Shown: in pieces, positions 1-64,000 of the stretch
Numbering within the stretch: the stretch's first letter is position 1
Layout of the letters: the number at the start of each line of letters is the position of its first letter
Virus record (IMG/VR): IMGVR_UViG_3300042874_000443
Span: 62,001 to 126,000 of that record
Length of the DNA: 64,000 bases
Source: a virus
Direction: 5' to 3' (one strand)
Translations under genes and position numbers: made by a program
The notes under the pieces: generated by a model
The model's input: the letters and a program-made list of their open reading frames with translations, nothing else
The model's database searches: none
Told to the model about the DNA's origin: nothing

Positions 1-276
1 GAGGTTGCAGCAGAGATGACGGTAGGGCGCGAGGACTTCGAGCGGGAAGCCCAGACGCTCGCTGATAGCGTTGTCCGATGCGCCCGCGATGATCCACGCC
101 TGAAGCAGCTCGCGCTCGAAGGTGTCTTCGTACGCGTCGACCACACGGATGATCGTATCGCCTCCGATGTTGGCGTGCCGGAGCTGCCACAGCGCGGCCT
201 CGAATGACTGCGCGGGCGCATCGGCTGCAAGCAGCGCTGCGCGATAGCGGTCGTCTGGCTGGCGCTCACGTCGCAT
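1..276 (-). CDS. Conserved phage protein, truncated by window edge
   Basis: An open frame starts with ATG at 276 and runs off the left edge (at least 92 residues). Its start lies 11 bases inside the end of the upstream large gene, so the two look translationally coupled. The visible part is charged and helical, with a segment reading AWIIAGASDNAISERLGFP that resembles a helix-turn-helix (a turn after AGASD, then a second helix). I do not recognise a named family. It could be a small DNA-binding or terminase-associated protein, but that is inference. The end of the gene is not in this window. Confidence 0.7.
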   Translation of the reverse strand, partial: MRRERQPDDRYRAALLAADAPAQSFEAALWQLRHANIGGDTIIRVVDAYEDTFERELLQAWIIAGASDNAISERLGFPLEVLAPYRHLCCNL

Positions 277-3226
277 GGTCGTCGGGGTCCTTGACCGATT
301 GCACGCCTCGGCTCAAGCGGAGCACGAGGTCACCGAGGCCCTTGAACGTGGACTGGAGGTTCTCTTCCAGGCCCGAGAAGGTCTGCTCGCCGATCTGCGG
401 CTTGAGATCGGACTCCTGCATCCACAGCGTCAACATGACGCGCGCGAGGTTGTCGACCGCCTTCTCGAGGTTCGGCAGGTACTGACCAACCACGCCATGC
501 AATGCCGGCGACTGTGCGAGCGTCGCCACGGCAGCGGCGTCGAACATGTCGGCTGAATGCAGCTGCGCTGCTTGATCGAGGAAGTGCGGATTGACCTCTT
601 GCGGCAACGTCTGAGCGTTCGGACCGTTGGGCGGCATCATTGCCATCGGCGGCTGTTGCTGCTGTCCTTGCGACGGATCCATGCCGGGCTGTCCGCCCAT
701 GCCCCCCATCATTGATGGGTCTTGTCCCATGCCCGGCTGTCCGCCCATGGACGGGTCCATGCCCATCGACGAATCCATGCCTGGTGCGTATGCGCCAGGA
801 CCTGCATCAGGGCCGAACATTCCACCAGGGCCAGCGTCGACGGTACCAGGTGGCCCCATGTCAGGCTGTCCGCCCATCATTGACGGGTCGCCTGCAGCCG
901 GTGGGAACGCGCCACCTGGCGGCATGCCCGGCGGAACGGCAGCGCCCATCGACGGGTCCTGAGGCGGCTGGCCCATCCCCGCGGTCATGCCCGGCGGCGT
1001 GCCCGGAGCACCGGTTGCGAGGTTCATCGAAGACGGAGGTGCGCCCATCGCTTGCGTCTGCACGCTCGGCGCGGGCGGTGCGCCGCCTGCGATCTCGGAC
1101 GATCGTTGCAGCAACATCTGGATGGTCTGCTGCTTCTCGACCAGCTTCTGCATCTCCTGCTGGATGTGCTGGTCCATCTCCATTGCGGCGAGGTCCAGCG
1201 GTGCAGGCGGAGGCGGAGCAGGCGGCGGCCCCATCGCGGCCATCGCTGCGTCCTGTCCGAGGTTTGGGTCGCCTTCCATGCCGGGGTCGCCGCCCGGGGG
1301 ACCTGCGTCGGCGCCACCGTTCGACGGCGGCGACTTCTTCTTCGGCTTGTCACCGCTGTCCGACTTCTTCTTGTCACCGCTGTCCGACTTCTTCTTGTCG
1401 TCGTCTGCGGCGAGCTTGTCGAGTCGCATCTGCACGTGCGCGAGCTGCGTCTTGGACGCGATCCACGCTACGGCAGAACGGGCGGATGCTGCCTTCACGA
1501 GAAGCGCCTCGGCGTCATCGACTGAGATGACGCACGCGTGCGCGAGCTTCTTGAGCGCGGGCACGAAGTTCATCGGCGCCATGCCGTTGATGGAGAACTG
1601 GTTGGCGCCGGCGTCCTTGATCGACACCTTCTTCGCGCCGACTGCCGACAGCATCGACGAGACGCAGGCCTGCAGATCGAGCGCGGATGTGAACCACGCG
1701 CGTTCGTTGAGACGCTCCTTGAGCGGGACCCAGATGAAGTCCGGCGGGAGGTAGACGATGTCCGCGCCCTTCGGCATCCAGATCGCGCCGTACGGGTGTG
1801 TTGGGTCGGTGGAGATCGTCTTCTCGGGACCGTAGTCGCCTTCAGTCGCACGGATGCGACGAACGCCGTCCGAGCCCGTCGAGATCGACTTGATCGTGAG
1901 CGGCACCGTGGCCTGGAACGTCGTGCCCTTCTGACGCACGAAGAATCCCTTGCCGGCTTTCGGTTCACCGCTGACGTCGGTGAACAGGCGCTTGTGCAGT
2001 GCGCCGGCGATGTCGTCGGCGACGTCATCGCGTCCCACGAGTTTCGAGGGTTCGATGTAGTCGCCGTTGTCGAACACGGCGAGGTAGGGCTTCGCGTTGT
2101 AGCCGCGACGGATCGCGTAGTCCGCCTCATTGGGCCGACCTTGTGGATAGACCTTGATGGACCCGCGATGCTTCGGATCGTAGTACGAGTTCTCGACGAG
2201 AGGGTTGTGGCCCGGGATCGCTGGACGGCGTCCGTAGCGCGTTCCTTCATCGAACAGGTCGATGGGGTTCGACATCACGAACGCGTGACGCTCTTTGCCG
2301 TCGGACGCGTAGAGTGTGTAGCAGCCCGGCTGGTTGGGCTCGGTCCACCGCTCGTATGGCTGCTCTTGCACGGCCATGTTGCGATCGAGACGCTCGTCCT
2401 TTGCTGCGAAGCCCTTCTTCCGGACGCCGGCGTATGCCTCTCCAGCCCTGTCGCCGAAGATGCGCTTGAAGTCGGTCGGCGTGTTGTCCGCGTCAGCGAT
2501 CCAGAGGGCGCCGCCGTACTGCTGCTTCGCCGCGACTTTCTCGGCACGTAGCGCAAGCGCCGATGCAAGCGCCTTCACGCCGTACGTCGCCGCCGCTTGC
2601 TTCATCAGGCGCGGATTCTTCTCGAGCAGCTTGGTGTACGCGACCTTCAGCTTGTTCGGTGCGGCCGCGAGGAGCGACGGCAGCATCGGTGCGTGGTCCT
2701 CCGCCACCTTTTCGAGCGCCTGCGTGTTGATCACGCGTGCGACATCGAAGAGCGCCTTCGACACCCACGCGGCGTACGAGAAACGTCCGGTGATCGGCGG
2801 CACGACGACGTTGCGGATGTCGACGTCGGTGTAGAGCGTCTCGGGGGTCTTGACGCCGGTCCCGAGCGACGAGAGTGCGTTCTTGTCGATCTCGTCGAGC
2901 CACCCCTTGTTCAAGGGCAGGAAGACGTTCATCGCCTTGTGAAAGAACACCTCGAGCGGCTTGATGGCGTTGTCGACCATCACGACCGGGATGTAGATCG
3001 GCTGTCCGTGGTGCAGCACCACGAACGCACCGACGCCCGATCCCTTGTCGATGTCGACGTCGAGCACCTTGAACGTGACGACGTCCTGCAGCACGTCGGG
3101 CATGCGCGACGACAACAGGTTGTACGCCATTTCGGACATACCTTGCTCGAACAAGGCGGATTCTTGATCCGGGCCCGCACCCATTCCAGCTTGAAGCTGT
3201 TGCGTTCGGGGAGACATTGCCGGCAT
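266..3226 (-). CDS. Large virion-cluster protein, Met/Gly/Pro-rich C-terminus
   Basis: This 986-residue protein is of unknown function. The ATG at 3226 overlaps the stop of the upstream HNH gene as TGATG, which decides this start over the longer upstream extension; a second ATG at 3217 is also possible. Residues 1 to about 620 look globular (for example a segment around GKGSGVGAFVVLHHGQP-like sequence near the N-terminus). Next comes a Lys/Asp/Ser linker with a tandem KKKSDSGD repeat, then about 200 residues rich in Met, Gly, Pro and Gln. A helical C-terminal domain closes the protein. Its place in the portal/RNA polymerase operon suggests a virion or head-associated protein. I would not assign it as a capsid protein without structure prediction. 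Confidence 0.85.
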   Translation of the reverse strand: MPAMSPRTQQLQAGMGAGPDQESALFEQGMSEMAYNLLSSRMPDVLQDVVTFKVLDVDIDKGSGVGAFVVLHHGQPIYIPVVMVDNAIKPLEVFFHKAMNVFLPLNKGWLDEIDKNALSSLGTGVKTPETLYTDVDIRNVVVPPITGRFSYAAWVSKALFDVARVINTQALEKVAEDHAPMLPSLLAAAPNKLKVAYTKLLEKNPRLMKQAAATYGVKALASALALRAEKVAAKQQYGGALWIADADNTPTDFKRIFGDRAGEAYAGVRKKGFAAKDERLDRNMAVQEQPYERWTEPNQPGCYTLYASDGKERHAFVMSNPIDLFDEGTRYGRRPAIPGHNPLVENSYYDPKHRGSIKVYPQGRPNEADYAIRRGYNAKPYLAVFDNGDYIEPSKLVGRDDVADDIAGALHKRLFTDVSGEPKAGKGFFVRQKGTTFQATVPLTIKSISTGSDGVRRIRATEGDYGPEKTISTDPTHPYGAIWMPKGADIVYLPPDFIWVPLKERLNERAWFTSALDLQACVSSMLSAVGAKKVSIKDAGANQFSINGMAPMNFVPALKKLAHACVISVDDAEALLVKAASARSAVAWIASKTQLAHVQMRLDKLAADDDKKKSDSGDKKKSDSGDKPKKKSPPSNGGADAGPPGGDPGMEGDPNLGQDAAMAAMGPPPAPPPPAPLDLAAMEMDQHIQQEMQKLVEKQQTIQMLLQRSSEIAGGAPPAPSVQTQAMGAPPSSMNLATGAPGTPPGMTAGMGQPPQDPSMGAAVPPGMPPGGAFPPAAGDPSMMGGQPDMGPPGTVDAGPGGMFGPDAGPGAYAPGMDSSMGMDPSMGGQPGMGQDPSMMGGMGGQPGMDPSQGQQQQPPMAMMPPNGPNAQTLPQEVNPHFLDQAAQLHSADMFDAAAVATLAQSPALHGVVGQYLPNLEKAVDNLARVMLTLWMQESDLKPQIGEQTFSGLEENLQSTFKGLGDLVLRLSRGVQSVKDPDDHAT
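1347..1394 (-). repeat. Two tandem 24-base copies
   Basis: Positions 1347-1370 and 1371-1394 are identical 24-base units. They encode the doubled KKKSDSGD octapeptide in the linker of the surrounding gene. This is an in-frame coding microrepeat, probably from slippage. Confidence 0.9.
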
Positions 3227-3705
3227 CAGTTGTTCCTCTCGTGCGGGCAGGTCCCGTACAGCCCCTTGGCCATGTTGCAGTTGTGGCAGAGCGTCCGAAA
3301 CCCAGACGGAAAACCGTTCGTGATCAACCAAGCATACAGGTTGGCGTTGTTGATCGTTTTGCGGTGTTGATTGCCCCCGCCATCAATGTGGTCGATGCAC
3401 AGAAACAAGAACTCGCGTTCGCCACAACACGCACAGCGGTCACCGTAGTGCTCGATCACTTGGCGGCGACGGTGTTCGTTCCGAATTTTGGCCGTGTCTG
3501 CGTACATGCGGAGGCATGAATCACAGAAACGTTTGGCTGTCGTCTTCTCTCCACCACATGCGCAGCAACGTCCGCTGTCCTCCAACACCTTTGCATGGTG
3601 ATTGTTTCGACAGCGTTCCGTACAGAAAACCTGCGTGCTTCGTCGTGGCGAGAACGACGTCTCGCAGCTTCGACACACGTTGGTGGTTGTTGCGGACGTT
3701 GACAT
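3226..3705 (-). CDS. HNH endonuclease with several zinc knuckles
   Basis: This 159-residue protein begins at ATG 3705. Three CxxC-type knuckles precede the nuclease: CRSC with CTERC, CCACGG with CDSC, and CACCGE. The HNH core is CIDHIDGGGNQHRK, then an Asn-containing helix and LCHNCN. Such free-standing HNH proteins are usually homing endonucleases in phages. Base composition looks less GC-rich than its neighbours, which fits recent insertion. Its stop overlaps the start of the next structural gene (TGATG), so despite looking mobile it is translationally integrated into the operon. Confidence 0.85.
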   Translation of the reverse strand: MSTSATTTNVCRSCETSFSPRRSTQVFCTERCRNNHHAKVLEDSGRCCACGGEKTTAKRFCDSCLRMYADTAKIRNEHRRRQVIEHYGDRCACCGEREFLFLCIDHIDGGGNQHRKTINNANLYAWLITNGFPSGFRTLCHNCNMAKGLYGTCPHERNN

Positions 3706-3731
3706 AAGGGCTAAGCGACCTGTTTAGGTCC

Positions 3732-3902
3732 TCACGAAGAACTTGGGAACGATACGACTTTCGGAAGGTTTGCGTCGGGAAGGCCGCCCAGCTGCTTGGT
3801 CTTCTGTGCCTTGAGCGAGCCGAGCGTCGGGGTGATGATCTCGCCGAGCTTCGCTACGACGGCTCGAAGGCCCGCTTCGCGGATGTGACGCGGAAGGCTC
3901 AC
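3732..3902 (-). CDS. Small basic protein, 56 aa
   Basis: A short gene starts at GTG 3902, whose last two bases form part of the TGA stop of the upstream 444-residue gene (GTGA overlap), and ends with TGA at 3732. The product has a Leu/Ala/Arg helix (REAGLRAVVAKLGEI) and a Lys-rich middle. The helix faintly resembles the N-terminal peptide shared by other small proteins of this cluster. The tight coupling is the main evidence that it is real. Function unknown. Confidence 0.65.
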   Translation of the reverse strand: MSLPRHIREAGLRAVVAKLGEIITPTLGSLKAQKTKQLGGLPDANLPKVVSFPSSS

Positions 3903-5233
3903 GCGCGCTGCGCGGCGTCGATGCGACGGAACATGTCGCGGAGCGACGCCTCCTTCTTGTCGTCGTCCTTCTTCTCGTTCTTGTCGCCGCCGCCGTCCTT
4001 CTTGGCGTCGATCTTGTCTTGGATGAACGACGGGAGTCCGCCCTTGCTCTCGCCCTTGTCGTCGTCCTTCTTCTCGTCCTTCTTGTCGTCCTCCTTCTTC
4101 ATGAACGGCGGAAGGTCATCGGCCTGTTTGGTGCCCTGGTTGCCCGAGCGCCCGTCGTACGCACCGGGGCGCGAGTGCGTCGCCTCCGGGTTGTGCTCGT
4201 TGTAGTTGCTGCGCGAGCCGGGCGGCAGGTTCGCCGGCGCTGCTGCCGTGCGATCCGCTGCTTCCTTCTGCAGGCCGCGGAGGTAGTACGCCTTCTCCTC
4301 GGTGGTCAGGCCCATGCACGCGCGCACGGCCGCGATCTTGGCGTTCTCGTCGAGAGAGCCCGGCAGATACTCGTGCACCTCGGCCGCGACCTTCTTGAAG
4401 AGAGCGATGTACGGGTCTTCGGAAGCGGCCTTGCCCGAGTGCTCGGTGAGCGAGTTCGAACCGCCCGGCGTCTCGGCCGGCTTGTTCGGCTGCGGGGTCT
4501 CGCGACCGATCACGGCCGGACCCGTCACCTGCTTCATCATCTCGCCCAGGGCGCCCTGGTGCGGAAGAACGGCGTAGCCGGGCGGACGCTGCGAAGCGTC
4601 CATCTTCGCTTCGGCCGACGACATCTCCTTGTTGCCCTTGTCGCCGCCGAGGATGGTCGAACCCTCGGCCGACTTGCGGAAGAGGTCCGAGAGCGACGCG
4701 GTACGCGAGTGCTCCTGCACCGAGTTGTCCTTGGAGTCGGTCTCCTTCGGTTTGTTCGGCTGCTCTTCTTCCTTGCCGACCGCGCCCGGACGCGTGTCGA
4801 CATCGGTCTTGCCGAGGCTGTTCTCGGCGTAGCCCGGCGGACGCTGCGACGCGTCCATCTTGGTCTCACCCTGTGGCGATTCGCCTTCGGTGTTCCCCTT
4901 GTCGCCACCCTCGATGGTCGAGCCCTCGGCAGCCTTCGTCATGAGCTGCGTCGCGTTGTAGTCCGCGACCTTCATGACGTCGTCCCACGTCGCGAGCTTG
5001 TTCCACCCGGCAGCCTTGAAGCCCGGCTGCTTCTTGATCCAGTCCGAAGCGCTGACGAGGTCCGTCGCGATCTTGTGGGTCGTCTCGCGACCGACGCCCT
5101 TCAGCGGGTCGATGTCGACGCGCTCGGCGATGTAGTCCGCGACCTTCGCCGCAGTGGTCTCGTCAGGGAATGCGGCAATGCCGCCGTTGATTAACGCGGT
5201 CTGGATGCCTCGGACGTACGCGTGCTTGAACAT
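3899..5233 (-). CDS. Repetitive, largely disordered virion-cluster protein
   Basis: This 444-residue protein starts at ATG 5233, with a strong GAGGAG site 7 bases upstream; the longer upstream frame is noncoding. Residues 1-100 look folded and begin with a helix (AYVRGIQTAL) related to the shared N-terminal motif of its neighbours. Residues 101-180 and 189-270 are two diverged copies of an about 80-residue unit carrying AEGSTI-x-GGDKGN, KMDASQRPPGYA and QPNKP-x-ET. After a helical segment, the tail from about 375 is a Lys/Asp/Glu polyampholyte ending in SLRDMFRR. That motif echoes SLSDLFRK at 180-187. The pattern suggests a disordered scaffold or internal virion protein. No enzymatic signature is seen. 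Confidence 0.85.
   Translation of the reverse strand: MFKHAYVRGIQTALINGGIAAFPDETTAAKVADYIAERVDIDPLKGVGRETTHKIATDLVSASDWIKKQPGFKAAGWNKLATWDDVMKVADYNATQLMTKAAEGSTIEGGDKGNTEGESPQGETKMDASQRPPGYAENSLGKTDVDTRPGAVGKEEEQPNKPKETDSKDNSVQEHSRTASLSDLFRKSAEGSTILGGDKGNKEMSSAEAKMDASQRPPGYAVLPHQGALGEMMKQVTGPAVIGRETPQPNKPAETPGGSNSLTEHSGKAASEDPYIALFKKVAAEVHEYLPGSLDENAKIAAVRACMGLTTEEKAYYLRGLQKEAADRTAAAPANLPPGSRSNYNEHNPEATHSRPGAYDGRSGNQGTKQADDLPPFMKKEDDKKDEKKDDDKGESKGGLPSFIQDKIDAKKDGGGDKNEKKDDDKKEASLRDMFRRIDAAQRA
4424..4933 (-). repeat. Internal duplication of about 80 codons
   Basis: Residues 101-180 and 189-270 of the enclosing protein align along their length, with shared blocks GGDKGN, MDASQRPPGYA, QPNKP and an EHS motif. 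The copies have diverged in sequence and linker, so this is an old tandem duplication, not a recent one. Confidence 0.75.
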
Positions 5234-5260
5234 GCAAGTCTCCTCGGGGGGAACGGTGGA

Positions 5261-5268
5261 ATGATAGG
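5261..5268 (-). promoter_or_regulatory. Near-match to candidate late promoter CCTATAAT
   Basis: The minus strand reads CCTATCAT here, one base from the CCTATAAT motif seen at four other sites. It lies 27 bases upstream of the 444-residue gene's start, leaving room for that gene's Shine-Dalgarno site. No -35 box is evident. This is a pattern-based inference. Confidence 0.35.
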
Positions 5269-5297
5269 ACGGGACGCTCAAATATCCAACGGTTGCA

Positions 5298-5510
5298 CTA
5301 ACCGAGTGCTTGGGCCTTCGAAGCGCCCGTCGCCATTGGTGGTGCGGATGAGGCTGGTGGAGCCATGGTCGATGCGGGCTGTGGTTGTGTTCCCACGGAA
5401 GCCTGCCCACCGAGCATGGGGTTGTAGCCGGCAGCGCCCTGCTGCATGTTGCCGAGCTTGAAGCGTGCGAACGCAGCAGCGCGTCCTCGGTTGTAGGCGT
5501 CGTTGATCAT
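5298..5510 (-). CDS. Small protein with shared N-terminal FKL motif, 70 aa
   Basis: The 70-residue product starts at ATG 5510, overlapping the stop of the upstream gene (ATGA). It begins with DAYNRGRAAAFARFKL, a short amphipathic helix closely resembling the N-termini of the proteins starting at 5965 and 8131. The rest is Pro, Ala, Gly, Ser and Met-rich and likely disordered. This looks like a targeting or docking peptide with a tail. No known family is recognised. Confidence 0.75.
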   Translation of the reverse strand: MINDAYNRGRAAAFARFKLGNMQQGAAGYNPMLGGQASVGTQPQPASTMAPPASSAPPMATGASKAQALG

Positions 5511-5965
5511 TGGAAGGGGTCCTGTGGTGGTTGTGGCGGTGGGGCGCTACCGAGTAGATGTCCGGCACCATGCCCGAGGCGGCCGCCGAGCGCAGCACCG
5601 AGAGGCATACCAAGCATGCCGCCCGCCATGCCGCCGTATGCACCGCCCGCGAGACGCCCAAGTGTTCCGAGCGCATGTGACGCGCGCCCTTCGTTCGGGT
5701 CTGGATTGGTTACCGCACGCATCGCCATCGGTACCATGGCGAGCGTTCCTGCACGACCAATCCAGTTACCGAACGTACCGTACTGTGATGGCCAGAACAC
5801 GTTCTTCCAATGCAACGCACCGCCTGGTGAGAATGCCTTGGGTCCTTGTACGAACGCACGACCTGCATCACCGATGAGCGACCGTTTGGCGAAGTCGACT
5901 ATCCCAGCCACCTTGAAGTGTGACAGGGCTGCGACTACGCCTTGTTCATGTGCCTTTGACAACAT
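5507..5965 (-). CDS. Glycine-zipper protein with shared N-terminal motif, 152 aa
   Basis: ATG 5965 overlaps the stop of the beta-prime C-terminal gene (TGATG). The N-terminus, AHEQGVVAALSHFKV, belongs to the motif family seen in neighbouring small proteins. Residues about 85-140 are Gly/Ala/Met-rich with GxxxG spacing (GGAYGGMAGGMLGM, GAALGGRLGHG), typical of glycine-zipper helices that can enter membranes. A Pro-rich tail follows. It could be a virion-internal or membrane-interacting protein. A holin role is possible but not supported by clear transmembrane hairpins. Confidence 0.75.
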   Translation of the reverse strand: MLSKAHEQGVVAALSHFKVAGIVDFAKRSLIGDAGRAFVQGPKAFSPGGALHWKNVFWPSQYGTFGNWIGRAGTLAMVPMAMRAVTNPDPNEGRASHALGTLGRLAGGAYGGMAGGMLGMPLGAALGGRLGHGAGHLLGSAPPPQPPQDPFQ

Positions 5966-7746
5966 CAGTACTGACCCTCTTCGCCAAGGCCAAATTCAGT
6001 GCCGGCAACATACGCTGGAACAGGTGACGCTCCATGCAGATTGGACACATCCCCTCGATGGATACCCGCCAGCAATGACTCTTTGAGATAGCGATGTGCG
6101 AGACGCGCCATCCAGTCAGGGTTGAGAAGAGGTGTGCGCGACGCTGGGCGCATCAACGGCGTGGCGCGTGGGCCATGCTCTGCAATCAACACGGACGTCA
6201 CACCGTTCCGGGTCAGTTGGTCCGCCATCGGTTGCGTCACAAGCGTGCCTGCCGTGTGGTGCAGTACATTGTCCGCTAACGTCTCGCCGACCGCGTCCGC
6301 CGTGGGGAGGCGCTTCTTGGAAGATGCGAGCGCAGCATGGAAGCGGTTGTAGTCGACGACGTCGCCCTTCAAGAACGCGTCGTGCGGCCCAGGGTCCACG
6401 ATCTGTACGTGGTTCAAGACCGACTTCGCAAGGGTCTCGAGGTGGCGCTTGTCGACCTCGGAGCCCGAGCGTTTGTAGACGTCAGACAACGCGTCGACGA
6501 GATAGCGACGTCCTTCACCGAGGCCCTTGTGCTGCACGACTTCATCGGGCTTGGGAACGCCATCGGAGAGCAGGTCGCCCGCGTACATCGACTGTCCGAC
6601 GTTCACGATGACCTTGTGTGTGGGTGCCACGTAGTGACTGCCGTCGTTGACGAAGACGTAGTGCCCACCTTGAGGCGCCTTGTCGATCTTGGTGATCGTA
6701 CCGTCTCGGTTCGCAAGGGTTGCCTTGTGTGCGAAGGCCGTCGGAATTTCGAGCAGAGACCGCACACCTTTGATGCCTTCGAGGCGTTTTTCATCGTCGA
6801 CACTGGCCACGCGTCCGCCGTGCTTGGCGTTCAGCGAGAACTGCGTCAAAGGCTCGGACAGCGCTTGCGCTGCACGCACTCCGACGTTCGTTCCGATCGA
6901 GTGCATCGCGCCCGAGGGGGACAAGCCCTGGCAGTGCTGACAAACACCGTGCGCGGCTTCGCACGTCATCGGTGACCGTACGACGACTTCTTTGCCCGTC
7001 TTAGCCAGGGTCGACGCGTACTGCGGCGTGATGAGTTTGTTCGTCTTTGCTTCGTAGCGGTCGATGATGTGCGCGTCCGTCGGAAGCATCGCCAGTCCGT
7101 TGTGCGTGCCGCAGTCGATCTTCGTGACGAGCTGATCCCCCATGTTGTTGACGAGGATCTTGGCGAGGTCGCCTGGTTCGACGACGGAGATGTTCGACAG
7201 CACGGCGTTGACGCGCGCTTCGCCCCCGGCGACCCATGCGTCAGCAGGCTTGAGGCCTTCGGAGAAACTGCGATCGATGAGCCACGGGACGATCTTGCCC
7301 TTGGAGTCGCGCGCGAAGACAGGCGCTCCGACTGTACGCATCAGCTGAGGTGCGTTGCCGCGTCCGCCCGACCGCACCATCTCGCCCATCGTGCCCGGGT
7401 GCTTTTTTGCGAGCGTGAGCATCGAGTCGAAAGCGCCGTTGAGCGCCTTGTCCTTGTCGACGGTGGTCGTCGCACGACGAAACGCTTCGACGTGCGGCTT
7501 CATGGCTGCATCGCGTGCCGCGGTGTGCGGTGCGATGTCGTCGAGCCCGACCGAGATGCCGTCGAGCGTTGCCGTCTCGTCGCCCAGGCGTTTGAGCTTG
7601 GTGACGATGTCGGGGTACTTGTGCGGGTCATCCTTGGCGATGCCGACAAGGGTCTCGTTCAACGATCCTTTGGTGAGCGCGCCACGCCCGCGCCACTTCG
7701 GTGGGAGGATCGAGTCGACGAGATGTTGGCCGAGCGTGGTGGCCAT
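5965..7746 (-). CDS. rpoC: RNA polymerase beta-prime, C-terminal half
   Basis: This 593-residue chain carries the downstream half of the RNA polymerase beta-prime subunit. Visible blocks are the GKGLT-like entry (ALTKGSLNETL, near 23), DGISVGLDD (62-70), the MVRSGGRGNAPQ block leading to the bridge-helix region (123-165), and zinc-site cysteines in DCGT (212) and TCEAAHGVCQHC (261-272). The trigger-loop region GVRAAQALSEPLTQFSL-N-A-KHGG (289-311) keeps the catalytic-type His. Near 333, GVRSLLEIP matches GLPRVxELFE of cellular enzymes. No large insertion interrupts the trigger loop. It must pair with the fused beta/beta-prime polypeptide encoded upstream in the same operon. The break lies where cyanobacterial and plastid rpoC1/rpoC2 are split. 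Confidence 0.93.
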   Translation of the reverse strand: MATTLGQHLVDSILPPKWRGRGALTKGSLNETLVGIAKDDPHKYPDIVTKLKRLGDETATLDGISVGLDDIAPHTAARDAAMKPHVEAFRRATTTVDKDKALNGAFDSMLTLAKKHPGTMGEMVRSGGRGNAPQLMRTVGAPVFARDSKGKIVPWLIDRSFSEGLKPADAWVAGGEARVNAVLSNISVVEPGDLAKILVNNMGDQLVTKIDCGTHNGLAMLPTDAHIIDRYEAKTNKLITPQYASTLAKTGKEVVVRSPMTCEAAHGVCQHCQGLSPSGAMHSIGTNVGVRAAQALSEPLTQFSLNAKHGGRVASVDDEKRLEGIKGVRSLLEIPTAFAHKATLANRDGTITKIDKAPQGGHYVFVNDGSHYVAPTHKVIVNVGQSMYAGDLLSDGVPKPDEVVQHKGLGEGRRYLVDALSDVYKRSGSEVDKRHLETLAKSVLNHVQIVDPGPHDAFLKGDVVDYNRFHAALASSKKRLPTADAVGETLADNVLHHTAGTLVTQPMADQLTRNGVTSVLIAEHGPRATPLMRPASRTPLLNPDWMARLAHRYLKESLLAGIHRGDVSNLHGASPVPAYVAGTEFGLGEEGQY

Positions 7747-7747
7747 A

Positions 7748-8131
7748 TCACATCATGGGGTAGCCGCCGCCCGCGTTCATCATGGCGTGCTGGCGTGCCT
7801 GCTCTTCGCGCTTGGCCTGGTTGTGTCGGTGCAACATGTAGAGGCCGCCGCCGGCGAGTAGCGACGGTGCGAGCGTCTTGAGATTGCCGAGGGCGCCCGC
7901 ACGCGCGGCCGCACCAGCAGCAGCGTCTGGCGCTCCGCCGAGGCCTTGGTGCAGGTTGCCGAGTAGGCTCTTGCCCGCCTCGAGCTGACCCGACCCGAAC
8001 GCCTTGGCCCGATCCATGAGGCCAGCACCGGCCGCTGGCGCTGCTCCCATACCTGGAAGTGGGAGCTGGTTGGCGATCTTGAAACGCGCGAGCGCGTCGA
8101 AGTGTCCTTGGGCAACGTAGCGGTCGAGCAT
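7748..8131 (-). CDS. Small protein with shared FK(I/L) N-terminal motif, 127 aa
   Basis: ATG 8131 overlaps the upstream stop (TGATG). This start is preferred over an upstream in-frame ATG that lies within the preceding gene. The N-terminus reads RYVAQGHFDALARFKI, matching the motif of the proteins at 5510 and 5965. The middle is Ala/Gly-rich and helical, followed by a short hydrophobic stretch (TLAPSLLAGGGLYML) and a basic end. The gene sits between the two RNA polymerase subunit genes. It may be a polymerase accessory or co-packaged protein, but that is inference from position alone. Confidence 0.75.
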   Translation of the reverse strand: MLDRYVAQGHFDALARFKIANQLPLPGMGAAPAAGAGLMDRAKAFGSGQLEAGKSLLGNLHQGLGGAPDAAAGAAARAGALGNLKTLAPSLLAGGGLYMLHRHNQAKREEQARQHAMMNAGGGYPMM

Positions 8132-8607
8132 CAGACGCCTCCGAAACTGGTGTTCTGTCCCATATCGCTGAGCCGGTTGGCGGCATCGCCGCCGGCAAGG
8201 TTCGACGGCGCACCCCACGACGTGTTGCGGTCGAGAGGGTCACGCGCTGCGAGCTGATCGGCGGGCGCCATCGGAGCGTCGATCTCCTTGAGCAGATCGG
8301 CGAGGCTGTCCGCTGTTTCTTCGTTCGCGCGTTTGGCGTTTCGATCTGCTTCAGCCTTATGGGCTGCGTCGAAGCCGTGGAATGTGCGGCTCGGAATCTT
8401 CAGGCGCAGTTCCTCGGCGGCTTGCTTGAAACCGAATCGCTCGAGAGCATCGACGATGCCGAGTAGGTGCGACTTCTTCACGTGCTGCGGCAACTTCTTA
8501 CCCTTGGGAGTGGCGTCCTCCCACTCCTTGACGGTCTTGGAGCTGATCTCGCCGCGGTCTGCCATGGCGTAGAACTTCCCCCGTTGCGCTTGGGACTTGA
8601 AGGGCAC
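8131..8607 (-). CDS. Protein with MPFKSQAQR domain between RNAP subunit genes
   Basis: This 158-residue protein uses a GTG start at 8607. Residues 1-45 (MPFKSQAQRGKFYAMA, then KEWEDATPKGKKLP) match a short basic domain common in phage structural and accessory proteins that begin MPxKSxAQ. Residues 48-65 contain LGIVDALERFGFKQA, a variant of the cluster's shared helix motif. The C-terminal half is acidic and Asn/Ser-rich. The TATAAT-like element ends only five bases before the GTG and no Shine-Dalgarno site is visible, so a leaderless transcript is possible. Function unknown. Confidence 0.75.
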   Translation of the reverse strand: MPFKSQAQRGKFYAMADRGEISSKTVKEWEDATPKGKKLPQHVKKSHLLGIVDALERFGFKQAAEELRLKIPSRTFHGFDAAHKAEADRNAKRANEETADSLADLLKEIDAPMAPADQLAARDPLDRNTSWGAPSNLAGGDAANRLSDMGQNTSFGGV

Positions 8608-8612
8608 GCTCT

Positions 8613-8620
8613 ATTATAGG
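8613..8620 (-). promoter_or_regulatory. Candidate late promoter CCTATAAT
   Basis: The minus strand reads CCTATAAT, built on the last codons and TAA stop of the giant polymerase gene and placed five bases before the GTG of the next gene. The same octamer recurs upstream of minus-strand genes at 36210, 40525 and 47671. No -35 element is apparent. Confidence 0.45.
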
Positions 8621-11600
8621 CGCGAGCCTTTGATTTCGATGGGATCGTTGAGCGCGATCTCGCCCCGGTGATAGGCAGCCATCGCTTCTTCCTGGGACTC
8701 GAAGTGCTTTGTTTTCTTGCTGGCGGGGGCCTGCGTCGCTCGATGGAGCCCGAGCAGGCTCTCCATCTCGGGCACGATGTTCAAGACGCCCGGACGCTTG
8801 TCCGCAAAGATCATGTGGGACAGCGTCATTTTCTTCACGTCTTCGATGCCGGCCGGCGTGACGGGCGCGTGGATCTGCATTGCGTCACCGTCGTAGTCCG
8901 CGTTGGTCCCCTTCTCCGCGAAGGGGTTGAGCTTGAGGGTCTTGCCTTCCACGATCTTCGGGTACGCACCGATGATGTTGAAGCGATGTAGCGACGGCGC
9001 CCGATTCACCATCACCGGCCGCTCCCGGGATTCGTTGACCAGCTCCTCGCGTGCGATGGGCTTGCGGTCGTCGACCATCTTCTGCGCGTCGGTTGCGGTG
9101 TACCCGCGACGCACGAGGCGTCCGATCACGAACTTACCGTACATCCCCCAGAGCATTCCTTCGGGCACGCCGATCTCATCCATCGACAACGTCGGATCTG
9201 GCGCGATCGTCGCGCGCCCGCTGACGTCCTGTTGGCGCTTCATCAAACGCGATTGGAAGAAGCCGCTGCCCGGACGTGTGCCGGTGATCGCCGCGAGGTA
9301 TCCCTTCGCCCCGCGCTTCTCGGCACCAGGGCTGACAGGGTCACCGACGCCGTAGAGCGCGCTCACCGCGTCGTAGAGATGTTGGCGTGGCGCCGGATGT
9401 TCGGCGGAGGGCAAGCTCTTCGTCGCGTCCTTGAGCTGGTTGTTGGCGAGGAACGCATCCTTATAGAGAAGGTTCGCGTCGCTGACCTGCAGGCGCCCAT
9501 CCTTGAGCGGCAAGATGGGACGGATGATCGGCGGCGTGACGGGAACCTTCGTGATGACGTAGGCGTCCGCTGGTTTGAGGTTCTTCTCCTTGAGCGCCTC
9601 GAGATACTTGATCTGCTTCACTACGCCGTCGAGCGTGGGGCCGCGGGCCTTCTTCGACTGCGTGTGCAGATCCTTCAGCTTGTCGTCGACGTTGATCTCG
9701 CCGAGCGCCGACTTGAACCACGCACCGCCCTTACCGACGTGTGTCGTGAACTCCTTCTGTGTGAGGCCAAGGAGACGGCGGACAGGTTCTTCGAACACTG
9801 GGTTGACGATCGGTTCGTGAAGGTCGACGTGTGTCCACTTCGTGCCTGACATACCGCCCGTCATGCCGGGGTCGAAGAGCCCTCCGACTTCGGGACGCAG
9901 GTCCTTTGCACGGATCAGACGGCTGGGGTCCTTGAGCGCGCCTGACGACATCGACTTCACGTCGGCGTCCGTGAGGGGGCCGAGCGAGAGACGCGAGCCC
10001 GCCTTCGACACTTTCACACCAGCGCCGGTGAGCATGCTCTGCAGCTTCTCGTAGGCGAACGGAGTTTTGGGTGCAGGCGTCGGCAACCCGAGCTGCACCG
10101 CACGCCAGAACTCGTCGTTGCGTTGGCTCTTGATGGACGCAGCTTCACGCAGCACGTTGCGCGCGTTGTGCGCGACGAGCCCATCGAATTCCATCTTGCC
10201 GATGCCCTTGGCGCCCTCATCACCACCGCGCGCGGGCTGCTGGTTGTAGTCGTACCGCTCGGCGCCGTGCGCCGCCCAGTTCGAGTCCGTCGTCTTGAAG
10301 AGCTTGAGGATGTAGCTCTTGCCGACGACGACGTTGGGGATCTTCTTGCCGGTGATCGGGTCGAGCACGGTCTCTTTGTCGGAGAGGCCGTGTTCGTCGA
10401 GCAGCTTCTTTGCGAAGGCGACGTTGTCGCGGCCCGGCGTGTATTGCGGAACGACGATAGGCTTCCCGATCTTCTCTGCGACTTTGCCCAGCGCCGTCTC
10501 GACGATCTGTGCGGGGTTGATGCGCGAGACGACACCCGCGGACGTGAACAACAGATCGATCGGACGTCCTTGCGCGTCATGCACCATCTGGTGGTCGGGG
10601 ACGATCTTCGCGATGACGCCCTTGTTGCCGAATCGGTTGGAGAGCTTGTCTCCGATCTGCAGTGCTTCTTGTGTTCGAACCGACGCAGCTGCGTGCTTCG
10701 CTGTTTTCGCGATGTCGATGACAGTGCCCGGTCGGTCGTGGTCCCACGTCGCGATGACTTCTTCGTAGGGTTTGATGAGCGCCTTGGACAGCTTGCCGAG
10801 AAGCGCGGCGTCGCCCGTCGCCTTGTTTTCTCGAACGCCCACGATGATCGGGTCGCCCGGATGAAGCGTCACACCGTGCTTGACCACGCCGTCGTCGTCG
10901 AGCTTGTCGTACTGCTCCTTCGTGTACCGACTGCCGAAGTACGATCGATGACGCTCACGTCCGAGCTGCGTGTCGCCCTCACGTGACACCGCGTGCTGGT
11001 ACATGTGCTCGCTCGTCAGCTTGTCCGCCGCGCCTTGCGAAACGACGATACCGTCGTTGGTGTTGAGGCCGCGGTACGGCATGTACGCCACGCTCAAGTT
11101 CGTGCCGAGCGCGAGCGCCCCGCCCTTGGTGAAGTTGCTCTCGGCGAGCGGCTGGTTCTTCTTGACGGTATCGCCCACCTTCACGGTCAGCGTGTTGTGC
11201 AGCGCTGTCTTGGCTGCTAGCGGGAAGTCCTGATCGTAGTGGTGGCGCGAGTTTTCGGCTCCCGTCTTTGCGTGGTGCCCGACGTGGATGTAGTCGCCGT
11301 CGATCTTCGTGATGACGCCGTCGTGACGCGCAGTCGGCACGAGCAACTGCACCATGTCCTGTTCGACGGACGAACCGGGGTTCCATGATGCGACCTGAAC
11401 CAGTGGCGCTTCGCGATGGGTGAGCGGTAGCGCCTGTCCTTGATGCTTGCTCGCCATCAGCACACGGTTGCCCTGGATGCCGTAGACGAAGGGCAACAGG
11501 TTTGACGTCGGTCCGTACTGGTCAGCAACGTGTTCGATCTGATGTGTCACCTTGTCCGCAGACACGCGCGACACCACCCCGTGCGCCATCGCATCGACCA

Positions 11601-12975
11601 TCTTGCCGGGCTTCACGACTTCGCCGGGGAAGGCGATGACCGACGCAGCCATGTCGCCCGCCTTGAGGTAGGTCGGACGTCCCGTCTTCACGTCGATGAC
11701 GGGGGCGTAGAGGTTGCCCTTGTCGTCACGGCGCGCGCCGATCGCTGCGCGTAGGTCGACACCGATCTTGAAGCTCTCAGGACTGCGCGCGGGGTCGAGG
11801 ATGCCCAGGTGCGTCGGGTGAACATCGCGAGCCTCGAGCGGGATGGCGCGGTCGGATGCGATGGCTCCTTCGCCGAGCATTGTGACGCGCGACGCTTCGT
11901 CGAGCAGTTCCATTGGATTGATCTGCATCGGGACCGCGCTGAGGGAACTGCCTGTGAGCAGTCCATGCATCGAGCGCGTGAAGGGGCCCGCAGGCAACGC
12001 CTTCTTGATGTCGCCGTGGCTGGCGTCCAGTTTCCAGCCCAGCTTGGCTTTCATCGCGCGCGCCTCGAGCGCAACACGTTCCTTGACGAAGTCGTCCACC
12101 GAGTGGAACGTCTTGAACGCGAGCGAATCTCGGTCGTCGACGTCCGCAGCTGTCTTGTGTACGTCGAGCAGCTTCTTGGACGCAGCAAGGATGGCAGCGG
12201 GCGACGCCTTCTCGTAGGGGTACCCGAGCGTGTGGTGCGTGACCGCGGGGTCCATCGAGGTGTTGTCGAAGTACTCACGCAACACACGCGACTTCTCGTC
12301 CGTCGTTGTCGCGGTTTGCTTGGCTGGATGCACCAGCGTTTCGTACAGCTTGTCGACGTGCTTGTCGGGGTTCTTCCACGCGTCTCGATTCATCGACGCG
12401 ATCTCGGGGCCCCAGTTCGTTGCGATGTCTTGGTGCGGGATACCGAGCGCACGCAAGACAGGGTGCAGTGGGATCTTCGATGTTGTGTGCGACGGTTGCA
12501 TGTAAAGGAGCCCCTTCTCGGGGTCCATCGACATGCGAAAGTTCGCGCCCTTCGCTAGGTTGAACGTTGCCTCCAGTTCTTCATTGCCGCGCCGACGGAT
12601 GTACGCACCCGGTTTGGTACGAATCTGGTTGGAGACTGAGTACTCCGTCCCATCGAGAATGAACGTGTGTCGAGGCGTGAAGTACGGCAACTGAAGAAGC
12701 GTGAAGTCTTTGGCGTGGTTGACGGTGCTGCCGCTTGCGTCCTTGACCGTCAGGTCTCCACGTACCCGCTCCGCGAGCGTCTTGCCCTCGAGCACCGCGT
12801 GTTTCTGTTCACGCGACGAGAACTCTTTGGGTTCGACACGGACGTTCGTCAGCTCGAGGGTGTGCTTGCCCGCCTTGAGCGGGAACGCTTGCTCGAGGCC
12901 TTCGACGACCTTCTTGCGGATCATCTCGCGACGCGTGGCCGCGTCTTCGAGAACGGGTCGTAGATTCGGCAGCAT
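8614..12975 (-). CDS. rpoB-rpoC: RNA polymerase beta fused to beta-prime N-terminal half
   Basis: A single 1453-residue polypeptide. Beta blocks: LDGTEYSVSNQIRTKPGAY (108-125), the rifampicin-pocket/fork region ending RDVHPTHLGILDP (near 340-395), YMPYRGLNTNDGIVVS (631-646), GDKLSNRFGNKGVIAKIVP (775-793), DLLFTSAGVVSRINPAQIVE (807-826), and the beta C-terminal block GKMEFDGLVAHNARNVLRE (about 940-965). Beta-prime then starts with GGLFDPGMTGG and reaches the metal-binding NADYDGD (1358-1364). The chain ends after FESQEEAMAAYHRGE. The usual first beta-prime zinc finger is absent between GGLFDP and the following helix. All catalytic Asp residues of the NADFDGD signature are present, so the enzyme should be active with the separate C-terminal chain. 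Alpha and omega homologues are not seen here. Confidence 0.95.
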   Translation of the reverse strand: MLPNLRPVLEDAATRREMIRKKVVEGLEQAFPLKAGKHTLELTNVRVEPKEFSSREQKHAVLEGKTLAERVRGDLTVKDASGSTVNHAKDFTLLQLPYFTPRHTFILDGTEYSVSNQIRTKPGAYIRRRGNEELEATFNLAKGANFRMSMDPEKGLLYMQPSHTTSKIPLHPVLRALGIPHQDIATNWGPEIASMNRDAWKNPDKHVDKLYETLVHPAKQTATTTDEKSRVLREYFDNTSMDPAVTHHTLGYPYEKASPAAILAASKKLLDVHKTAADVDDRDSLAFKTFHSVDDFVKERVALEARAMKAKLGWKLDASHGDIKKALPAGPFTRSMHGLLTGSSLSAVPMQINPMELLDEASRVTMLGEGAIASDRAIPLEARDVHPTHLGILDPARSPESFKIGVDLRAAIGARRDDKGNLYAPVIDVKTGRPTYLKAGDMAASVIAFPGEVVKPGKMVDAMAHGVVSRVSADKVTHQIEHVADQYGPTSNLLPFVYGIQGNRVLMASKHQGQALPLTHREAPLVQVASWNPGSSVEQDMVQLLVPTARHDGVITKIDGDYIHVGHHAKTGAENSRHHYDQDFPLAAKTALHNTLTVKVGDTVKKNQPLAESNFTKGGALALGTNLSVAYMPYRGLNTNDGIVVSQGAADKLTSEHMYQHAVSREGDTQLGRERHRSYFGSRYTKEQYDKLDDDGVVKHGVTLHPGDPIIVGVRENKATGDAALLGKLSKALIKPYEEVIATWDHDRPGTVIDIAKTAKHAAASVRTQEALQIGDKLSNRFGNKGVIAKIVPDHQMVHDAQGRPIDLLFTSAGVVSRINPAQIVETALGKVAEKIGKPIVVPQYTPGRDNVAFAKKLLDEHGLSDKETVLDPITGKKIPNVVVGKSYILKLFKTTDSNWAAHGAERYDYNQQPARGGDEGAKGIGKMEFDGLVAHNARNVLREAASIKSQRNDEFWRAVQLGLPTPAPKTPFAYEKLQSMLTGAGVKVSKAGSRLSLGPLTDADVKSMSSGALKDPSRLIRAKDLRPEVGGLFDPGMTGGMSGTKWTHVDLHEPIVNPVFEEPVRRLLGLTQKEFTTHVGKGGAWFKSALGEINVDDKLKDLHTQSKKARGPTLDGVVKQIKYLEALKEKNLKPADAYVITKVPVTPPIIRPILPLKDGRLQVSDANLLYKDAFLANNQLKDATKSLPSAEHPAPRQHLYDAVSALYGVGDPVSPGAEKRGAKGYLAAITGTRPGSGFFQSRLMKRQQDVSGRATIAPDPTLSMDEIGVPEGMLWGMYGKFVIGRLVRRGYTATDAQKMVDDRKPIAREELVNESRERPVMVNRAPSLHRFNIIGAYPKIVEGKTLKLNPFAEKGTNADYDGDAMQIHAPVTPAGIEDVKKMTLSHMIFADKRPGVLNIVPEMESLLGLHRATQAPASKKTKHFESQEEAMAAYHRGEIALNDPIEIKGSRL

Positions 12976-12992
12976 TTTGGTACAAGACTCCG

Positions 12993-13370
12993 TTAGGGCA
13001 GCCGTCGCGGTCGTTCGACAGGTTCAGCATCGCCCGCGTCTTGGTCGTTCGCCGGCGCCGGACGTGTTCGCGGCGTCAGGTAGACCAACGCCACCATGAA
13101 GTCGCCTTCCTTGGTGAACGTGCGGTCTTCGTAGCGCATTACAGCTTCGCCGCGCAGCACTTGGTTCATGACGTCTTCGTAGGCCTCGCGGTCTGCGGGA
13201 AGCGCGTAGACCTCGGAGTGCGCTTCGAAGTCCAGGTCAGGCCCGCCGCGGTTGACGCGCGGCTCGAACGCCGTCCTCCCTGGGCCGTTGCTGAACAGAC
13301 TGCCGATGTCGTTGCTGACCTTCTGCGCGCGTTCGACGACGGCCGCGAAGTCTTCTGATTCTTGGGGCAT
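12993..13370 (-). CDS. Hypothetical protein between portal and RNAP genes
   Basis: This 125-residue protein starts at ATG 13370, with AGGAT about 5 bases upstream. The N-terminal half is helical and the middle has alternating hydrophobic strands (VMRYEDRTF, FMVALVYL). The tail is Pro/Arg/Asp-rich and likely disordered. It lies just after the portal gene and 18 bases before the polymerase gene. No family is recognised. Its place suggests a head-neck or polymerase-associated virion component. Confidence 0.7.
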   Translation of the reverse strand: MPQESEDFAAVVERAQKVSNDIGSLFSNGPGRTAFEPRVNRGGPDLDFEAHSEVYALPADREAYEDVMNQVLRGEAVMRYEDRTFTKEGDFMVALVYLTPRTRPAPANDQDAGDAEPVERPRRLP

Positions 13371-13381
13371 GGTTTATCCTA

Positions 13382-15184
13382 TCAACCTACCGCCGGAGGT
13401 CCAGCGGGGGGCGCACCGCCCGTACCACCAGACGGGTCGCCGCCCTGGCGCGACATCGCGATGGCCTGCTGATTCATCTGCGTGGTCTGGTCGTGCAGAC
13501 GTTCCTTCACGACGGCGTACATCACCATGTCTTCGGTCTGCAACGCGTGCATCTGCGACTGGCGCGTGCCGGGGTCGAGGCCCATCAGCTGTTGAACAAG
13601 CTGGTCTGCCTGCGCGATGACAGCCTGCTGGTCGTACGACAACCCTTGCTGCCCCATCTGCGCTTGCGCGCGTGCGCGAGCGCCCAGATCGTTCTGGCGT
13701 TTCTGCATCTCGATCTGCAGCTCTTGCGCGACGCGCGCGTCGTCGAGCGCTTCCTGCATGCGCCACTTCCGCTCGTCGGAGGGGTCGATGTTGAACGTCT
13801 CGCCCATCGTTCGCTTGGAGATCCAGGGTCCTGTCGTTGGGTCTGCGCCGTTGAGCTGGAGGAGCAGCGCCTTCTGTTGCACGTCGTCGATGAAGCGGAA
13901 GGGCGCGAGCGTGACCACGACGGTGCCGCGTCCGAGTTGTTTGGCGGCCTTGTCCGTGACCCACTGCAGGAGGTCGTTGAGGTCACCCGTCTGATGGACG
14001 AGCTGGTTCTCGAGCACACGGAGCTGGATGCCTGAGCCCATCGCCGAGAAGCCGCCGTAGATGAACTCCTTGGGTAGCCCCATCGCCGCGATGATGTTGT
14101 CCTCGGCCGCCTGGACTTCGCCGAGCGTCATGAGCGCGCGGGCCTGACCGCCGAGGTGCGTGACCTCCGCAGGGACTGGCGACCACATGATGTGCAGCGG
14201 GTCGCGGCGCCACTTCTTGACGCTGCTCTTCATCTCGTCTGACCACTTCGCCAGCGAGATCGTCGTCATCGGGTCGGCGTTCGCCGTCGACTGCTTCGGC
14301 GAGATGATGCGCAGCGGGACGATGTAGTCGAGCGCGATCGCTTCGTTCGCCTTGCGGAGCACCGCTGCGTAGAAGAACAGCTTGATCGTCGACGCCAGCG
14401 GCGGAAAGCCCCACTGGGCCTCGATGCCCGCAGGTGCGTCCATGCGCATGTGGAAGACCTGACCCTCGGCGAACTTGAAGATCTTGTCTTCGCGGATCGC
14501 TTCCAAGAACTCCATCGGCATCGTGTCGATGAGGTGCTTGTTCCCCTTGGCGCAGCGTTCCTTAATCTCCTTGGGGATCGTGTAGTAGTACTCGCTGTGC
14601 CCGGTGATGGGGTTGTAGTCGATGTCCATCAACTTCGGGTCCCAGCGGATCACCGAGATGCGGTCCTTGCGCGTGATCTTGCGGTCGACGATGTTCTTCG
14701 CACCGACGTCGACGCGCGTCTTGCAGCCACTGCACTCGTAGTTGAAGGCCAGCTTCTTGAGTTTGAACTTGTAGGTGATCTGCTGGATGTTCGTCAGCGT
14801 CTGGCAACGCGGGCACTTCAGGAAGCGCACGAACGGCGAGTACATCGAGAAGAACGCGTTGCCGTAGACGAACTTGTCAACGGCCGCACGGATCAAGATG
14901 CGCTTGGTCTTGAGCGTCTTGTTGTGGAGGTCCTCGTAGTATTCCTTGAGCGCTTCGTTCTGCGTCTCGTAGACGATGTCCGTGACGGGGTACGTGCAGA
15001 ACTTCTGCAGCGCCGCGTAGATCTGCGAGCTGTTGAAGTAGAGGTATTCGCAGAGGCGGAAGAGGTCCTTCAGCTTCCGGGGCGCGAACGCCGTGAGGAA
15101 GTCGAAGAGCGGGCTGCCGTGCGAAGACACGTTGTGCGTCGCGAGATCAGCGACCCCGGGGTCGAACATTCCATCAGCGGCCAT
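13382..15184 (-). CDS. Portal protein with zinc ribbon
   Basis: This 600-residue protein starts at ATG 15184 with GAGG 7 bases upstream. Order and composition are typical of a portal: an N-terminal helical region, a wing with a KxxRILIRAAVDKFVYGNAF-like core, and a central block with VFHMRMDAP and RIISPKQ. LGEVQAAEDNIIAAMGLPKEF (near 355-380) resembles the portal stem/crown helix region. A Gln/Ala-rich helical tail ends in Gly/Pro. C124, C127, C151 and C154 form a likely zinc ribbon in the wing. The portal is the DNA gate of the capsid vertex and the dock for terminase. The gene heads the virion/RNA polymerase operon. Confidence 0.8.
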   Translation of the reverse strand: MAADGMFDPGVADLATHNVSSHGSPLFDFLTAFAPRKLKDLFRLCEYLYFNSSQIYAALQKFCTYPVTDIVYETQNEALKEYYEDLHNKTLKTKRILIRAAVDKFVYGNAFFSMYSPFVRFLKCPRCQTLTNIQQITYKFKLKKLAFNYECSGCKTRVDVGAKNIVDRKITRKDRISVIRWDPKLMDIDYNPITGHSEYYYTIPKEIKERCAKGNKHLIDTMPMEFLEAIREDKIFKFAEGQVFHMRMDAPAGIEAQWGFPPLASTIKLFFYAAVLRKANEAIALDYIVPLRIISPKQSTANADPMTTISLAKWSDEMKSSVKKWRRDPLHIMWSPVPAEVTHLGGQARALMTLGEVQAAEDNIIAAMGLPKEFIYGGFSAMGSGIQLRVLENQLVHQTGDLNDLLQWVTDKAAKQLGRGTVVVTLAPFRFIDDVQQKALLLQLNGADPTTGPWISKRTMGETFNIDPSDERKWRMQEALDDARVAQELQIEMQKRQNDLGARARAQAQMGQQGLSYDQQAVIAQADQLVQQLMGLDPGTRQSQMHALQTEDMVMYAVVKERLHDQTTQMNQQAIAMSRQGGDPSGGTGGAPPAGPPAVG

Positions 15185-15236
15185 GGTTTACCTCGCCAAC
15201 ATGTAACATCGTAACGTGATAGAAAGGCCAACACGT

Positions 15237-17222
15237 ATGGGCAAAGCCCTGATGGATGTCCGTGTTGGGCGTGCAGGAAACGGGACCCCCGTGTTCCTGG
15301 TTCCTGGACAGAACCCGACGTTCGGACGCGTCTTCGGCGCGGTGTGGGACACGACACGCGCGCTGTGGATGTACCCCGCGTTCTTCCCCGCGGCCGACAA
15401 GGTGCTCGCAGACCTGCAGACCGTCGCCAGCGACGTCAACGTCGTCATCTCGGACGTCGCTAAACGGCACATCGATTCGCTTGCAGACGTTCGTCGTCGT
15501 GCCGAAGCGAAGGACCTGCCTGCTGATTTTGGGTTCGTCACAGAGCCGTACCAGCATCAGATCGAAGGGCTGTGCCACGTGTTCTACAACATGCGGGCGG
15601 CACTGTTCTACGACCCCGGTCTCGGCAAGTCGAAGATCGCGATCGATCTCCTTCGGCTGCTCCGTCACACCGGCGTCAGGTCCCAAGCGCTGGTGCTCGG
15701 GCCCCGCATCACCGTGCGGAACTGGGGACGTGAGATCGATCGTCACGCAGGCCGCCAACTGTCGTGGATCACCTTGACAGGCACCCCGAAACAGAAACGG
15801 GAAGCCCTCGAGCGCGCGGCCGCGGAGGGTACCGACATGGTTTTGTCGACGTACGACACTGCGAGAAGTTTAGTGGATTTGCTCGTAGAACGGCTGCCTT
15901 ACAGCATTCTCGTCTGCGACGAGAGCCACAACGTGAAGACGTGGCAGTCCGAACGCACCAAAGCGACCTGGGAGATCGCCCAGAAGGCGGTCCGGCGCAT
16001 CCTCATGACAGGGTCACCAACCGAGGGCAATCCGCTCCATCTGTACGGTCCCTACAAGATCTTGGGCGACTGCTTCATGCCCGAGAACTACTTCAAGTTC
16101 AAGAAGACCTTCGTCATCACGCGAGGCCCCAACTCTCCGATCGTAGTCGGTTACAAGAACCTCGACGTCATCAATGCCCGTACGACGTTCTTGTCGCTAC
16201 GACGTACCAAAGAGGAGTGTCTTGACCTCCCCGAGCGCACCTTCGTAGACGTGGACTACGAGCTGTCGCCAGAGCAGGGCACGTCCTACAACCAGATCGT
16301 TACGACGATGGGCATCGACCCCGCGACGCTCAACATGCTCGTCACTGCGATGCGTACTGCCGGCGGTAACGCCCTGCCGATGCCGGCGACACTTCCTCCA
16401 GAGATGGAGATGCCGCACCGTGCAGCGGCGCTCACCAAGCTCTTGCAGATCACGTCAGGATTCCTCGTCAAGAACGAGAAGGACCTCCAGTTCTGTGACA
16501 CCGCTGAACAAGGACAGCAGTGCCGTCATTTGCAGCGATGCATCGAGAACAAGATCCTGCCGCACACGCCTCGCTGTCATGTTGACCAGACGCCATGGCC
16601 TACGTCGCTTACACGGTTCGACGAGAACCCCAAGCTCGACGCGATCATGGAGCTGCTCACGAACATTCTCGAAGTTCCGAAGCACAAGGTCATCATCTGG
16701 TGCGCGTTCCATCCTGAGATGGACTTGATCACGGAGCGCCTGACGACCGCCGAGGTCAAACACGTGCGCGTCGACGGAAACGTCCGTGACCCGATGGTAC
16801 TGGTCGATCAGTTCAATGACGACCCGGATACACGCGTCTACGTCGGACAGGTGACGACAGGTGTCGGGATTACGTTGAATGCTGCAGCGTACATGATCTA
16901 TAGCTCGTTGCCGTATTCGCTCAATTCGTACAACCAGTGTTTGGATAGAAACTATCGCATCGGACAAGGCGAGAAGGTTACGGTGTACCGCATGCTCGGT
17001 CGGTCAACCTTGGAGGCGGCCGTCGCCTACCTGCTTGACCACAAGGTGGATGTCGACTCACTGCTCACGAACAAGATCGAATGCGCGATGTGTCTAAATA
17101 GCATCCGTTGTTTGGCAGAAGGAATCGAGCCATTCGAGACGGGATGTATCTACCCCAAGCGCGTTGATCGCCCCATCGTCAAGGCGTATGCGCTCCCGAT
17201 GTTCCCTGGAGGTTCGCGATGA
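15237..17222 (+). CDS. SNF2-type superfamily 2 helicase/ATPase
   Basis: This 661-residue protein has ATG 15237 as the better start, with GAAAGG 9 bases upstream; an in-frame GTG at 15216 would add 7 residues. Motif I is DPGLGKSKIA (near 127), motif II is DESH (near 226), motif III is TGSP, and motif VI is NQCLDRNYRIGQG, the Q-x-x-x-R-x-x-R-x-GQ pattern of SNF2 enzymes. A Cys-rich insertion lies between the lobes (FCDTAEQGQQCRHLQRC) and more cysteines near the C-terminus (CAMCLNSIRC), so metal binding is possible. It likely remodels replication or recombination intermediates. It begins the plus-strand replication operon and is divergent from the portal gene. Confidence 0.9.
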   Translation: MGKALMDVRVGRAGNGTPVFLVPGQNPTFGRVFGAVWDTTRALWMYPAFFPAADKVLADLQTVASDVNVVISDVAKRHIDSLADVRRRAEAKDLPADFGFVTEPYQHQIEGLCHVFYNMRAALFYDPGLGKSKIAIDLLRLLRHTGVRSQALVLGPRITVRNWGREIDRHAGRQLSWITLTGTPKQKREALERAAAEGTDMVLSTYDTARSLVDLLVERLPYSILVCDESHNVKTWQSERTKATWEIAQKAVRRILMTGSPTEGNPLHLYGPYKILGDCFMPENYFKFKKTFVITRGPNSPIVVGYKNLDVINARTTFLSLRRTKEECLDLPERTFVDVDYELSPEQGTSYNQIVTTMGIDPATLNMLVTAMRTAGGNALPMPATLPPEMEMPHRAAALTKLLQITSGFLVKNEKDLQFCDTAEQGQQCRHLQRCIENKILPHTPRCHVDQTPWPTSLTRFDENPKLDAIMELLTNILEVPKHKVIIWCAFHPEMDLITERLTTAEVKHVRVDGNVRDPMVLVDQFNDDPDTRVYVGQVTTGVGITLNAAAYMIYSSLPYSLNSYNQCLDRNYRIGQGEKVTVYRMLGRSTLEAAVAYLLDHKVDVDSLLTNKIECAMCLNSIRCLAEGIEPFETGCIYPKRVDRPIVKAYALPMFPGGSR

Positions 17223-17599
17223 AGATCGTCGTTACGTATGAGGCCGCTGACATCACACGCCTGATTCGCCAAGACATGGCGAAGCAGGGCATCACGACCA
17301 CCGACGGTGACGTCAAGTACGTCAAAGGCAAAGCCGTGGTTTCCGTCGAAGTGTCGAGCGACGATGTCCCGGCGCCGAGCCCTGTTCCGGCGCCCGCGGA
17401 AGAACACGTACGACCTGAAGTGCCCAAGACGGCGCCGCCCAAACTGGAAGCCCTCTCTGGAGGGAACGAACCGTTCGACATGGATGCGATCCATCGCGCC
17501 TCCGCGAAGGTCGCCGCCACCAACCCGGGGAAGTTCCCGGTGCCTGAACGTCAGCTCATGGAAGGGGAGTCGTTCGACTTCCCAGGAGACAAGCGATGA
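17219..17599 (+). CDS. Hypothetical protein, 126 aa
   Basis: ATG 17219 overlaps the helicase stop (ATGA). Residues 1-45 form a compact alpha/beta segment (MKIVVTYEAADITRLIRQD, then KGKAVVSVEVS). A Pro/Ala/Glu-rich linker and a short helical end follow. The stop overlaps the start of the PD-(D/E)XK nuclease gene. The coupling to both sides suggests a partner of the helicase or nuclease, but no family is recognised. Confidence 0.75.
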   Translation: MKIVVTYEAADITRLIRQDMAKQGITTTDGDVKYVKGKAVVSVEVSSDDVPAPSPVPAPAEEHVRPEVPKTAPPKLEALSGGNEPFDMDAIHRASAKVAATNPGKFPVPERQLMEGESFDFPGDKR

Positions 17600-18510
17600 C
17601 AACTGGAATGGAAGAGGTCGAAGCGTTTCTCGACCCCGATATCGAAGTGCCGCCGGACGTCGAACCCGAACTGATCGACATCTTGCCTCGCGGCTACCTC
17701 TCACCATCGCAAGTCGCGATGTTCCTCAAGTGTCCCAAGTCGTGGGAGCTGGCCTACCTGCAGCACAAGCCCCGCCGTACCGTCGCGCGTATGTTCCAAG
17801 GGATACAGGTCCACAACGCCGTCGAGAAGGTGCTCAAGGGGCGGCTCGAAACGGGCATCCTGCCGTCGCAGGAGATGGCGACGGACGCGTACTCCGACTC
17901 GTTCAACGAAACGAAGAAGCTCATCGAGGACTGGGAGGGTGAAGACGAAGGCGCGGTCAAGGACACCGGCGTGAAGTGCACCAAGGCGTACTACGACGAA
18001 GCCGCACCTGATGCGACGCCGATCGAAGTCGAAAAGACCTTCCACGCGGTGTTCCGTACGTCCGACGGCAAGATCAAGCTGCCGGTACTAGGACGCATCG
18101 ATAGCATCCAGGTGCAGTCGCACACCGAACAGGAGTACCAGGACATCCGAGAAGCGCTCGCGTCGAAGACGCCGAAGAAGCCCAAGCGCGTACATGATCT
18201 GAAGGTGGTCACGGACAAGTGGTCCGAGAGCGACCTGGCCAATGACCTGCAGTTCGCAATCTACGCGGGCGTCGAGCACGTCCCTGATGTGCAGGTCGAT
18301 CAGGTCGTCAAGGGGCGTGCGAAGGTGCCACGTCCTCGCTATGAAAAGCTGACGGGCGTCATCACGGACAAGATGGTCAAGCACGCCGAAGAGGTGGTCG
18401 TGGGCGTGGCGAAGTCCATCGCGTTGGGACACTTCCCGATGACCGATCCCTCCAACTGGTGGTGCGGTGAGAAGTGGTGCTCCATGTGGCGCCATTGCCG
18501 TGGCAAGTAG
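17596..18510 (+). CDS. PD-(D/E)XK nuclease, RecB/Cas4-like with Fe-S cysteines
   Basis: This 304-residue protein starts at ATG 17596, overlapping the upstream stop. The N-terminal LSPSQVAMFLKCPKSW (35-50), His73, GRID (D169), HDLK (D201 and K203) and Q219 give the PD-(D/E)XK order of RecB/AddB/Cas4 exonucleases. C46 with C290, C295 and C301 make the one-plus-three cysteine set that holds a 4Fe-4S cluster in Cas4 and AddB. It probably degrades or processes DNA ends in recombination or replication. A second, diverged member is encoded at 23113. Confidence 0.85.
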   Translation: MTTGMEEVEAFLDPDIEVPPDVEPELIDILPRGYLSPSQVAMFLKCPKSWELAYLQHKPRRTVARMFQGIQVHNAVEKVLKGRLETGILPSQEMATDAYSDSFNETKKLIEDWEGEDEGAVKDTGVKCTKAYYDEAAPDATPIEVEKTFHAVFRTSDGKIKLPVLGRIDSIQVQSHTEQEYQDIREALASKTPKKPKRVHDLKVVTDKWSESDLANDLQFAIYAGVEHVPDVQVDQVVKGRAKVPRPRYEKLTGVITDKMVKHAEEVVVGVAKSIALGHFPMTDPSNWWCGEKWCSMWRHCRGK

Positions 18511-18546
18511 TGGACGCGTGAATCGCGTGCGTGCTACGAGAGGTTT

Positions 18547-18903
18547 ATGACGCAAGCACACGCGAACCAGAAGCCCACCAACCTCGGCGCGCAAGCGGCC
18601 GCTGCTGCAACCACGGGCGGCACCGCCAAGCCGTCGGACGCCAAGACCGATGCCAAGACCGACGCCAAGCCGGCACCGACGCCGCGCAAGAAGGCTGCGG
18701 ACATGACGCCGGCGGAGAAGGAAGCAGCCAAGGCAGAGCGTCTGGCGAAGGCCAAGAAGGTCTTCATCGTCGTGGGCACGGTCCACGAGTTCGACTCGGT
18801 CAACAAGGCCGAGAAGTTCCTCAACGCCGCGGACTCCCCTGCGGAGTACACCGCGATCCGCGGCCTCCGAATCGGCACCAGCAAGAAGGTCTCCCTGCGC
18901 TAG
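18547..18903 (+). CDS. Lys/Ala-rich hypothetical protein, 118 aa
   Basis: ATG 18547 follows a GAGAGG site. Residues 1-60 are low-complexity Ala/Lys/Thr/Pro with a doubled DAKTDAKTDAK run. Residues 70-118 look folded (KVFIVVGTVHEF, then a helix and short strands). This resembles a small globular domain on a disordered basic arm, suited to nucleic-acid contact. The family is not recognised. Confidence 0.7.
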   Translation: MTQAHANQKPTNLGAQAAAAATTGGTAKPSDAKTDAKTDAKPAPTPRKKAADMTPAEKEAAKAERLAKAKKVFIVVGTVHEFDSVNKAEKFLNAADSPAEYTAIRGLRIGTSKKVSLR

Positions 18904-18912
18904 AGTAGCGAC

Positions 18913-19071
18913 ATGGAGAAATTTGGCGTTGACGTAGAGCCCGAAGCCACCAAGACTGCCGCCGCGAAGGCCCACCCGACATGCCCGTCTTGCGACCAAC
19001 CGTTGCTGAAAAACGCCAACGTTCCAACATGCCCGCGATGCGGAACCAAACCGTTCGAGCCAAAGGAATGA
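18913..19071 (+). CDS. Tiny zinc-ribbon protein, 52 aa
   Basis: A 52-residue frame runs from ATG 18913 to the TGA at 19069-19071. It carries two CxxC knuckles, CPSC and CPRC, 12 residues apart, as in a single zinc ribbon. Its stop overlaps the ATG of the next gene (ATGA). The coupling plus the four cysteines make it credible despite its size. Role unknown; possibilities include a nucleic-acid or protein adaptor. Confidence 0.7.
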   Translation: MEKFGVDVEPEATKTAAAKAHPTCPSCDQPLLKNANVPTCPRCGTKPFEPKE

Positions 19072-19310
19072 GTCGTAAGCGCGGTAGTCGCAGTGGCGTC
19101 AGCGCGCGCGTCGCCAACGACGTAGCGGGCCGCCTGCGCGACATCCGCGCTGTCTGGTTCGCAGTTCAGAACGATCCCAACAAGACCATCTCGGACGTTG
19201 CGGCGGAGTTCTACTACGCCGTGGGCGAGATCTTGGAAGGGCGTACGCTTCGGTCGCTCTCGCTGCGCAACATCGACCGCGAGCGCGTTCTCGCGCACGC
19301 AGAGGAGTAG
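19068..19310 (+). CDS. Small basic helical protein, 80 aa
   Basis: The start is ATG 19068, overlapping the zinc-ribbon gene; the longer upstream frame lies inside that gene. The N-terminus is Arg/Ser/Lys-rich (SRKRGSRSG). The rest is helical with aromatic residues (AVWFAVQND, AAEFYYAVGEIL). It could bind nucleic acid. No family is recognised. Confidence 0.65.
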   Translation: MSRKRGSRSGVSARVANDVAGRLRDIRAVWFAVQNDPNKTISDVAAEFYYAVGEILEGRTLRSLSLRNIDRERVLAHAEE

Positions 19311-19314
19311 CTCC

Positions 19315-19467
19315 ATGCGCATCGTAACGCCGGCACGTCTACGTGCCGTCGGTTTCCTATTGCTCGAAGTTGCCGGCGTCGTTCTGCTCATCGCAGACCG
19401 TGTAGGCAAGGACGAGACGCTTCGTACCTCGATCGCTGGGTTGATCAAGAAGGTACGGGCGTTGTGA
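19315..19467 (+). CDS. Small single-span membrane protein, 50 aa
   Basis: ATG 19315 sits 7 bases after GAGGAG. The 50-residue product has one hydrophobic helix (AVGFLLLEVAGVVLLIA) between a basic N-terminus and a charged C-terminus, consistent with a single inner-membrane span. The stop overlaps the next gene's GTG (GTGA). Function unknown. Confidence 0.65.
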   Translation: MRIVTPARLRAVGFLLLEVAGVVLLIADRVGKDETLRTSIAGLIKKVRAL

Positions 19468-19952
19468 GTACCGTGACGCTCGAAGACTTGGCGGACGTCG
19501 ATACAGACGAGGTGTTCAACCTACGTCCACCGCTCAACATCGACCTGAGGCTGTCAGAACATCCGACGCCATCCGTCACCAAGAACCTCGCCAAGCTACA
19601 GAAGCTCGGCATTCTATCCGGCGACACCATCATGTCACTCGTTGGGCAAGCGCCCATCGACCCCATCAATCTGATGGGGACGTTGCTGCAACTTCAGCCT
19701 GAAGGCTGGGCGTTCTCAGCGATCGACTTTTCGATGGTACGTGTGCTCGCACGGAACCCGAAGAAATCCGTGACCGCCGCGTTGCGTGTTGACCTGATGG
19801 GTTCATCCATCTCAGGCCTCGCGCTCAACAAAGCTGGTCAGCTCACCATCTTCAAGACGCTCGAGATCGAACCAGGCCCCGACACCATGACCAACATCCA
19901 GGCACTGTGCGATGAGACCGTCGCCGCATCGGTGCGTGAGACCAAACCCTAG
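19464..19952 (+). CDS. Hypothetical protein, 162 aa
   Basis: A GTG start at 19464 overlaps the upstream TGA. The protein has an acidic N-terminus and a mixed alpha/beta middle (SAIDFSMVRVLARNP, ALRVDLMGSSISGL). A helical end closes it. No motif or family is recognised. It is coupled to the small membrane-protein gene, and both are part of the plus-strand run of small genes. Confidence 0.7.
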   Translation: MSTVTLEDLADVDTDEVFNLRPPLNIDLRLSEHPTPSVTKNLAKLQKLGILSGDTIMSLVGQAPIDPINLMGTLLQLQPEGWAFSAIDFSMVRVLARNPKKSVTAALRVDLMGSSISGLALNKAGQLTIFKTLEIEPGPDTMTNIQALCDETVAASVRETKP

Positions 19953-19960
19953 GAGACACC

Positions 19961-20428
19961 ATGCAGGTTCAGAGGATCGACAACATGTTCAACTTCACGT
20001 TCGAGAAGTCCGCCGACGAGGTCATCGCTGCTGCCAAGAAGAAGGTGGTCGACGTTCGCAACAAGATCGAGGAGCGCGGCGTACGCATTCAGAAAATGCG
20101 TGCGGAACACAAGGTCACCGATGCCGTGCTCATCGACATCCAGAACCAGATGCGTGCGCAGGACAAGCGCGGCGTCGAGCGGATGTCGTACACGTCGAAT
20201 GCGCAGACGAGCGCGGGTGGCGTCCAGGAGGAAGTGACCATCGGCGCCGGCGTCATCAACTTCTTGATCACCGAGCAGGATCACATGGACGGCGAGAAGG
20301 CGCAGGTCGAACGTCCCGAGACGATCATCCGCAACCTGCGCGACGTCACGGCGTACACGGCCAACGGCACGTCCTACGTGAACAAGTTCAAGGTCGGCTA
20401 CGAAGAGCTGAAGTACCTTGGATTTTGA
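19961..20428 (+). CDS. Hypothetical protein, 155 aa
   Basis: ATG 19961 follows AGGAG by six bases; a second ATG lies at 19985. Residues about 20-75 form a long charged helix (VIAAAKKKVVDVRNKIEER) that could be a coiled coil. A beta-rich C-terminal part follows. No known family is recognised. An inverted repeat (AGAAATC / GATTTCT, 20431-20450) lies just past the stop. Confidence 0.7.
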   Translation: MQVQRIDNMFNFTFEKSADEVIAAAKKKVVDVRNKIEERGVRIQKMRAEHKVTDAVLIDIQNQMRAQDKRGVERMSYTSNAQTSAGGVQEEVTIGAGVINFLITEQDHMDGEKAQVERPETIIRNLRDVTAYTANGTSYVNKFKVGYEELKYLGF

Positions 20429-20430
20429 TT

Positions 20431-20450
20431 AGAAATCCGTCATGATTTCT
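20431..20450 (+). other. Small perfect inverted repeat
   Basis: AGAAATC (20431-20437) and GATTTCT (20444-20450) flank a 6-base loop between the 155-residue gene and the HNH gene. There is no T-tract, so it is a weak terminator at best. It may mark the edge of the inserted HNH gene or affect its translation. Confidence 0.4.
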
Positions 20451-20454
20451 AGTC

Positions 20455-20889
20455 GTGCCTGTCTGTTCTGCCTGCAAACGTCCCAAGCGAAAGGATCAGT
20501 TCCACTTCGCCAACAAGGCGCGTGGCGAGCGGCACCGCAAATGTAAGACCTGCGCTTGCAAAACAGCGCATCAGTACTACCGAGACAATCGTGACGCTGT
20601 TTTAGTGACAGTCGCCCGACGAACTGTTCGTCGGAAACGTGAATGGCAGCAATGGATCGACGGTCTCAAGGACGCACCTTGTCTTGATTGCGGTGGGCGC
20701 TTTCCAAGCTACTGCATGGACTTCGACCACTGCAGAGGCGGAGCCAAGCGCTATTCAATCTCGGAACTGACGTCTAACCGTCTTTGGTCAAAGACACGCA
20801 TCTTGACGGAAATCGCAAAGTGCGATCTCGTGTGTGCAAACTGCCATCGGATCCGTACACACAAACGACGCAAGACGCACAAGTATTAG
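20455..20889 (+). CDS. HNH endonuclease
   Basis: This 144-residue protein uses GTG 20455 and has no clear ribosome site. It has an N-terminal zinc knuckle pair (CSAC, then CKTCAC), a basic helix, CLDCGG, and the HNH core CMDFDHCRGG followed by KCDLVCANCHRIRTHKR. This is the common phage free-standing HNH type, likely a homing endonuclease. Its stop overlaps the convergent sigma-factor gene by four bases. Its codon use looks less GC-biased than the neighbours. Confidence 0.85.
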   Translation: MPVCSACKRPKRKDQFHFANKARGERHRKCKTCACKTAHQYYRDNRDAVLVTVARRTVRRKREWQQWIDGLKDAPCLDCGGRFPSYCMDFDHCRGGAKRYSISELTSNRLWSKTRILTEIAKCDLVCANCHRIRTHKRRKTHKY

Positions 20890-21677
20890 AGGTACGCGTC
20901 TTCGGTCGAAAGGCCGACACGCGTCTTCAGCTCGTTGTGCAGGAGCTGCATGCCGTTGATCTTGATCTGCCGCACGCGTTCGGGGCACATGCCCATGATG
21001 GCGGCGATCTGCACGAGGTTGCGCGCGTCGTCCTTGACGCCGTAGTAGAGGTTCAACACCGTCTGCTCGCGTGGCGGTAGCCGATCGATTCCTTCACGCA
21101 CGATGGCGCGGAGACGTTCGGCGCCGTAACACGATGTCGGCTCGGCATCGACCACGTCGGGTGTGTGGCGAGCTGCATCGATCGGCATGACGATCCCTTC
21201 AGGGAGTCCGGGGTCCATCGCCATGACCGACTTGCTCTCGGGGCCGTGTTCTTGAACAGCCGCTCGAAACTCCCGCGCCTGCCGGCGCTGTGCTTTCTGT
21301 CGGTGGGCAGGGACGTGGACGAGCGACGCGGTCGTGTAGTCCTGGTTCGACATCTCTTCGTAGATCCACCAGCCGGCGTACGTCAGGAAACGGATGTACG
21401 GCTTGCGTGCCCCGTCGAACTTGTCGGCGGCCTTGAGCAACCCGAGGTTGCCGGCGGCGATGAAGTCCTTGACGGCCTCGGGATCCTTGGTGCGCTTGTG
21501 CGCCATCTTCACGACGAAACGTAGATGGGTTTGCACGATGGCGTCGCGCGCCTTCACGTCCCCTTGCTGTTGCCAGCGACGGATCAGACGTTTTTCTTCC
21601 GCCGCGTCCTCTACGAGAGGGGTGCGTGCGATCTCCGAGTAGTACATCGAAGCGACACGCATCTGGGTTGCAACCAT
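20886..21677 (-). CDS. Sigma-70 family factor
   Basis: This 263-residue protein starts at ATG 21677. It has region 1.2-like YYSEIARTPLVEDAAEEKRL (12-31), region 2 with RFVVKMAHKR, FIAAGNLGLLKAADKFD and FLTYAGWWIYEEMS (53-110), and a diverged region 3. Region 4 contains LPPREQTVLNLYYG and the helix-turn-helix IAAIMGMCPERVRQIKING (200-242). Overall it resembles the RpoH/RpoD type. It should direct host or phage RNA polymerase core to phage promoters. It stands alone, divergent from the plus-strand Cys-rich gene, and an inverted repeat lies in its upstream region. Confidence 0.92.
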   Translation of the reverse strand: MVATQMRVASMYYSEIARTPLVEDAAEEKRLIRRWQQQGDVKARDAIVQTHLRFVVKMAHKRTKDPEAVKDFIAAGNLGLLKAADKFDGARKPYIRFLTYAGWWIYEEMSNQDYTTASLVHVPAHRQKAQRRQAREFRAAVQEHGPESKSVMAMDPGLPEGIVMPIDAARHTPDVVDAEPTSCYGAERLRAIVREGIDRLPPREQTVLNLYYGVKDDARNLVQIAAIMGMCPERVRQIKINGMQLLHNELKTRVGLSTEDAYL

Positions 21678-21700
21678 GGTTACGGACAACCTACCAAGCG

Positions 21701-21716
21701 TTGATCGACTGATCAA
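21701..21716. promoter_or_regulatory. Inverted repeat upstream of sigma gene
   Basis: TTGATC and GATCAA flank four bases. On the minus strand the left arm could serve as a weak -35 (TTGATC) 17 bases before TAGGTT, close to the sigma gene start. This is a plausible operator for autoregulation or for control of the divergent gene. It rests on pattern only. Confidence 0.3.
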
Positions 21717-21871
21717 ATAGTTACGCGTATGGCCACTACCTGTGGGGGCCTCGATCTCGTTTCGTACCCCAGGAATAGCGCCAAGATTTTTCGGATCACG
21801 ATGCTTGCCAAACAAACATGCCGGTCACTAGAGTGGCCCTCCACCTTCACTGCATTCCAAAGGAAAGTGAC

Positions 21872-22942
21872 ATGACGAACGCGAACAACGGGACCTCTGA
21901 CGACAAGCCGGCCGAAGCATCCAAGGCCTTGACTGTAAAGGCTTCTATGGGGGCGCAAGCAGCCCTTCTCGACCCGGCCGAACTCGAGGCTGCGGTCGCC
22001 AAGCGTCGCGATGCCCTCATCGCTCTGGCCGAGGATCAGAGCGTGCCCGAAGAGACGCGCCTGGCCATCAAGACGATCGCGGCGCTGGCCTCGCCCAACA
22101 AGCCGGGCATGGAGGAAATGGTCGCCGCATGGAAGGTGCCGCGCATCAACATCGTGCAGCCGACCACACAGTCCGAGGCCAAGCCCGAGGCCGCCAAGAA
22201 CGGCGATCTCTACACCACGGCGGGACAGTTGTTGGAGCGCCCGTGGGGCGGCATCCCGGTCTACTTCTTCGAAGAGAACATCAACTTCCCGCAGCAGGGC
22301 AAGAACCCGGTGTGCCAGGCGCCCGACGCGAAGCTCGGCTCGCCGTTCGGTGAGTGCTTGAAGTGTCCGCACCTGCCGTTCGGAAAGCAGAACGGTGGTC
22401 GCGGCGATCAGCAGCGCACCGACTGCCAGAACAACATCGTCGCAGTGATGTTGACGGCGGACCTCAAGAACAACCCTGCGGTGTACATGGTCCAGTTCGG
22501 CAAGACGTCGCGCAAGGCGGGCTCGGCGCTGATGTCGCTCGCGGGCCAGCAGACGGCGGTCTGGCGTCAGAGCTACATGCTCTCGACCGAGAAGAAGACC
22601 GGCGACCTCGGCTTGTACTACGTGTACAAGGTCGAGCCGACTGGCAAGGACAACCCGGACCACGTGATGCGTCTCGCCGAGGCGCTCTATGGAATGTACG
22701 TCGCGGGGCGCAAGCTGTTCCTCGCTGACTGGTACGCGCGTCCGGCACGTGCGCCGATGGCGGCGGCCGAAGCCGAAGGCCAGTTCGCAGGTGGCGCGCT
22801 CGATGGCAGCCTCGCAGGTGACGGCGTCGAAGCGGATCTCAGCACGCCGGTCGCGCCTGCAGGCGGTGGTGGCACGACGCCGACGACGCCGGCGCCGGCC
22901 GGATCCTCGAAGGGCGCTCGTTCGTCGAACAAGCCGATGTAG
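21872..22942 (+). CDS. Cys-rich replication-region protein, 356 aa
   Basis: ATG 21872 follows AAGGAAAG; an earlier in-frame ATG at 21818 lacks a ribosome site. The first 110 residues are helical and charged. The centre holds a C-x13-C-x2-C-x19-C set (CQAPDAKLG, ECLKCPHLPFG, DCQNN) within a beta-rich domain (VAVMLTADL, VYMVQFGKTSRK). The tail is Gly/Pro/Thr/Ala-rich and disordered. The zinc-like site inside a beta domain next to replication genes would suit a single-stranded DNA-binding protein, but I do not recognise the family. Confidence 0.75.
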   Translation: MTNANNGTSDDKPAEASKALTVKASMGAQAALLDPAELEAAVAKRRDALIALAEDQSVPEETRLAIKTIAALASPNKPGMEEMVAAWKVPRINIVQPTTQSEAKPEAAKNGDLYTTAGQLLERPWGGIPVYFFEENINFPQQGKNPVCQAPDAKLGSPFGECLKCPHLPFGKQNGGRGDQQRTDCQNNIVAVMLTADLKNNPAVYMVQFGKTSRKAGSALMSLAGQQTAVWRQSYMLSTEKKTGDLGLYYVYKVEPTGKDNPDHVMRLAEALYGMYVAGRKLFLADWYARPARAPMAAAEAEGQFAGGALDGSLAGDGVEADLSTPVAPAGGGGTTPTTPAPAGSSKGARSSNKPM

Positions 22943-23112
22943 CCCTAACGGGCAACGAGACCAAGGAAACGAATAGCCTCGGGATAGTTGATGCTGGGTA
23001 GCGCCCGGTACGGAACAAGCCAATTGGTCGGCGCCCGGAAACTTCGTGACCGTCGGAGAGACGACTGACAGCCGGAAAGACGGCACATTTTTTCAACCAA
23101 ACAGAGGTGCTC

Positions 23113-23958
23113 GTGGCTGCTTCGTTCGAGATTTCCGCATTCGCCCGCAAGCACGCCCCCTGGTCCTACTCCAAGATGGAGCTGGCCGAGACGTGCCCTG
23201 CGCAGTTCCGGCACAAGCACATCGCCAAGACAACGGCGGCGCCTGCCCCGTCTGACACCAAGGTCGGCATCGTTGCACACGCGGTTCTCGAACACCGCGT
23301 CATGGGCAAGCCTTCAGGCATCGCCAAGAAGACTGCCGTCGAGAAGACGCCTCTGACGACTACGGAGCAGGAGATGCTCCACATGCTCGAAGAGAACATG
23401 GAGGACTTCCTCCGTCGCTTCGACAATTTCTGCAAAGCGCAGGGCGTCACGAAGGTGATGTGCGAAGCGGACTGGGGCTTCACCGACGACTACAAGCCGA
23501 CGGGGTTCTTCGCCGAGAACGTGTTCTTCCGCGGCAAGCTCGACCTGGGGGCGCTCACACGCGACAACGATCTGTTCCTGATCGATCACAAGTCGGGCGA
23601 GGCCAAGCCTCTCGAGCGTGATCAGAAGAAGCGGCAGCAGCTGCAGGCGTATGGCGTGCTCGCGCTTCCCAACATGCCCGACATCGCGGGCGTGCGCGGC
23701 GGCATCCACTTCATGCAAGGCAACCCAGACGAGCGTCTGCAGTGGACGACGTACATCCCCGCTGAACGCATCCGCGCGCTCTACATGCCGTGGTTGTTCG
23801 GGCGCATCAACACATCGGCCGAGAACCTTGCCGAGCCGTTCGAAGCGCGCCCCGCGAAGTCGCTTATGAAGAAGAACAACAAGCCTGGCTGGCCGTGCGG
23901 CTGGTGTCAGTACCAAGACGTCTGTCCCGAGTTCAAGGAGAAGTTCGGTGGCTCGTAA
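23113..23958 (+). CDS. PD-(D/E)XK nuclease with Fe-S cysteines (second copy)
   Basis: GTG 23113 is favoured because AGAGG lies five bases upstream; GTG 23107 would add two residues. The order is WSYSKMELAETCPAQF (C28), a helix with His, GKLDLG (D144), FLIDHKSGE (D158 and K160), and Q178. C262, C265 and C271 lie in CGWCQYQDVC. Together with C28 this is the Cas4/AddB-type 4Fe-4S arrangement on a PD-(D/E)XK exonuclease core. It is coupled to the primase-helicase gene, so it probably acts in replication or end processing. It is diverged from the copy at 17596. Confidence 0.87.
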   Translation: MAASFEISAFARKHAPWSYSKMELAETCPAQFRHKHIAKTTAAPAPSDTKVGIVAHAVLEHRVMGKPSGIAKKTAVEKTPLTTTEQEMLHMLEENMEDFLRRFDNFCKAQGVTKVMCEADWGFTDDYKPTGFFAENVFFRGKLDLGALTRDNDLFLIDHKSGEAKPLERDQKKRQQLQAYGVLALPNMPDIAGVRGGIHFMQGNPDERLQWTTYIPAERIRALYMPWLFGRINTSAENLAEPFEARPAKSLMKKNNKPGWPCGWCQYQDVCPEFKEKFGGS

Positions 23959-26900
23959 GGCGAAGGGTCAGGACAACAAGGTCGCGTTCACGCGACTCAA
24001 CCGTGTTTGGACCGACGTCCAGAACGGCGACTGGCTTTCGTGGCTCGCGGAGACGTGCCCCGAGTCGATGTTCACGCTCTCGGGACCGCACATCAAAGGC
24101 CGGTGTCCGTTCCACGATGACTCCACGGCATCGTTCATCGTCACGCCCTACAAGGGCATCGTGCGGTGCTTCGGTTGTCAGAAGCTCTTCTACAACCCGA
24201 TCTATTTCATCGCGGCGCTGAACAACACGAGCGTCGCTGACGCGTTGACGTTCGCGAAGAAACGCTGGGGACTCTCCGCGGCGATCCCCAAGGAGCTGTT
24301 CGAGAAGGTTCGCGACCACGAGGTCTATCAGAAACACAAGACCACGCTGATGAAGTACTTCAGCGAGCTGCTCTTTCAGGCGCTGTCCGCGTTCGGTCGC
24401 GGCACCATCGTCGATGAACATCTGCACTGGGCGCTGCCGACCGTCACGTATTTGATGGACCGCAAGCTCGGAGAGAGCGCGCGCAACGAGCTGGTCGCAG
24501 AGAAGGATCAGCCGAACGGATCGTTCGATCAATTCGGTGTGTGGGTCACGGTCTGCAACCGCGAGCTGCTCGGCATCTTTCCGCCCATCGCGTTCGTACG
24601 CGAGCACTTCGGTGAGACGTCGGAGGAGTTCAAGTTCTTCAGGAGCTACTTCGGCAAGTACACCGATGGCCAAGCGTACATCGGCCATCTCGTGTTCCCG
24701 TTCGACGATACGCCGACGTCCATCTGCCGCTTCAAGCTGCGCGAGCCCGCCAAACCGGCCAAGAGCCAAGCGTGGGTCGAGGACAACTATGAAACGGAGA
24801 TGGGCAACTTCCGTGGCTTCTACGGGCTGCGCTACTACCGCCCGTACCTCAGCTCGCAGGACCACGGGATGGACGGCCCCAAGGAGGGCTTCATCAGCTA
24901 CCTGTCCGAGGGCGAGTTCGACGTGCTCTGCGCGATCGCACAGCAGATCCGGCGATCGTCGGATGACTACATCGCGCTCGCGCTCAGTGGTGGCGGCGCT
25001 CAGGCGGTCGATCGGTTGACGTCGTTTGGCGTTAGCCGTGCGTGGTTGGTGCCCGACCGCGATCGGGGTGGCGACGACTTCGTCAAGCACGTGCTCGAGG
25101 AGACGCGGTCCAAGACGCTCTCGTTCCGTGTGTTCCTGTGGCCCGACGAGTATGTGGACTGGCACGACCCGACGCGTCCTGACGCGCGCATCAAGGATCC
25201 GGACGACGCCATCCGCGAGATCGGGTATCCGCGTTGGGTTCGCTACGTCACGAACGAGAAGGGATACTCGGCTGCATCGGAGTGGTGCTACGACCAGGCG
25301 TCGGCCGAGATCTCGCGCAGCGGTACGACCGACGTTTCTGCAATCAACCAAGTGGCCAAGCGGTGGGGTGCTCTCCTACGTGATGAGCAGGTGTGCAGCT
25401 CGTACTGCACCGCCATCGCAACAGACCATGGATTGGATGCGGTCATCCTTCGACGCGACATCCTGGTCAAGGATGACAACGAAGAGGAGTTCATCAAACG
25501 CCTCTACATCTCGTTGCTCGAGAACTACCATCCCGTCGGCATTCAGAACGCGGAGGGGCGCAAGCGCATCTTGTCCCTCTGGAACAAGACGAGCCGAACC
25601 ACGGACACCATCGTGCTCAACGATGAGCGTAGTGCCGAGACGTTCATCTCACGGCACTACGGTCCGATCTACGACTTCATCTCGAAGACGGTAGGTGACC
25701 CGCCCTTCATCGTAGGTAACGACGACGAAGAGACCGCCTTCAACATCACGATGAAGGCCAAGAAGTATCGCGAGTACCTGAACTACGCCCTGCTCAAGAT
25801 GGCAAAGGACCTACCGTCAATGGACCACGCACCGATGAAGGCCCAAGGCATCCACATGATCGAGACCACGGAAGGCCGGATGCGGTCGTACATGGTCAAC
25901 GGTCGAGACGTGTACAGCCTGATTCACGATGGTGCGAACTTCACGCCGACGCTGCTCGATGGTCCGCGTCACGAGGGCGTCATCTTCGACAACACCGGGC
26001 AGGCGTGGATCGACAGCGTCGGCGGCGTCGCGGACTTGAACGCGAAGGTCGACCTGGTCGAGCTGTACGTGCGCGTTCGGGACATGGTCGAGACGGGTTG
26101 GTCGTTCCGCTACCAGCAGCTCGACTGCACGTTCCTCGCGGCGTACGTGATGTGCCTCGCGGTGATGAACGTCTTCACACGCCAGACGGCCGTCATCCTC
26201 AACGCCGAACACGAGTCCGGCAAGAGCAAGTTCACCGCAGGCTTCGTTGGCGGGTCAGGGTCATCGCGCATCAACGTGGTGGCGCACGCCCTGACGATGC
26301 AGGGCTACACGGCTGCATCCATCCGTCAGCGTCACAACAACACGAGCCTGTGCTTGTGTCTGGAGGAGTTCGAGGACTACGGCGGCAACGACGCAAAGTC
26401 GATCGCCGTGCGTCGCGTCCTCGAGCTGTGTCGCGACCTCATCTCGGAAACGGCGGTCAACTGGTCCATCGGAACTACGACGGGCGAGAGCAGGACGTAC
26501 CACCTGCGCTTCCCGTTGGTGGCGTGCGCCATTCGTCCGTTGCGCGACGCTGCGTCGCTCTCACGTTTCGTTCAGTTCGAGCTGGTGAAGGACGCGAGCC
26601 GCATCGACCCCGTGCTCGCCATCACCGGCAAGTTCGGTGACGACCTGATCAAGCAGACGCGACACGACATGGTGGTGGGGCTCCTGCCGCACATGCTCGC
26701 GCTGCGCACACACCAGGGCCTGGTCGAGCAGGAGTACGTTTCGGGCAACAAGCTGCCGCAGCATGCGTCGTCGCGTTTCCGCGAAGCGATGTTCCCTGTG
26801 CTGGCGATGCTGCGTTTGCTGAGCGACTTGGCGAAGGCGCGCGGCACGACGAACCCGATCCCGGACTACCGTACGTTCGCCTACGACTTCGCCGAATCCC

Positions 26901-27463
26901 GTCGCGAGCAGCTCGCGCGCCTCAAGACGACGTCGGAGAATGAGCAGATCTTCGAGACCATCCTGGGCTCGGCGATCCAGACCGCAACGGTCGGCACGCA
27001 GGACCAGATGTCCGGCATGACCACCATCCGCGTGATGCTCGGAGACCTGAACAAGCTCGACGACATCAACAAGACGAAGAAGGGCGTCTACCTCGATTCG
27101 AAGATGGAGTGGCTCGTCGTGAACTGGGTCGAAGCTTCGCAGGGCCTTCTGGCGCAGACGAAGTACCGCACCGAGACACCGACGTTCCTCAAGCAGGTGT
27201 CGGAGCGCTCCCCGCACTACATCAGCAACGAGCAGGTCAAGCACGCGCGCGTGCTCGAACGTCTTGTGGACGTGATGGGGCCATGTCAACCGATCGACCT
27301 GATTTCGGTGTTCTCGATCAAGCACCTGCTTGATGCGACACGCGCCCGTCGGGAAGAGGTGATGGCCAAGACGGCGACGCCCGCGGACAAGCCGGTCGAG
27401 ATCGACAACGACAAACCCCAAATCAGCGGAAGCGGAACTGACGACGACGACATCGTCGTGTAG
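23948..27463 (+). CDS. DnaG-type primase fused to a helicase-like ATPase
   Basis: This 1171-residue protein begins at GTG 23948, seven bases after AAGGAG and overlapping the nuclease gene. A CHC2 zinc-binding domain uses CPFH and CFGC (53-77). The TOPRIM domain has the Glu of LSEGEFDVL and the Asp pair in VPDRDRGGDDF (about 318-375). The C-terminal half has a Walker A (AEHESGKSKFT, about 757-767) and a Walker B (CLCLEEFED), an ATPase likely to be the replicative helicase. It should make primers and unwind DNA at the fork, partnered with the polymerase encoded just downstream. Confidence 0.88.
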   Translation: MARKAKGQDNKVAFTRLNRVWTDVQNGDWLSWLAETCPESMFTLSGPHIKGRCPFHDDSTASFIVTPYKGIVRCFGCQKLFYNPIYFIAALNNTSVADALTFAKKRWGLSAAIPKELFEKVRDHEVYQKHKTTLMKYFSELLFQALSAFGRGTIVDEHLHWALPTVTYLMDRKLGESARNELVAEKDQPNGSFDQFGVWVTVCNRELLGIFPPIAFVREHFGETSEEFKFFRSYFGKYTDGQAYIGHLVFPFDDTPTSICRFKLREPAKPAKSQAWVEDNYETEMGNFRGFYGLRYYRPYLSSQDHGMDGPKEGFISYLSEGEFDVLCAIAQQIRRSSDDYIALALSGGGAQAVDRLTSFGVSRAWLVPDRDRGGDDFVKHVLEETRSKTLSFRVFLWPDEYVDWHDPTRPDARIKDPDDAIREIGYPRWVRYVTNEKGYSAASEWCYDQASAEISRSGTTDVSAINQVAKRWGALLRDEQVCSSYCTAIATDHGLDAVILRRDILVKDDNEEEFIKRLYISLLENYHPVGIQNAEGRKRILSLWNKTSRTTDTIVLNDERSAETFISRHYGPIYDFISKTVGDPPFIVGNDDEETAFNITMKAKKYREYLNYALLKMAKDLPSMDHAPMKAQGIHMIETTEGRMRSYMVNGRDVYSLIHDGANFTPTLLDGPRHEGVIFDNTGQAWIDSVGGVADLNAKVDLVELYVRVRDMVETGWSFRYQQLDCTFLAAYVMCLAVMNVFTRQTAVILNAEHESGKSKFTAGFVGGSGSSRINVVAHALTMQGYTAASIRQRHNNTSLCLCLEEFEDYGGNDAKSIAVRRVLELCRDLISETAVNWSIGTTTGESRTYHLRFPLVACAIRPLRDAASLSRFVQFELVKDASRIDPVLAITGKFGDDLIKQTRHDMVVGLLPHMLALRTHQGLVEQEYVSGNKLPQHASSRFREAMFPVLAMLRLLSDLAKARGTTNPIPDYRTFAYDFAESRREQLARLKTTSENEQIFETILGSAIQTATVGTQDQMSGMTTIRVMLGDLNKLDDINKTKKGVYLDSKMEWLVVNWVEASQGLLAQTKYRTETPTFLKQVSERSPHYISNEQVKHARVLERLVDVMGPCQPIDLISVFSIKHLLDATRARREEVMAKTATPADKPVEIDNDKPQISGSGTDDDDIVV

Positions 27464-27472
27464 GGTATGTTT

Positions 27473-27847
27473 ATGGAATCGACATCCTCAGACCTTGTAC
27501 GCGCCTTAACACAGGCTTTGCACGCTCAAAACGACGCTCTGAAGGCGCTGAACCTACTGCCATACGGCATGCATCGGGACGATGACCACGTGTTCGACCC
27601 GTTGAATGATGTAGATGTTTCCTACGTGTTGTACAACGAAGGTGTTATGGATGCCTCAACAGGCAAACGTGTTATTCGACACGGTCCTTGGTTGGAGCGT
27701 TCGGTTAAGACCGGGCGCTTCAGTACAGACACCTCAACGCTTGCCGCGATTGTCGAGAAGACGGCGTGCCATGTAGCCGCTGCCATCTTGAACTATCGCA
27801 TAACACATGCCGCGCTCATGGCAGCGCACAAGGCGACCGGTGGTTGA
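27473..27847 (+). CDS. Stand-alone paralogue of the PolA thumb segment
   Basis: ATG 27473 is favoured (AGGG 7 bases upstream); ATG 27467 is in frame. The 124-residue product aligns with the thumb region of the polymerase encoded next door. DPLNDVDVSYVLYNEGV pairs with NPNSTNDIAWILFNNGV, TGKRVIRHGPW pairs with TGERSLRNGPW, and the following DTSTLAAIVE and NYRITHAALMA pair with DKKTLKAIAE and EYRGAHKALTG. No catalytic motif is present. It looks like a duplicated, diverged fragment kept as its own gene. Its base composition is less GC-rich than the polymerase gene. It could be a clamp, a processivity factor or a regulatory decoy; role unknown. Confidence 0.8.
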   Translation: MESTSSDLVRALTQALHAQNDALKALNLLPYGMHRDDDHVFDPLNDVDVSYVLYNEGVMDASTGKRVIRHGPWLERSVKTGRFSTDTSTLAAIVEKTACHVAAAILNYRITHAALMAAHKATGG

Positions 27848-30803
27848 GAAGAAGGAGAGGGTCAAGCTGCCGGTCATTCCGGCCGACGACCCGTCGCTGC
27901 ATCCAGACAACCAATCGCCGCGAAAGACCGGCATGGCGTGTATGGGCTGCGATCTGTTCGACAAGGGCCGTGTCGTTGGACAAGGCGCCTCAGGTCACGT
28001 CGACATCATGTTCGTGTCGGAGTCGCCATCGTCCTGGTCGGTCAACAACCAGGAGATGTTCTTCGGACGCGGCGGCCGCATCATCCGCAAGGTCTGGAAG
28101 GAGCTGAAGGACCTGGATGCAAAGACGGGTGGGCATCTCAAGATGCGCTACCTGTCGAAGTGGGATTCGTACGCGGTCCAGTGTCAGGTTGAAGAGGGCC
28201 GTGACCAGAACGCGACGGCGACGGCTGCAACGATTCAGCGTTGCTCGCACTACCTCCGTTCGTCCATCAGGAACAAGCAGCCCAAGATCATCGTGGCGTT
28301 CGGCGCGACGGCGCTCAAGTCCCTCGGGCACAAGGTCAGCGGGTTTATGGAAGCGCGCGGACGCCTGCTCGACGTCGACATCGACGGTCAGACCTTCAAG
28401 GTCCTGCCGACGTTCTCGACGAAGCACTTGGTGGCGAAGACAGGTCTCTACAACCTGTTCTACGCGGACTTCGTGCGTGCGGTGCGTGTGGCGGGGGGTG
28501 TTGACGAGATCGGCGCGAACGCGACGCTTGAAGAAGTCACCAAGGACTACCGCATCCCGACGACCGTCGCGGAAGTCAAAGACGTCTGCGACACGATCAT
28601 CAACCACGTCGTCGAAGGCGCCAAGACTGCGTCGCAATGTGCGATCGCGGTGGACACCGAGACCAACACCGTCAACCCGCACAGGAAGGACGCGAAGGTC
28701 CTGTGCATCTCGTTCGCCTGGGACACGGGACGTTCGACCGCGATTCCGTTGTTCCATCGGGAAACGCCGTGGTCGCCCGAAGAGATGGAAGAGGTCATCG
28801 GCCACGTACAGCGCGTGCTCGAGTGCCCGAAGCCGAAGGTCTTCCACAACGCGAAGTTCGATCTCAAGTTCATCGAGTTGCGCCACGGCTGGCGCGTCAA
28901 CAACGTCGCGTGGGACTCGCTGCTCGGCGAGCACCTTCTGCGCGAAGACATGACGGGTTCGTACGGCCTGAAGACGTTGGGCCGGAGCTACTTCCCCATG
29001 TTCGGCAACTACGCCGACAAGGTGCAGGAGATCGCGCAACAGCTCACGCCCGAAGAAGAAGGCGTGCGGACCGTGCTCATCAAGGCACGCAAGGGCAAGC
29101 CGAAGAAGGGCGTCGAGGGCATCGAAGACGGCTTGACCTTCGAGATGACCAAGAAGGAGCTGGAGGCGTACCTCTTCGGCACGAAGAAGGACCGCAAGAA
29201 GAAGGTGTTCGACGAGGGCTACGAACGCGTGCCCATCGACACGCTCTGCATCTACGCGGCTGTCGACACCGACCTGACGCGCCGTTTGTTGCGGCATCAG
29301 TTCGGGCGCATGCAACAGGAAGGCTTCCAACAACATGCGCGTGCCTTGATGGCGTCGCACTGCGTCCCGGCGTCGCGAGCGCTCGGGAAGATGGAGTTCG
29401 ACGGCTTCCCGGTCGATCGACCGTATCTCGAGAAGCTTGAAGTCGACCTGGGCAAGATCGTCGACGAGAAGAAGAAGATCCTGAACAGCATGTGGGAGGG
29501 GTCGCACGAGTTCAACCCCAACTCGACTAACGACATCGCGTGGATCCTGTTCAACAACGGTGTGCTCAACCCGGTGACGGGCGAGCGCTCGCTGCGCAAC
29601 GGGCCGTGGGTCGAGGTCAACAAGAAATCGCAGAAGTACAAGACCGACAAGAAGACGCTCAAGGCCATCGCAGAGAAGTTGAAGTGCCCCTTCGCGAAGG
29701 CGCTGCTCGAGTATCGCGGCGCTCACAAGGCTCTCACGGGGTTCGTTCACGACATCAAGGTGTTGTCGGAATACGACAACATCCTGCACTCGAGCTTCCA
29801 CCTGCACGGCACATCGACGGGGCGCCTGTCTTCGTCGAACGTCAACATGCAGAACCAGCCCAAGAAGCTGGCCGGCGTGAACATCAAGAAGATCTTCATC
29901 CCGGATGACCCCGAGGAAGAGCTGATCTTCAACGTCGACTGGAAGGGTGCTGAGATTCGCGTCTTCACCGCGTACGCCCCCGACAAGCAGCTGATCGATG
30001 CACTCAACGGGGGACTCGACGTTCACAGCTGGTTCACGCAGGAGATCTTCGGAATCCCGTACGAGGAGGTCGAAGCGAAGAAGGACATCGACGACGAGAT
30101 GTCCAAGACACGTACAACCGTGAAGCGTGTCGTGTTCGGCATCCTCTACGGCGCCATGGCCAAGAAGATCGCAGAGACCGCTGGCATCTCGGAAGAAGCG
30201 GCGCAGCAGGTCATCGACAAGCTGTTCGATCGCTTCCCGTCCCTGAAGAACTACATGGACGAGGTGGTCGCGCAGATCCACACGCGTGGCTTCGTCGAGA
30301 CGTTGTTCGGTCGTCGCCGCCGGTTCCCGCTGCAGGCGGTCAACGGGTTCTTCCGCGGCCAGGCGGAACGTCGCGGCAAGAACATGAAGATCCAGTCGAC
30401 GTCGTCGGACATCGTCGTGGCGCAGCTCATCGAGATCTTCGATCACATCGGCGAGCTGGGCGGGCGTCTGTGCATTACGGTGCACGACTCGATCGTGGGC
30501 ACGGTCAAGAAGAAGTATCTGTCTCAGGTGCAGCCGTTCTTCGACCACTACTGCGTGGAGCGCGTCGGCCAGAAGTTCCCGTGGCTGCCCGTGGCGTTCG
30601 CGCACGATGTGAGCGTCGGTCCGAACTACGGTGAGACCATCGCGCTGGCGGACTACATCAAGAAGAACCCGATCAAGGAGCTGACGCCCGACCAGGAGTT
30701 CTTCCAGGAGCTGGACGAGGAGTCCTTGAACGAGCTGCGCGATGATGAAGAAGAAGCACGCGAGCGCGAAGCCCTTGCTGCCGTAGCAACGGGTACCTCG
30801 TGA
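27840..30803 (+). CDS. DNA polymerase I-type with N-terminal UDG domain
   Basis: GTG 27840 is favoured (AAGG six bases upstream); ATG 27807 would add 11 residues. The N-terminal about 210 residues resemble a family 4 uracil-DNA glycosylase: CMGC, VSESPSS, two more cysteines (CQVEE, RCSHYL) that would complete a 4Fe-4S set, and IIVAFGATALKSLG. The 3'-5' exonuclease has VDTET, FHNAKFDLKF and AAVDTD. The family A polymerase has motif A DWKGAEIRV, motif B KRVVFGILYGA and motif C VHDSIVG, in which the usual Glu after HD is Ser. A thumb region precedes motif A. The C-terminus is acidic. It is the likely replicative polymerase. Confidence 0.93.
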   Translation: MVEKKERVKLPVIPADDPSLHPDNQSPRKTGMACMGCDLFDKGRVVGQGASGHVDIMFVSESPSSWSVNNQEMFFGRGGRIIRKVWKELKDLDAKTGGHLKMRYLSKWDSYAVQCQVEEGRDQNATATAATIQRCSHYLRSSIRNKQPKIIVAFGATALKSLGHKVSGFMEARGRLLDVDIDGQTFKVLPTFSTKHLVAKTGLYNLFYADFVRAVRVAGGVDEIGANATLEEVTKDYRIPTTVAEVKDVCDTIINHVVEGAKTASQCAIAVDTETNTVNPHRKDAKVLCISFAWDTGRSTAIPLFHRETPWSPEEMEEVIGHVQRVLECPKPKVFHNAKFDLKFIELRHGWRVNNVAWDSLLGEHLLREDMTGSYGLKTLGRSYFPMFGNYADKVQEIAQQLTPEEEGVRTVLIKARKGKPKKGVEGIEDGLTFEMTKKELEAYLFGTKKDRKKKVFDEGYERVPIDTLCIYAAVDTDLTRRLLRHQFGRMQQEGFQQHARALMASHCVPASRALGKMEFDGFPVDRPYLEKLEVDLGKIVDEKKKILNSMWEGSHEFNPNSTNDIAWILFNNGVLNPVTGERSLRNGPWVEVNKKSQKYKTDKKTLKAIAEKLKCPFAKALLEYRGAHKALTGFVHDIKVLSEYDNILHSSFHLHGTSTGRLSSSNVNMQNQPKKLAGVNIKKIFIPDDPEEELIFNVDWKGAEIRVFTAYAPDKQLIDALNGGLDVHSWFTQEIFGIPYEEVEAKKDIDDEMSKTRTTVKRVVFGILYGAMAKKIAETAGISEEAAQQVIDKLFDRFPSLKNYMDEVVAQIHTRGFVETLFGRRRRFPLQAVNGFFRGQAERRGKNMKIQSTSSDIVVAQLIEIFDHIGELGGRLCITVHDSIVGTVKKKYLSQVQPFFDHYCVERVGQKFPWLPVAFAHDVSVGPNYGETIALADYIKKNPIKELTPDQEFFQELDEESLNELRDDEEEAREREALAAVATGTS

Positions 30804-31012
30804 ACAAGATACGCGGACGTTGTCACGGTCCTGATCGCCTGGTGCATCTCTTTCACCCTACGTACGGAGAGTGGGAAGATGCGCTCGGCGGAGACTACGC
30901 GTTCGTCACAGGCTGTGGGCGTGGGTTCAACGAAGACGACGAAGAAACGTACCAACCTACCGACGATCTCGTCACCTGTTTACGGTGTATCGGTTCACCG
31001 TTTACTGAATAA
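30800..31012 (+). CDS. Small Cys/His protein, 70 aa
   Basis: GTG 30800 overlaps the polymerase stop (GTGA). The product holds RGRCHGPD, an HLFHP segment, TGCGRGF and CLRC, so it may bind one zinc ion. It is too short for a confident family. It is coupled to the polymerase gene. Confidence 0.65.
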   Translation: MNKIRGRCHGPDRLVHLFHPTYGEWEDALGGDYAFVTGCGRGFNEDDEETYQPTDDLVTCLRCIGSPFTE

Positions 31013-31066
31013 ACCTGTTAGAAATCCAAGAGACCCTTTGTTATAAGCTACAGCTGAGGACCATCA

Positions 31067-31636
31067 ATGCCACCGCGCCCTGCCATGAAGGATTGCAACC
31101 TCTTCTTCTTCGACTGCGAGACAGGAGGGTTGAACCCTGCTGTCGCGGACATGGTCGAAGTGGCCTGTATCGTCACGGACCCGTCAGGACAGAACGTCCT
31201 CGACGAGTATTGTGCGAAGGTCTTTCCAAAGAAGCCGGTCGATCCTGGGGCAGCGCGGGTGAACGGCTACACGATGGAGAAGTGGGCCGCGGAAGCCATC
31301 GAGCTGGACATCGCGATGGTCAAGCTCCTGGGCATGGGACGTGACGCTGTGTTCGTTGCGCACAACACGCCCTTCGACTGGGGCTTCTTCGAGATGGCGA
31401 TGGCCCAGCGCAGCCAGCGTTGGATCGGCGACTACCACAAGATCGACACTGTCGCGTTGGCCACGCCACTTCTCAAGGCGGGACACGTCGCGAACGTCAA
31501 GCTCGTGACGCTGACGGAGCACTTCGGGATCGAGCACGAGGCACATCGCGCGATGGGAGATGCTCGTGCATGCCGTGATGTCTATCTCCGGTTGATGGAG
31601 ATGTACTCGTCGGTATTCGCCGACACCGTGCACTGA
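31067..31636 (+). CDS. DnaQ-like 3'-5' exonuclease (DEDDh)
   Basis: This 189-residue protein starts at ATG 31067 behind GAGGA. ExoI is FFFDCETGG, ExoII is AHNTPFDWGFF and ExoIII is HRAMGDARA, the DEDDh order of DnaQ, oligoribonuclease and related nucleases. A proofreading or nucleotide-salvage role is likely. Because the polymerase already has its own exonuclease, this is probably an extra RNase/DNase. It ends three bases from the convergent terminase gene. Confidence 0.9.
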   Translation: MPPRPAMKDCNLFFFDCETGGLNPAVADMVEVACIVTDPSGQNVLDEYCAKVFPKKPVDPGAARVNGYTMEKWAAEAIELDIAMVKLLGMGRDAVFVAHNTPFDWGFFEMAMAQRSQRWIGDYHKIDTVALATPLLKAGHVANVKLVTLTEHFGIEHEAHRAMGDARACRDVYLRLMEMYSSVFADTVH

Positions 31637-31638
31637 CG

Positions 31639-33252
31639 CTACAAGAACTTCAGGCTCTGCGTCAGCAGCATCCAGGCGAACCAGCCGAAGATCTGCGCGT
31701 GCAAACAATCGTCGGGCATGGTCGGCGAGTGTCGCCAGACCTTTCGCCCCTGCAAGGTGACCTCTTCGTAGACGTTCAGGATGTCACTGATGGCGGGCTG
31801 CGCGTGCATCAGCTTGGGGTAGACCGCCTGCTTGTGAATCAAGAACCGAGCGTAGTTGTCGATGAGCGTCGTACGGTCGACATGATAGACCATCGCAGCC
31901 GGGTTCCAGTCGAACGGCTTGGACAGCGCCATGTAGCGAATGGCGACGACGCGGTGGTCTCCCAAGCGGGCACGTAGGTACGAGTTGCCGATGGCACCTT
32001 CGCCGGCGTCGCCGACGAGCATGTTGACACCCCATGCGTTGCACAGCTCGACGATCTCGTCGATCCAACCGATGGCGTGGCCGTTGGGGAAGATCTTGTA
32101 GAAGAGCGTCTTCAAGCGCCCGTCGGCCATCTGGCCCCAGATGTGGAGCACCGTCCGGCTCTTGAAGAGGCCCTCGCTGCCTTTGATCTCGGCACCGCCA
32201 CCGGACCAGTCGACGCCGGCAACGACGCGAGCGATGCCCTCTTTCGACAACGGCAACGGCAGGCGCGTCATCTCGTGGTTCTCGTCGCAGAGAGCCTCGA
32301 GAATCTCCTTGGTCAGGAGACGCGCACCTGTCGACGTGCTGACGCCGATGCACTCGTTCAGGAACTTGGCCTCGCCGTAGAGTGGCGAGTCCATCTTGTA
32401 GAGGAGCTTCCCCCAACGTTCGACGGCGGCCTCGTGACCGGGCGAGCCGAGGGGCCACGACGCAGGCACGTTCGTGGGCATGATGGCCTGGCTGACGTGG
32501 AAGCCCTTGATGCCGGCGGCCTTGTCCTTGGCCATGTCGATCCACTGGCCCTTGCGTGGGTCGAGACACTTTCCACAGCTCAGGCAGATCGGTCCGTTCT
32601 TGCCGAGCGCCTTTGTGCTAACGATGAACGTCCACTTGCTGCAACCCTCGCAGCGCATGCACCATTCGGTCTGCGACGACTGCGACCACAAGAACTCGAT
32701 GGTGTTTTCCATCGTCTTGGGCGTGCCGGCGTACGCCGAGTACTGGTAGTTCGAGTTGGCCATGCACTCCTCGATGACCGGGATGACGGCCTCGTAGAGG
32801 ATGTCCTGAACCTCGTCGAAGCAGCAGCGGTCAGCCGAGTAACCACGAGCGCGGTCAGGGTCATCGAGGGCGTACGTGAACGCCATCTCGGACCCGTTCG
32901 TGAGCATGCGCAGAAGGACGTTGTCGATCGATTCGGGACCGACGAAACCGCGACGAAGATCAGGGCTGTACGCGAGGATCTTCGCGACGCGGGTATGCGA
33001 GAACTTGCGCGTCTGCTCCTGCGACGGAGAGACGTAGTACGACTTGAAGGGCGCCGTGGCGATGGCCTCGGCGATCATGAAGGCCGCCAGCGTGGTCGAC
33101 TTGGTGACCTGCCGTCCCGTCTTCAAGAGAAGGCGGGGGTACTTACCGTCGTACACTGCACCGAACATCGGGTAGTCCACCAACGACAAAGGCTTGCCGT
33201 CGACGTAGAACAACCCCTGCGCGATGGTTGAACGATAAACCTCTTCCGACAT
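31639..33252 (-). CDS. terL: Terminase large subunit with zinc cluster
   Basis: This 537-residue protein starts at ATG 33252. The ATPase has a degenerate Walker A (KTGRQVTKST, 44-53) and Walker B with catalytic Glu (RCCFDEVQD, 142-150). The nuclease domain shows VDWSGGG, GDAGEGA and PDDCLHA, the three acidic sites of the RNase H-like fold. Six cysteines at 198, 201, 204, 223, 226 and 229 form a zinc-ribbon insertion between ATPase and nuclease. This motor packages DNA into the head through the portal. The gene sits alone between plus-strand genes, about 16 kb from the portal gene. Confidence 0.92.
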   Translation of the reverse strand: MSEEVYRSTIAQGLFYVDGKPLSLVDYPMFGAVYDGKYPRLLLKTGRQVTKSTTLAAFMIAEAIATAPFKSYYVSPSQEQTRKFSHTRVAKILAYSPDLRRGFVGPESIDNVLLRMLTNGSEMAFTYALDDPDRARGYSADRCCFDEVQDILYEAVIPVIEECMANSNYQYSAYAGTPKTMENTIEFLWSQSSQTEWCMRCEGCSKWTFIVSTKALGKNGPICLSCGKCLDPRKGQWIDMAKDKAAGIKGFHVSQAIMPTNVPASWPLGSPGHEAAVERWGKLLYKMDSPLYGEAKFLNECIGVSTSTGARLLTKEILEALCDENHEMTRLPLPLSKEGIARVVAGVDWSGGGAEIKGSEGLFKSRTVLHIWGQMADGRLKTLFYKIFPNGHAIGWIDEIVELCNAWGVNMLVGDAGEGAIGNSYLRARLGDHRVVAIRYMALSKPFDWNPAAMVYHVDRTTLIDNYARFLIHKQAVYPKLMHAQPAISDILNVYEEVTLQGRKVWRHSPTMPDDCLHAQIFGWFAWMLLTQSLKFL

Positions 33253-33277
33253 ATCAACGGGAACCTAGGAGAATGAG

Positions 33278-34558
33278 ATGAGCACTGCTGACACCAAGAC
33301 CGTCGTCGAAGATACCTTCGCGTCGAAGCTCGGCATCGAGATGGTCACGCCCCGCGTCTTCGAAGAGCTGATCGAGCTGAACGCGGGCACGCGCAACGTG
33401 GTGTGTGCAATCGGTCCGTCCGGCATCGGTAAGACTGCGATTCCGACACAGGTTGCGAAGCGACGCAACAACGGAAAGGGCGTGCCCTACGTGCCGCTGC
33501 ACATGCCGACCGCGACACAGGAGGGGTTCTTCATCCCGACCACGGCGAGCGACACGAAGCTGTACTTCGATCAACGCGTGCCCCGCCTGTTCCAGCCGCT
33601 CATCGAGTGGGCCGAGCAGATGGAGAAGAAGTACAAGGGCAAGGTCCCCAAGGACATGTGTCCGATCCTCTCCATCGAGGAGCTGAATCGTGCCGTCGAC
33701 AAGTCGGTCACGCGTGCCGCGTTCGTGCTCATCGGCGACCGCATGATCGGTGACATCAAGCTGCACGACTGCATCCAGATCGTCGTGACGATGAATCCGT
33801 CCGGTGGTGGGATGAACGTCAACGAGTTCGAGCGTGACCCGGCGATGCGTCGTCGGCTTCTGCCCGTCGGCGTGGCGTACAACTACGGCGACTTCATGAA
33901 GCACGCCACCACGGCTGGTTTCCACGAGAACGTCGTCGGACATCTCGGCGCGCAACCGAGCCACGGCTACGACGACCAAGCCGCGCTCGCGGGCAAGGCG
34001 TTCGCGTGCCCGGCGACGTGGGAAACGGTGTCCCGGCTCTGTGTTCAGTTCGAAGACGCGGAGATCCCGCTGAACAGCACGACGGGACGTGCTGCCATCG
34101 CAGGCGCCATCGGCACCGCGTCGGCGACGGCGTTCCTCGAGTTCGTGCGTGACAACACGCTCGTCGTCACGCCGGACGATGTCCTGACCAACTACGGGCC
34201 CGACTCCGAGACGCGCAAGCGTTTCAAGAAGTACCTCCCCAAGGAGGGTGAGGGACGGTTGGACAAGGTGACCGAGCTGTCGATGGGCTTGGCCACGCGC
34301 ATCTTCGCGGACCTCTCGAAGAAGCCCGAGCAGCTCACCAAGCAGCTCTCGCTCTTTGTCAGCGATCTGCCCGAGGAGATCCTGATGTCGTTCATCCAGA
34401 AGCTGACCGACGAGTCCAACCGTCTGGGCAACGACGCGAAGAACTTCCTGCAGAACCTCAACCAGAAGCTGGCGGGTGAGCCTGTCTTCGTCGATGGTCT
34501 GAAGCGTCTGCACCAAGCGAAGATCGCGGCGCAGAAGGAGTCGTCGAACCCGACATGA
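33278..34558 (+). CDS. MoxR-type AAA+ ATPase
   Basis: ATG 33278 follows TAGGAG. The 426-residue protein has Walker A GPSGIGKT (46-53), Walker B ILSIEELNRA (130-139), sensor 1 TMNPSG (171-176) and an Arg-finger-like DPAMRRRL (188-195), the layout of MoxR/RavA ATPases. These usually act as chaperones that work with VWA-domain proteins. A VWA/metallopeptidase gene of that kind is on the same strand at 36225. The spacing of the pair by two minus-strand genes is unusual. Target unknown. Confidence 0.85.
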   Translation: MSTADTKTVVEDTFASKLGIEMVTPRVFEELIELNAGTRNVVCAIGPSGIGKTAIPTQVAKRRNNGKGVPYVPLHMPTATQEGFFIPTTASDTKLYFDQRVPRLFQPLIEWAEQMEKKYKGKVPKDMCPILSIEELNRAVDKSVTRAAFVLIGDRMIGDIKLHDCIQIVVTMNPSGGGMNVNEFERDPAMRRRLLPVGVAYNYGDFMKHATTAGFHENVVGHLGAQPSHGYDDQAALAGKAFACPATWETVSRLCVQFEDAEIPLNSTTGRAAIAGAIGTASATAFLEFVRDNTLVVTPDDVLTNYGPDSETRKRFKKYLPKEGEGRLDKVTELSMGLATRIFADLSKKPEQLTKQLSLFVSDLPEEILMSFIQKLTDESNRLGNDAKNFLQNLNQKLAGEPVFVDGLKRLHQAKIAAQKESSNPT

Positions 34559-34560
34559 GG

Positions 34561-35205
34561 TCATGCGACCCGGGCCAGGTCCCGTTCGGCGCGTGCTCGG
34601 CGCTCGCAGACGTGCAGCTCGACGGCGGCCAACCGTGCGATCTGAACGTCGACGGGCGCTTCTTGAAGCGTGAGCTTCTCGAGGCCGTTCTTGTCGACCT
34701 TCGCCCAGCGCTCCTTGACCTCGTCGGTGAGATGGTCGTGGTGGCGAATGCGGTCGAGCGCGTTCTGCGCGAAGTCGAGCTGTTCAGGCGCGAGAACGAA
34801 ACCTGCACGGTTCAGAATGACACCGGCGTAGGCGCGCGGCTCGCTGCCGACTTCCCACGATGCATCGTTCGCATCGCGGATGATCCATGCCGCCTCGACG
34901 ACAGCCCAAGCGAGTCGCGCCGGCGACGCCTCTTCGAGAATGTCGGGGTTGCACGGATGTCCGTCGAACGCGATGGCCGTCTTCTCGAAGACGATGGCGT
35001 CCCAGTAGAACGAGGGCACCAAACGCAGAGCGACGCCTGCCATGACCTTGATGCGGTTCTCCACGGGGAGGTCGACATCTTGGTGCTGCAGTTCGAGCCA
35101 GATCGACTCAGGCTCCCACGCAAGGAAGTCGCCGAGCAGGCGATGCACGGCTTTCATCAGGACGACCGCAGAGGTGTCTGGATTTCGAAGAAGGTCTTTG
35201 CTCAC
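34561..35205 (-). CDS. Hypothetical helical protein, 214 aa
   Basis: GTG 35205 lies ten bases from the upstream gene's stop, with GAGG 6 bases before it. The product is mostly alpha-helical, rich in Ala, Val and Trp (SIWLELQHQ, VVEAAWIIRDAND). It has a charged C-terminal helix (ELHVCERRARAERDLARVA). No family is recognised. It forms an operon with the 329-residue gene upstream, which may mean a shared role in virion assembly. Confidence 0.75.
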   Translation of the reverse strand: MSKDLLRNPDTSAVVLMKAVHRLLGDFLAWEPESIWLELQHQDVDLPVENRIKVMAGVALRLVPSFYWDAIVFEKTAIAFDGHPCNPDILEEASPARLAWAVVEAAWIIRDANDASWEVGSEPRAYAGVILNRAGFVLAPEQLDFAQNALDRIRHHDHLTDEVKERWAKVDKNGLEKLTLQEAPVDVQIARLAAVELHVCERRARAERDLARVA

Positions 35206-35214
35206 GCAAGACCT

Positions 35215-36204
35215 CTACCGCATCTGCGCCGACAACATGCGCTGCATGTCGACGGGCAAGGTCTCGAGCACCTGCGCGAGACGCATCGGGTCCATGTGGC
35301 CGGTAGCGTCGGACGCTTCGCGGACGATGTCGGAGCCGAGGATGTCGGAGTAGAACGTCGAGGGGTACGACGCGACGCGTTCGATCGGCATGAAGCGACC
35401 GGCGAGTGTGACGCCCTGACCCGCGACCTTGTTCGAGTTGAACACCGTCATCAGCGGGTCGGGCAGCTTGCGGTCGTAGTAGCGGTCGAGACCGGCCAGC
35501 GTGTCCATCTCGCCGATCGCTTCGGCGAGCTTGATCTGTTGCGCGCGGTCGCGCATTTCGGCAGGCAGTTTCTTCGCTGCGTTGGCGAGCTTCTGGTAGC
35601 CGTCCTTGTGTTCGATGGGCGCAGCTTCGCGCCGGGCTTCGAGCCAGTCGACCAGGGGCTGTCGCTCGGTGACGGTCATGCCCGCCATCTTGCGGATCTC
35701 GTCGCGCACGCCGACACCGAAGAACGCGGCCTTCTCGACAAGACGTCGGCTCGCCAGAGCGCGATGCGGGATCGAGAGCTTCTGTCCTTCGGTGCGCAGC
35801 TTCTCTTCTGCTTCCTTGACGTGTCCCGCTTCGGTGACGCGAAGACGGCGGATGTCGGGGAGCAGAAAGTGGTCCGCGGGCTCGGGCGCCGCAGCAACCT
35901 TCGTTCGAGCAAAGAGGCTGTCGTCGATGCCGTAGACCTCACACGCTTCCTTGATGACGCGTGTCGCGTGCGCAGGGAAGTTCGGGATGCCTTCGCTGTA
36001 GATGCGAGAGAGCATCGCGTGCTCACGCGAATGGATGGGGAAGGCGCGCTTCTCCGACCATGCGAATGCCGTGTTCGGGAGCTTGTCGTACTCCTCACGG
36101 TTCACATCAATGTCCTGGATCGCCGCAGCGAGCTTGGGACGATCAGAAACACGGCGCACGAGATGCGCCATCACCGGGTCAGAAAACTGGTCCACAACGG
36201 CCAT
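35215..36204 (-). CDS. Hypothetical protein, 329 aa
   Basis: ATG 36204 lies only six bases after a TATAAT-like element, and there is no ribosome site. The first 120 residues are mixed; the centre is strongly charged and helical (HVKEAEEKLRTEGQKL). The C-terminus has DPLMTVFNSNKVAGQG and a run of helices. No catalytic motif or family is recognised. It is divergent from the VWA protein gene and heads a two-gene minus-strand operon. Confidence 0.75.
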   Translation of the reverse strand: MAVVDQFSDPVMAHLVRRVSDRPKLAAAIQDIDVNREEYDKLPNTAFAWSEKRAFPIHSREHAMLSRIYSEGIPNFPAHATRVIKEACEVYGIDDSLFARTKVAAAPEPADHFLLPDIRRLRVTEAGHVKEAEEKLRTEGQKLSIPHRALASRRLVEKAAFFGVGVRDEIRKMAGMTVTERQPLVDWLEARREAAPIEHKDGYQKLANAAKKLPAEMRDRAQQIKLAEAIGEMDTLAGLDRYYDRKLPDPLMTVFNSNKVAGQGVTLAGRFMPIERVASYPSTFYSDILGSDIVREASDATGHMDPMRLAQVLETLPVDMQRMLSAQMR

Positions 36205-36209
36205 GCAGG

Positions 36210-36218
36210 AATTATAGG
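36210..36218 (-). promoter_or_regulatory. Candidate late promoter CCTATAATT
   Basis: The minus strand reads CCTATAATT, ending six bases before the ATG at 36204. Transcription from it would begin at or next to the start codon, so the mRNA would be leaderless. Identical cores occur at 8613, 40525 and 47671. No -35 box is evident. Confidence 0.5.
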
Positions 36219-36224
36219 GGAAAC

Positions 36225-37673
36225 ATGAAGCTCAAACTCTCGGAGTTCTTCATCTATCTGATCCAAAAGAAGAGCTTCTACGGGCGCCTGGCCTCCAGCC
36301 TGGAGCGCGTGGCTCGGCCGGGGATGGGGACCCTCGCCGTGGGCATCCGGGAGGGCCGGGCCGTGCTGTTCTACGACCCCGAGTTCATCGGGGCGCTCCC
36401 TTTCAAGTCAGCGTCGTTCGCGCTCGAACACGAGCTGCTGCACCTGATGCTCGACCACATCCCGCGGTACCTCGAACTGCTGGCGTTGTGTCCGACCGAG
36501 CTGGACCGCGCGAAGGCAGCCAAGGTCTTCAACATCGCGATGGACTGCGCCATCAACACGATGCTGCGAAAACATGAAGGGTTCGACGAGATCGAGCAGT
36601 TCATGAAGGACCGGATCAAGGCGCAGTATCCGGACGCTGAGGACAGCCCACGTAACGGCATGTGTCTGCCTGAGAAGTGGGACCTTCCGTTGGAAGGCTC
36701 GTTCGAGTTCTACCAGTGGTCGCTGATGCGCAAGGTGAAGGTCATCGACCTCTCCAAGCTCCTCGGCGGAACGGACCACTCCATGTGGACCGACGGGGAG
36801 AAAGGCGAAGAGAACCCCGAGCAGACGTGTCCGGGCGACGGACAAGGTGACGGGCAGGGCAACGACGGAAAGGGCGATCAGGACCCCAAGGGGATGGTCT
36901 TCGGGGGTTCGACGTTCAAGGACATGACGTCCGACGAACTGCTCTCGCAAGCGCACCGCATTCGTGAACAGCTCAAGCAGACGATGCGTTCTGTCGTGCG
37001 GTCGATGGGCGGTATCGGACGTGGAACGTTGCCGGGTGGACTCGAGGAGTGGCTGGAAGCGTATCTGGCCGACCCCATCGTTCCGTGGTGGGAGATCTTC
37101 TCGACGCGCGCGAAGATGTCGCGGACGTCGAAGCACCGGCGCAGTGTTGCACAGCCCAACCGCATGCTCCTCGCGCTCGCCGAAGAGGACGTCTGCATCA
37201 TCCCGACGCCTGGGCGTGTTCGTGACAAGGCGTGGCGGGTGTTTCTCTACGTCGATACGTCGGGGTCGATGTCCTCAGAGTCCCTGGAGATCGTCAAGAG
37301 CGAGCTGCAGCACATGCTCGCTGTCGACGAGAACATGGAGATTCGCTACATGCAGGGCGACGCAGCTACGCACATGGATGTGGTCCTGCACTCTGGTGAC
37401 GAGATTCCCAAGGAGGTCGTGGGACGCGGCGGCACCGACTTCGACGCGTACTTCATCCACATGAGCCAGTACGTGAAGGACGACGCAAAGTCGCCTGACA
37501 TCGTCGTGGTCTACACCGACGGCTATGCACCCTCGGTCGACAAGAAGAATCGACTGCCACAGGAAATCCCGGTTCTGTGGTTGGTCACACCCCATCACAG
37601 CGAACACTTTCACGAAGGGTACGGCGAGATCATCGTCTGCGATCCGTCACATAACGACCGCTACAAGGGTTGA
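36225..37673 (+). CDS. VWA protein with metallopeptidase-like N-terminus
   Basis: This 482-residue protein starts at ATG 36225 with AGGGG upstream; the longer upstream frame opposes another gene. The N-terminal domain has HELLH (69-73) in a helix followed by DCAINTML, like the DUF2201 putative metallopeptidase domain. A Gly/Asp/Gln linker lies near 205-225. The C-terminal von Willebrand A domain has the MIDAS motif DTSGSMSSE (about 343-351) and VVVYTDGY. This is the standard partner type for MoxR AAA+ proteins such as the one at 33278. The pair probably remodels or inserts metal into a protein complex; target unknown. Confidence 0.85.
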   Translation: MKLKLSEFFIYLIQKKSFYGRLASSLERVARPGMGTLAVGIREGRAVLFYDPEFIGALPFKSASFALEHELLHLMLDHIPRYLELLALCPTELDRAKAAKVFNIAMDCAINTMLRKHEGFDEIEQFMKDRIKAQYPDAEDSPRNGMCLPEKWDLPLEGSFEFYQWSLMRKVKVIDLSKLLGGTDHSMWTDGEKGEENPEQTCPGDGQGDGQGNDGKGDQDPKGMVFGGSTFKDMTSDELLSQAHRIREQLKQTMRSVVRSMGGIGRGTLPGGLEEWLEAYLADPIVPWWEIFSTRAKMSRTSKHRRSVAQPNRMLLALAEEDVCIIPTPGRVRDKAWRVFLYVDTSGSMSSESLEIVKSELQHMLAVDENMEIRYMQGDAATHMDVVLHSGDEIPKEVVGRGGTDFDAYFIHMSQYVKDDAKSPDIVVVYTDGYAPSVDKKNRLPQEIPVLWLVTPHHSEHFHEGYGEIIVCDPSHNDRYKG

Positions 37674-37676
37674 TAC

Positions 37677-37847
37677 GTGAACTGGGTGGATGACAAAGGC
37701 GTCGTTCACCACGGTATCGGTATGACACGTATCGAAGGTCATCCGCGCGTGGGAAGAACACGCAAGACACACAAAGTAGTGACGTGCCTATGGTGCGTCC
37801 AATCCCCGTTTCAAAAGCCAAGAAGGATGAGAAGGATAAGAAGATGA
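37677..37847 (+). CDS. Small TCLWCV-motif protein, 56 aa
   Basis: A frame from GTG 37677 ends at TGA 37847, overlapping the ATG of the next gene (ATGA). The product starts NWVDDKGVVHH and contains VTCLWCVQ, a CxxC signature I recall from small proteins of many tailed phages. Its basic tail (KPRRMRRIRR) overlaps coding sequence of the next frame. The overlap and the motif together support it. Function unknown. Confidence 0.55.
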   Translation: MNWVDDKGVVHHGIGMTRIEGHPRVGRTRKTHKVVTCLWCVQSPFQKPRRMRRIRR

Positions 37848-38998
37848 TCCACCACAGCGAGAAGGACTACGACGTCGCCCTCGGTGAAGCCACTGCAGGC
37901 TTCAAGGCCAAGCTCGAGGAGATGATCCACAAGACGCAGGGCAGCGCGATGAACGTCATCAACAAGGTGATTCGCGAGACGCCCAACGACCGCATCGCCG
38001 ATTCAACGACGCTGACGTTCGCAACCGACGGCAACGACGCCAAGGCCATCGTCATGGGCCTGCGCAACCGCAAGGCGAAGCACTTCTTCGAGGAGAGCTT
38101 GCACAAGAACGCACTCGATCAGGTCTGCGAGCGCGCGGGCATTCCGGGAACGTACGTCAACCGGCTACTCGAGCGTCCGAAGTACGGACGCGAGTTGATC
38201 GTCGAGAATCTGACGCGCATCTACAAGGAGGAGGAGAACAAGAAGCTCCTCATCCGTTCGGTCGGTTCCGAGGTCCGCGGTGTGCTCTCGAACTCGTTCA
38301 AGCGCATGGACTCGGGTCCCATCATCGAGGCGTTCGCGAAGTCGTGCGAGCAGATCGGCGCCGTTCCCGTGGAAGGCATCGGTGGCGATCTTCGCTGGGC
38401 AGTGAAGGCGATCCTGCCGATGGTGTTCCAGCCGGCGACCAAGCGCGGCATGGAAGAGGTTCTGGCGTTCGGGCTTCAGCTCTCGAATTCCGATTTCGGC
38501 AAGGGCGTGCTCGGACTCAACGCGTTCTGTACGCGTCTGGTCTGCACGAACACCGCGACGCTCGAACAGGTCATGCGACAGATCCACCTCGGCAAGCGTC
38601 TGTCCGACGACATGGAATTCTCCGAGAAGACCTACAAGCTCGACACCGACACGCAAGTCTCGGCCATCCAGGACATGGTCAAGCAGGTGCTGGCGCCCGA
38701 CAAGGTGAACGCCCTCGTCGGTCGTATCGGTGAAGCGCTCGAGGCGCGCATCGATCCGAAGCAGGCGTGGCAAGAGCTGCCCAAGATGGGTCTGCTCAAG
38801 GGTGAGATCGACAAGGTCAAGGAGCTGTTCATGGACGGCGATGTCGAGATGTTGCCGTCGGGGATGACGCAGGCGCGCCTGTCGAACGCGGTGAGCTGGT
38901 TCGCCAAGAGCGCTCCGACGCCCGAGCGCCGTCTCGAGCTGGAGGAGATCGCCGGCGAGTTGTTGCTGCCGAAGGTGAAGGAGAAGGCCGCAGCTTGA
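37844..38998 (+). CDS. DUF932-like phage protein, 384 aa
   Basis: ATG 37844 is favoured because AAGGA lies seven bases upstream and it overlaps the small upstream gene; a GTG at 37784 would add 20 residues without a ribosome site. RGVLSNSFKRMDSGP, LQLSNSDFGKG and FCTRLVCTNTATLEQ follow the order of conserved blocks in DUF932 phage/plasmid proteins. The C-terminus is helical and charged. The biochemical role of that family is not established. The gene ends the plus-strand unit; a structured segment and terminator follow. Confidence 0.7.
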   Translation: MIHHSEKDYDVALGEATAGFKAKLEEMIHKTQGSAMNVINKVIRETPNDRIADSTTLTFATDGNDAKAIVMGLRNRKAKHFFEESLHKNALDQVCERAGIPGTYVNRLLERPKYGRELIVENLTRIYKEEENKKLLIRSVGSEVRGVLSNSFKRMDSGPIIEAFAKSCEQIGAVPVEGIGGDLRWAVKAILPMVFQPATKRGMEEVLAFGLQLSNSDFGKGVLGLNAFCTRLVCTNTATLEQVMRQIHLGKRLSDDMEFSEKTYKLDTDTQVSAIQDMVKQVLAPDKVNALVGRIGEALEARIDPKQAWQELPKMGLLKGEIDKVKELFMDGDVEMLPSGMTQARLSNAVSWFAKSAPTPERRLELEEIAGELLLPKVKEKAAA

Positions 38999-39000
38999 TA

Positions 39001-39046
39001 CGAGCCCTCTGCCGGAGTCCTTCGGGACGATGAAGGCTTGGGCTCG
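39001..39046 (+). other. Structured 3' element with UUCG hairpin
   Basis: CGAGCCC (39001-39007) pairs perfectly with GGGCTCG (39040-39046). Inside it, GTCC-TTCG-GGAC (39017-39028) forms a hairpin with a stable UUCG loop, and GCC/GGC pairs can stack between them. It sits between the DUF932-like gene's stop and the terminator. It could be a small RNA, a 3' stabiliser or a processing site. It is predicted by eye. Confidence 0.55.
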
Positions 39047-39074
39047 GATGCCGCGCGCGACTTTGCGGACGTAA

Positions 39075-39112
39075 CCCCCTCGAGCGCGCTGTAGAGGGGG
39101 ATGTGTTTTTTT
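39075..39112 (+). terminator. Rho-independent terminator
   Basis: CCCCCTC (39075-39081) pairs with GAGGGGG (39094-39100) around a 12-base loop, followed by a run of seven T at 39106-39112. It ends the plus-strand unit before the convergent minus-strand gene. It is the only clear intrinsic terminator I see in the window. Confidence 0.9.
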
Positions 39113-39115
39113 GGA

Positions 39116-40096
39116 TCAGCCTGGCACGTACGGGATCGACGTCGGGTCGAAGTCCGGACACACCGCTAGCACTGCAGCGAGCGCCGTCGCCGTCAAAGCG
39201 TTTGCCGCAGTGAGCGCCTGCGCTTGCGTGATTTGATCCGACTGTGCCGTTGCGAGCGCAGTGGAGGACACAGTCACGTCGTTCGTTCGTGCGGCGCTGT
39301 AAGCCGTTGCATCCGTTACCGCCGTGTTGGCGTCGGCGATGTAACCCGGCATCGCAGCTTGTTGCGATGTTGCCGTCGTGAGGGCCGCCTGGAACGCCGC
39401 GATACCTACCCCCGCGGGGTTCGCGCCTGCGAAGACATTGCCAGCGGTGAGCAGTACACCGAACTGCGTGACGACAGACGTGAACTCGTTCTTGACGAGC
39501 GTCGTGTCTGTAACGAGCAGAGACGCGCCCGTGAGAAGGCTGGTCTTGTAGATGTAGTCAGCCTGTGCGCGTGTCAGTACTGCATCTGCTTCGGTCTTGA
39601 CCTGGAGCTGTGTGTACCCTGCTTGCTTGGCAGCAGCGTACGCGTTGATCAATGCCTCTTTCTGTGAGGCATCGACGAACGGCATGATGTACGACGCCGG
39701 TGTGGGGTCCGGCGCATTGAAGTTCGTACGGAAGTCGATCCAGCCTTCAATCAGGGCATTGACGCGATCTCGGAAGGCTTGCGCAGCGTCGTTGCCGGTC
39801 TCGAGCGTCTCGTAGATGTTCGTGGACGAGTTCGCCAGGTACTCGATGCCATCAGCTCCGGGGGCCGCAATCCCAGGGTCGCGCCCGATCGGAATCGTGG
39901 TCAGGTCCGCAATGTTTGCGACCCGTGCCAACTTGTCCTGGTCCGGGTCGAGCACATCCACGACGCTCAACACGAAAACGTTGAGGTGTGGAAGCTCGTT
40001 CGGGATGATCGCGGAGATCATGCGGCTGGTGACGAAGAAGGATTCGTTCCCGCCGGGAACTAGCTCGACGTGCCGTTCTTGTTCGAAAACCGCCAC
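39116..40096 (-). CDS. Ala/Thr-rich virion protein candidate, 326 aa
   Basis: GTG 40096 sits one base past the stop of the upstream gene. The first 110 residues look globular (SFFVTSRMISAIIPNELP, LARVANIADL). The remainder is Ala/Thr-rich and helical with repeating patterns (AAMPGYIADANTAVTDAT, TALATAQSDQITQAQAL), suggesting a long helical or coiled-coil rod. It is grouped with tail-side genes and convergent with the plus-strand operon. It is probably a structural protein; no family is recognised. Confidence 0.7.
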   Translation of the reverse strand: MAVFEQERHVELVPGGNESFFVTSRMISAIIPNELPHLNVFVLSVVDVLDPDQDKLARVANIADLTTIPIGRDPGIAAPGADGIEYLANSSTNIYETLETGNDAAQAFRDRVNALIEGWIDFRTNFNAPDPTPASYIMPFVDASQKEALINAYAAAKQAGYTQLQVKTEADAVLTRAQADYIYKTSLLTGASLLVTDTTLVKNEFTSVVTQFGVLLTAGNVFAGANPAGVGIAAFQAALTTATSQQAAMPGYIADANTAVTDATAYSAARTNDVTVSSTALATAQSDQITQAQALTAANALTATALAAVLAVCPDFDPTSIPYVPG

Positions 40097-40097
40097 G

Positions 40098-40466
40098 TCA
40101 GGCTCCCTGCACCACGACGGTGCGATCGATGACCAGTGCGCCGTTCTGTACGTTCAGCTCGTCCGCCAGAGATTGCAGCCTCCGGATGGAATCGGCTAAG
40201 TCCGCATTCATTGCACCCACGGTGTCCCATGTCCGGATGAGGCGTGGCAAGCGGTAGAACGCAGCACCAGTGACCTCCGCCAGTTCTGCACTTTCAGGCC
40301 ACTGAGACATGTCAGCAGCGGTTGCGTAGTGGCTGTATTCTCGAGTGATCGTCTTGTAGACGTAAGTGGCCGTGCTCGCGTCTGTTGCAGCGACGACTTC
40401 GTTGGTCACCTCGTAGGCGGGACCGTCAACAATCGCGGTAACTTGGTGAAGCGTGAAGGTGACCAA
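40098..40466 (-). CDS. Hypothetical virion-side protein, 122 aa
   Basis: The start is TTG 40466, preceded by GGAGA at good spacing; no ATG is in frame. The first half is beta-rich (FTLHQVTAIVDGPAYEV) and the second half has helices and a hydrophobic end (ALVIDRTVVVQG). It is followed directly by the 326-residue gene and preceded by a CCTATAATT element about 60 bases upstream. Function unknown. Confidence 0.65.
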   Translation of the reverse strand: MVTFTLHQVTAIVDGPAYEVTNEVVAATDASTATYVYKTITREYSHYATAADMSQWPESAELAEVTGAAFYRLPRLIRTWDTVGAMNADLADSIRRLQSLADELNVQNGALVIDRTVVVQGA

Positions 40467-40524
40467 GAGATCTCCGTTTTTCTTCGTTACGGGGGCGGGT
40501 GGAGCTTGCCAAGTATCGCCTCGA

Positions 40525-40534
40525 AATTATAGGG
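40525..40534 (-). promoter_or_regulatory. Candidate late promoter CCCTATAATT
   Basis: The minus strand reads CCCTATAATT between divergent genes. It lies about 60 bases upstream of the TTG start at 40466, so here a real 5' leader with a ribosome site is expected. No -35 element is apparent. Confidence 0.5.
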
Positions 40535-40554
40535 TGACACCCTCGCGCCGTACC

Positions 40555-41103
40555 ATGACGTTCCTGGGGATTGATCAATCGTTGATGGGGACCGGCCTGA
40601 GCGTCCTTTCGGACGTGGGCGTGTTGGTGGCATCCGCGCGCATCGATACGGACGAGCTTCGCGACGGTGAGCGGCTCCTCTTCATCAAGAAAGCAGTTGC
40701 ACTGCACCTGGGTCCTGTGGAGTTTGCAGCGCTCGAGGGCTACTCCTACAATTCTACGGGGCACGTGTTCGAGCTTGGTGAGATCGGCGGTGTACTGAAG
40801 ACGCTGCTTGTCGAAAGCAGCGTTCCGTACGTCTCCGTTCCGCCGATCTTGCTCAAGAAATTCGCGACAGGCACGACCCATGCGGACAAGGACAAGATGT
40901 TGGGGGCGGCCTTGGCGCAAGGCCACGACTTCGGCGACGATGACAACCAAGCCGACGCATTTTTTTTGGCCCGTATCGCCCTGGCGTATGCGAAGAACAC
41001 CGCAAAGCACCGCTGCGAGATGGAAGTGATTCACACGCTACGCAATCCGAAGGACAAGAAGCCCAAGCGTCGCGTACGCCGCTTGATCAAAAACGCTGTC
41101 TGA
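40555..41103 (+). CDS. RuvC-like Holliday junction resolvase
   Basis: This 182-residue protein starts at ATG 40555; the upstream extension opposes another gene, and no strong ribosome site is seen. The N-terminal GIDQSLMGTGLSV carries the first Asp. EGYSYNSTGHVFELGEIGG carries the catalytic Glu and a helix typical of the fold, and DDNQADAFFLA gives the last acidic pair. The C-terminus is strongly basic (KDKKPKRRVRRLIK). It should resolve branched DNA before packaging. It begins the plus-strand unit with ribonucleotide reductase. A run of eight T lies in the coding sequence near 40961. Confidence 0.85.
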   Translation: MTFLGIDQSLMGTGLSVLSDVGVLVASARIDTDELRDGERLLFIKKAVALHLGPVEFAALEGYSYNSTGHVFELGEIGGVLKTLLVESSVPYVSVPPILLKKFATGTTHADKDKMLGAALAQGHDFGDDDNQADAFFLARIALAYAKNTAKHRCEMEVIHTLRNPKDKKPKRRVRRLIKNAV

Positions 41104-41122
41104 CAACTGAAGGAGCCTGACC

Positions 41123-44100
41123 GTGCAATCTGCCGACGCCCCGTTCAACTTTCCCGTCGTACAACCCGTCACTGTTCGCAAGCGTGACGGACGCACCACG
41201 CAGCCCTTCGACGTCGGAAAGATCGAGAGCGCCGTACGCAAGGCATGGGTCGAGGCAGAAGGCTCCGTCGACGAGGAGGCGCTCCACTGTGTAGCAACGT
41301 TCGTTTCTGCGACGCTTCATTCGGACGTCACCGACGTCGAGCAGATCCAAGACGTCGTCGAAGTCGCGCTCATGCGCGCGAACCAGTTCAAGGTCGCCAA
41401 GGCGTACATCATCTATCGCCAGAAGCGGACCGAGGCGCGCGCTGTCCGTCAGCAACCGGATGCCTCGGCTGTCAGCGACTACATCCACGCCAGCAAGTAC
41501 GCACGCTACGTCCCCGAGATGCAGCGCCGCGAGGTCTACGAAGAGACCGTCGCACGCGAGGAAGGCATGCACCTGCGTCGCTTCGCACACATCCCGGAGC
41601 TACTTCCTCTCATCACACGTGCGCACGATCTGGTGCGTGAGAAGAAGGTTCTGCCGTCGATGCGTTCGATGCAGTTCGGCGGTACGGCCATCGAAGCCAA
41701 CCACAACCGCATCTACAATTGCTCGGCGACACTGATCGACCGCCCTCGTGCGTTCGCCGAAGCGATGTTCCTGCTCCTGTCAGGCTGCGGTGTCGGATAC
41801 TCCGTGCAGATCGAGCACGTCGAGAAGCTGCCCGCGCTCGTCGACGTCGATGAGAAGAAGGTCGTCCACCACGTCATCGACGACACCATCGAAGGTTGGG
41901 CGAACGCGCTCGACGCGCTCATCAACAGCTACATCGGCGGCTACTACGTCGAGTTCGCGTTCAACAAGATCCGAGGGGCGGGTGCTCCGCTCAAGACGTC
42001 AGGTGGGCGTGCACCAGGTCACCAGAAGCTGAAGCTCGCGCTCGAACGTGTCCGCAAGGTCCTGCACAGCGCGCAAGGACGCCAGCTACGCCCCATCGAA
42101 TGCCACCGCATCCTGTGCCATGCGGCGGACGCGGTGCTCTCGGGGGGCATCCGTCGCAGCGCGATGATCTGCTTGTTCTCGATCGAGGACAGCGAGTTGA
42201 TGCACATCAAGGCGGATCGCGACTGGTACGACAAGGAGCCGTGGCTCGCCAACGCCAACAACTCCGTCGTGCTCAAGCGTGACGAGGTGAAGGAGAAGCA
42301 CTTCAAACGCATCTTCGGGATGACGAAGAACTTCGGCGAGCCCGGCGTCTTGTTTGTCAGCGACTACAATCACGTCACCAACCCCTGCGTGCCGCCCGGC
42401 ACGCGCATCCTCACGCGTGAGGGGTACGTCGCCATCGAGACCTGCGTTAACCGGCCGACCGTCGTTTGGAATGGTCTCGAGTGGCGTACCGTCACACCGC
42501 ACGTCACCGGACATGACCAACCCATCGTTCGTGTGCACCTGTCCGACGGGACGTCACTGGACTGCACCGACTACCACGAGTGGTGTGTGGCCGCGGGGAA
42601 GTGGTCTCGAGACCACACCGAGGAACGTGTGCGTGCGATCGATCTCGAAGAGGGCGACACCTTGATGCGTTACGACATGCCCCTCGTCGAAAACGGCGTT
42701 GACATGCCGTACGCTTATTCGCATGGGTTCTGGTGCGCTGACGGAACCGTCGAGGACGCTGGTCGCAAGACCGCAATGTGTTACGGCATCAAACGGGGCC
42801 TGATCGCACGTATGGAGCACGGCGGCGCGGTGGAACGGATCTCTGACGATACGGAGCGCGGACGCTCGCGTGTGGTCTTCACCTCGAACATGCCAGACAA
42901 GTTCGTCGTGCCCCACAATACGTCGATCCAATCGCGCCTCGACTGGGTCGCGGGGCTCTTGGACGGTGATGGTTCCGTAGTCAAGAATCCGAAAAGCGTC
43001 GGATTGCAGCTCTCTAGCGTGAACGTACCGTTCCTCCGCGAGGTTCGTTTACTGCTCACCACGCTCGGCGTACAGGCGAAGATCGCCGAGATGCATGAAG
43101 GCGGGATGCGCCTCCTCCCAGACGGCCGAGGCGGCAAGGCCGAGTACCTTACACAACCGAGCTTCCGTCTTCTCATCAACGCGACCGACACACACCGTTT
43201 GGTGCGTGCAGGTCTGCGTACAAGCCGCCTCGACCTCTCGGCGGCTGAAACTCTGCCACAACGGGATGCCCGCCGCTTCGTTACTGTTACGGCCGTCGAA
43301 CGCCTGGCGCCTGCGCCTGTTGTCTATTGCTTCACGGAAGAGAGTAACCACACCGGGACGTTCGAAGGCATTGTGACGGGGCAGTGCGCGGAGATCGGTC
43401 TCGACCCGCTTCTCGTCCACGAGGACGGCACCACGTCGACGGGCTGGGCGATGTGCAACCTCTGCGAGATCAACGCTGCGAAGCTCACCTCGTTCGAGGA
43501 TTTTTCGGAGGCGGCATGGGCGGCGACGCTCATCGGTACGATGCAGGCCACGTACACGGACATGCCGTACCTCGGCAAGGTCACCGAAGCGATCGTCCGT
43601 CGTGATGCTCTTCTCGGTATCGGCATGACAGGCATGCAGGACGCTCCGCACATCGCGTGTCACCCCGACTACCAACGCGTCGTCGCGGGCAAGGTCGTCG
43701 ACTGGAACCGCGAGTACGCGGCGCTTCTTGGCATCAACCAGGCTGCGCGCACCACCTGCGTAAAGCCGTCAGGCACGACGTCACTCGAGCTGGGCAACGT
43801 CGGCTCTGGCATTCACCCGCACCACGCCCGTCGCTACATCCGCCGTGTCACCGCCGACGAGCTGGAGGTCGTGTTCCAGGCGTTCAAGACGGCGAACCCG
43901 CACATGTGCGTGAAGAAGCCGGACGGCAAGTGGGTCATCGAGTTCCCTGTCGAGGCGCCCGAAGGTGCGGTCCTCAAGGAGGACCTGACTGCCGAGCAGT
44001 TCATGGAGATGGTGCGTTCGACCCAGCAGAACTGGGTAGTGCCCGGCGCGACCCGTCCCAGCCATGCGCCCGGCCTCTCTCACAACGTGTCGAACACGAT

Positions 44101-44377
44101 CACGGTCCGTTCAACGGAATGGGCCGAGGTTGCCGACTACCTCTGGAAGCACCGCGACAACTTCACAGGCGTTTCGCTTCTTTCGGACACTGGAGACATG
44201 GTCTACGCGTTCGCGCCGTTCGAAGCGGTCAAGACGGAAGCGCAGGAGCGTCGCTGGAACGAGTTGATCGTGGGCTACACGCCCATCGATTACCTCTCGG
44301 TCTTCGAGGCCGAAGACGGCACGAACCTGACGGGCGAAGCAGCATGCGCCAACGGCGCGTGCGAGTGGCGCCCGTAA
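41123..44377 (+). CDS. nrdJ: Class II ribonucleotide reductase with intein
   Basis: GTG 41123 follows AGGAG by eight bases. The host protein is about 751 residues after removal of a 333-residue intein. It has an N-terminal ATP-cone-like domain (about 17-103), SGCGVGYSVQ and EKLP typical of cobalamin-dependent reductases, and the radical-site NPCAEIGL, which is split by the intein. The C-terminus, GEAACANGACEW, carries the CxxxxC pair that accepts electrons. Size and motifs fit monomeric adenosylcobalamin-dependent enzymes (RTPR type). It supplies deoxynucleotides for phage replication. A separate small subunit is not expected for this class. Confidence 0.9.
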   Translation: MQSADAPFNFPVVQPVTVRKRDGRTTQPFDVGKIESAVRKAWVEAEGSVDEEALHCVATFVSATLHSDVTDVEQIQDVVEVALMRANQFKVAKAYIIYRQKRTEARAVRQQPDASAVSDYIHASKYARYVPEMQRREVYEETVAREEGMHLRRFAHIPELLPLITRAHDLVREKKVLPSMRSMQFGGTAIEANHNRIYNCSATLIDRPRAFAEAMFLLLSGCGVGYSVQIEHVEKLPALVDVDEKKVVHHVIDDTIEGWANALDALINSYIGGYYVEFAFNKIRGAGAPLKTSGGRAPGHQKLKLALERVRKVLHSAQGRQLRPIECHRILCHAADAVLSGGIRRSAMICLFSIEDSELMHIKADRDWYDKEPWLANANNSVVLKRDEVKEKHFKRIFGMTKNFGEPGVLFVSDYNHVTNPCVPPGTRILTREGYVAIETCVNRPTVVWNGLEWRTVTPHVTGHDQPIVRVHLSDGTSLDCTDYHEWCVAAGKWSRDHTEERVRAIDLEEGDTLMRYDMPLVENGVDMPYAYSHGFWCADGTVEDAGRKTAMCYGIKRGLIARMEHGGAVERISDDTERGRSRVVFTSNMPDKFVVPHNTSIQSRLDWVAGLLDGDGSVVKNPKSVGLQLSSVNVPFLREVRLLLTTLGVQAKIAEMHEGGMRLLPDGRGGKAEYLTQPSFRLLINATDTHRLVRAGLRTSRLDLSAAETLPQRDARRFVTVTAVERLAPAPVVYCFTEESNHTGTFEGIVTGQCAEIGLDPLLVHEDGTTSTGWAMCNLCEINAAKLTSFEDFSEAAWAATLIGTMQATYTDMPYLGKVTEAIVRRDALLGIGMTGMQDAPHIACHPDYQRVVAGKVVDWNREYAALLGINQAARTTCVKPSGTTSLELGNVGSGIHPHHARRYIRRVTADELEVVFQAFKTANPHMCVKKPDGKWVIEFPVEAPEGAVLKEDLTAEQFMEMVRSTQQNWVVPGATRPSHAPGLSHNVSNTITVRSTEWAEVADYLWKHRDNFTGVSLLSDTGDMVYAFAPFEAVKTEAQERRWNELIVGYTPIDYLSVFEAEDGTNLTGEAACANGACEWRP
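42386..43384 (+). mobile_element. Intein with LAGLIDADG endonuclease
   Basis: A 333-residue intein lies in the active-site motif NP|C of the reductase. It starts CVPPGTRILT (block A) and ends with FEGIVTGQ just before the extein Cys of CAEIGL. The two LAGLIDADG helices appear as SHGFWCADGTV and WVAGLLDGDGSV, and DCTDYHEW is a splicing block B with His. The last residue is Gln, not Asn, and the penultimate is Gly, not His; such variants are known but uncommon. Splicing is needed to restore the catalytic Cys context. Confidence 0.9.
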
Positions 44378-44401
44378 CTGTTGGTGTGATAAACATACGG
44401 G

Positions 44402-44623
44402 ATGCACAACTGCAGCAATTGCAACGCCCCGTTCGACGCTGATCAAGAGGGTCTCGTCCTCCACCACAAGCACACGGTCGCCACTGCGATCTGTGACGCG
44501 TGCATGACCAACGGTCGTCTCATCAAGCTCGTGGTTCGTCGCGGCGACATCGGCGGCTTCACGTACGAGCAGTTCTCTGTCATCGAGACCGTCGGCGGCA
44601 TGTCGTCCAAGCGCGCAGGATGA
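44402..44623 (+). CDS. Small zinc-knuckle protein, 73 aa
   Basis: ATG 44402 has only a weak upstream site. The product has CSNC near the N-terminus and CDAC about 25 residues later, a two-knuckle zinc arrangement. A short alpha/beta end follows. Its stop overlaps the next gene's ATG (ATGA). Function unknown. Confidence 0.7.
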   Translation: MHNCSNCNAPFDADQEGLVLHHKHTVATAICDACMTNGRLIKLVVRRGDIGGFTYEQFSVIETVGGMSSKRAG

Positions 44624-44904
44624 CCGCGCGCGTCGACCACAAGCTCGGGCTCACGCCGATGTTGAAACGACGCGCGTTCCACTACCTACAACGTGGTGTA
44701 GGTCGCTACGAGAGCGATCATCCAGCCTACGACGCCGTCGTCGTGCGTCCGCTCTACGACTGGCAGACGCCGATGGACGACACGATCCCGAGCCAGGGTG
44801 GCTTAGTGGTCGAGTTCCACAAGGACGGCAAGCGTGTGCGCTGGGTTGAGTTCGGCTGCCGTGTGATTGGCGGCGGCGGGCAGCCGATCGTTCGCGAGGT
44901 CTAG
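44620..44904 (+). CDS. Hypothetical protein, 94 aa
   Basis: ATG 44620 overlaps the upstream stop; the longer frame starting at 44500 lies in the zinc-knuckle gene and is a shadow. The product is beta-rich with basic and aromatic residues (RRAFHYLQRGVGRYES, VRWVEFGCRVIGGGG). Its TAG stop lies in a CTAG shared with the convergent gene's TAG. Function unknown. Confidence 0.65.
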   Translation: MTARVDHKLGLTPMLKRRAFHYLQRGVGRYESDHPAYDAVVVRPLYDWQTPMDDTIPSQGGLVVEFHKDGKRVRWVEFGCRVIGGGGQPIVREV

Positions 44905-47090
44905 GTGCCCTGTTGCCCGAACACCGTGAAGTAGATGTACGGGTTCAGGAAGTTCGCGGACAGGTCGACTTCGACGTTGAACAGGTCGTTCGCACGGATC
45001 GTGAAGTCTGCGGCTGTTTGCACTGCGATGTACGGAATACACACGGAGTCCGCGTTCAGCTTGATGTTCGAAAGCTGGATGGAGTAGGCCGCCGAGTTCA
45101 TATTGTTCGCGATATCGACGCGCACCGCACCATTGACTGTGTAGGACCCGTTTACACGTACAGCTTGTGTGACGTTGAAACCGTCAACGACTGTCACACC
45201 GCCACCGAAGATCAGCTGCAGCTGTCCCCAACATTTCGGGATGTTCTTCGAGCGCAGCAGGTTGGTGCTGCCTGCCGCCGATGACGGGTTCGTTTGTACG
45301 CCCGACGAGAATCCGAAGTCCAGGATGCCGGACGCGGCGCCCAGGCGCAGGGTGTTACCGCTCGCGTCTACGAGTCCAACGCCATCAGTCGAGTTGACAG
45401 GGCCGACAGACCCTGCAGACGGAAAACCCGCGACAGGGCCACCACCTGCAGCGATGCGCAGAAAGCGGACGAACGACTGGTCGCCACCGGCACCGTCGGC
45501 TGAAGCGTACTGCCAACCCAACGAGTCCGCAGTGATGTCGTCCTGCGTCCACATACCTGCTGCGTTGTCGTAGAACGCGTTCATCGTGACCATGTAGCCA
45601 AGGAAGCCACTGATCGTTGTGATGTACGTTCGAATCGTCTCGCGCGCTGTTCCCGTATCGACTCGATCCAGGAGCGTGGCCTTGGCCGGAACCGCGGTGA
45701 GGATGCGACGAGCGGTATCGGCGTGAGCGTTGGAAACGCCGAGTCCCGTACCCGCCAGAACCGACGTCTGGAAGTCTTGGATCGCAGAGAAGATGTTCTG
45801 CGCAGAGAACGTGTTGATGCCCGAAACAGCGTTGTTCCGGTTGAGCTTCAGCCAGTTGGTAGCCAGCGCAATGATCTGCGTTGCGAGCGTGCCTGCGGCG
45901 ATCTCGCCTGCGTTGACAATGGAGCCCTGGATCTTGCCCGTGCCCGTCGCACCTGCGAGGTCCGAGACGATCTTGTCGAGCTGTCCTTCGACCGTCGTTG
46001 CGGGGTTCGTCGTTCCGTCGGCCCAGTTGCCGCCGCCACCGTACGCGACGTCGGACGCGAGAGACGCGCTCAGCGGCGCTGCCACGCTGCCTGGTTGGAT
46101 CTCGGTTCCCGTCGCGAACACGAGCTTGTTGTTGACGACCTTGCAGATGGGCAGGGCGTTGACGAGGTTCTCGGGGTGGACGCGGCTGTTGAAGAACGCG
46201 GCCGCCGGGATCGCCGTGTTCGTGTTCTCAGGCAGCGTCTGTCGACGCCCGCTCGTGGTCGCCGTGTCTGTGACCATCGGGAAGTTGACGCACAGCGTGT
46301 CGCCTTCGGCGAGGGCCTGCGTCGGGTTGCTCACGAAGAAGCTGGCGAGGTTCGCCGGCGTGATGGTGTGTCCCTCGCCGTCATAGTTCCCCGAGACGAA
46401 CTGCTTGGCTTGCGTCGTCAGGAGGAGATCGGTACCGAGGGCGCCGCCCTCGAGTACCGCCGTGACGAGCAACGCCGTGTCGCCGATCGTCGTCGGCGCG
46501 AGCAGGTTGAGCGCAGCGATCGTTGCGCTGAGGTTTGTCGTCGGCGCTGCGATGATCTTGATCGTGCGCTGGTAGCCGCTCTCGACGTCGAGCACACACG
46601 AGAACACCGCGCCTGGCGTCACCTGCACACTGATCTGGTCACCGGCCGCGTAGCTCCGACGTTGGCTGGTCACCAAGATCGAGTCCATGCTGTCGCTGGC
46701 GCGCTTGAGATGAAGTGTGCCGTACGCAGATGCAATCGGAGGCACCGGCGGCGCCTGGTTGAAGCCCGGCGTGAGCATCGGCAGGATGTAGAGACTGTTG
46801 GTGACGACCGGAATGCCGTCTGCCGCTGCGGTCGTACTGCCTGCCCATGTGATCTGACCAGGGCCCGCGATGATCAGATTGCGGTCTGCGTCGCGCAGGT
46901 AGAGGCTGTCCGTCTCGACGTTGCGTACGGCTTCGGTGCGCTGTCGAAGCCCTTCCGACGGACGCTGCAGAACTGTTTGTTCGAGCGTCTCGCCGTTGAG
47001 GATGGGCTGAATCGACGTGGCGGTGTTCTCGCCGGTGTCGTTGGCGGTGTTGTTCGAGAAGTCGACGAACTGCTTGACGGGGCCGGGCAT
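44901..47090 (-). CDS. Tail fibre or baseplate-attached protein, 729 aa
   Basis: ATG 47090 follows AGAGG. The N-terminus (MPGPVKQFVDFSNNTANDTG) resembles the first residues of baseplate-attached fibre proteins. The middle is Gly/Thr/Ala/Asn-rich with beta repeats, plus a GGDQSFVRFLRIAAGGG segment. The C-terminus is beta-rich (NPYIYFTVFG). This is consistent with a trimeric fibre or short-tail-fibre-like protein that contacts the host, next to baseplate genes. No enzymatic motif is seen. Confidence 0.75.
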   Translation of the reverse strand: MPGPVKQFVDFSNNTANDTGENTATSIQPILNGETLEQTVLQRPSEGLRQRTEAVRNVETDSLYLRDADRNLIIAGPGQITWAGSTTAAADGIPVVTNSLYILPMLTPGFNQAPPVPPIASAYGTLHLKRASDSMDSILVTSQRRSYAAGDQISVQVTPGAVFSCVLDVESGYQRTIKIIAAPTTNLSATIAALNLLAPTTIGDTALLVTAVLEGGALGTDLLLTTQAKQFVSGNYDGEGHTITPANLASFFVSNPTQALAEGDTLCVNFPMVTDTATTSGRRQTLPENTNTAIPAAAFFNSRVHPENLVNALPICKVVNNKLVFATGTEIQPGSVAAPLSASLASDVAYGGGGNWADGTTNPATTVEGQLDKIVSDLAGATGTGKIQGSIVNAGEIAAGTLATQIIALATNWLKLNRNNAVSGINTFSAQNIFSAIQDFQTSVLAGTGLGVSNAHADTARRILTAVPAKATLLDRVDTGTARETIRTYITTISGFLGYMVTMNAFYDNAAGMWTQDDITADSLGWQYASADGAGGDQSFVRFLRIAAGGGPVAGFPSAGSVGPVNSTDGVGLVDASGNTLRLGAASGILDFGFSSGVQTNPSSAAGSTNLLRSKNIPKCWGQLQLIFGGGVTVVDGFNVTQAVRVNGSYTVNGAVRVDIANNMNSAAYSIQLSNIKLNADSVCIPYIAVQTAADFTIRANDLFNVEVDLSANFLNPYIYFTVFGQQGT

Positions 47091-47105
47091 GTGAACCTCT
47101 TGGTC

Positions 47106-47660
47106 TCAGGGAACGGCAGTGAAAGCGATCGTCCAGGAGTAGTCGACGACGATGGCCGGAGTTTTCGGGATGTCGGGATAGACCTGGCGGGCGAACAGTC
47201 GCGTAGCGCCGGCAGCGACACCCGGCGTGTTGCTCGCGGACGGCGCTCCGACGGAAATACCCGGGTCACCGGACGTGAACAATCCGGCTTCACGAAGAGT
47301 CGAGCCGTTCGCGTCGCCCGTGTCGAGCGTCGCGATGAACTTGATCTCTCCAGGAGCGCCGGTGACCTTGCCGACGTCGCCGATCACCTTGCCGATGACG
47401 AACGCGCCGAGGTTCGTGTCGGAACGCGCGGCAGCGGTGTTCGAACTGCCCATGCGCATCGAGTAGATCTGCCCGAACCCAGGCGCCGGGTCAGTGGCGC
47501 GCTGTGCGATCAGCTCGACCAAGATGTCCGCTGCGAGGTAGGTGATCTTGTTACGGATCGTGATCCGTTTCCGCACCTTCCGCGTGTGTGCGTCGCGGAT
47601 GACCATACTGATGGTCCCCATCATTGGAAGGCCTTCGCTCTTGCGTAGAGTTTTGCGCAT
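47106..47660 (-). CDS. Tail/baseplate-associated protein, 184 aa
   Basis: ATG 47660 is 12 bases after a CCCTATAATT element and has no ribosome site. The protein has a basic N-terminus. GEIKFIATLDTGDANGSTLRE, with a following AGLFT and LFARQ, matches a pattern seen in many phage tail-associated proteins (xIxFxATxxxxxANGxxxREAGLF). The rest is beta-rich. It probably decorates the baseplate or fibre base. It stands alone with its own promoter-like element. Confidence 0.75.
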   Translation of the reverse strand: MRKTLRKSEGLPMMGTISMVIRDAHTRKVRKRITIRNKITYLAADILVELIAQRATDPAPGFGQIYSMRMGSSNTAAARSDTNLGAFVIGKVIGDVGKVTGAPGEIKFIATLDTGDANGSTLREAGLFTSGDPGISVGAPSASNTPGVAAGATRLFARQVYPDIPKTPAIVVDYSWTIAFTAVP

Positions 47661-47670
47661 GGTTCCGCGT

Positions 47671-47680
47671 AATTATAGGG
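47671..47680 (-). promoter_or_regulatory. Candidate late promoter CCCTATAATT
   Basis: The minus strand reads CCCTATAATT in the 20-base gap between the 794-residue gene's stop (TAA at 47683-47681) and the ATG at 47660. It would give a near-leaderless mRNA. The same core occurs at 8613, 36210 and 40525. Confidence 0.5.
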
Positions 47681-50065
47681 TTATGGGTGGGCGTACACGA
47701 TGAGCGCGCGTTCCACCAGTCCGAGGTCGCGCGGAGCAGTCAGCGGCGTTGTAACACCGTCCCAACCTGCGGCGGAAGGATCGAATGCGCCCGTGATGAG
47801 CGCGGGATCGACACCGTTCACGAGCAACGGCATGTCGCCGGCGCCGATGGGCGCGTCCACCAGGTTGCCGATGTTGAGTTGGGTGTACGTAACGTTGACG
47901 GTGGTGAGCGTCCAAGCAGACAGGCGTGTGATCGTCCGGTTCGCATAGTCGACGGTGTAGTCGACGTTCTCGACGAGCGAAACGCCAGCAACGTCTCCGT
48001 CCAATCGAACAAGCACGAGGCGTCCAACACGCGGCAAGATAGGCGCGTTTGCGAGGAGCACTGGAACAAACGGGACTGCGAATATGGTCAACGCGGTGAA
48101 CGTCTCGTACTTGAAGTAGTCCCCTGCGTTCCAGATACCGCCACCAACGACAGGTGTGCTGTCTGTGAAGAGGACCTTGTCAGGACCGTAGACACGTGAC
48201 CCAACCAAACGATGGAACAGAATGTCTGCTTCATCGATTTCGACTTCGTCCAGGAACTCGGTGGTAGGCGTCGTAAAGACGTACGTATGTGAAGGCTTGG
48301 CGGACAGGACCAGTTCATTGAGGTCCTTCAATGACTGGGCGAAGTCGGATCCCAGCGATGCGGACAAAGCTGTAGCGCTGAACTTCACCGAGAACGTGTG
48401 GTACTTGAGGTACCGATCCATCAACACGAACGCCATACGGTGGCGATAGATCCGCGTGGGTAGTGGCGAGAGCACGATACCTGTCTCATCAGCCCCTACG
48501 TAGAGCCCCGGGTCGCCGACTTGCGGGTCATCCGCGGCCGCAATGACGTTCTCGATGTAGAACGGACTGGCGAGACGCCGGAACACCGGCGGGACGACAC
48601 CGTTCACCGGCGTGAAGAGTTGCTCGGGGATCGTCGCGCCGTACCACCAGCTCGGCGACTCGACGTAGTCGGTCACCGTCACCGCGACGGTGAGTGGCTC
48701 GAACGACAGGAGCGAAAGCCCTGGCACGAGGTCGGGACGGAATGGCGTTCCCTTGGGATAGGAGTACGTCACGGTCTGTCCGGATGACGGACGTGTCGTC
48801 AAGACGCGATCGACGATCGAATCTGACAAGTCGATGCCTTGGAAGATCTCGCCGTCATCCCGCACGACCGGCAGGTTCAGAACCACGTTGAGGGCACTCT
48901 CGATCCGCTCGAGAACCGGGCCGAGGATGTAGAGCTGGAAGATGCCTTGGAGGAACGCACGGTACACCTCCGTGCTATTTTCCTGTCGCCCGATGAGCGC
49001 GCCGAAGTTGTTCGCGAGTGTGCGGCGGTCCACGAACGTGTCTGGCGTCCACGCAGCGATCTGCAGAACCCGTGTGGTCGTTGTCGACGAGATGATCTTT
49101 CCCGTGATCGACTTCCGCGGCGAGACGCCCGCGGACGGGTAGATCTCCCTTTTCCAGGTGTAGTTGATGCCGTACGGGCCTGGCAAGTTCTGCCATGCCG
49201 TGAGTTGGTAGATGATGCCGTGCTCGTAGTTGACCCGGTAGTCGATGCCCTCGACGACATCCGCGCCAAGCGGATTCTTGGCGAAGACGCGTACCGACCC
49301 CTGGTCGATGCGTGTGTGTGCGAGCGTGGCCTCCGACAAGACGAGCGTGAAGGACTCCGCGATGACCTCTGCGTCGAACGGAACGCGTAGAACGACAAAA
49401 ATGATCCCGGTCTCTGGTGCTGAGAGCGCTGAATCAGGAGACGTGAACAACGCAGGGTCACGCACCACGTTGATGATGTGGTCTTCTCGGCGACGTTGCG
49501 TTCCGTCTGTTCCGACGTCAAGGATTCGCAGCGTGTCGCCCTTCTTGACGTCGGTAAAGGAGGTCCACAGCGGAATCAGTGTATCCGCAAAACTACCTCC
49601 GACAGAAACATCGATGGAACGACGTGCGTAACCATCCAACGGGATGCCATCACCTGCAACGTTGGTGGGGTCCACCTTGAAGTAGACAACCCGTTCCGAG
49701 AGGTTGTAATCGCGGTGCTCTTCCAGTGAAGCAGTGGGCTCGACCACGCGATTGTCGATCGATACGAACGTGACTACAGGGTCAGGCAGTGCGAAGGACC
49801 AGCGGTTGTCAGCGACGACGTCACCCTCGACAAAAGCAACCTCATCTTCGCGAATCGCGAGCATGTGGTAGTACTCACGGTCGAGCGCGACGGCGTCCTT
49901 GAGTGCGACGCCGAGCACTGTGGACATATAGTCCAGGTACGCTTGTCCGATAAGGATGGCCGAGCCTTGGTAGAGCGCGTAGAGCTGGTCTGCGTCTGCA
50001 AAGAAACGCTGCCAGAAGTCCGAGAGCCCCTGGAGAAGGTTGAACGGATAGCCAATCGTAGGCAT
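47681..50065 (-). CDS. Large baseplate protein, 794 aa
   Basis: ATG 50065 overlaps the baseplate J-like gene's stop (TAATG). The N-terminal region (FNLLQGLSDFWQRFFADAD) is helical; the rest is strongly beta-rich with repeated VDYxVxYxxxxIxRL-type motifs (GIDYRVNYEHGIIYQLTAW and NVDYTVDYANRTITRLSAW). These two similar stretches are about 430 residues apart and look like repeated domains. Its place directly downstream of the J-like gene suggests a baseplate wedge or arm protein. No specific family is recognised. Confidence 0.8.
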   Translation of the reverse strand: MPTIGYPFNLLQGLSDFWQRFFADADQLYALYQGSAILIGQAYLDYMSTVLGVALKDAVALDREYYHMLAIREDEVAFVEGDVVADNRWSFALPDPVVTFVSIDNRVVEPTASLEEHRDYNLSERVVYFKVDPTNVAGDGIPLDGYARRSIDVSVGGSFADTLIPLWTSFTDVKKGDTLRILDVGTDGTQRRREDHIINVVRDPALFTSPDSALSAPETGIIFVVLRVPFDAEVIAESFTLVLSEATLAHTRIDQGSVRVFAKNPLGADVVEGIDYRVNYEHGIIYQLTAWQNLPGPYGINYTWKREIYPSAGVSPRKSITGKIISSTTTTRVLQIAAWTPDTFVDRRTLANNFGALIGRQENSTEVYRAFLQGIFQLYILGPVLERIESALNVVLNLPVVRDDGEIFQGIDLSDSIVDRVLTTRPSSGQTVTYSYPKGTPFRPDLVPGLSLLSFEPLTVAVTVTDYVESPSWWYGATIPEQLFTPVNGVVPPVFRRLASPFYIENVIAAADDPQVGDPGLYVGADETGIVLSPLPTRIYRHRMAFVLMDRYLKYHTFSVKFSATALSASLGSDFAQSLKDLNELVLSAKPSHTYVFTTPTTEFLDEVEIDEADILFHRLVGSRVYGPDKVLFTDSTPVVGGGIWNAGDYFKYETFTALTIFAVPFVPVLLANAPILPRVGRLVLVRLDGDVAGVSLVENVDYTVDYANRTITRLSAWTLTTVNVTYTQLNIGNLVDAPIGAGDMPLLVNGVDPALITGAFDPSAAGWDGVTTPLTAPRDLGLVERALIVYAHP

Positions 50066-52059
50066 TAGGTACCTTCAGCCTGTACAACAATGTCGATGGC
50101 GTTGGCAACGTAACGAAGCGTCCGCGGCGTCACGCCGAGCCCGTCCAGTTGGAGCGCGGGGCCGTCGATCTGTTTGGAAGGCTCGACGTTGACCACGTCG
50201 ACCGTCTGGTACGACATCACATCGCCCGTCGGGGCACGCAGCGCGTAGAAGATCGTCAAGATGGGCTGCCCTGATGCCAGCGGTACGATGTTGGCGATCG
50301 TGGGGTAGGTGTTCTTGACCAACTGAATGATCGAGGACACGTCGATCGAGGCTGCGGAGGCGTCGAACGCGTTGATGTAGTCGGCAACCGTTTGCGCGAC
50401 GGCGAAGTTGTCGAGCACGGTCGTCGCCGTCGACGACAGGACGTACGTGATCGTCATACTGACGACGACCGGATGATGTCCTCGCGGCAGCTGATAGGCT
50501 GCGCTGACGCGTTCACGACGGTCGCGCACGAAGCTGTCGATCGAGGCGAACGATGCCAACGTACGATATCGCACGCGCAACTGGTATCCGTCGAAGCGCG
50601 CCTGATTGGTATCCGTTCCGACGATCACGTCCATCCACTGGGCCGCGCTCTGCGCGTACAACGGACTGTGGACGACCGTCTGGAACTGCAGGCCTTGTGT
50701 TGGCGTCTGTGCTTCGGACGGTGTCGTATTGACCTGGTTGGGGAAGTGCACAAACCCGTCGAGCGTCGACTTGAAGGCGCTCTCGGCAGGCGCGGGATTC
50801 AGGATGGCCACGTCGAGAATGTCCATGACGGGGCCGCCGGGAAGCGTGATGCGCCCCGACGTCGCCGTGCTGCGCGACGTGAGTCCTGTGGTCAACGGAA
50901 CACCTCCGATGTCCGCGAGCACGTCGTTGTACGTCGGTCCGATACGTCCGATGACGTAGTTGACCGTCGTGATAGGGGACGCTTCGTCGGTTGCGACAGG
51001 GAAGGGCGCCCGTTCGCTTATGATGAGCTGCAAGCCGTCATTCTCGATCACGAGGAATTCGGCGGGCGTAACTGGAAGCCCCGCAGTGACGCGAATGATG
51101 TCACCCGGAAGTACCGCGGCAAAGCTCACGGAGCCATCGCGAAAGATCGTCGCAACACCGTCCGGACGCGCGAAGAGCGTGTTCACTGCACCCGTGAACG
51201 ACGTCTCGACCAGCCCCGTTCGAAGGTAGATGTCGACAGCACCGCCGACATGGAACTTCAGGTTGGGCGCGATCGTCGGGACGATGTCACGCTGCATCTC
51301 GAGGTCACCCATCCCGATGACCAAGATGCTTTCGATTCCATCGAACGTATCGTTGAGCGTCGCCTCGATCGAACGGCTGTTGATGAGGTTGCGTACCGAG
51401 ATCGCCGTGGGCGCGCGTGCGAGAATCGCGTCGACCGTTTCGGGGCCCGCTCCGCCAGAAAAGGTGATCGTGCTCTCGATGTGCGAGATGTACGGATTGA
51501 ACCGATCGAATGATGCGAAGAGGCCCGGCGCGATGTTGTAGGTTTCACCGGTCGCGATGGCCACCAGCGGAATCTGGAACTCGTAGTCGACGATGGACCC
51601 GTCGGCCTCCACGATCGGCACCAGCTCTGTCTTGGGGATGAACAACGTGTCCGAGCTATCCACCACGAAGATCAGCCCCTGGCTGTACGTGAACTGGATC
51701 GTGATCGGAATGAAGACGTCCACCTGTTGCGACGCGTGACCGATCGCGAAACCGCGTGCGTATCCGCCGCCCTTGGGCGTCACGAAGAAGTTCGACAGGA
51801 TCGCAGTGACAGCGTCTTGAAGCGCCGTCGTGTCTCCGCGCGTCGCGGCCTGCACACTGATGAGCGACTGCATCTGGCGGATCTGTGCCGCGTCTGCTTT
51901 CAAGAAGGCGAACACCGCGGCAAGTGCTTGCACGGTGAGGTCGCGTAACGCCGTACCCTTGCTGAAATCGCCGTCCGGGACTTGGTCGGTGAGGTACTGC
52001 TCGAGGAAATCGGCCGCGGACGCGACATCTGTCTGGTTGATCGTGATGGCGACGGTCAT
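50065..52059 (-). CDS. Baseplate J-like protein
   Basis: ATG 52059 overlaps the stop of the gp25-like gene (ATGA). The 664-residue protein begins with TVAITINQTDVASAADFLE, then GDFSKGTALRDLTVQALAA, which fits the N-terminus of J-like (gp47/gp6) baseplate wedge proteins. Long beta-rich regions follow (IGHASQQVDVFIPITIQF). The C-terminal part (TISLPRGHHPVVVSMTITYVL-like stretch, then AVAQTVADYINAF) resembles the helical J-like end. It forms the baseplate wedge that holds the tail fibres and drives contraction. Confidence 0.85.
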   Translation of the reverse strand: MTVAITINQTDVASAADFLEQYLTDQVPDGDFSKGTALRDLTVQALAAVFAFLKADAAQIRQMQSLISVQAATRGDTTALQDAVTAILSNFFVTPKGGGYARGFAIGHASQQVDVFIPITIQFTYSQGLIFVVDSSDTLFIPKTELVPIVEADGSIVDYEFQIPLVAIATGETYNIAPGLFASFDRFNPYISHIESTITFSGGAGPETVDAILARAPTAISVRNLINSRSIEATLNDTFDGIESILVIGMGDLEMQRDIVPTIAPNLKFHVGGAVDIYLRTGLVETSFTGAVNTLFARPDGVATIFRDGSVSFAAVLPGDIIRVTAGLPVTPAEFLVIENDGLQLIISERAPFPVATDEASPITTVNYVIGRIGPTYNDVLADIGGVPLTTGLTSRSTATSGRITLPGGPVMDILDVAILNPAPAESAFKSTLDGFVHFPNQVNTTPSEAQTPTQGLQFQTVVHSPLYAQSAAQWMDVIVGTDTNQARFDGYQLRVRYRTLASFASIDSFVRDRRERVSAAYQLPRGHHPVVVSMTITYVLSSTATTVLDNFAVAQTVADYINAFDASAASIDVSSIIQLVKNTYPTIANIVPLASGQPILTIFYALRAPTGDVMSYQTVDVVNVEPSKQIDGPALQLDGLGVTPRTLRYVANAIDIVVQAEGT

Positions 52060-52502
52060 TGGCGTACCTCGAGCGTGGGAAGCACAATCTGAAGCTGTTG
52101 ACCGGACACGTTGGTGATGAAGATCTGCGCCGAGAACCCGGGTCCCGACGGAACCTCAATGTAGTCGGTCACCGACGCAGACGCGAGACGTTCATCGTCA
52201 GGGATCGCCGCCTTTCCTGACTGCCAACCTTGGATGGCGGTAACCGTCTTCCCGACGGCGATGTCGAGGACTTCACGCGCATCGTTGAGGACGATGTTCG
52301 TGCCGATCAAGTTCGTCAGGTTGGTGCCGTACGTAACGTCGGTCGGGTCTGTACCCACTGGGGTCAGCAGGTACTTCGCGAACATGTTCACCAGTTTCTG
52401 CAGGCCGCGTACGGCCAGTGACCGTGTTTGTCCGAACGAATAGAACCCCATCCCAGTGTACTGGGCGGCCGGCACGATCTGGATGTTCACGTCAAACGGC
52501 AT
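52056..52502 (-). CDS. Baseplate wedge protein, gp25-like
   Basis: ATG 52502 lies next to the stop of the M23 peptidase gene's downstream end (TAAATG). The 148-residue protein has RSLAVRGLQKLVNMFAKYLL and DAREVLDIAVGKTVTAIQ, with a beta-strand end (FSAQIFITNVSGQQLQIVL), matching the small GPW/gp25 wedge fold. It sits directly before the J-like gene, the usual order of contractile-tail baseplates. It joins the wedge to the sheath or hub. Confidence 0.8.
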   Translation of the reverse strand: MPFDVNIQIVPAAQYTGMGFYSFGQTRSLAVRGLQKLVNMFAKYLLTPVGTDPTDVTYGTNLTNLIGTNIVLNDAREVLDIAVGKTVTAIQGWQSGKAAIPDDERLASASVTDYIEVPSGPGFSAQIFITNVSGQQLQIVLPTLEVRQ

Positions 52503-53612
52503 TTACGTTACCTTTCCATCCGACCATGTGCCCACTGAGAAGTCGAACGTCATAGGGGTCGCGACTACAGGAGCTTGCCCTTTGAATGCGGAGGCTACTG
52601 TATAAAGGCTTGTGCGGTGGACATCTACGGTTTGCGCGACGTTGTTCGCGTGCTGTGCTTGTCCATTTTTGATGTCCGCAACGCCTTTGTTTTGAAGCGT
52701 ATTGGCGCGGTTCAACCCATTCAGCGCGTTGGCCACCGCCCCTGACGCTCGCTGTAACCCTACAGACTCGAGGATCGGCAAGATAATGTCTGCCGCTTGA
52801 CTCGAGTTCGTTGAGTCTCGATGGTTCGGCCAGTAGTTCGGCACCATCGCGGTTGGACGAACAAGCACACGCAGACCGCCTGACGTAAACGCGACCTGGA
52901 GATGGAGATGTGTGCCCTTGTGGAACCAGTTGTAATAACCACCCGTGCCGCCCACCTCGCCGATCTCATCTCCTTCTTGCACTTTCTGACCGTACGCAAC
53001 AAATGTACGGTTCATATGAAAGTACTCAGTCTGGTACCCCTGAAAATCACCATCATGACGAATAGTCACGAACATGCCGCCGAACCCGATGTTGTTGGCG
53101 ACCTTCGACGCGACTTCCTCGCCTTTGGCGTTGTACATGATCTCCTTGGCGTCATCTCCGTAGATGCCAGGGACCTGAACGCCGCCACTCTTGGACTGGA
53201 AGCCAACGAAACGAACAGTGCCGCTGGCCATCGCAAACAGTTTCTCGCCGCGTGGCGCCGTGAAATCGAGCCCCAGATGCCGCGCAGCAGAATTGACCTG
53301 TTTGTTATACCCCGTTGACCGAGGGTCTCCCCAACCACTCGCAACGACGCGTTCACGGTTGGGCCCCTTCGCATAGGTGCCACTCATCGCAAGTGGAGAC
53401 CCAAACAGTCGCTTGAGCGGCACTGGAACTGTTTCGAAGAACCGTTTCTTGGTGACGGGGTCGTATTCAGGTGCAGGTATCGTCTGGTTCGCGTCGGACG
53501 TGACCTTTGCGCGCTGAGACGCCGCAGCGCGTGCCGCGCGTGCGCCTAGTTCATCGAAGGGCTGTTCAGCAGGGCGGACTGGGTCGCGATCCGAGGGATC
53601 GTCATTTGCCAT
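52503..53612 (-). CDS. M23 family metallopeptidase, tail-associated
   Basis: This 369-residue protein starts at ATG 53612 and overlaps the sigma gene's end by 11 bases. The LytM/M23 zinc site is HLGLD (H112, D116) and HLHLQ (H235, H237), in a GxxVRFVGF and GDEIGEVGGTGGYYNW context. A disordered N-terminal arm precedes the domain. A helical C-terminal segment follows. It should cut peptidoglycan cross-links at entry. Base composition is less GC-rich than its neighbours, which hints at transfer. Confidence 0.9.
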   Translation of the reverse strand: MANDDPSDRDPVRPAEQPFDELGARAARAAASQRAKVTSDANQTIPAPEYDPVTKKRFFETVPVPLKRLFGSPLAMSGTYAKGPNRERVVASGWGDPRSTGYNKQVNSAARHLGLDFTAPRGEKLFAMASGTVRFVGFQSKSGGVQVPGIYGDDAKEIMYNAKGEEVASKVANNIGFGGMFVTIRHDGDFQGYQTEYFHMNRTFVAYGQKVQEGDEIGEVGGTGGYYNWFHKGTHLHLQVAFTSGGLRVLVRPTAMVPNYWPNHRDSTNSSQAADIILPILESVGLQRASGAVANALNGLNRANTLQNKGVADIKNGQAQHANNVAQTVDVHRTSLYTVASAFKGQAPVVATPMTFDFSVGTWSDGKVT

Positions 53613-54345
53613 GGACCTTCTCCACGTGCTCGATCAGCTTCGCCTTGGCGTAGCTGTACTGTCCCTGCGTCATGTTGAGCTTCTTCTGAATCTCGGTGTT
53701 CGAGAGTTGCGTGGCGCCGCCGTAGCCTGTCAGGTGTTCGAAGATCGCTTTCTGCTGGGGAGCCAATCCGTGGTGGATGAAGTCGACGACGTGGTCTTGC
53801 TTGTCGGCGTCGTAGAGCCCGGCATCGCCCGTTTCGAACAAGCCGCCTGACTCGAGCAGTTCCTTGCGCCCGATCGACTTGCGGTACTCCTCGACACGAT
53901 GAACCGGCCAACCGAGATGATCGGAAAGCTCGTCAGTTGTAGGCGCGCGTCCGTGCGCGTCCGCGAGGTCCGAGTGCGCCACGTTGTAGCTGTGGTAGAG
54001 CAGCATCTTGTTCTCGGGAAGCCGCGCGACGTTCTGGTTCGCGTAGCTCAAGCGAGACATGCGTTGCAGCTGGTTGACCACGTGCGTGCCGAGCGCTGCG
54101 CCCTTGTTCGGGTCGTAGCTGTGGAACGCTTCCATCGCGAGACGCTTGCCTTCCGTCTCGAGAAGCGGACGCGCGAGCGTCCCCGACCACTTGTTGACCT
54201 CGCGATGGATGAGCGGTGAGACCTGCCCCAGGAGCGCGCTCGCATGCGCGTCTGTGGGCTTGTCCTTCCACGTCTTCCACGCATCCATGTCGGACTGTTG
54301 CCGTCCGGTTGCTGCGAGCTTGGTGATGGCGGACAACGCGTTCAT
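53602..54345 (-). CDS. Sigma-70-like factor in the baseplate operon
   Basis: This 247-residue protein starts at ATG 54345 (ATGA overlap with the hub gene). Region 2-like sequence is AMEAFHSYDPNKGAALGTHVVNQLQ (about 70-95) and the following NVARLPENK. A region 3-like helix-turn-helix is DELSDHLGWPVHRVEEYRKS (138-157). Region 4-like sequence is LAPQQKAIFEHLTGYGG with IQKKLNMTQGQYSYAKAKLI (194-238). It lacks a clear region 1. Such reduced sigma factors usually drive late transcription or are packaged with a virion polymerase. It is odd to find it between a lytic hub and a peptidase gene. Confidence 0.8.
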   Translation of the reverse strand: MNALSAITKLAATGRQQSDMDAWKTWKDKPTDAHASALLGQVSPLIHREVNKWSGTLARPLLETEGKRLAMEAFHSYDPNKGAALGTHVVNQLQRMSRLSYANQNVARLPENKMLLYHSYNVAHSDLADAHGRAPTTDELSDHLGWPVHRVEEYRKSIGRKELLESGGLFETGDAGLYDADKQDHVVDFIHHGLAPQQKAIFEHLTGYGGATQLSNTEIQKKLNMTQGQYSYAKAKLIEHVEKVHGK

Positions 54346-57300
54346 GTGCGGGGTGCCAGTTTGGTTTGGACGTTGGTCTTGTAGGCGAGCAGTGCTTCAT
54401 CCCAGTTGGCGCGCGTCTGTGGAAAGTTGTCCGCAGTGAGACCCGGTGCCGTAAGACCTGCGAGCCCGTCGGCGCCTGTCGGTGGAAAGAAGTCGGCTGG
54501 CGGCGACGTGAACGAGCGGATGCGGTCGAAGTAACGTGCGCCGACGCTGCGCGCGTGGCCGAAGGCCGGGATCTGCCCTTCGCCCGCCGAGTTGTAGAAG
54601 ATGATGTATTCGTCGAGCGAGCAGATGGGGCGCCAGTTGTACCGCAACGCGGCGTCCCGGCTTTCGAACAATTGTGACGCCGCGGACGCCGGTACCAAGG
54701 TGCGTGTGTCGGTGAGGTTGTGCTCGACACGCGTGGTTCCGGTTGTACCGGCGTTGTTGGCCGTCCCTTGCACGATTTGGAGCGCTTGGTTGATGCGAAG
54801 GTCGAGTGATGTCAGCTGCGTCTTTAGAAATCCGATCTGAACGTTGAGACTCGCGATGTTGGCGGTCAGCTGTGCGCGTGCAGCGGTTTGAACGGTCGAG
54901 ACAAAGTCGTTGGGGTCCTCGCTCGTAGTATCGCTGGCAGCATCGAGTGGCTTGATCGCAGCGAGCGAACGTGTGGCGCCGAGCAGCTCGGACTGCCGGC
55001 TCATGAGGGTTGCGCTCGTCGTATTCCGCAACGGCGTCAGGTCCGCGATGGTCTTGGCCGCAGCGACGTTCGCGTCTTGCGATTCCACATCGGGACCGTC
55101 GACGAAGATGGGATCGGGTGCTCCGTTGGGAATAGGGGATTCGTACGCCAAGATCTTTCGGAAATCGAAAGCCGCGTCCTTACCGAAAAGCGGCTGGGCT
55201 CCGTAGAACAGCTTCTGGTAGTACTCCTCCGCCTGCAGGAAGGACTGTGTGATCTTGCTGATGTCGCGCACGGGTTCTTGGGGCGCCGTTCCGCGCGCTG
55301 TTGCATCGTTGCGCGAGAACTCGTCCGCCAGCAGTTCGAACATCTCTTGGAACTGACGTCCGTACATGTACGAAAGCGTCGTGCCGCGTTGACCGCTATG
55401 GTCCATTCGATGTTGGACCGTCGTGATGTAGACGACAAGGTCAACACGTGATGCGCGTTGGTCGAATAATACACCGGGGAACCCTGGAACTACGTACGGG
55501 TTCCAAACAACATTCGCTGACCCCGTACGCTTGGCGTAACGCTCACGGAAGTACTCGAACTTCGCATACAGGTGATAGACGTCTTCGTTGCCTGCCGTGA
55601 TCTCGTTGAGCTGCGTAGCTGTCGCGTTGGAAACGACGGGGGCCGGAGGTGCTGTCGGAGACGTTGATGCGTCGGGCGGCGTTGCAGGCGCAGTCGTCGC
55701 GGGTGGCGACGGTAGCGCGCTCTTGTCGCTTTGCGAAATCGTGATTCCCGTCGCGCCCGGAAGCACGGCGCCGGCTGCAGTCGCGTTGTTGAGCGCTTTT
55801 TTCTGGAGACCGTTCGCGGTCTTCAACGCTTCGAAGTAGAACTCTTCCCAGTCCCTGGGCGCGTGTCCCAACGACAACTTCACCTGCGGCAAGATCGAGG
55901 CGGCGTACGCAGGTAGGTTGTGTCCGCGAAACTTGGTCAGCCGCCACATATCTGCTTCGGACCACGAGATGCCGACCGACTTGGCGAGCGTGTCGGCGAT
56001 CCCGCGCTTCACCATGATGTACTCGAGCCCGCATGTGATCGAGGTCGTGTCTGCTTGTACGAACGTCGGTTTGTCGACGATCAATGCGGGGTCCACGCCA
56101 TTGGGAAAACTCTTCGTACGGAGCTTCGCGCACTCCTCGGGCAAAAGTTGGAAGTAGCCCTTGGCGTGGTCTCCGTCAGTCGAATACCGCCGGCCGCCCG
56201 TTTCAATGTTGACCCAGGCGAGTGCGAACTCCGCCGGAACGCGTGTTCCACGTGCCGCGGTTGTGACTCGGTCACGAAGTTGTTCAGTGCCTGGCCAGTA
56301 GACGCGTGTGCCGTTCGGACCGATGACGCCGTTCTCGCTCTGCGTGATCATCGGCCCATTGCCCGACGGTCCGGTGGTCGGACGGGGCGGTGTTGGCGGT
56401 GGAATCGCGCCTGTCTGTGTGGGCGCAGCCACAGGAGCGGCTACGGAGTTGTCCGACGTGCCGGTCGTGTTGTTCGGCGTCGCAGTCTGCGCGGTGCTCT
56501 TGCCCTTCAGCTCTGACTGCTTGAGGAAGAAGAGCCACGGTGGAACCTTGCGACGGTCCATCACTGGGCCCTTGAAGAACTCCTCGGGGTAGAGGAGGAA
56601 GTTCTTGCCGTTGAACTTCGGATGGTCTTTGTCGCGCTCCTTGCTGCGCAGGTCTGCTGCCGGTGGATACGCGACGGCGAGCGCGTTCATGATCGTCTCA
56701 TTGAGTCCGCCCTTGGGGATCTTGAGCGTCGTCGTCAACGTCTCGTCGTTGAAGTACATCCGCGTCGGCTGCGTGACGTAGTTCTCGTCGTAGGCGATGT
56801 TGAGCACCTGCGAAGGGAACATGACGTTGCACGACGGCGGGATGCTGAAGAGCATCTGCGGCTTGGGGAAGTAGTTCCCCATGCGCTTGGGCTTCAACTT
56901 CCGCTCGGCCGTCCCTTGCGAGGTGACCCAAGAACCGAACGAGTCCACCAAACGGTGTTCGCGGAAGTCCGTCGACTGTACCAACCCGCTCGCGAGATCA
57001 ACGGTGACCAACGGCATGCCAGGGATCATCGCGACCTCCATGAGCATGGTTTGGTAGACCATCTGGATCATGTCCCAGATCGAGCCTGCGTTCTGTAGGT
57101 TCGGGATCAGGTCCTTGATGATGACGTCGACCGCCGTGACGTTTTGCGTCGCCTGCAGCACAGGGAAGACGTTCGAGTTTTCGACCTCGTCGAAGAACGG
57201 CGACGCGATGAAGCGGTTCTGGAAGTTGGTGATGCGGGCCCAGCGTGTGAAGAAGTTCGCCGCTGGCACCGTGCGGATGTTCGTCGGGATGACCGCGTCC

Positions 57301-57866
57301 ATCATTCCGCGCACGGTGTTGTAGAGAAAGTCGAAGGGCCGCTTGATGTCTGCGCCCGCCTGTCCTTGCCCAGGCAGAAGTCCTTGTTTGAAGAGCGCGA
57401 AGGGGTAGACGAGATTGCTCGAGGCGTTGGGGATGGTGGTCGTGTCCGCAGGTCCCGACGCGTGCCCGACCATGTCGTCGAGCGTCGTCATGAACTGCAC
57501 GAAAAGTTGTGTGAAGAGCGCGATCTGGTTGACGACCGTGAAGATGATCGAACGTCCACCTGACGTATTGCGATACCCCCATCCCGTGATCTCGCCTTCG
57601 CCGAAGAGGCGGAACGCAGGTGCTACGCTCGGGTCGACGTCGCAGTCGTCGTAGTAGAACACCGCGACTTGAACACGGTCCTGCGAACCCAAACGCACGA
57701 GCACAGGGTCCGCCGCCATCTCAATCTGCATCTCCGGGATCTGCCAGACGCCATAGCGGAGCGAGGCGGACTTCGCGGGGACCTCGAGCCCGTTGATGTA
57801 GACGATGAACGTGGCCTGATGGGGCGCGCTCGATCCGAACACCGCGTTGGACGCAGGTGCGGTCAC
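54342..57866 (-). CDS. Baseplate hub with transglycosylase-like domain, 1174 aa
   Basis: GTG 57866 overlaps the upstream stop (GTGA), which decides this start over an upstream ATG. The N-terminal about 480 residues are a hub-like beta-rich region (GLEVPAKSASLRYGVWQIPEM, QIALFTQLFVQFM). A Pro/Thr linker follows. About residues 535-640 hold FALAWVNIETGG and GDHAKGYFQLLPEE, an SLT-type pattern with Glu in NIETGG as the likely catalytic residue. The C-terminal half is beta-rich and helical. This is probably the central spike/hub that cuts glycan strands during injection, alongside the M23 peptidase. Confidence 0.8.
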   Translation of the reverse strand: MTAPASNAVFGSSAPHQATFIVYINGLEVPAKSASLRYGVWQIPEMQIEMAADPVLVRLGSQDRVQVAVFYYDDCDVDPSVAPAFRLFGEGEITGWGYRNTSGGRSIIFTVVNQIALFTQLFVQFMTTLDDMVGHASGPADTTTIPNASSNLVYPFALFKQGLLPGQGQAGADIKRPFDFLYNTVRGMMDAVIPTNIRTVPAANFFTRWARITNFQNRFIASPFFDEVENSNVFPVLQATQNVTAVDVIIKDLIPNLQNAGSIWDMIQMVYQTMLMEVAMIPGMPLVTVDLASGLVQSTDFREHRLVDSFGSWVTSQGTAERKLKPKRMGNYFPKPQMLFSIPPSCNVMFPSQVLNIAYDENYVTQPTRMYFNDETLTTTLKIPKGGLNETIMNALAVAYPPAADLRSKERDKDHPKFNGKNFLLYPEEFFKGPVMDRRKVPPWLFFLKQSELKGKSTAQTATPNNTTGTSDNSVAAPVAAPTQTGAIPPPTPPRPTTGPSGNGPMITQSENGVIGPNGTRVYWPGTEQLRDRVTTAARGTRVPAEFALAWVNIETGGRRYSTDGDHAKGYFQLLPEECAKLRTKSFPNGVDPALIVDKPTFVQADTTSITCGLEYIMVKRGIADTLAKSVGISWSEADMWRLTKFRGHNLPAYAASILPQVKLSLGHAPRDWEEFYFEALKTANGLQKKALNNATAAGAVLPGATGITISQSDKSALPSPPATTAPATPPDASTSPTAPPAPVVSNATATQLNEITAGNEDVYHLYAKFEYFRERYAKRTGSANVVWNPYVVPGFPGVLFDQRASRVDLVVYITTVQHRMDHSGQRGTTLSYMYGRQFQEMFELLADEFSRNDATARGTAPQEPVRDISKITQSFLQAEEYYQKLFYGAQPLFGKDAAFDFRKILAYESPIPNGAPDPIFVDGPDVESQDANVAAAKTIADLTPLRNTTSATLMSRQSELLGATRSLAAIKPLDAASDTTSEDPNDFVSTVQTAARAQLTANIASLNVQIGFLKTQLTSLDLRINQALQIVQGTANNAGTTGTTRVEHNLTDTRTLVPASAASQLFESRDAALRYNWRPICSLDEYIIFYNSAGEGQIPAFGHARSVGARYFDRIRSFTSPPADFFPPTGADGLAGLTAPGLTADNFPQTRANWDEALLAYKTNVQTKLAPRT

Positions 57867-58357
57867 TGCACGGCCTTTGCAAGACAGAGCGCGGCAGCAA
57901 GCGTGCACGTACGGTAACGCGGGTACTGCGCGATGGCGTAGAACCGCAGGAAATTGACGTAGGGCTCGGGAATGGTCTGGATCGTCGAAAGCGAATCGAG
58001 CGCGGGTTTGATGAGGTAGCGGTTCAGGCGCATGTCTCCATCGATCTCGAGGAATCGCCGACGCTCACACACGTTCGACTCCAAGACGCCCGGCGGCAAG
58101 TCGATGAGCTTGTACAAGATCGCGCCGATCTCCGTTTCGAACGCCATCTGCAACGCGACACGCGCGCCTCGTACCAAGTCATGCGTCGTCGTGAGAGAGA
58201 ACAGAAAGCGCTGCCGCAACTGCTCGAGTGCGTACGTCGCCATCGGTTGCTGCAACGCCGCTTCGAAGGGCGTGGATATCCCTATCCAACAACCATCTGC
58301 GTCTTCGGTCGGCGGCGGGCCCCCGAAGAAGAACGGGAATGTGAATGGGTAAAGCAT
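57863..58357 (-). CDS. Tail/baseplate protein, 164 aa
   Basis: ATG 58357 sits 10 bases from the upstream gene. The N-terminus is aromatic and Pro-rich (YPFTFPFFFGGPPP). The rest is helical and charged (VALQMAFETEIGAILYKLID). Its end overlaps the hub gene's start. It may be a tail-hub adaptor; the family is not recognised. Confidence 0.7.
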   Translation of the reverse strand: MLYPFTFPFFFGGPPPTEDADGCWIGISTPFEAALQQPMATYALEQLRQRFLFSLTTTHDLVRGARVALQMAFETEIGAILYKLIDLPPGVLESNVCERRRFLEIDGDMRLNRYLIKPALDSLSTIQTIPEPYVNFLRFYAIAQYPRYRTCTLAAALCLAKAVQ

Positions 58358-58366
58358 GGCGGGGAA

Positions 58367-59206
58367 CTATTCCTGAACTTCGATCCACGAGGCTAGGTAG
58401 ATCGATCCCGACGGGGCAAAGCCTACGTCGGTCGTATAGAGCGCTCGAATCAGGTCACCTGCTACGTAGGTATCGATGCCGGCAGCTTGTGTTGCGAAAC
58501 CGCCCTCTTGGTTCGAGCCTGACGTGTGTACGACGATCAATGTGCCAGGGATGCCATTGATTGCGATCTGCGCGGTGAGCGTTCCGCCGGTGACACCTGG
58601 GCCACCTGGTTCAGTGATTGTCGAGAGTCCAACGATGGACCCCGGACGTGTAGCGCGGAACTCACTTGTATTGGGTAGGCCTGTTCCCATCGGAGTGTTG
58701 GGGAAGCTGGGAGCGAGCGTTGCATTCGAACGCCATTGCGGAGGCAGCATGTGCCGTGAAGTTGGCGCTGCTCCGTTCGATGCTGCTGTGATGCGTCCCT
58801 GCGCGTCGACGGTCAGGTTGACGTTGGTGTACGAGCCCGGCGTCACCGTGGTGTTTGCGAGCGCGATCGAACCGCTCCCCGTGATGGGTCCGCCGATGAG
58901 GCCGACACCGGTACCCACCGACGTGACCGTGCCACCGCCCAGCGGTGTGTTGTTGTGCATCCACGTGTCGTCGTTGCGAAGCCACACGTAGTCCGCGACA
59001 CCTGCAGGCGCGGGATCCACCGCGAGTGGCGTCATGCCCATCCACGCCGCGCCACGGGCCCACCCTTGAATGTCGAGCAACGCCTGGCAGAGTGTGATCC
59101 ACTCGGACGCAACACCCCACTGCACGGGGTTGGCGCCTGGCGGCAACGGCGCCGCGTTCATCTTGTTGATAGGAACGGTCGTGTTGTTGTAGATGAAGTT
59201 GGTCAT
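58367..59206 (-). CDS. Tail fibre-like protein, 279 aa
   Basis: ATG 59206 overlaps the upstream gene's stop. The N-terminus has NNTTVPINKMNAAPLPPG. The middle is the classic fibre pattern GGGTVTSVGTGVGLIGG, then PITGSGSIALANTTV and LTVDAQGRITAASNG. A beta-rich C-terminal domain follows. This resembles a short tail fibre or receptor-binding shaft. It is likely trimeric; the receptor is unknown. Confidence 0.8.
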   Translation of the reverse strand: MTNFIYNNTTVPINKMNAAPLPPGANPVQWGVASEWITLCQALLDIQGWARGAAWMGMTPLAVDPAPAGVADYVWLRNDDTWMHNNTPLGGGTVTSVGTGVGLIGGPITGSGSIALANTTVTPGSYTNVNLTVDAQGRITAASNGAAPTSRHMLPPQWRSNATLAPSFPNTPMGTGLPNTSEFRATRPGSIVGLSTITEPGGPGVTGGTLTAQIAINGIPGTLIVVHTSGSNQEGGFATQAAGIDTYVAGDLIRALYTTDVGFAPSGSIYLASWIEVQE

Positions 59207-60180
59207 GGCGGACTCGGGGGTGTGGGCGGGTTCGGGTCGATCGTACCCTTGATGTTGCTCGTGGCAGGTGGACCAGTGAGAAACACAGCGGCCGCTGCTA
59301 CCAGTTGCTGTGCGGCGTTGAGGACACCGTTTACAACAGACGTCGGTTGCTCCGTACCTGCAACCGACACACTCGCCGGCGTTGGTGGAACAACCGCCGT
59401 TGCAATCACCGACGTTGAGGCTGCGGTGTTGACGGGTTGCAGGGCTGCGATCGCAGCATCCGCAGACAGTTTGACGTACTGGTCGACCGTCACTTTGTTG
59501 AACGCGATGTTCTGAAGAATCACGTACTCCTTGACGAGGAAGGAGAACGAGAAGGGCACCGCAAGCTCGTTGTCTGCGTTGAGCTGCTGCTGCTGCGAGA
59601 TCAACACCCCTGAAACGATCACGGAATCGTAGCGAAGACGTGCAAGGGCACCGCGTCGCGCGAGCTGTGTGCCGCGAAGCATCAGCTGGTAGGCCTTCGC
59701 GAAGCCGGACCGTTGGTCGTCCTGCATCGAGTTGAGTAACATGCCCGAGTACTGGAACGTCGGGGGCGACTGTCCGTAGAAGAAGGCGACATAGTCGTCT
59801 GCTAAGACTTTGTCGACCTGCATGATCTCTTGGAACGTCTCGTTGGCCGACGACAGAAAGAAGTCGATGAAGCCGGTGCCACCAGTTGCGTTGGTTCCGA
59901 GGAGCACTTTGGCCAACGACTGCGTCGCGTCGTCACCAGGGAGTGTCGCGAGGTACTTCGATCGATCGGTGTCGCTCAGGTCTGCGACGGAGATGTAGAG
60001 GCGTGCAAGCGTGTCGCGAAACTCGGCGTCACGCGGGCTGAACTTCGCGTACTTCGGCGACATCAGCGGGTTCGTTGCGAACACGCCCGACTGCCGTGGG
60101 TTGTACTTCGCCGACACGCCGTTGGCGGTCACGAAGGGGACGTTGAAGGAGCCGCCGGATTTATCGTATGGGCCGGGCAT
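59203..60180 (-). CDS. Virion structural protein, 325 aa
   Basis: ATG 60180 follows AGAGGT; an earlier in-frame ATG at 60204 lies in the upstream gene. The N-terminus is polar (PGPYDKSGGSFNVP). It has a helical centre with YISVADLSDTDRSKYLATLP and VKEYVILQNIAFNKVTVD. The C-terminal about 90 residues are Pro/Ala/Thr/Val-rich and disordered or extended. No family is recognised. It is placed between the tape-measure candidate and the fibre gene. Confidence 0.75.
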   Translation of the reverse strand: MPGPYDKSGGSFNVPFVTANGVSAKYNPRQSGVFATNPLMSPKYAKFSPRDAEFRDTLARLYISVADLSDTDRSKYLATLPGDDATQSLAKVLLGTNATGGTGFIDFFLSSANETFQEIMQVDKVLADDYVAFFYGQSPPTFQYSGMLLNSMQDDQRSGFAKAYQLMLRGTQLARRGALARLRYDSVIVSGVLISQQQQLNADNELAVPFSFSFLVKEYVILQNIAFNKVTVDQYVKLSADAAIAALQPVNTAASTSVIATAVVPPTPASVSVAGTEQPTSVVNGVLNAAQQLVAAAAVFLTGPPATSNIKGTIDPNPPTPPSPP

Positions 60181-60182
60181 CG

Positions 60183-63100
60183 TTACCTCTGGGATTGAAA
60201 CCACGGCATGGCGGTGATGAGGCGATCGGTTTCAGAACCGCCCTTGAAGTCTTTGACGACGGTGGCGAACTCGCCCACTGATTTGGCGAACAAGACGGTG
60301 GAATCCGCTTGGAGTTTAGCGGAAGGATCCACATCGCCAGTTGCGTTCGCCGCCTCCTCGTCCATACGCGCGATCTGCGAATCGATGTCTCGAAGGCGGT
60401 CGCTTGACGCCCCGCTGTGCCGTGTCGTCTTGGAGGACGGCCCTGCTTTCGCGATCTCGTCATTGAGACCGCTGCTGTCACCCTTGCTCCACTTTTCGTA
60501 CGCCGCCTTCATCTTCGGGTCGAGCTTTTCGACTTCGTCTGCCGTGAGCGATCGGAAGGCCTTGTCGGGGTCCATCCCTTCGAGGTCCTTGCGGCCTGTC
60601 TGGCTCGCGAGCTTCGAGGCGAATTCGTCGCGCGCAGCCAGTTCCATCTTGTGACCCGCAGCCGTGCGCACAAGCTTCATGCTTGAAGTCACACCTGCCA
60701 GGTCTTGTGTACCCCGGAACGTGCGTTCCATCGCGTCGGCCGTGTCTTTGGACATGCTTCCAGCAACACGAAGCGCCCTCTCTTGAAGAGCTGCCAGTTT
60801 GTCCGGTTGGTCCTTGAACTTGGCGCCAATCTCTTTGGTGATCTGTTCACCGCGCTTCTTCTCTTCGTCATTGCCCGACGTCTTGGCGCGTTCTGCTGTT
60901 GCCAGCGCGAGCACCAAGTCGCCTTCGTCACCTTTGTTCTGTGAAACGAGTGCTTTGACCTCGGCCATCGTCTTGTCACTGACGGCACCCATGCCAGACA
61001 TCTTCAGTTCGTCCGCAATCTGCGCCTTTGCAGCGTCACGGTCACCCTTCAGGTCGACACCGCCCGCGCGCATCTCGACGTCCTTGGCTTTCTCGAAGCG
61101 TTCGATCTTCTTTTGATCGCCACTCGCGTACACCGTGTCGGACATACGCTTCATGATCTGACCCTTGCTGCCCTCCCATGCTTTCTCTGCTTGCGCCCGC
61201 GTCATGCCGTCCGAACCTTTGGTTGCAGCGCTGATGAAGTGGTCCTTCATCTCGGATGCACTCATAGCGCGCGCGGACTTGATGTAACCGGCTTCGCCGC
61301 CACCCGCGAGCATCGCTGTAGTCGCTCGTCCGATGATGTCCAGGGCGTTGAACTTCTTGCCGCCGGGGCCACCGACATCACTGATGCGTTGGAACGTTGT
61401 TGAGAGTTGTTGTGAGGTGAGCGCTGGCGCAGAAACCGCATGGCTGACGTCGATGACGTCTTGCACACGTTTCAACGCTTCTTCCGGGTCTCCAAACGTT
61501 TCGCCGAGGCTCGTGTATCGCCCCTTGCTGTAGTCCGCGATCGCGGCGAGCCTATTCGCACCGCTCTCGGAGGTAAGCCCTAAGAAGCTTCCCATGCGGT
61601 TCAACTGACGCCCCGCCGAACGGCCAAAGGCGCCACCGAGGCCCCCCGTTCCAGTTTCGCTGACGAAGTTGGAACCGCCACGTGCGTACGATCGGCGAAG
61701 ACCGCCCTTCTGAATCGACTCCTTCAATAGCGCGCGTTCGTCACCGCTTGTCGCAAGGTCTGAATCGCCGTACCGGCGAATGTGCTCGCCACGGCCTGCG
61801 GCTTCCTCGTCTTCACGCACGCGCTCGAAGTGTTCGGAGATGGAACGGAAGGGCGAGGACAGTGTGTCGCTGACGCTATCGATCGCACCGCGGATGCCGC
61901 GCTTCATGCGCGTCGCGAGTCCCGGCGTTCGATACTGCTCGCGTTGCGCTTTCTCTTGCTCGACGACTTCTTGTCGCTGCACGCGCAACTGATTCGCCAT
62001 GCCCTGCCAGTACGAACGACTCGAGAACTGGACCTCGAGCGCGCGCGCCTGGTCTGCACCCAAACCCGTCGTCGACTGAAGAGCCGTGCCCAACGACATG
62101 CCCGGGACCTGCGCCTGAAACGCGCGTGCCTGCGACAACATGTTCATCTGCATCTCGCCCGGCTTCATCTTCTGGGCGATCTCGTCCTTCATCTCCTGGC
62201 GACGCGTGTTCCACTCGAAGATGCCCTTCGTATCCATGTTGCGGAGCGAGTCCGCGGCGAGACGCTGAACCTCGTCGAACGGCCGAGTCTGCATCTCGCG
62301 ATACCGCGCCATGTCGACCTGCATTTTGCCGCCGGGACCACGCCCCATCGCGGCGAGCATGTACTGGTCGTTCTGCATCGCAGAGAGCGACGCCATCGTA
62401 TTGATCTGTCCGAGACCCGCGCGCCCACCTGCTCGCGCAAGCTGTAGATCGTTGAGCGCTCCCGACGACGCGGCAACGTTCGCAGCACCGGCTCCGTACA
62501 TAGATGCGCCAGCGCCAGTCGCTCCAACAAGGCCGTACTGACTCGCCATGTCGGCGCCGCCGGCCATGATCTGACCCATCTGCTGCTGGGACACGCCGGC
62601 CATACGCGCGAACGAGGCGCGATTTGCGACGGCGCCCGCTTGTGCCGCGAGACCTTGGAAACCCATCTCACGCATCTGCCCGAGCGATTGAATGGCGTCT
62701 CGCACATCCGGGTCGCCGGTGATCTTCATCAGCATCTTAACGGTCTTCGAGATCTCCTTGACCTTCTGGACCATCTGGTCAGAGGACTGCGCTCCTGTCA
62801 GCAGTCCTTGCCCTGCCGACATCTGCATGATGCGCATCGTGTCCTGGGTGTTGAACCCAGTACGCTCGAAGTCATAATCACGCTGAAGGTGGCGGACACC
62901 TGTCGCGACACCACGTGCACTGTGCGCATCCATTCCAGAACCCGTCACCATGTTCATGTTTGGTCCTGAGACCATGAACGGTGACGTCATCTGTTGAATC
63001 TGTCGGCCACGTGCGAAATCTTGTGTGACCGGATTGAAGACCATGTTGGAGACAGCTCCACCGATCTTTCCGCCGAGGAAGCTGCCCGCCATTGTTCCAA

Positions 63101-63734
63101 GCGGTCCGAAGGCCGAACCCAGTGCACCACCAATCACAGATCCGCCGATGCCCATTGCGGCTTCGCCAATGCCTGCGATCGTACCCATCGTCTGCGCTTG
63201 GGCGTGATGCATCATCTGCAGGTTGCGCTGCGCCGGCGTTGCGAAGTGTGCTCCGGGCAGTGTTGGTGCGAACGGGTTGAACACCGACGGCATGCGAGGT
63301 GTGCCGAAGCCGCCGCCACCAGCGAAGCCGCCTCCGCCGCCGAAACCGCCGCCACCAGCGAAGCCCCCGCTGAACGCAGCGCCGCCGCCTCCACCTCCGC
63401 CGCCACCCATCGCAGGCGCCGCGAACGGGTTCATCATGCTCATGCCGCCCATCGCACCGACCGATGGCATCGGTGCCGAAGGGGGTGGTTGATAGCGCGT
63501 GACCTGCGCGGCTTGCAGCGTCTGCTGCACCATGTTCTGGTGCATGTTCATCGCGTGCATCGCCGCTTCGGATGGATGCGGGATCTGTGGTGGAGGCGGC
63601 GGCGCTTGGAACTGCGCGCCCGCGCCCGCCATCGCTTGCGACTGCTGCATCGGCAAGAGGCCGAGGTTGTATTGCATCGCCGAAAACCCAGAGAGCATCT
63701 GCTTCAGGGTCTCGTTGGATGGTTGATCGGCCAT
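60183..63734 (-). CDS. Tape measure candidate, 1183 aa
   Basis: ATG 63734 lies eight bases after a TACAAT element, without a clear ribosome site. The N-terminal about 160 residues are Gln/Met/Pro/Gly-rich with long glycine runs. Residues about 180-240 form glycine-zipper hydrophobic helices (GIGGSVIGGALGSAFG). The remaining about 900 residues are mostly charged helices. Length, helix content and hydrophobic stretches suit a tape measure or injected internal virion protein. There is no frameshift-type chaperone pair visible before it, so the name remains tentative. Confidence 0.65.
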   Translation of the reverse strand: MADQPSNETLKQMLSGFSAMQYNLGLLPMQQSQAMAGAGAQFQAPPPPPQIPHPSEAAMHAMNMHQNMVQQTLQAAQVTRYQPPPSAPMPSVGAMGGMSMMNPFAAPAMGGGGGGGGGAAFSGGFAGGGGFGGGGGFAGGGGFGTPRMPSVFNPFAPTLPGAHFATPAQRNLQMMHHAQAQTMGTIAGIGEAAMGIGGSVIGGALGSAFGPLGTMAGSFLGGKIGGAVSNMVFNPVTQDFARGRQIQQMTSPFMVSGPNMNMVTGSGMDAHSARGVATGVRHLQRDYDFERTGFNTQDTMRIMQMSAGQGLLTGAQSSDQMVQKVKEISKTVKMLMKITGDPDVRDAIQSLGQMREMGFQGLAAQAGAVANRASFARMAGVSQQQMGQIMAGGADMASQYGLVGATGAGASMYGAGAANVAASSGALNDLQLARAGGRAGLGQINTMASLSAMQNDQYMLAAMGRGPGGKMQVDMARYREMQTRPFDEVQRLAADSLRNMDTKGIFEWNTRRQEMKDEIAQKMKPGEMQMNMLSQARAFQAQVPGMSLGTALQSTTGLGADQARALEVQFSSRSYWQGMANQLRVQRQEVVEQEKAQREQYRTPGLATRMKRGIRGAIDSVSDTLSSPFRSISEHFERVREDEEAAGRGEHIRRYGDSDLATSGDERALLKESIQKGGLRRSYARGGSNFVSETGTGGLGGAFGRSAGRQLNRMGSFLGLTSESGANRLAAIADYSKGRYTSLGETFGDPEEALKRVQDVIDVSHAVSAPALTSQQLSTTFQRISDVGGPGGKKFNALDIIGRATTAMLAGGGEAGYIKSARAMSASEMKDHFISAATKGSDGMTRAQAEKAWEGSKGQIMKRMSDTVYASGDQKKIERFEKAKDVEMRAGGVDLKGDRDAAKAQIADELKMSGMGAVSDKTMAEVKALVSQNKGDEGDLVLALATAERAKTSGNDEEKKRGEQITKEIGAKFKDQPDKLAALQERALRVAGSMSKDTADAMERTFRGTQDLAGVTSSMKLVRTAAGHKMELAARDEFASKLASQTGRKDLEGMDPDKAFRSLTADEVEKLDPKMKAAYEKWSKGDSSGLNDEIAKAGPSSKTTRHSGASSDRLRDIDSQIARMDEEAANATGDVDPSAKLQADSTVLFAKSVGEFATVVKDFKGGSETDRLITAMPWFQSQR

Positions 63735-63742
63735 GCGAGGTT

Positions 63743-63749
63743 ATTGTAG
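63743..63749 (-). promoter_or_regulatory. Weak match to candidate late promoter
   Basis: The minus strand reads CTACAAT, a two-base variant of CCTATAAT, ending eight bases before ATG 63734. It is a lower-confidence member of the motif set. Confidence 0.3.
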
Positions 63750-63762
63750 CGGATTCGGTGAG

Positions 63763-63999
63763 TTACTTGGGTTCCTTGAGCTTTTGGTCGTGATACTCGC
63801 CCATCCGCTCGAGGCGCTTGATGAGGTCCTCGTCCCGCTGTCGCTTCGCACGAACCCGCGCTTGTGCATCGCGACGCATCGCCACCTTCTTGCGAAGAAG
63901 ATCAGCATCGTACGTTTCTTGGAAGACCTCGGCAGCGTAGTCGGCCACGATCCCGCCGAACGCCTTGTCGGCGTCGACGTTGTACACGCGCGCGATCAT
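63763..63999 (-). CDS. Small charged helical protein, possibly truncated
   Basis: The frame starts with ATG 63999, one base from the window edge, so the true start may lie beyond. The visible 78 residues begin MIARVYNVDADKAFGG and are otherwise highly charged and helical (RDAQARVRAKRQRDEDL). This looks like a coiled coil. It precedes the tape-measure candidate and may be a tail assembly protein. Family unknown. Confidence 0.6.
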   Translation of the reverse strand: MIARVYNVDADKAFGGIVADYAAEVFQETYDADLLRKKVAMRRDAQARVRAKRQRDEDLIKRLERMGEYHDQKLKEPK

Positions 64000-64000
64000 C

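What the first reader, a model, noticed from the sequence alone, without database searches (positions are those of the whole stretch)
5965..12975. RNA polymerase with beta fused to half of beta-prime, other half separate
One 1453-residue chain carries beta and beta-prime up to just past NADYDGD. The remainder of beta-prime is a separate 593-residue gene after two unrelated small genes. The break matches the rpoC1/rpoC2 split of cyanobacteria and plastids, while the beta/beta-prime fusion recalls Helicobacter and Wolbachia. I know of no phage polymerase with exactly this combination.
Basis: partly seen in the sequence, partly recalled or inferred. Interest (0 to 1): 0.85.

Follow-up and report, generated by a model that had tools for sequence, protein, structure and literature searches.

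The report
Phage RNA polymerase fused, then re-cut
This phage makes its own bacterial-type RNA polymerase with the two big subunits joined end to end and the second one cut at a new place; the layout is shared by a whole group of phages (including lab-grown Salmonella and Vibrio phages), and their relatives carry the polymerase as one uncut giant chain.

Summary
A 1453-aa chain (8614-12975, minus strand) carries beta plus beta-prime through NADYDGD; the rest of beta-prime is a separate 593-aa gene (5965-7746), two small genes downstream. It is not an assembly error: dN/dS is about 0.1 in both halves and across the junction, and the layout recurs in dozens of independent contigs.

It is not unique. 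Cultured Salmonella phage Arash and Vibrio phages D69, D148 and D181 have it, as do Desulfovibrio-isolate contigs. I found no paper describing it.

New here: 22 dereplicated IMG/VR relatives carry beta and complete beta-prime as ONE open reading frame, about 2000-2300 aa without large inserts (up to 3012 aa with them). The fused-plus-split form is one clade inside this one-chain grade (SH-aLRT 100; one-chain monophyly rejected, AU p 3e-17). So beta and beta-prime fused first and beta-prime was cut later: the subunit border moved.

The cut (E. coli beta-prime about 552/554) lies about 65 residues upstream of the cyanobacterial and YerA41 cut, so the rpoC1/rpoC2 match is wrong. Alpha and omega were not detected; a sigma factor is present.

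Best reading: a phage-encoded, alpha-less RNA polymerase working as two chains. Verdict: real, a new variant of a known kind.

The parts
8614..12975 (-). Fused RNA polymerase chain: beta (residues 1 to about 995) joined to beta-prime N half (about 1000-1453)
   Evidence: Pfam Rpb2_3, Rpb2_6, Rpb1_1, Rpb1_2; profile split; dN/dS 0.096; AF2 of residues 300-1453 with pLDDT 81, best PDB matches are cellular beta chains
5965..7746 (-). Separate beta-prime C half, 593 aa: bridge helix, Zn2 site, trigger loop, jaw/C-terminal region
   Evidence: Pfam Rpb1_5; AF2 pLDDT 84.6; best PDB matches are cellular beta-prime chains, E 2.5e-29
9961..10023 (-). Beta/beta-prime junction (fused residues about 985-1005), no linker; beta-prime N-terminal Zn ribbon absent
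   Evidence: alignment to E. coli RpoB/RpoC; ordered in model
10621..10653 (-). Beta active-site lysine motif GDKLSNRFGNK (E. coli K1065/K1073 equivalents)
8884..8904 (-). Catalytic NADYDGD motif (Mg binding), fused residues 1358-1364
8614..8640 (-). Break point: C-terminal end of fused chain (...NDPIEIKGSRL), E. coli beta-prime about 552
   Evidence: one-chain relatives read through this point
7720..7746 (-). Break point: start of the C chain (MATTLGQHL...), E. coli beta-prime about 554-560
7141..7248 (-). Bridge helix (C-chain residues 167-202), single 36-residue helix
6931..7113 (-). Zn2 cysteines C212, C262, C269, C272 of the C chain
6793..6885 (-). Trigger loop/helix (C-chain residues 288-318); E. 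coli R933 replaced by N, H936 kept
8131..8607 (-). Intervening small gene 1 (158 aa), unrelated to RNAP
7748..8131 (-). Intervening small gene 2 (127 aa from conserved ATG), unrelated to RNAP
12993..13370 (-). Small gene between portal and RNAP (125 aa)
13382..15184 (-). Portal-like protein gene (homologue of Arash gp204 'portal protein'), upstream neighbour conserved across the clade
20886..21815 (-). Phage sigma factor, regions 2 and 4
53602..54345 (-). Second sigma-like protein (Sigma70_r3, phrog_351)
15216..17222 (+). SNF2-type helicase, opposite strand, conserved neighbour in most of the fused-plus-split clade

Best explanation
These two genes encode the phage's own bacterial-type RNA polymerase core, built from two chains instead of the usual beta, beta-prime and alpha dimer. 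Chain 1 (1453 aa) holds all of beta and the beta-prime N half with the catalytic NADYDGD; chain 2 (593 aa) supplies bridge helix, trigger loop, Zn2 site and jaw. The layout arose by fusion then fission: an ancestral phage joined beta to beta-prime into one chain of about 2000-2300 aa, still kept by the one-chain relatives, and one descendant lineage, including this phage, Arash and the Vibrio phages, cut beta-prime once at a new joint (E. coli about 552/554). The in-cis tether between beta and beta-prime probably replaces alpha as assembly platform, and a phage sigma factor (20886-21815) probably directs it to phage promoters; both are inferred. Shown: the chains, conserved domains and key residues, clade, order of events, purifying selection, no detectable alpha or omega, presence of sigma. 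Not shown: activity, complex formation, promoter use, timing, whether it is packaged in the virion.
For: Domains in order. Active-site motifs GDK/NKG, NADYDGD and four Zn2 cysteines kept. Models match cellular beta and beta-prime chains. dN/dS about 0.1 throughout, junction included. Same layout in Arash, D69, D148, D181 and many IMG/VR contigs. One-chain relatives. Trees: split form one clade with SH-aLRT 100, one-chain grade paraphyletic; AU test rejects one-chain monophyly, dlnL 100, p 3.3e-17. Break at the same joint in all members aligned, with essentially no residues lost relative to the one-chain forms. No alpha or omega detected in 15 phage records while controls rang. Sigma region 2 in 9 of 15 records including this one, with region 4 in the same protein. 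Single RNAP match in the record.
Against: Bridge helix and trigger loop depart from cellular consensus (E. coli TRR lost, R933 to N), so catalysis could be unusual. Sigma region 2 was not found in the one-chain and early-branching split records searched, so sigma use is not a clade-wide trait. The alpha test is by profile only; a very divergent assembly factor would be missed. The record may be a fragment. No protein data.
Confidence: 0.8

Rival explanations
1. The RNAP is a virion RNA polymerase: made late with the structural genes, packaged into the head, and injected to transcribe early genes, as proposed for phiKZ vRNAP. (A refinement of the best explanation rather than its opposite.)
For: Portal-like gene on the same strand upstream of the RNAP in nearly all split-form and 15 of 22 one-chain members; tightly packed run of genes from portal to beta-prime C half; only one RNAP in the record.
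Against: Gene position alone says late expression, not packaging; neither chain carries the N-terminal tag seen on neighbouring small genes; Arash annotation calls neighbours 'structural' but not gp206 or gp216; presence of a sigma gene fits made-in-cell transcription equally.
Confidence: 0.4
2. The beta-prime split was inherited from a cyanobacterial or plastid-type polymerase (rpoC1/rpoC2) and the beta/beta-prime fusion was added later.
For: Both breaks fall after the beta-prime catalytic barrel; PMC7598289 raises this for phiKZ-group RNAPs.
Against: Break about 65 residues upstream of the cyanobacterial one; uncut one-chain relatives surround the split clade; best PDB sequence matches are not cyanobacterial.
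Confidence: 0.03
3. The two halves are joined after translation, by split-intein trans-splicing, or before it by RNA trans-splicing, so the working enzyme is again one chain.
For: Inteins and homing endonucleases are common in this RNAP in relatives.
Against: Neither the end of chain 1 nor the start of chain 2 carries intein-half sequence in the window or aligned relatives; both ends line up with the uncut relatives at the same joint; chain 2 has its own start codon.
Confidence: 0.03
4. The ancestor of the fused clade already had the split, and one-chain forms arose by re-fusion.
For: The joint just above the split clade is weakly supported (0.43; open forks).
Against: Needs re-fusion in the L050/L097 lineage and in at least one other, at the same residue; L050/L097 fall outside with support 100; one-chain monophyly rejected p 3e-17.
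Confidence: 0.1

Closest known systems
mReC RNA polymerases (Weinheimer and Aylward 2020, PMC7481178)
   Same: Phage-encoded, recognisably bacterial-type beta and beta-prime, tailed phages, sister group in my trees; RNAP surrounded by structural genes.
   Different: The two-gene phage loci I sampled, taken here as mReC-type, have separate beta-prime (about 900 aa) and beta (about 1000 aa) genes, beta-prime first. The paper's main text mentions fusion only for crAss-like phages.
phiKZ/AR9-group jumbo phage vRNAP and nvRNAP (PMC7598289)
   Same: Multisubunit, no alpha or omega, beta-prime cut after the catalytic barrel.
   Different: There beta is also cut into two or three pieces, the beta-prime cut is at the cyanobacterial site, and no sigma is encoded. 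Here beta is intact and fused to beta-prime, and the cut is elsewhere.
Yersinia phage YerA41 / Cobetia phage Carin-5 type RNAP
   Same: In YerA41 beta-prime N and C halves are separate genes; Carin-5 was seen only as a similarity hit.
   Different: YerA41 beta is a third gene, no fusion; cut at E. coli about 622-637.
Cyanobacterial and plastid rpoC1/rpoC2
   Same: Beta-prime in two chains, cut in the region after the catalytic barrel.
   Different: Cut about 65 residues further downstream; beta is separate; alpha present.
Helicobacter and Wolbachia rpoB-rpoC fusion (own knowledge)
   Same: Beta joined to the beta-prime N-terminus.
   Different: There beta-prime is whole; the phage one-chain relatives resemble this, the window does not. 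Alpha present in those bacteria.
crAss-like phage single-chain RNAP
   Same: Beta and beta-prime functions in one polypeptide (compare the one-chain relatives).
   Different: crAss enzyme is reported as too divergent for standard RNAP profiles (PMC7481178); one-chain queries did not list crAss-like phages among the hits shown.

Membership tests
Phage-encoded bacterial-type multisubunit RNAP (mReC kind) | Beta and beta-prime homologues recognisable by cellular profiles | tested here: met
   Pfam hits to E 3e-46
Phage-encoded bacterial-type multisubunit RNAP (mReC kind) | Encoded by a tailed phage (terminase, portal) | tested here: met
   Terminase large subunit at 31639-33252; portal homologue; IMG/VR record
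Phage-encoded bacterial-type multisubunit RNAP (mReC kind) | Clusters apart from cellular RNAPs with other phage RNAPs | tested here: met
   All phage rows one side of a branch with support 100 against E. coli and a Staphylococcus-type sequence; only two cellular rows, so a weak test of depth
Phage-encoded bacterial-type multisubunit RNAP (mReC kind) | Separate beta and beta-prime genes, as in the two-gene loci sampled | tested here: not met
   Fused
phiKZ/AR9-type RNAP | Beta split into two or more chains | tested here: not met
   Beta continuous in the 1453-aa chain
phiKZ/AR9-type RNAP | Beta-prime split at the cyanobacterial-like site | tested here: not met
   Break at E. coli about 552/554
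phiKZ/AR9-type RNAP | No sigma factor encoded | tested here: not met
   Sigma r2 and r4 at 20886-21815
Cyanobacterial/plastid rpoC1-rpoC2 | Break at the RpoC1/RpoC2 position | tested here: not met
   8h3v_E gamma chain (625 aa) runs about 65 residues past the phage break
Cyanobacterial/plastid rpoC1-rpoC2 | Sequence affinity to cyanobacteria | tested here: inconclusive
   Best PDB matches are other bacteria; no cyanobacteria in the trees
Helicobacter/Wolbachia-type rpoBC fusion | Whole beta and whole beta-prime in one chain | tested here: not met
   C half separate in the window; met in one-chain relatives
crAss-like single-chain RNAP | Sequence similarity to crAss-like RNAP | tested here: inconclusive
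   No crAss-like phage among listed hits of one-chain queries; no direct comparison made
Functional RNA polymerase | RNA synthesis by the two chains | not testable with these tools
   Needs biochemistry

The most novel reading that the evidence does not exclude
A large phage lineage turned the bacterial-type RNA polymerase into a single alpha-less chain, and one branch later re-cut it at a new place, so that the subunit border of this universal enzyme moved from between beta and beta-prime to the middle of beta-prime. I found no description of this fusion-fission route in the papers searched.
Probability: 0.7. Interest if true: 0.75.

Novelty: new variant of a known kind. Interest (0 to 1): 0.62.

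Why it matters
Cellular multisubunit RNAPs use alpha (or its archaeal/eukaryotic counterparts) as assembly platform. This clade supplies natural one-chain and two-chain enzymes with no detectable alpha or omega but recognisably bacterial sequence, some with their own sigma factors. It gives an order (fusion, then fission) for how subunit borders of a universal enzyme can move, and it shows that a beta-prime split need not indicate cyanobacterial descent. Cultured phages exist (Salmonella phage Arash, Vibrio phages D69/D148/D181), so assembly without alpha and promoter choice can be tested directly.

Tried and rejected
Frameshift or assembly error: rejected by the recurrence of the fused ORF and dN/dS about 0.1. 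'Staphylococcus/Enterococcus phage Kay/Efs' hits as unfused relatives: rejected, they carry full cellular-type RNAP with very high Pfam scores and look like bacterial DNA in phage assemblies; likewise 'Acinetobacter phage MD-2021a' is a chromosomal rpoBC region with ribosomal protein genes. Moabite 'beta-beta prime' and Eowyn 'RpoBC' as earlier fusions: rejected, the genes are only about 480-520 aa. Cyanobacterial break: rejected by position. Trans-splicing: no intein halves at the break. Large AU test on 60 rows with the mixture model did not finish; a 33-row LG+G4 test did. The whole 1453-aa chain exceeds the fold limit, so residues 300-1453 were folded; the two chains could not be folded together. 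Promoter/terminator scan gave nothing clearly above chance. Literature on Arash and on a one-chain phage RNAP of this kind: nothing found. A 1453-aa 'RNA polymerase beta subunit' of Photobacterium phage PDCC-1 appeared among weak structural matches; whether it is fused was not checked.

Full report
Observation. On the minus strand, ORF 12975-8614 encodes 1453 aa and ORF 7746-5965 encodes 593 aa. Pfam places Rpb2_3, Rpb2_6, Rpb1_1 and Rpb1_2 in order along the first and Rpb1_5 on the second. The two genes between are 158 aa (8131-8607) and 127 aa (7748-8131, from the ATG that homologues share) and have no family match. The window is bases 62001-126000 of a 157,408-base IMG/VR virus record with terminase (31639-33252), DNA polymerase A, primase-type and portal-like genes.

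Reality. The junction reads straight from the end of beta (...FAYEKLQSMLTGAGVKVSKAGSRLSLG) into beta-prime (PLTDADVKSMSSGAL...GGLFDPGMTGG), the equivalent of E. coli beta-prime about residue 25 onwards, with no linker and without the N-terminal zinc ribbon. dN/dS against L016 is 0.096 for the fused chain, 0.098 for residues 960-1045 and 0.11 for the C half. All 26 IMG/VR loci of the first scan have the fused ORF.

Not unique. Salmonella phage Arash has a 1525-aa fused chain (gp206) and a 606-aa C half (gp216) with nine annotated genes between; Vibrio phage D69 has 1527 aa plus 609 aa with two small ORFs between; in D181 the fused gene is interrupted by a homing endonuclease. A genome scan found the fused ORF in two Desulfovibrio isolate assemblies (1469 and 1474 aa), each with a separate C half elsewhere in the assembly. 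Weinheimer and Aylward (PMC7481178) mention fusion only for crAss-like phages; other literature searches gave no description of this layout. Subscription papers are not covered.

Relatives and layouts. Profiles for beta, beta-prime N and beta-prime C were run on ORFs of all loci. Layouts: (1) fused beta-beta-prime-N with separate C half; (2) one chain carrying all three, mostly about 2000-2300 aa and up to 3012 aa where inserts are present; (3) two genes, beta-prime about 900 aa then beta about 1000 aa; (4) two genes, beta-prime about 1000 aa and beta about 1360 aa. Layouts 3 and 4 occur together in some contigs. After dereplication, 44 rows have layout 1 with both halves seen, 14 more have the fused chain with the C half outside the fetched stretch, 22 have the one-chain layout and 63 are two-gene. 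In one such case (L191) the C half was found about 14 kb away.

Order of events. In three trees (FastTree LG, 146 rows; IQ-TREE LG+C20 PMSF, 60 rows; LG+G4, 33 rows) the fused clade is one group, the split form is one clade (support 99-100), and the one-chain rows L050 and L097 lie outside a fully supported node joining the other one-chain rows with the split clade. Forcing one-chain rows together costs 100 log-likelihood units, AU p 3.3e-17. So the simplest history is fusion once, then fission once. Even if the one-chain rows were a clade, fusion first would need fewer steps. Caveats: some deep forks are open, only two cellular rows root the tree, the AU test used a simple model, and the hypothesis was formed after seeing the first tree.

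The cut. Aligned with uncut relatives, the fused chain ends and the C chain starts at the same joint, E. coli beta-prime about 552/554, with essentially no residues missing (the last few residues scatter over about 547-577 for alignment reasons). Cyanobacterial gamma (8h3v_E, 625 aa) aligns to residue 554 at fused residue 1444 and runs about 65 residues further. YerA41's cut is at about 622-637. PMC7598289 says the phiKZ-group cut coincides with the cyanobacterial one. The window's cut is therefore a separate event.

Function. Beta GDK/NKG lysines, NADYDGD and the four Zn2 cysteines are kept; the trigger loop keeps H936 but has N for R933, and the bridge helix has lost the TRR motif. AF2 gives pLDDT 84.6 for the C half, with a single 36-residue bridge helix, and 81.1 for residues 300-1453 with an ordered junction. 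Foldseek matches are cellular beta-prime chains for the C half (E 2.5e-29) and cellular beta chains for the fused fragment (E 3e-47). No alpha (PF01193) or omega (PF01192) was detected in 15 phage records, while control genomes rang. Sigma region 2 was found in 9 of the 15, including this record, Arash and D69, but not in the one-chain or early-branching records searched; the window's protein also has region 4.

Mechanism proposed. The in-cis joint between beta and beta-prime keeps the two large subunits together and probably makes alpha unnecessary; chain 2 docks to complete the active centre; the phage sigma gives promoter choice. From own knowledge, engineered E. coli RNAPs with tethered beta and beta-prime, or with beta-prime cut at a chloroplast-type site, are functional, which makes both steps plausible. 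Activity, complex formation and timing are not shown.

Place in the genome. The RNAP follows a portal-like gene on the same strand in nearly all split-form members and 15 of 22 one-chain members, and the genes from portal to C half are tightly packed. This suggests late expression with the virion genes and leaves open a packaged virion polymerase.

Verdict. Real, conserved, not unique, apparently undescribed; the cyanobacterial comparison fails; the deeper result is the fusion-then-fission history and the one-chain relatives.

Noticed in passing
L011, L013, L018, L029, L056, L098, L100, L125, L135, L153, L164, L174, L197 (RNAP ORFs): Probable inteins (start Cys, end mostly ..GN/SN/CN before Ser/Cys/Thr) at several sites in conserved RNAP motifs, including next to the active-site lysines and inside or beside the catalytic DGD; found by alignment and end residues, not tested by profile. 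D181 has a homing endonuclease in the same gene.
   Followed up: partly
window 5507-5965, 5298-5510, 7748-8131, 8131-8607 (-); genome 35463-36289, 50537-52315 (-); also L009, L010, L143, L144, L150: A short motif near the N-terminus (AY..G...AL..FK) shared by many otherwise unrelated small genes around the RNAP and elsewhere in the record; might be a virion or prohead targeting tag.
   Followed up: partly
L076+L107, L053+L108, L091+L111, L104+L112, L079+L113 (same IMG/VR contigs): Two-gene phages of this kind often carry two different RNAPs in one contig (beta-prime about 900 aa + beta about 1000 aa, and beta-prime about 1000 aa + beta about 1360 aa), reminiscent of virion and non-virion polymerases.
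   Followed up: partly
L051-L129 two-gene loci: Beta-prime lies upstream of beta, the reverse of the cellular rpoB-rpoC order, whereas the fused clade keeps beta before beta-prime.
   Followed up: no
L021, L026, L028, L182, L195 (C-half ORFs): The beta-prime C half carries an extra C-terminal extension of about 380-750 aa with no Pfam match in the two tested.
   Followed up: no
window 41123-44377 (+): Ribonucleotide reductase large-subunit-like ORF with an internal LAGLIDADG domain, probably an intein.
   Followed up: no
window 27807-30803 (+): DNA polymerase A fused to a uracil-DNA-glycosylase-type domain at its N-terminus.
   Followed up: no
L210 4789-9951, L211 5218-7789, L212 5182-8298: Smaller single ORFs (857-1720 aa) in Propionibacteriaceae and Armatimonadota MAGs with both beta and beta-prime catalytic parts, distant from the fused clade.
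   Followed up: no
L031, L033 (OR844998.1, OR846602.1), L030 (CAKLQF020000005.1): Public 'phage' records that are evidently bacterial chromosome pieces with normal rpoB/rpoC.
   Followed up: partly

Follow-up and report, generated by a model that had tools for sequence, protein, structure and literature searches.

The protein P0001, encoded within a baseplate operon, is by sequence a confirmed relative of the sigma-70 factors, with a similarity far beyond chance, and we consider it probable (roughly 0.6) that it is a virion sigma factor that travels in the particle with the phage polymerase to initiate transcription after infection, with a second sigma factor, P0003, serving another promoter class. 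In the proposed mechanism, P0001 would be the sigma-70-family specificity factor for the single multisubunit RNA polymerase (RNAP) of the phage, which comprises a beta-beta'N fusion and a beta'C subunit; produced from the baseplate operon, it would be packed in the virion with the phage RNAP and delivered along with the DNA, the holoenzyme would initiate at phage-specific promoters without host sigma, and P0003 would then steer the same RNAP core to another promoter class. The observations reported here comprise (i) the sigma homology and fold of P0001, (ii) the phage RNAP, (iii) the second sigma factor, (iv) the position of the P0001 gene, (v) the co-occurrence of sigma and RNAP, and (vi) two promoter-like motifs. 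The window, that is, the whole stretch of 64,000 bases analyzed, spans positions 62001-126000 of a virus record 157,408 bases long; the genome was analyzed stretch by stretch, and genes outside the window were called by a simple in-house caller.

P0001 and the baseplate operon

The operon runs on the minus strand and includes, from upstream to downstream, the following genes:

54342-57908, minus strand: large hub-like baseplate gene, directly upstream of P0001, with an ATGA overlap with the P0001 start
53602-54345, minus strand: P0001, putative virion-type sigma-70-family protein, 247 aa, ATG start (sequence, profile and fold); parts: sigma2 ~14-107, sigma3 ~108-158, linker/finger ~159-183, sigma4 ~184-247
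52503-53612, minus strand: M23 peptidase gene, directly downstream of P0001, with an 11-nt overlap (Pfam 6.7e-17)
52056-52502, minus strand: gp25-like baseplate wedge protein (phrog_43, 1.7e-4)
50065-52059, minus strand: baseplate J-like protein (Pfam Baseplate_J 0.012, a weak match; synteny conserved)
47681-50065, minus strand: 794-aa structural protein, end of the operon

The sequence-only reading had described P0001 as translationally coupled between a hub gene and an M23 peptidase gene, and the ATGA and 11-nt overlaps make such coupling reasonable. As to the neighbors it named, the M23 peptidase is borne out by its Pfam match, while the hub takes its name from position and from synteny with gp8 of Salmonella phage Arash, a 'cell wall hydrolase, structural protein', a Pfam search of the 54342-57908 product having returned no matches. 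The sigma gene keeps its place in this baseplate block, between hub and gp25/J genes, at all 24 loci examined, with a hub relative found upstream in 23 of them, even where identity has fallen to ~22%; the M23 gene occurs at the sigma locus only in the closer relatives of the window.

As a single sequence, P0001 matches Sigma70_r3 in Pfam at 2.1e-5 (25.0 bits, the curated gathering cut-off being 25.3) and phrog_351, 'RNA polymerase sigma factor', in PHROG at 2.1e-9. A family profile comprising P0001 and 22 IMG/VR relatives (23 members, conserved at the protein level from 88% down to 22% identity) matches SigA (8h3v) with an E value of 8e-18, residues 25-229 aligning to 155-378 collinearly over regions 2-4, and Pfam recovers Sigma70_r3 in 23/23 members, r2 in five and r4 in three. 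This profile upholds the earlier description of a sigma-70-like protein with regions 2, 3 and 4, and it weighs most in the assignment because chance can yield middling Z scores for helical folds.

The AlphaFold2 model of P0001 (pLDDT 78, pTM 0.45) displays a flexible linker at residues 160-182, and its large whole-chain rmsd is due to the free placement of the domains. Structural searches with this model, run as a check for a non-sigma helical fold, return sigma factors as the top rows in both Foldseek (best 1.3e-7) and VIA-align (Z 12.5 to SigB), and residues 14-105 superimpose on sigma domain 2 bound to -10 DNA (3ugo_A) with an rmsd of 2.3 Å over 92 residues.

Region 1.1 is absent from P0001, and the Trp-Trp dyad of region 2.3 is replaced by N91-Q92, with H88 in place of Tyr and T87-H88-V89 invariant in the family; the dyad that characterizes primary (group 1/2) sigma-70 factors is therefore missing from P0001, whereas P0003 has it intact. 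The region 2.3 Trp dyad reads the -10 element, so its replacement by Asn-Gln predicts that DNA recognition by P0001 differs from that of canonical sigma factors. The loss of the dyad, together with the invariable place of the gene between hub and baseplate genes, would also suit a baseplate protein that has taken over the sigma fold for structure or assembly and plays no part in transcription. We consider this highly improbable, since regions 2, 3 and 4 are all retained, in order, P0001 is linked to the presence of RNAP, and in Arash virions the spectral density of its orthologue Gp10 tracks that of the RNAP and not that of the hub, J-like or gp14 baseplate proteins.

RNA polymerase, second sigma factor and Arash virions

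The polymerase and the second sigma factor are encoded elsewhere in the window:

8614-12975, minus strand: RNA polymerase beta-beta'N fusion, 1453 aa (Rpb2_6 3.3e-46, Rpb1_2 9.5e-22; active-site NADYDGD)
5965-7746, minus strand: RNA polymerase beta' C-terminal subunit, 593 aa
20886-21677, minus strand: second sigma factor P0003, frame open to 21815, regions 2 and 4, Trp-Trp dyad intact

One polymerase set per record, made of two polypeptides, was found in the records examined, and the Arash RNAP is split alike into gp206 (1525 aa) and gp216 (606 aa). The clamp-helix region of bacterial beta' is the docking site of sigma2, and the corresponding region of the window fusion aligns with it; the tip has diverged, and R275, R293, E295 and R297 (E. 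coli numbering), which we take to be the usual sigma contacts, are changed. We infer that P0001 binds this core. P0003 matches Sigma70_r2 (4.5e-9) and r4 (3.8e-10), is SigA-like at 5.7e-22 and keeps the TYAGWW motif intact; judged from these matches, it is more canonical, or SigA-like, than P0001. A second sigma-type (region 2) domain occurs in 29/29 records tested, 26 of them over the cut-off, and Arash gp196 is the likely counterpart of P0003.

The RNAP is present in record G000 and in 22 of the 28 other sigma-bearing records; every sigma-bearing record of at least 120 kb (20 records) carries it, and the six records without it are fragments of 17-102 kb. In the reverse test, the sigma was recovered at E < 1e-59 in 12 of 14 records selected by their RNAP; the remaining two are pieces of 105 and 112 kb. 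This almost perfect linkage in both directions speaks against P0001 redirecting the host RNAP, as do T4 gp55, the SPO1 sigmas and the sigmas of RNAP-less jumbo phages, even though sigma homologues of large phages usually act on the host core (PMC7598289). Such a role is very unlikely in our estimate: it would leave the phage RNAP lacking an initiation factor when infection starts, and the family motif L-S/G-T-H-V-x-N has no relatives in 84,980 genomes of bacteria and archaea, as searched with a single pattern that detects close relatives only.

Among the RNAP-bearing phages YerA41, Carin-5, Va2, RHph_Y65 and Vibrio 1.031.O, a set without positive control, profile A1 gave no match to a P0001-type sigma, and the small genes beside their beta' genes display no sigma domain. 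The 'RNA pol sigma factor' of Cobetia phage Carin-5 (L037, 3089-3679, beside rpoC) was rejected as a candidate, having no Pfam or PHROG sigma match.

The RNAP fusion ORFs of records L025, L026 and L075-L078 reach 1812-1815 aa, with the beta match broken in two in two records, which suggests an intein or insert in beta, and in the Vibrio phages D148 and D181 (~144-149.6 kb) a stretch annotated as homing endonuclease interrupts the RNAP fusion gene. The RNAP open frames of L063 and L070 (2076-2097 aa) possibly encode a complete beta-beta' fusion in one polypeptide. On the plus strand of the window, a LAGLIDADG-type domain splits a ribonucleotide reductase gene (41123-44377) and is probably an intein, and the product of 27807-30803 joins a family A DNA polymerase to an exonuclease and, at the N terminus, to a uracil-DNA-glycosylase domain.

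Arash gp10, the orthologue of P0001, was found in purified virions together with both RNAP subunits, with 24 unique peptides and 467 spectra for Gp10, 3516 spectra for Gp206 and 1210 spectra for Gp216 (PMC10585845); its identity to P0001 is ~33%. Computed from the published table, the spectra per residue amount to 2.00 for Gp10, 2.31 for Gp206 and 2.00 for Gp216; the adjacent hub reaches 0.67, the J-like protein 0.98 and the capsid protein 4.34. The unique-peptide density of Gp10 (10.3 per 100 aa) is the highest among the proteins compared, metabolic carry-over proteins showing 0.2-1.4. These spectral densities, crude as they are, fit the packaging of a roughly stoichiometric holoenzyme.

The Arash authors offer carry-over as an alternative, and their virion preparations also contained ribonucleotide reductase, ligase and primase, though with few unique peptides each (PMC10585845). 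P0001 might then be an ordinary late sigma, made from the structural operon in which its gene sits and acting on the phage RNAP within the infection that produced it, in keeping with the middle and late sigmas that phages commonly have. We judge this unlikely, given that the unique-peptide density of Gp10 exceeds the carry-over values, that its spectral density equals that of the virion RNAP, and that Arash already has a second sigma, gp196, which is not listed in the published virion table (PMC10585845). The non-virion-type enzymes with many spectra in Arash show very few unique peptides. The earlier proposal that P0001 is packaged to serve the phage polymerase has thus gained the window RNAP, the two-way co-occurrence and the Arash spectral density; for the window phage itself, we infer both packaging and an early role.

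Promoter-like motifs

Two classes of promoter-like motif, P1 and P2, occur in the window:

47671-47679, minus strand: P1, CCTATAATT
40525-40533, minus strand: P1, CCTATAATT
36210-36218, minus strand: P1, CCTATAATT, 5 nt ahead of a start codon
5260-5268, minus strand: P1, CCTATCATT
31000-31016, plus strand: P2, GTTTACTGAATAAACCT
44380-44396, plus strand: P2, GTTGGTGTGATAAACAT, 5 nt ahead of a called start
18541-18557, minus strand: P2, GCTTGCGTCATAAACCT, no close gene downstream

All 12 genome copies of P1 (CCTATMATT) are intergenic, with 0.4 expected, and in the form CTATMATT the same is found in two relatives (12/12 and 14/14); the 12 genome copies of P2 (GnTTRYnnGATAAACAT) are likewise all intergenic, with 0.2 expected, an optimistic figure since these very sites had served to refine the pattern. 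P1 mostly precedes structural-looking gene blocks of the minus strand, with no strong conservation at the place of a -35 element. A P2 copy beyond the window, at genome 126802-126818, lies ahead of the sigma-containing operon, and a copy with one mismatch precedes the RNAP operon; because P2 precedes the sigma operon, it is not cleanly 'early'. About half of the P1 motifs and some P2 motifs end 4-5 nt ahead of a start codon, which would place the start codon at +1 and predicts leaderless phage mRNAs.

The presence of two motif classes and two sigma factors suggests a pairing. Our tentative guess is that P0003 would read P1, because P1 is TATAAT-like and fits a Trp-Trp sigma, which would leave P2 for P0001. 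Host-type sigma-70 promoters are not in excess in the other upstream regions of the window clade, a further point against action on the host RNAP, whereas the upstream regions of Arash show a small excess (5 vs 0.8 expected).

CTATMATT shows no intergenic enrichment in Arash and D69, where the motifs found are TTCAA...TGNTATAAG on the early strand and a TAAAATA-like motif on the structural strand. The Arash early strand and D69 display strong promoter-like TTCAA-N-TGGTATAAG and TGTTATAAGTAATATAG; promoters go unmentioned in the main text of the Arash paper, and these motifs appear unreported for that phage (PMC10585845). Against the reading of P0001 as a virion sigma we count the possible carry-over in Arash, the identity of only ~33% to gp10, the loss of the Trp dyad, the position of P2 before the sigma operon, and the host-type promoter excess in Arash.

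Comparison with known systems

Reviews from 2020 and 2026 describe RNAP-encoding jumbo phages without sigma homologues and sigma-bearing phages that use the host RNAP (PMC7598289, PMC13282480), and no paper describing one phage RNAP with two sigma-70 factors was found in the open-licence literature. The detection in Arash virions is already published (PMC10585845); the combination of one RNAP and two sigma factors departs from the account of the reviews. The 2025 'moraphages' were ruled out as a published account of the P0001 group, since they have a sigma and lack the RNAP.

We further put forward, tentatively and at somewhat less than even odds, that there is a widespread lineage of myophages, 120-200 kb in size, whose entire programme depends on a single bacterial-type RNAP carried in the virion and on two interchangeable sigma factors, of which one is packaged and the other is produced once infection has begun. 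The lineage has RNAP and sigmas together, and in one isolate, Arash, sigma and polymerase are in the particle. If the proposal is true, the lineage would have adopted 'one core, two sigmas' where phiKZ relies on two polymerases, and many phage promoters would give rise to leaderless mRNAs. Such a simple, testable viral holoenzyme, near the bacterial one, may help to place the origin of phage RNAP from or alongside bacterial RNAP, and the P0001/RNAP pair could be put to use as a compact orthogonal transcription system; with Arash and the Vibrio phages, tests are possible at once.

P0001 resembles the bacterial FliA/WhiG-like three-domain sigma-70 factors in the order and fold of regions 2-3-4 and in an acidic flexible linker at the place of the sigma finger, but differs from them in the absence of region 1.1, the Asn-Gln in place of Trp-Trp, the invariant T-H-V, a very divergent region 4 and a phage-only family. 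T4 gp55, SPO1 gp28/gp34 and the sigmas of RNAP-less jumbo phages are also phage-encoded sigma-type specificity factors; these act on the host polymerase and are not known to be packaged alongside an RNAP of the phage.

Arash shares with the window phage the P0001 family, the place of the gene after the hub gene and a split RNAP in the genome. Its gp10 is annotated only as 'RpoS' (PMC10585845), with the RNAP partnership, the second sigma and the group-wide arrangement unanalyzed there, and on its early strand the motif is TGGTATAAG, combined with a TTCAA-like -35, whereas the window clade displays CCTATMATT and GnTTRYnnGATAAACAT.

The phiKZ gp68 and AR9 gp226 proteins are, as P0001 would be, phage-encoded specificity subunits of a phage multisubunit RNAP. 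They belong to the non-virion RNAP, AR9 gp226 showing no sequence similarity to sigma factors and gp68 a structural similarity only (PMC13282480, PMC7598289), whereas P0001 is a sequence-recognizable sigma-70 accompanied by one RNAP only, a relative of which is found in virions. With the phiKZ-type virion RNAP, the window phage would share a multisubunit RNAP for first transcription, packaged in phiKZ and, as argued above from Arash, probably packaged here. The phiKZ types lack a sigma homologue and have two RNAP sets, each divided among four or five polypeptides, whereas the window phage comprises one RNAP set, the beta-beta'N fusion with beta'C, and two sigma factors.
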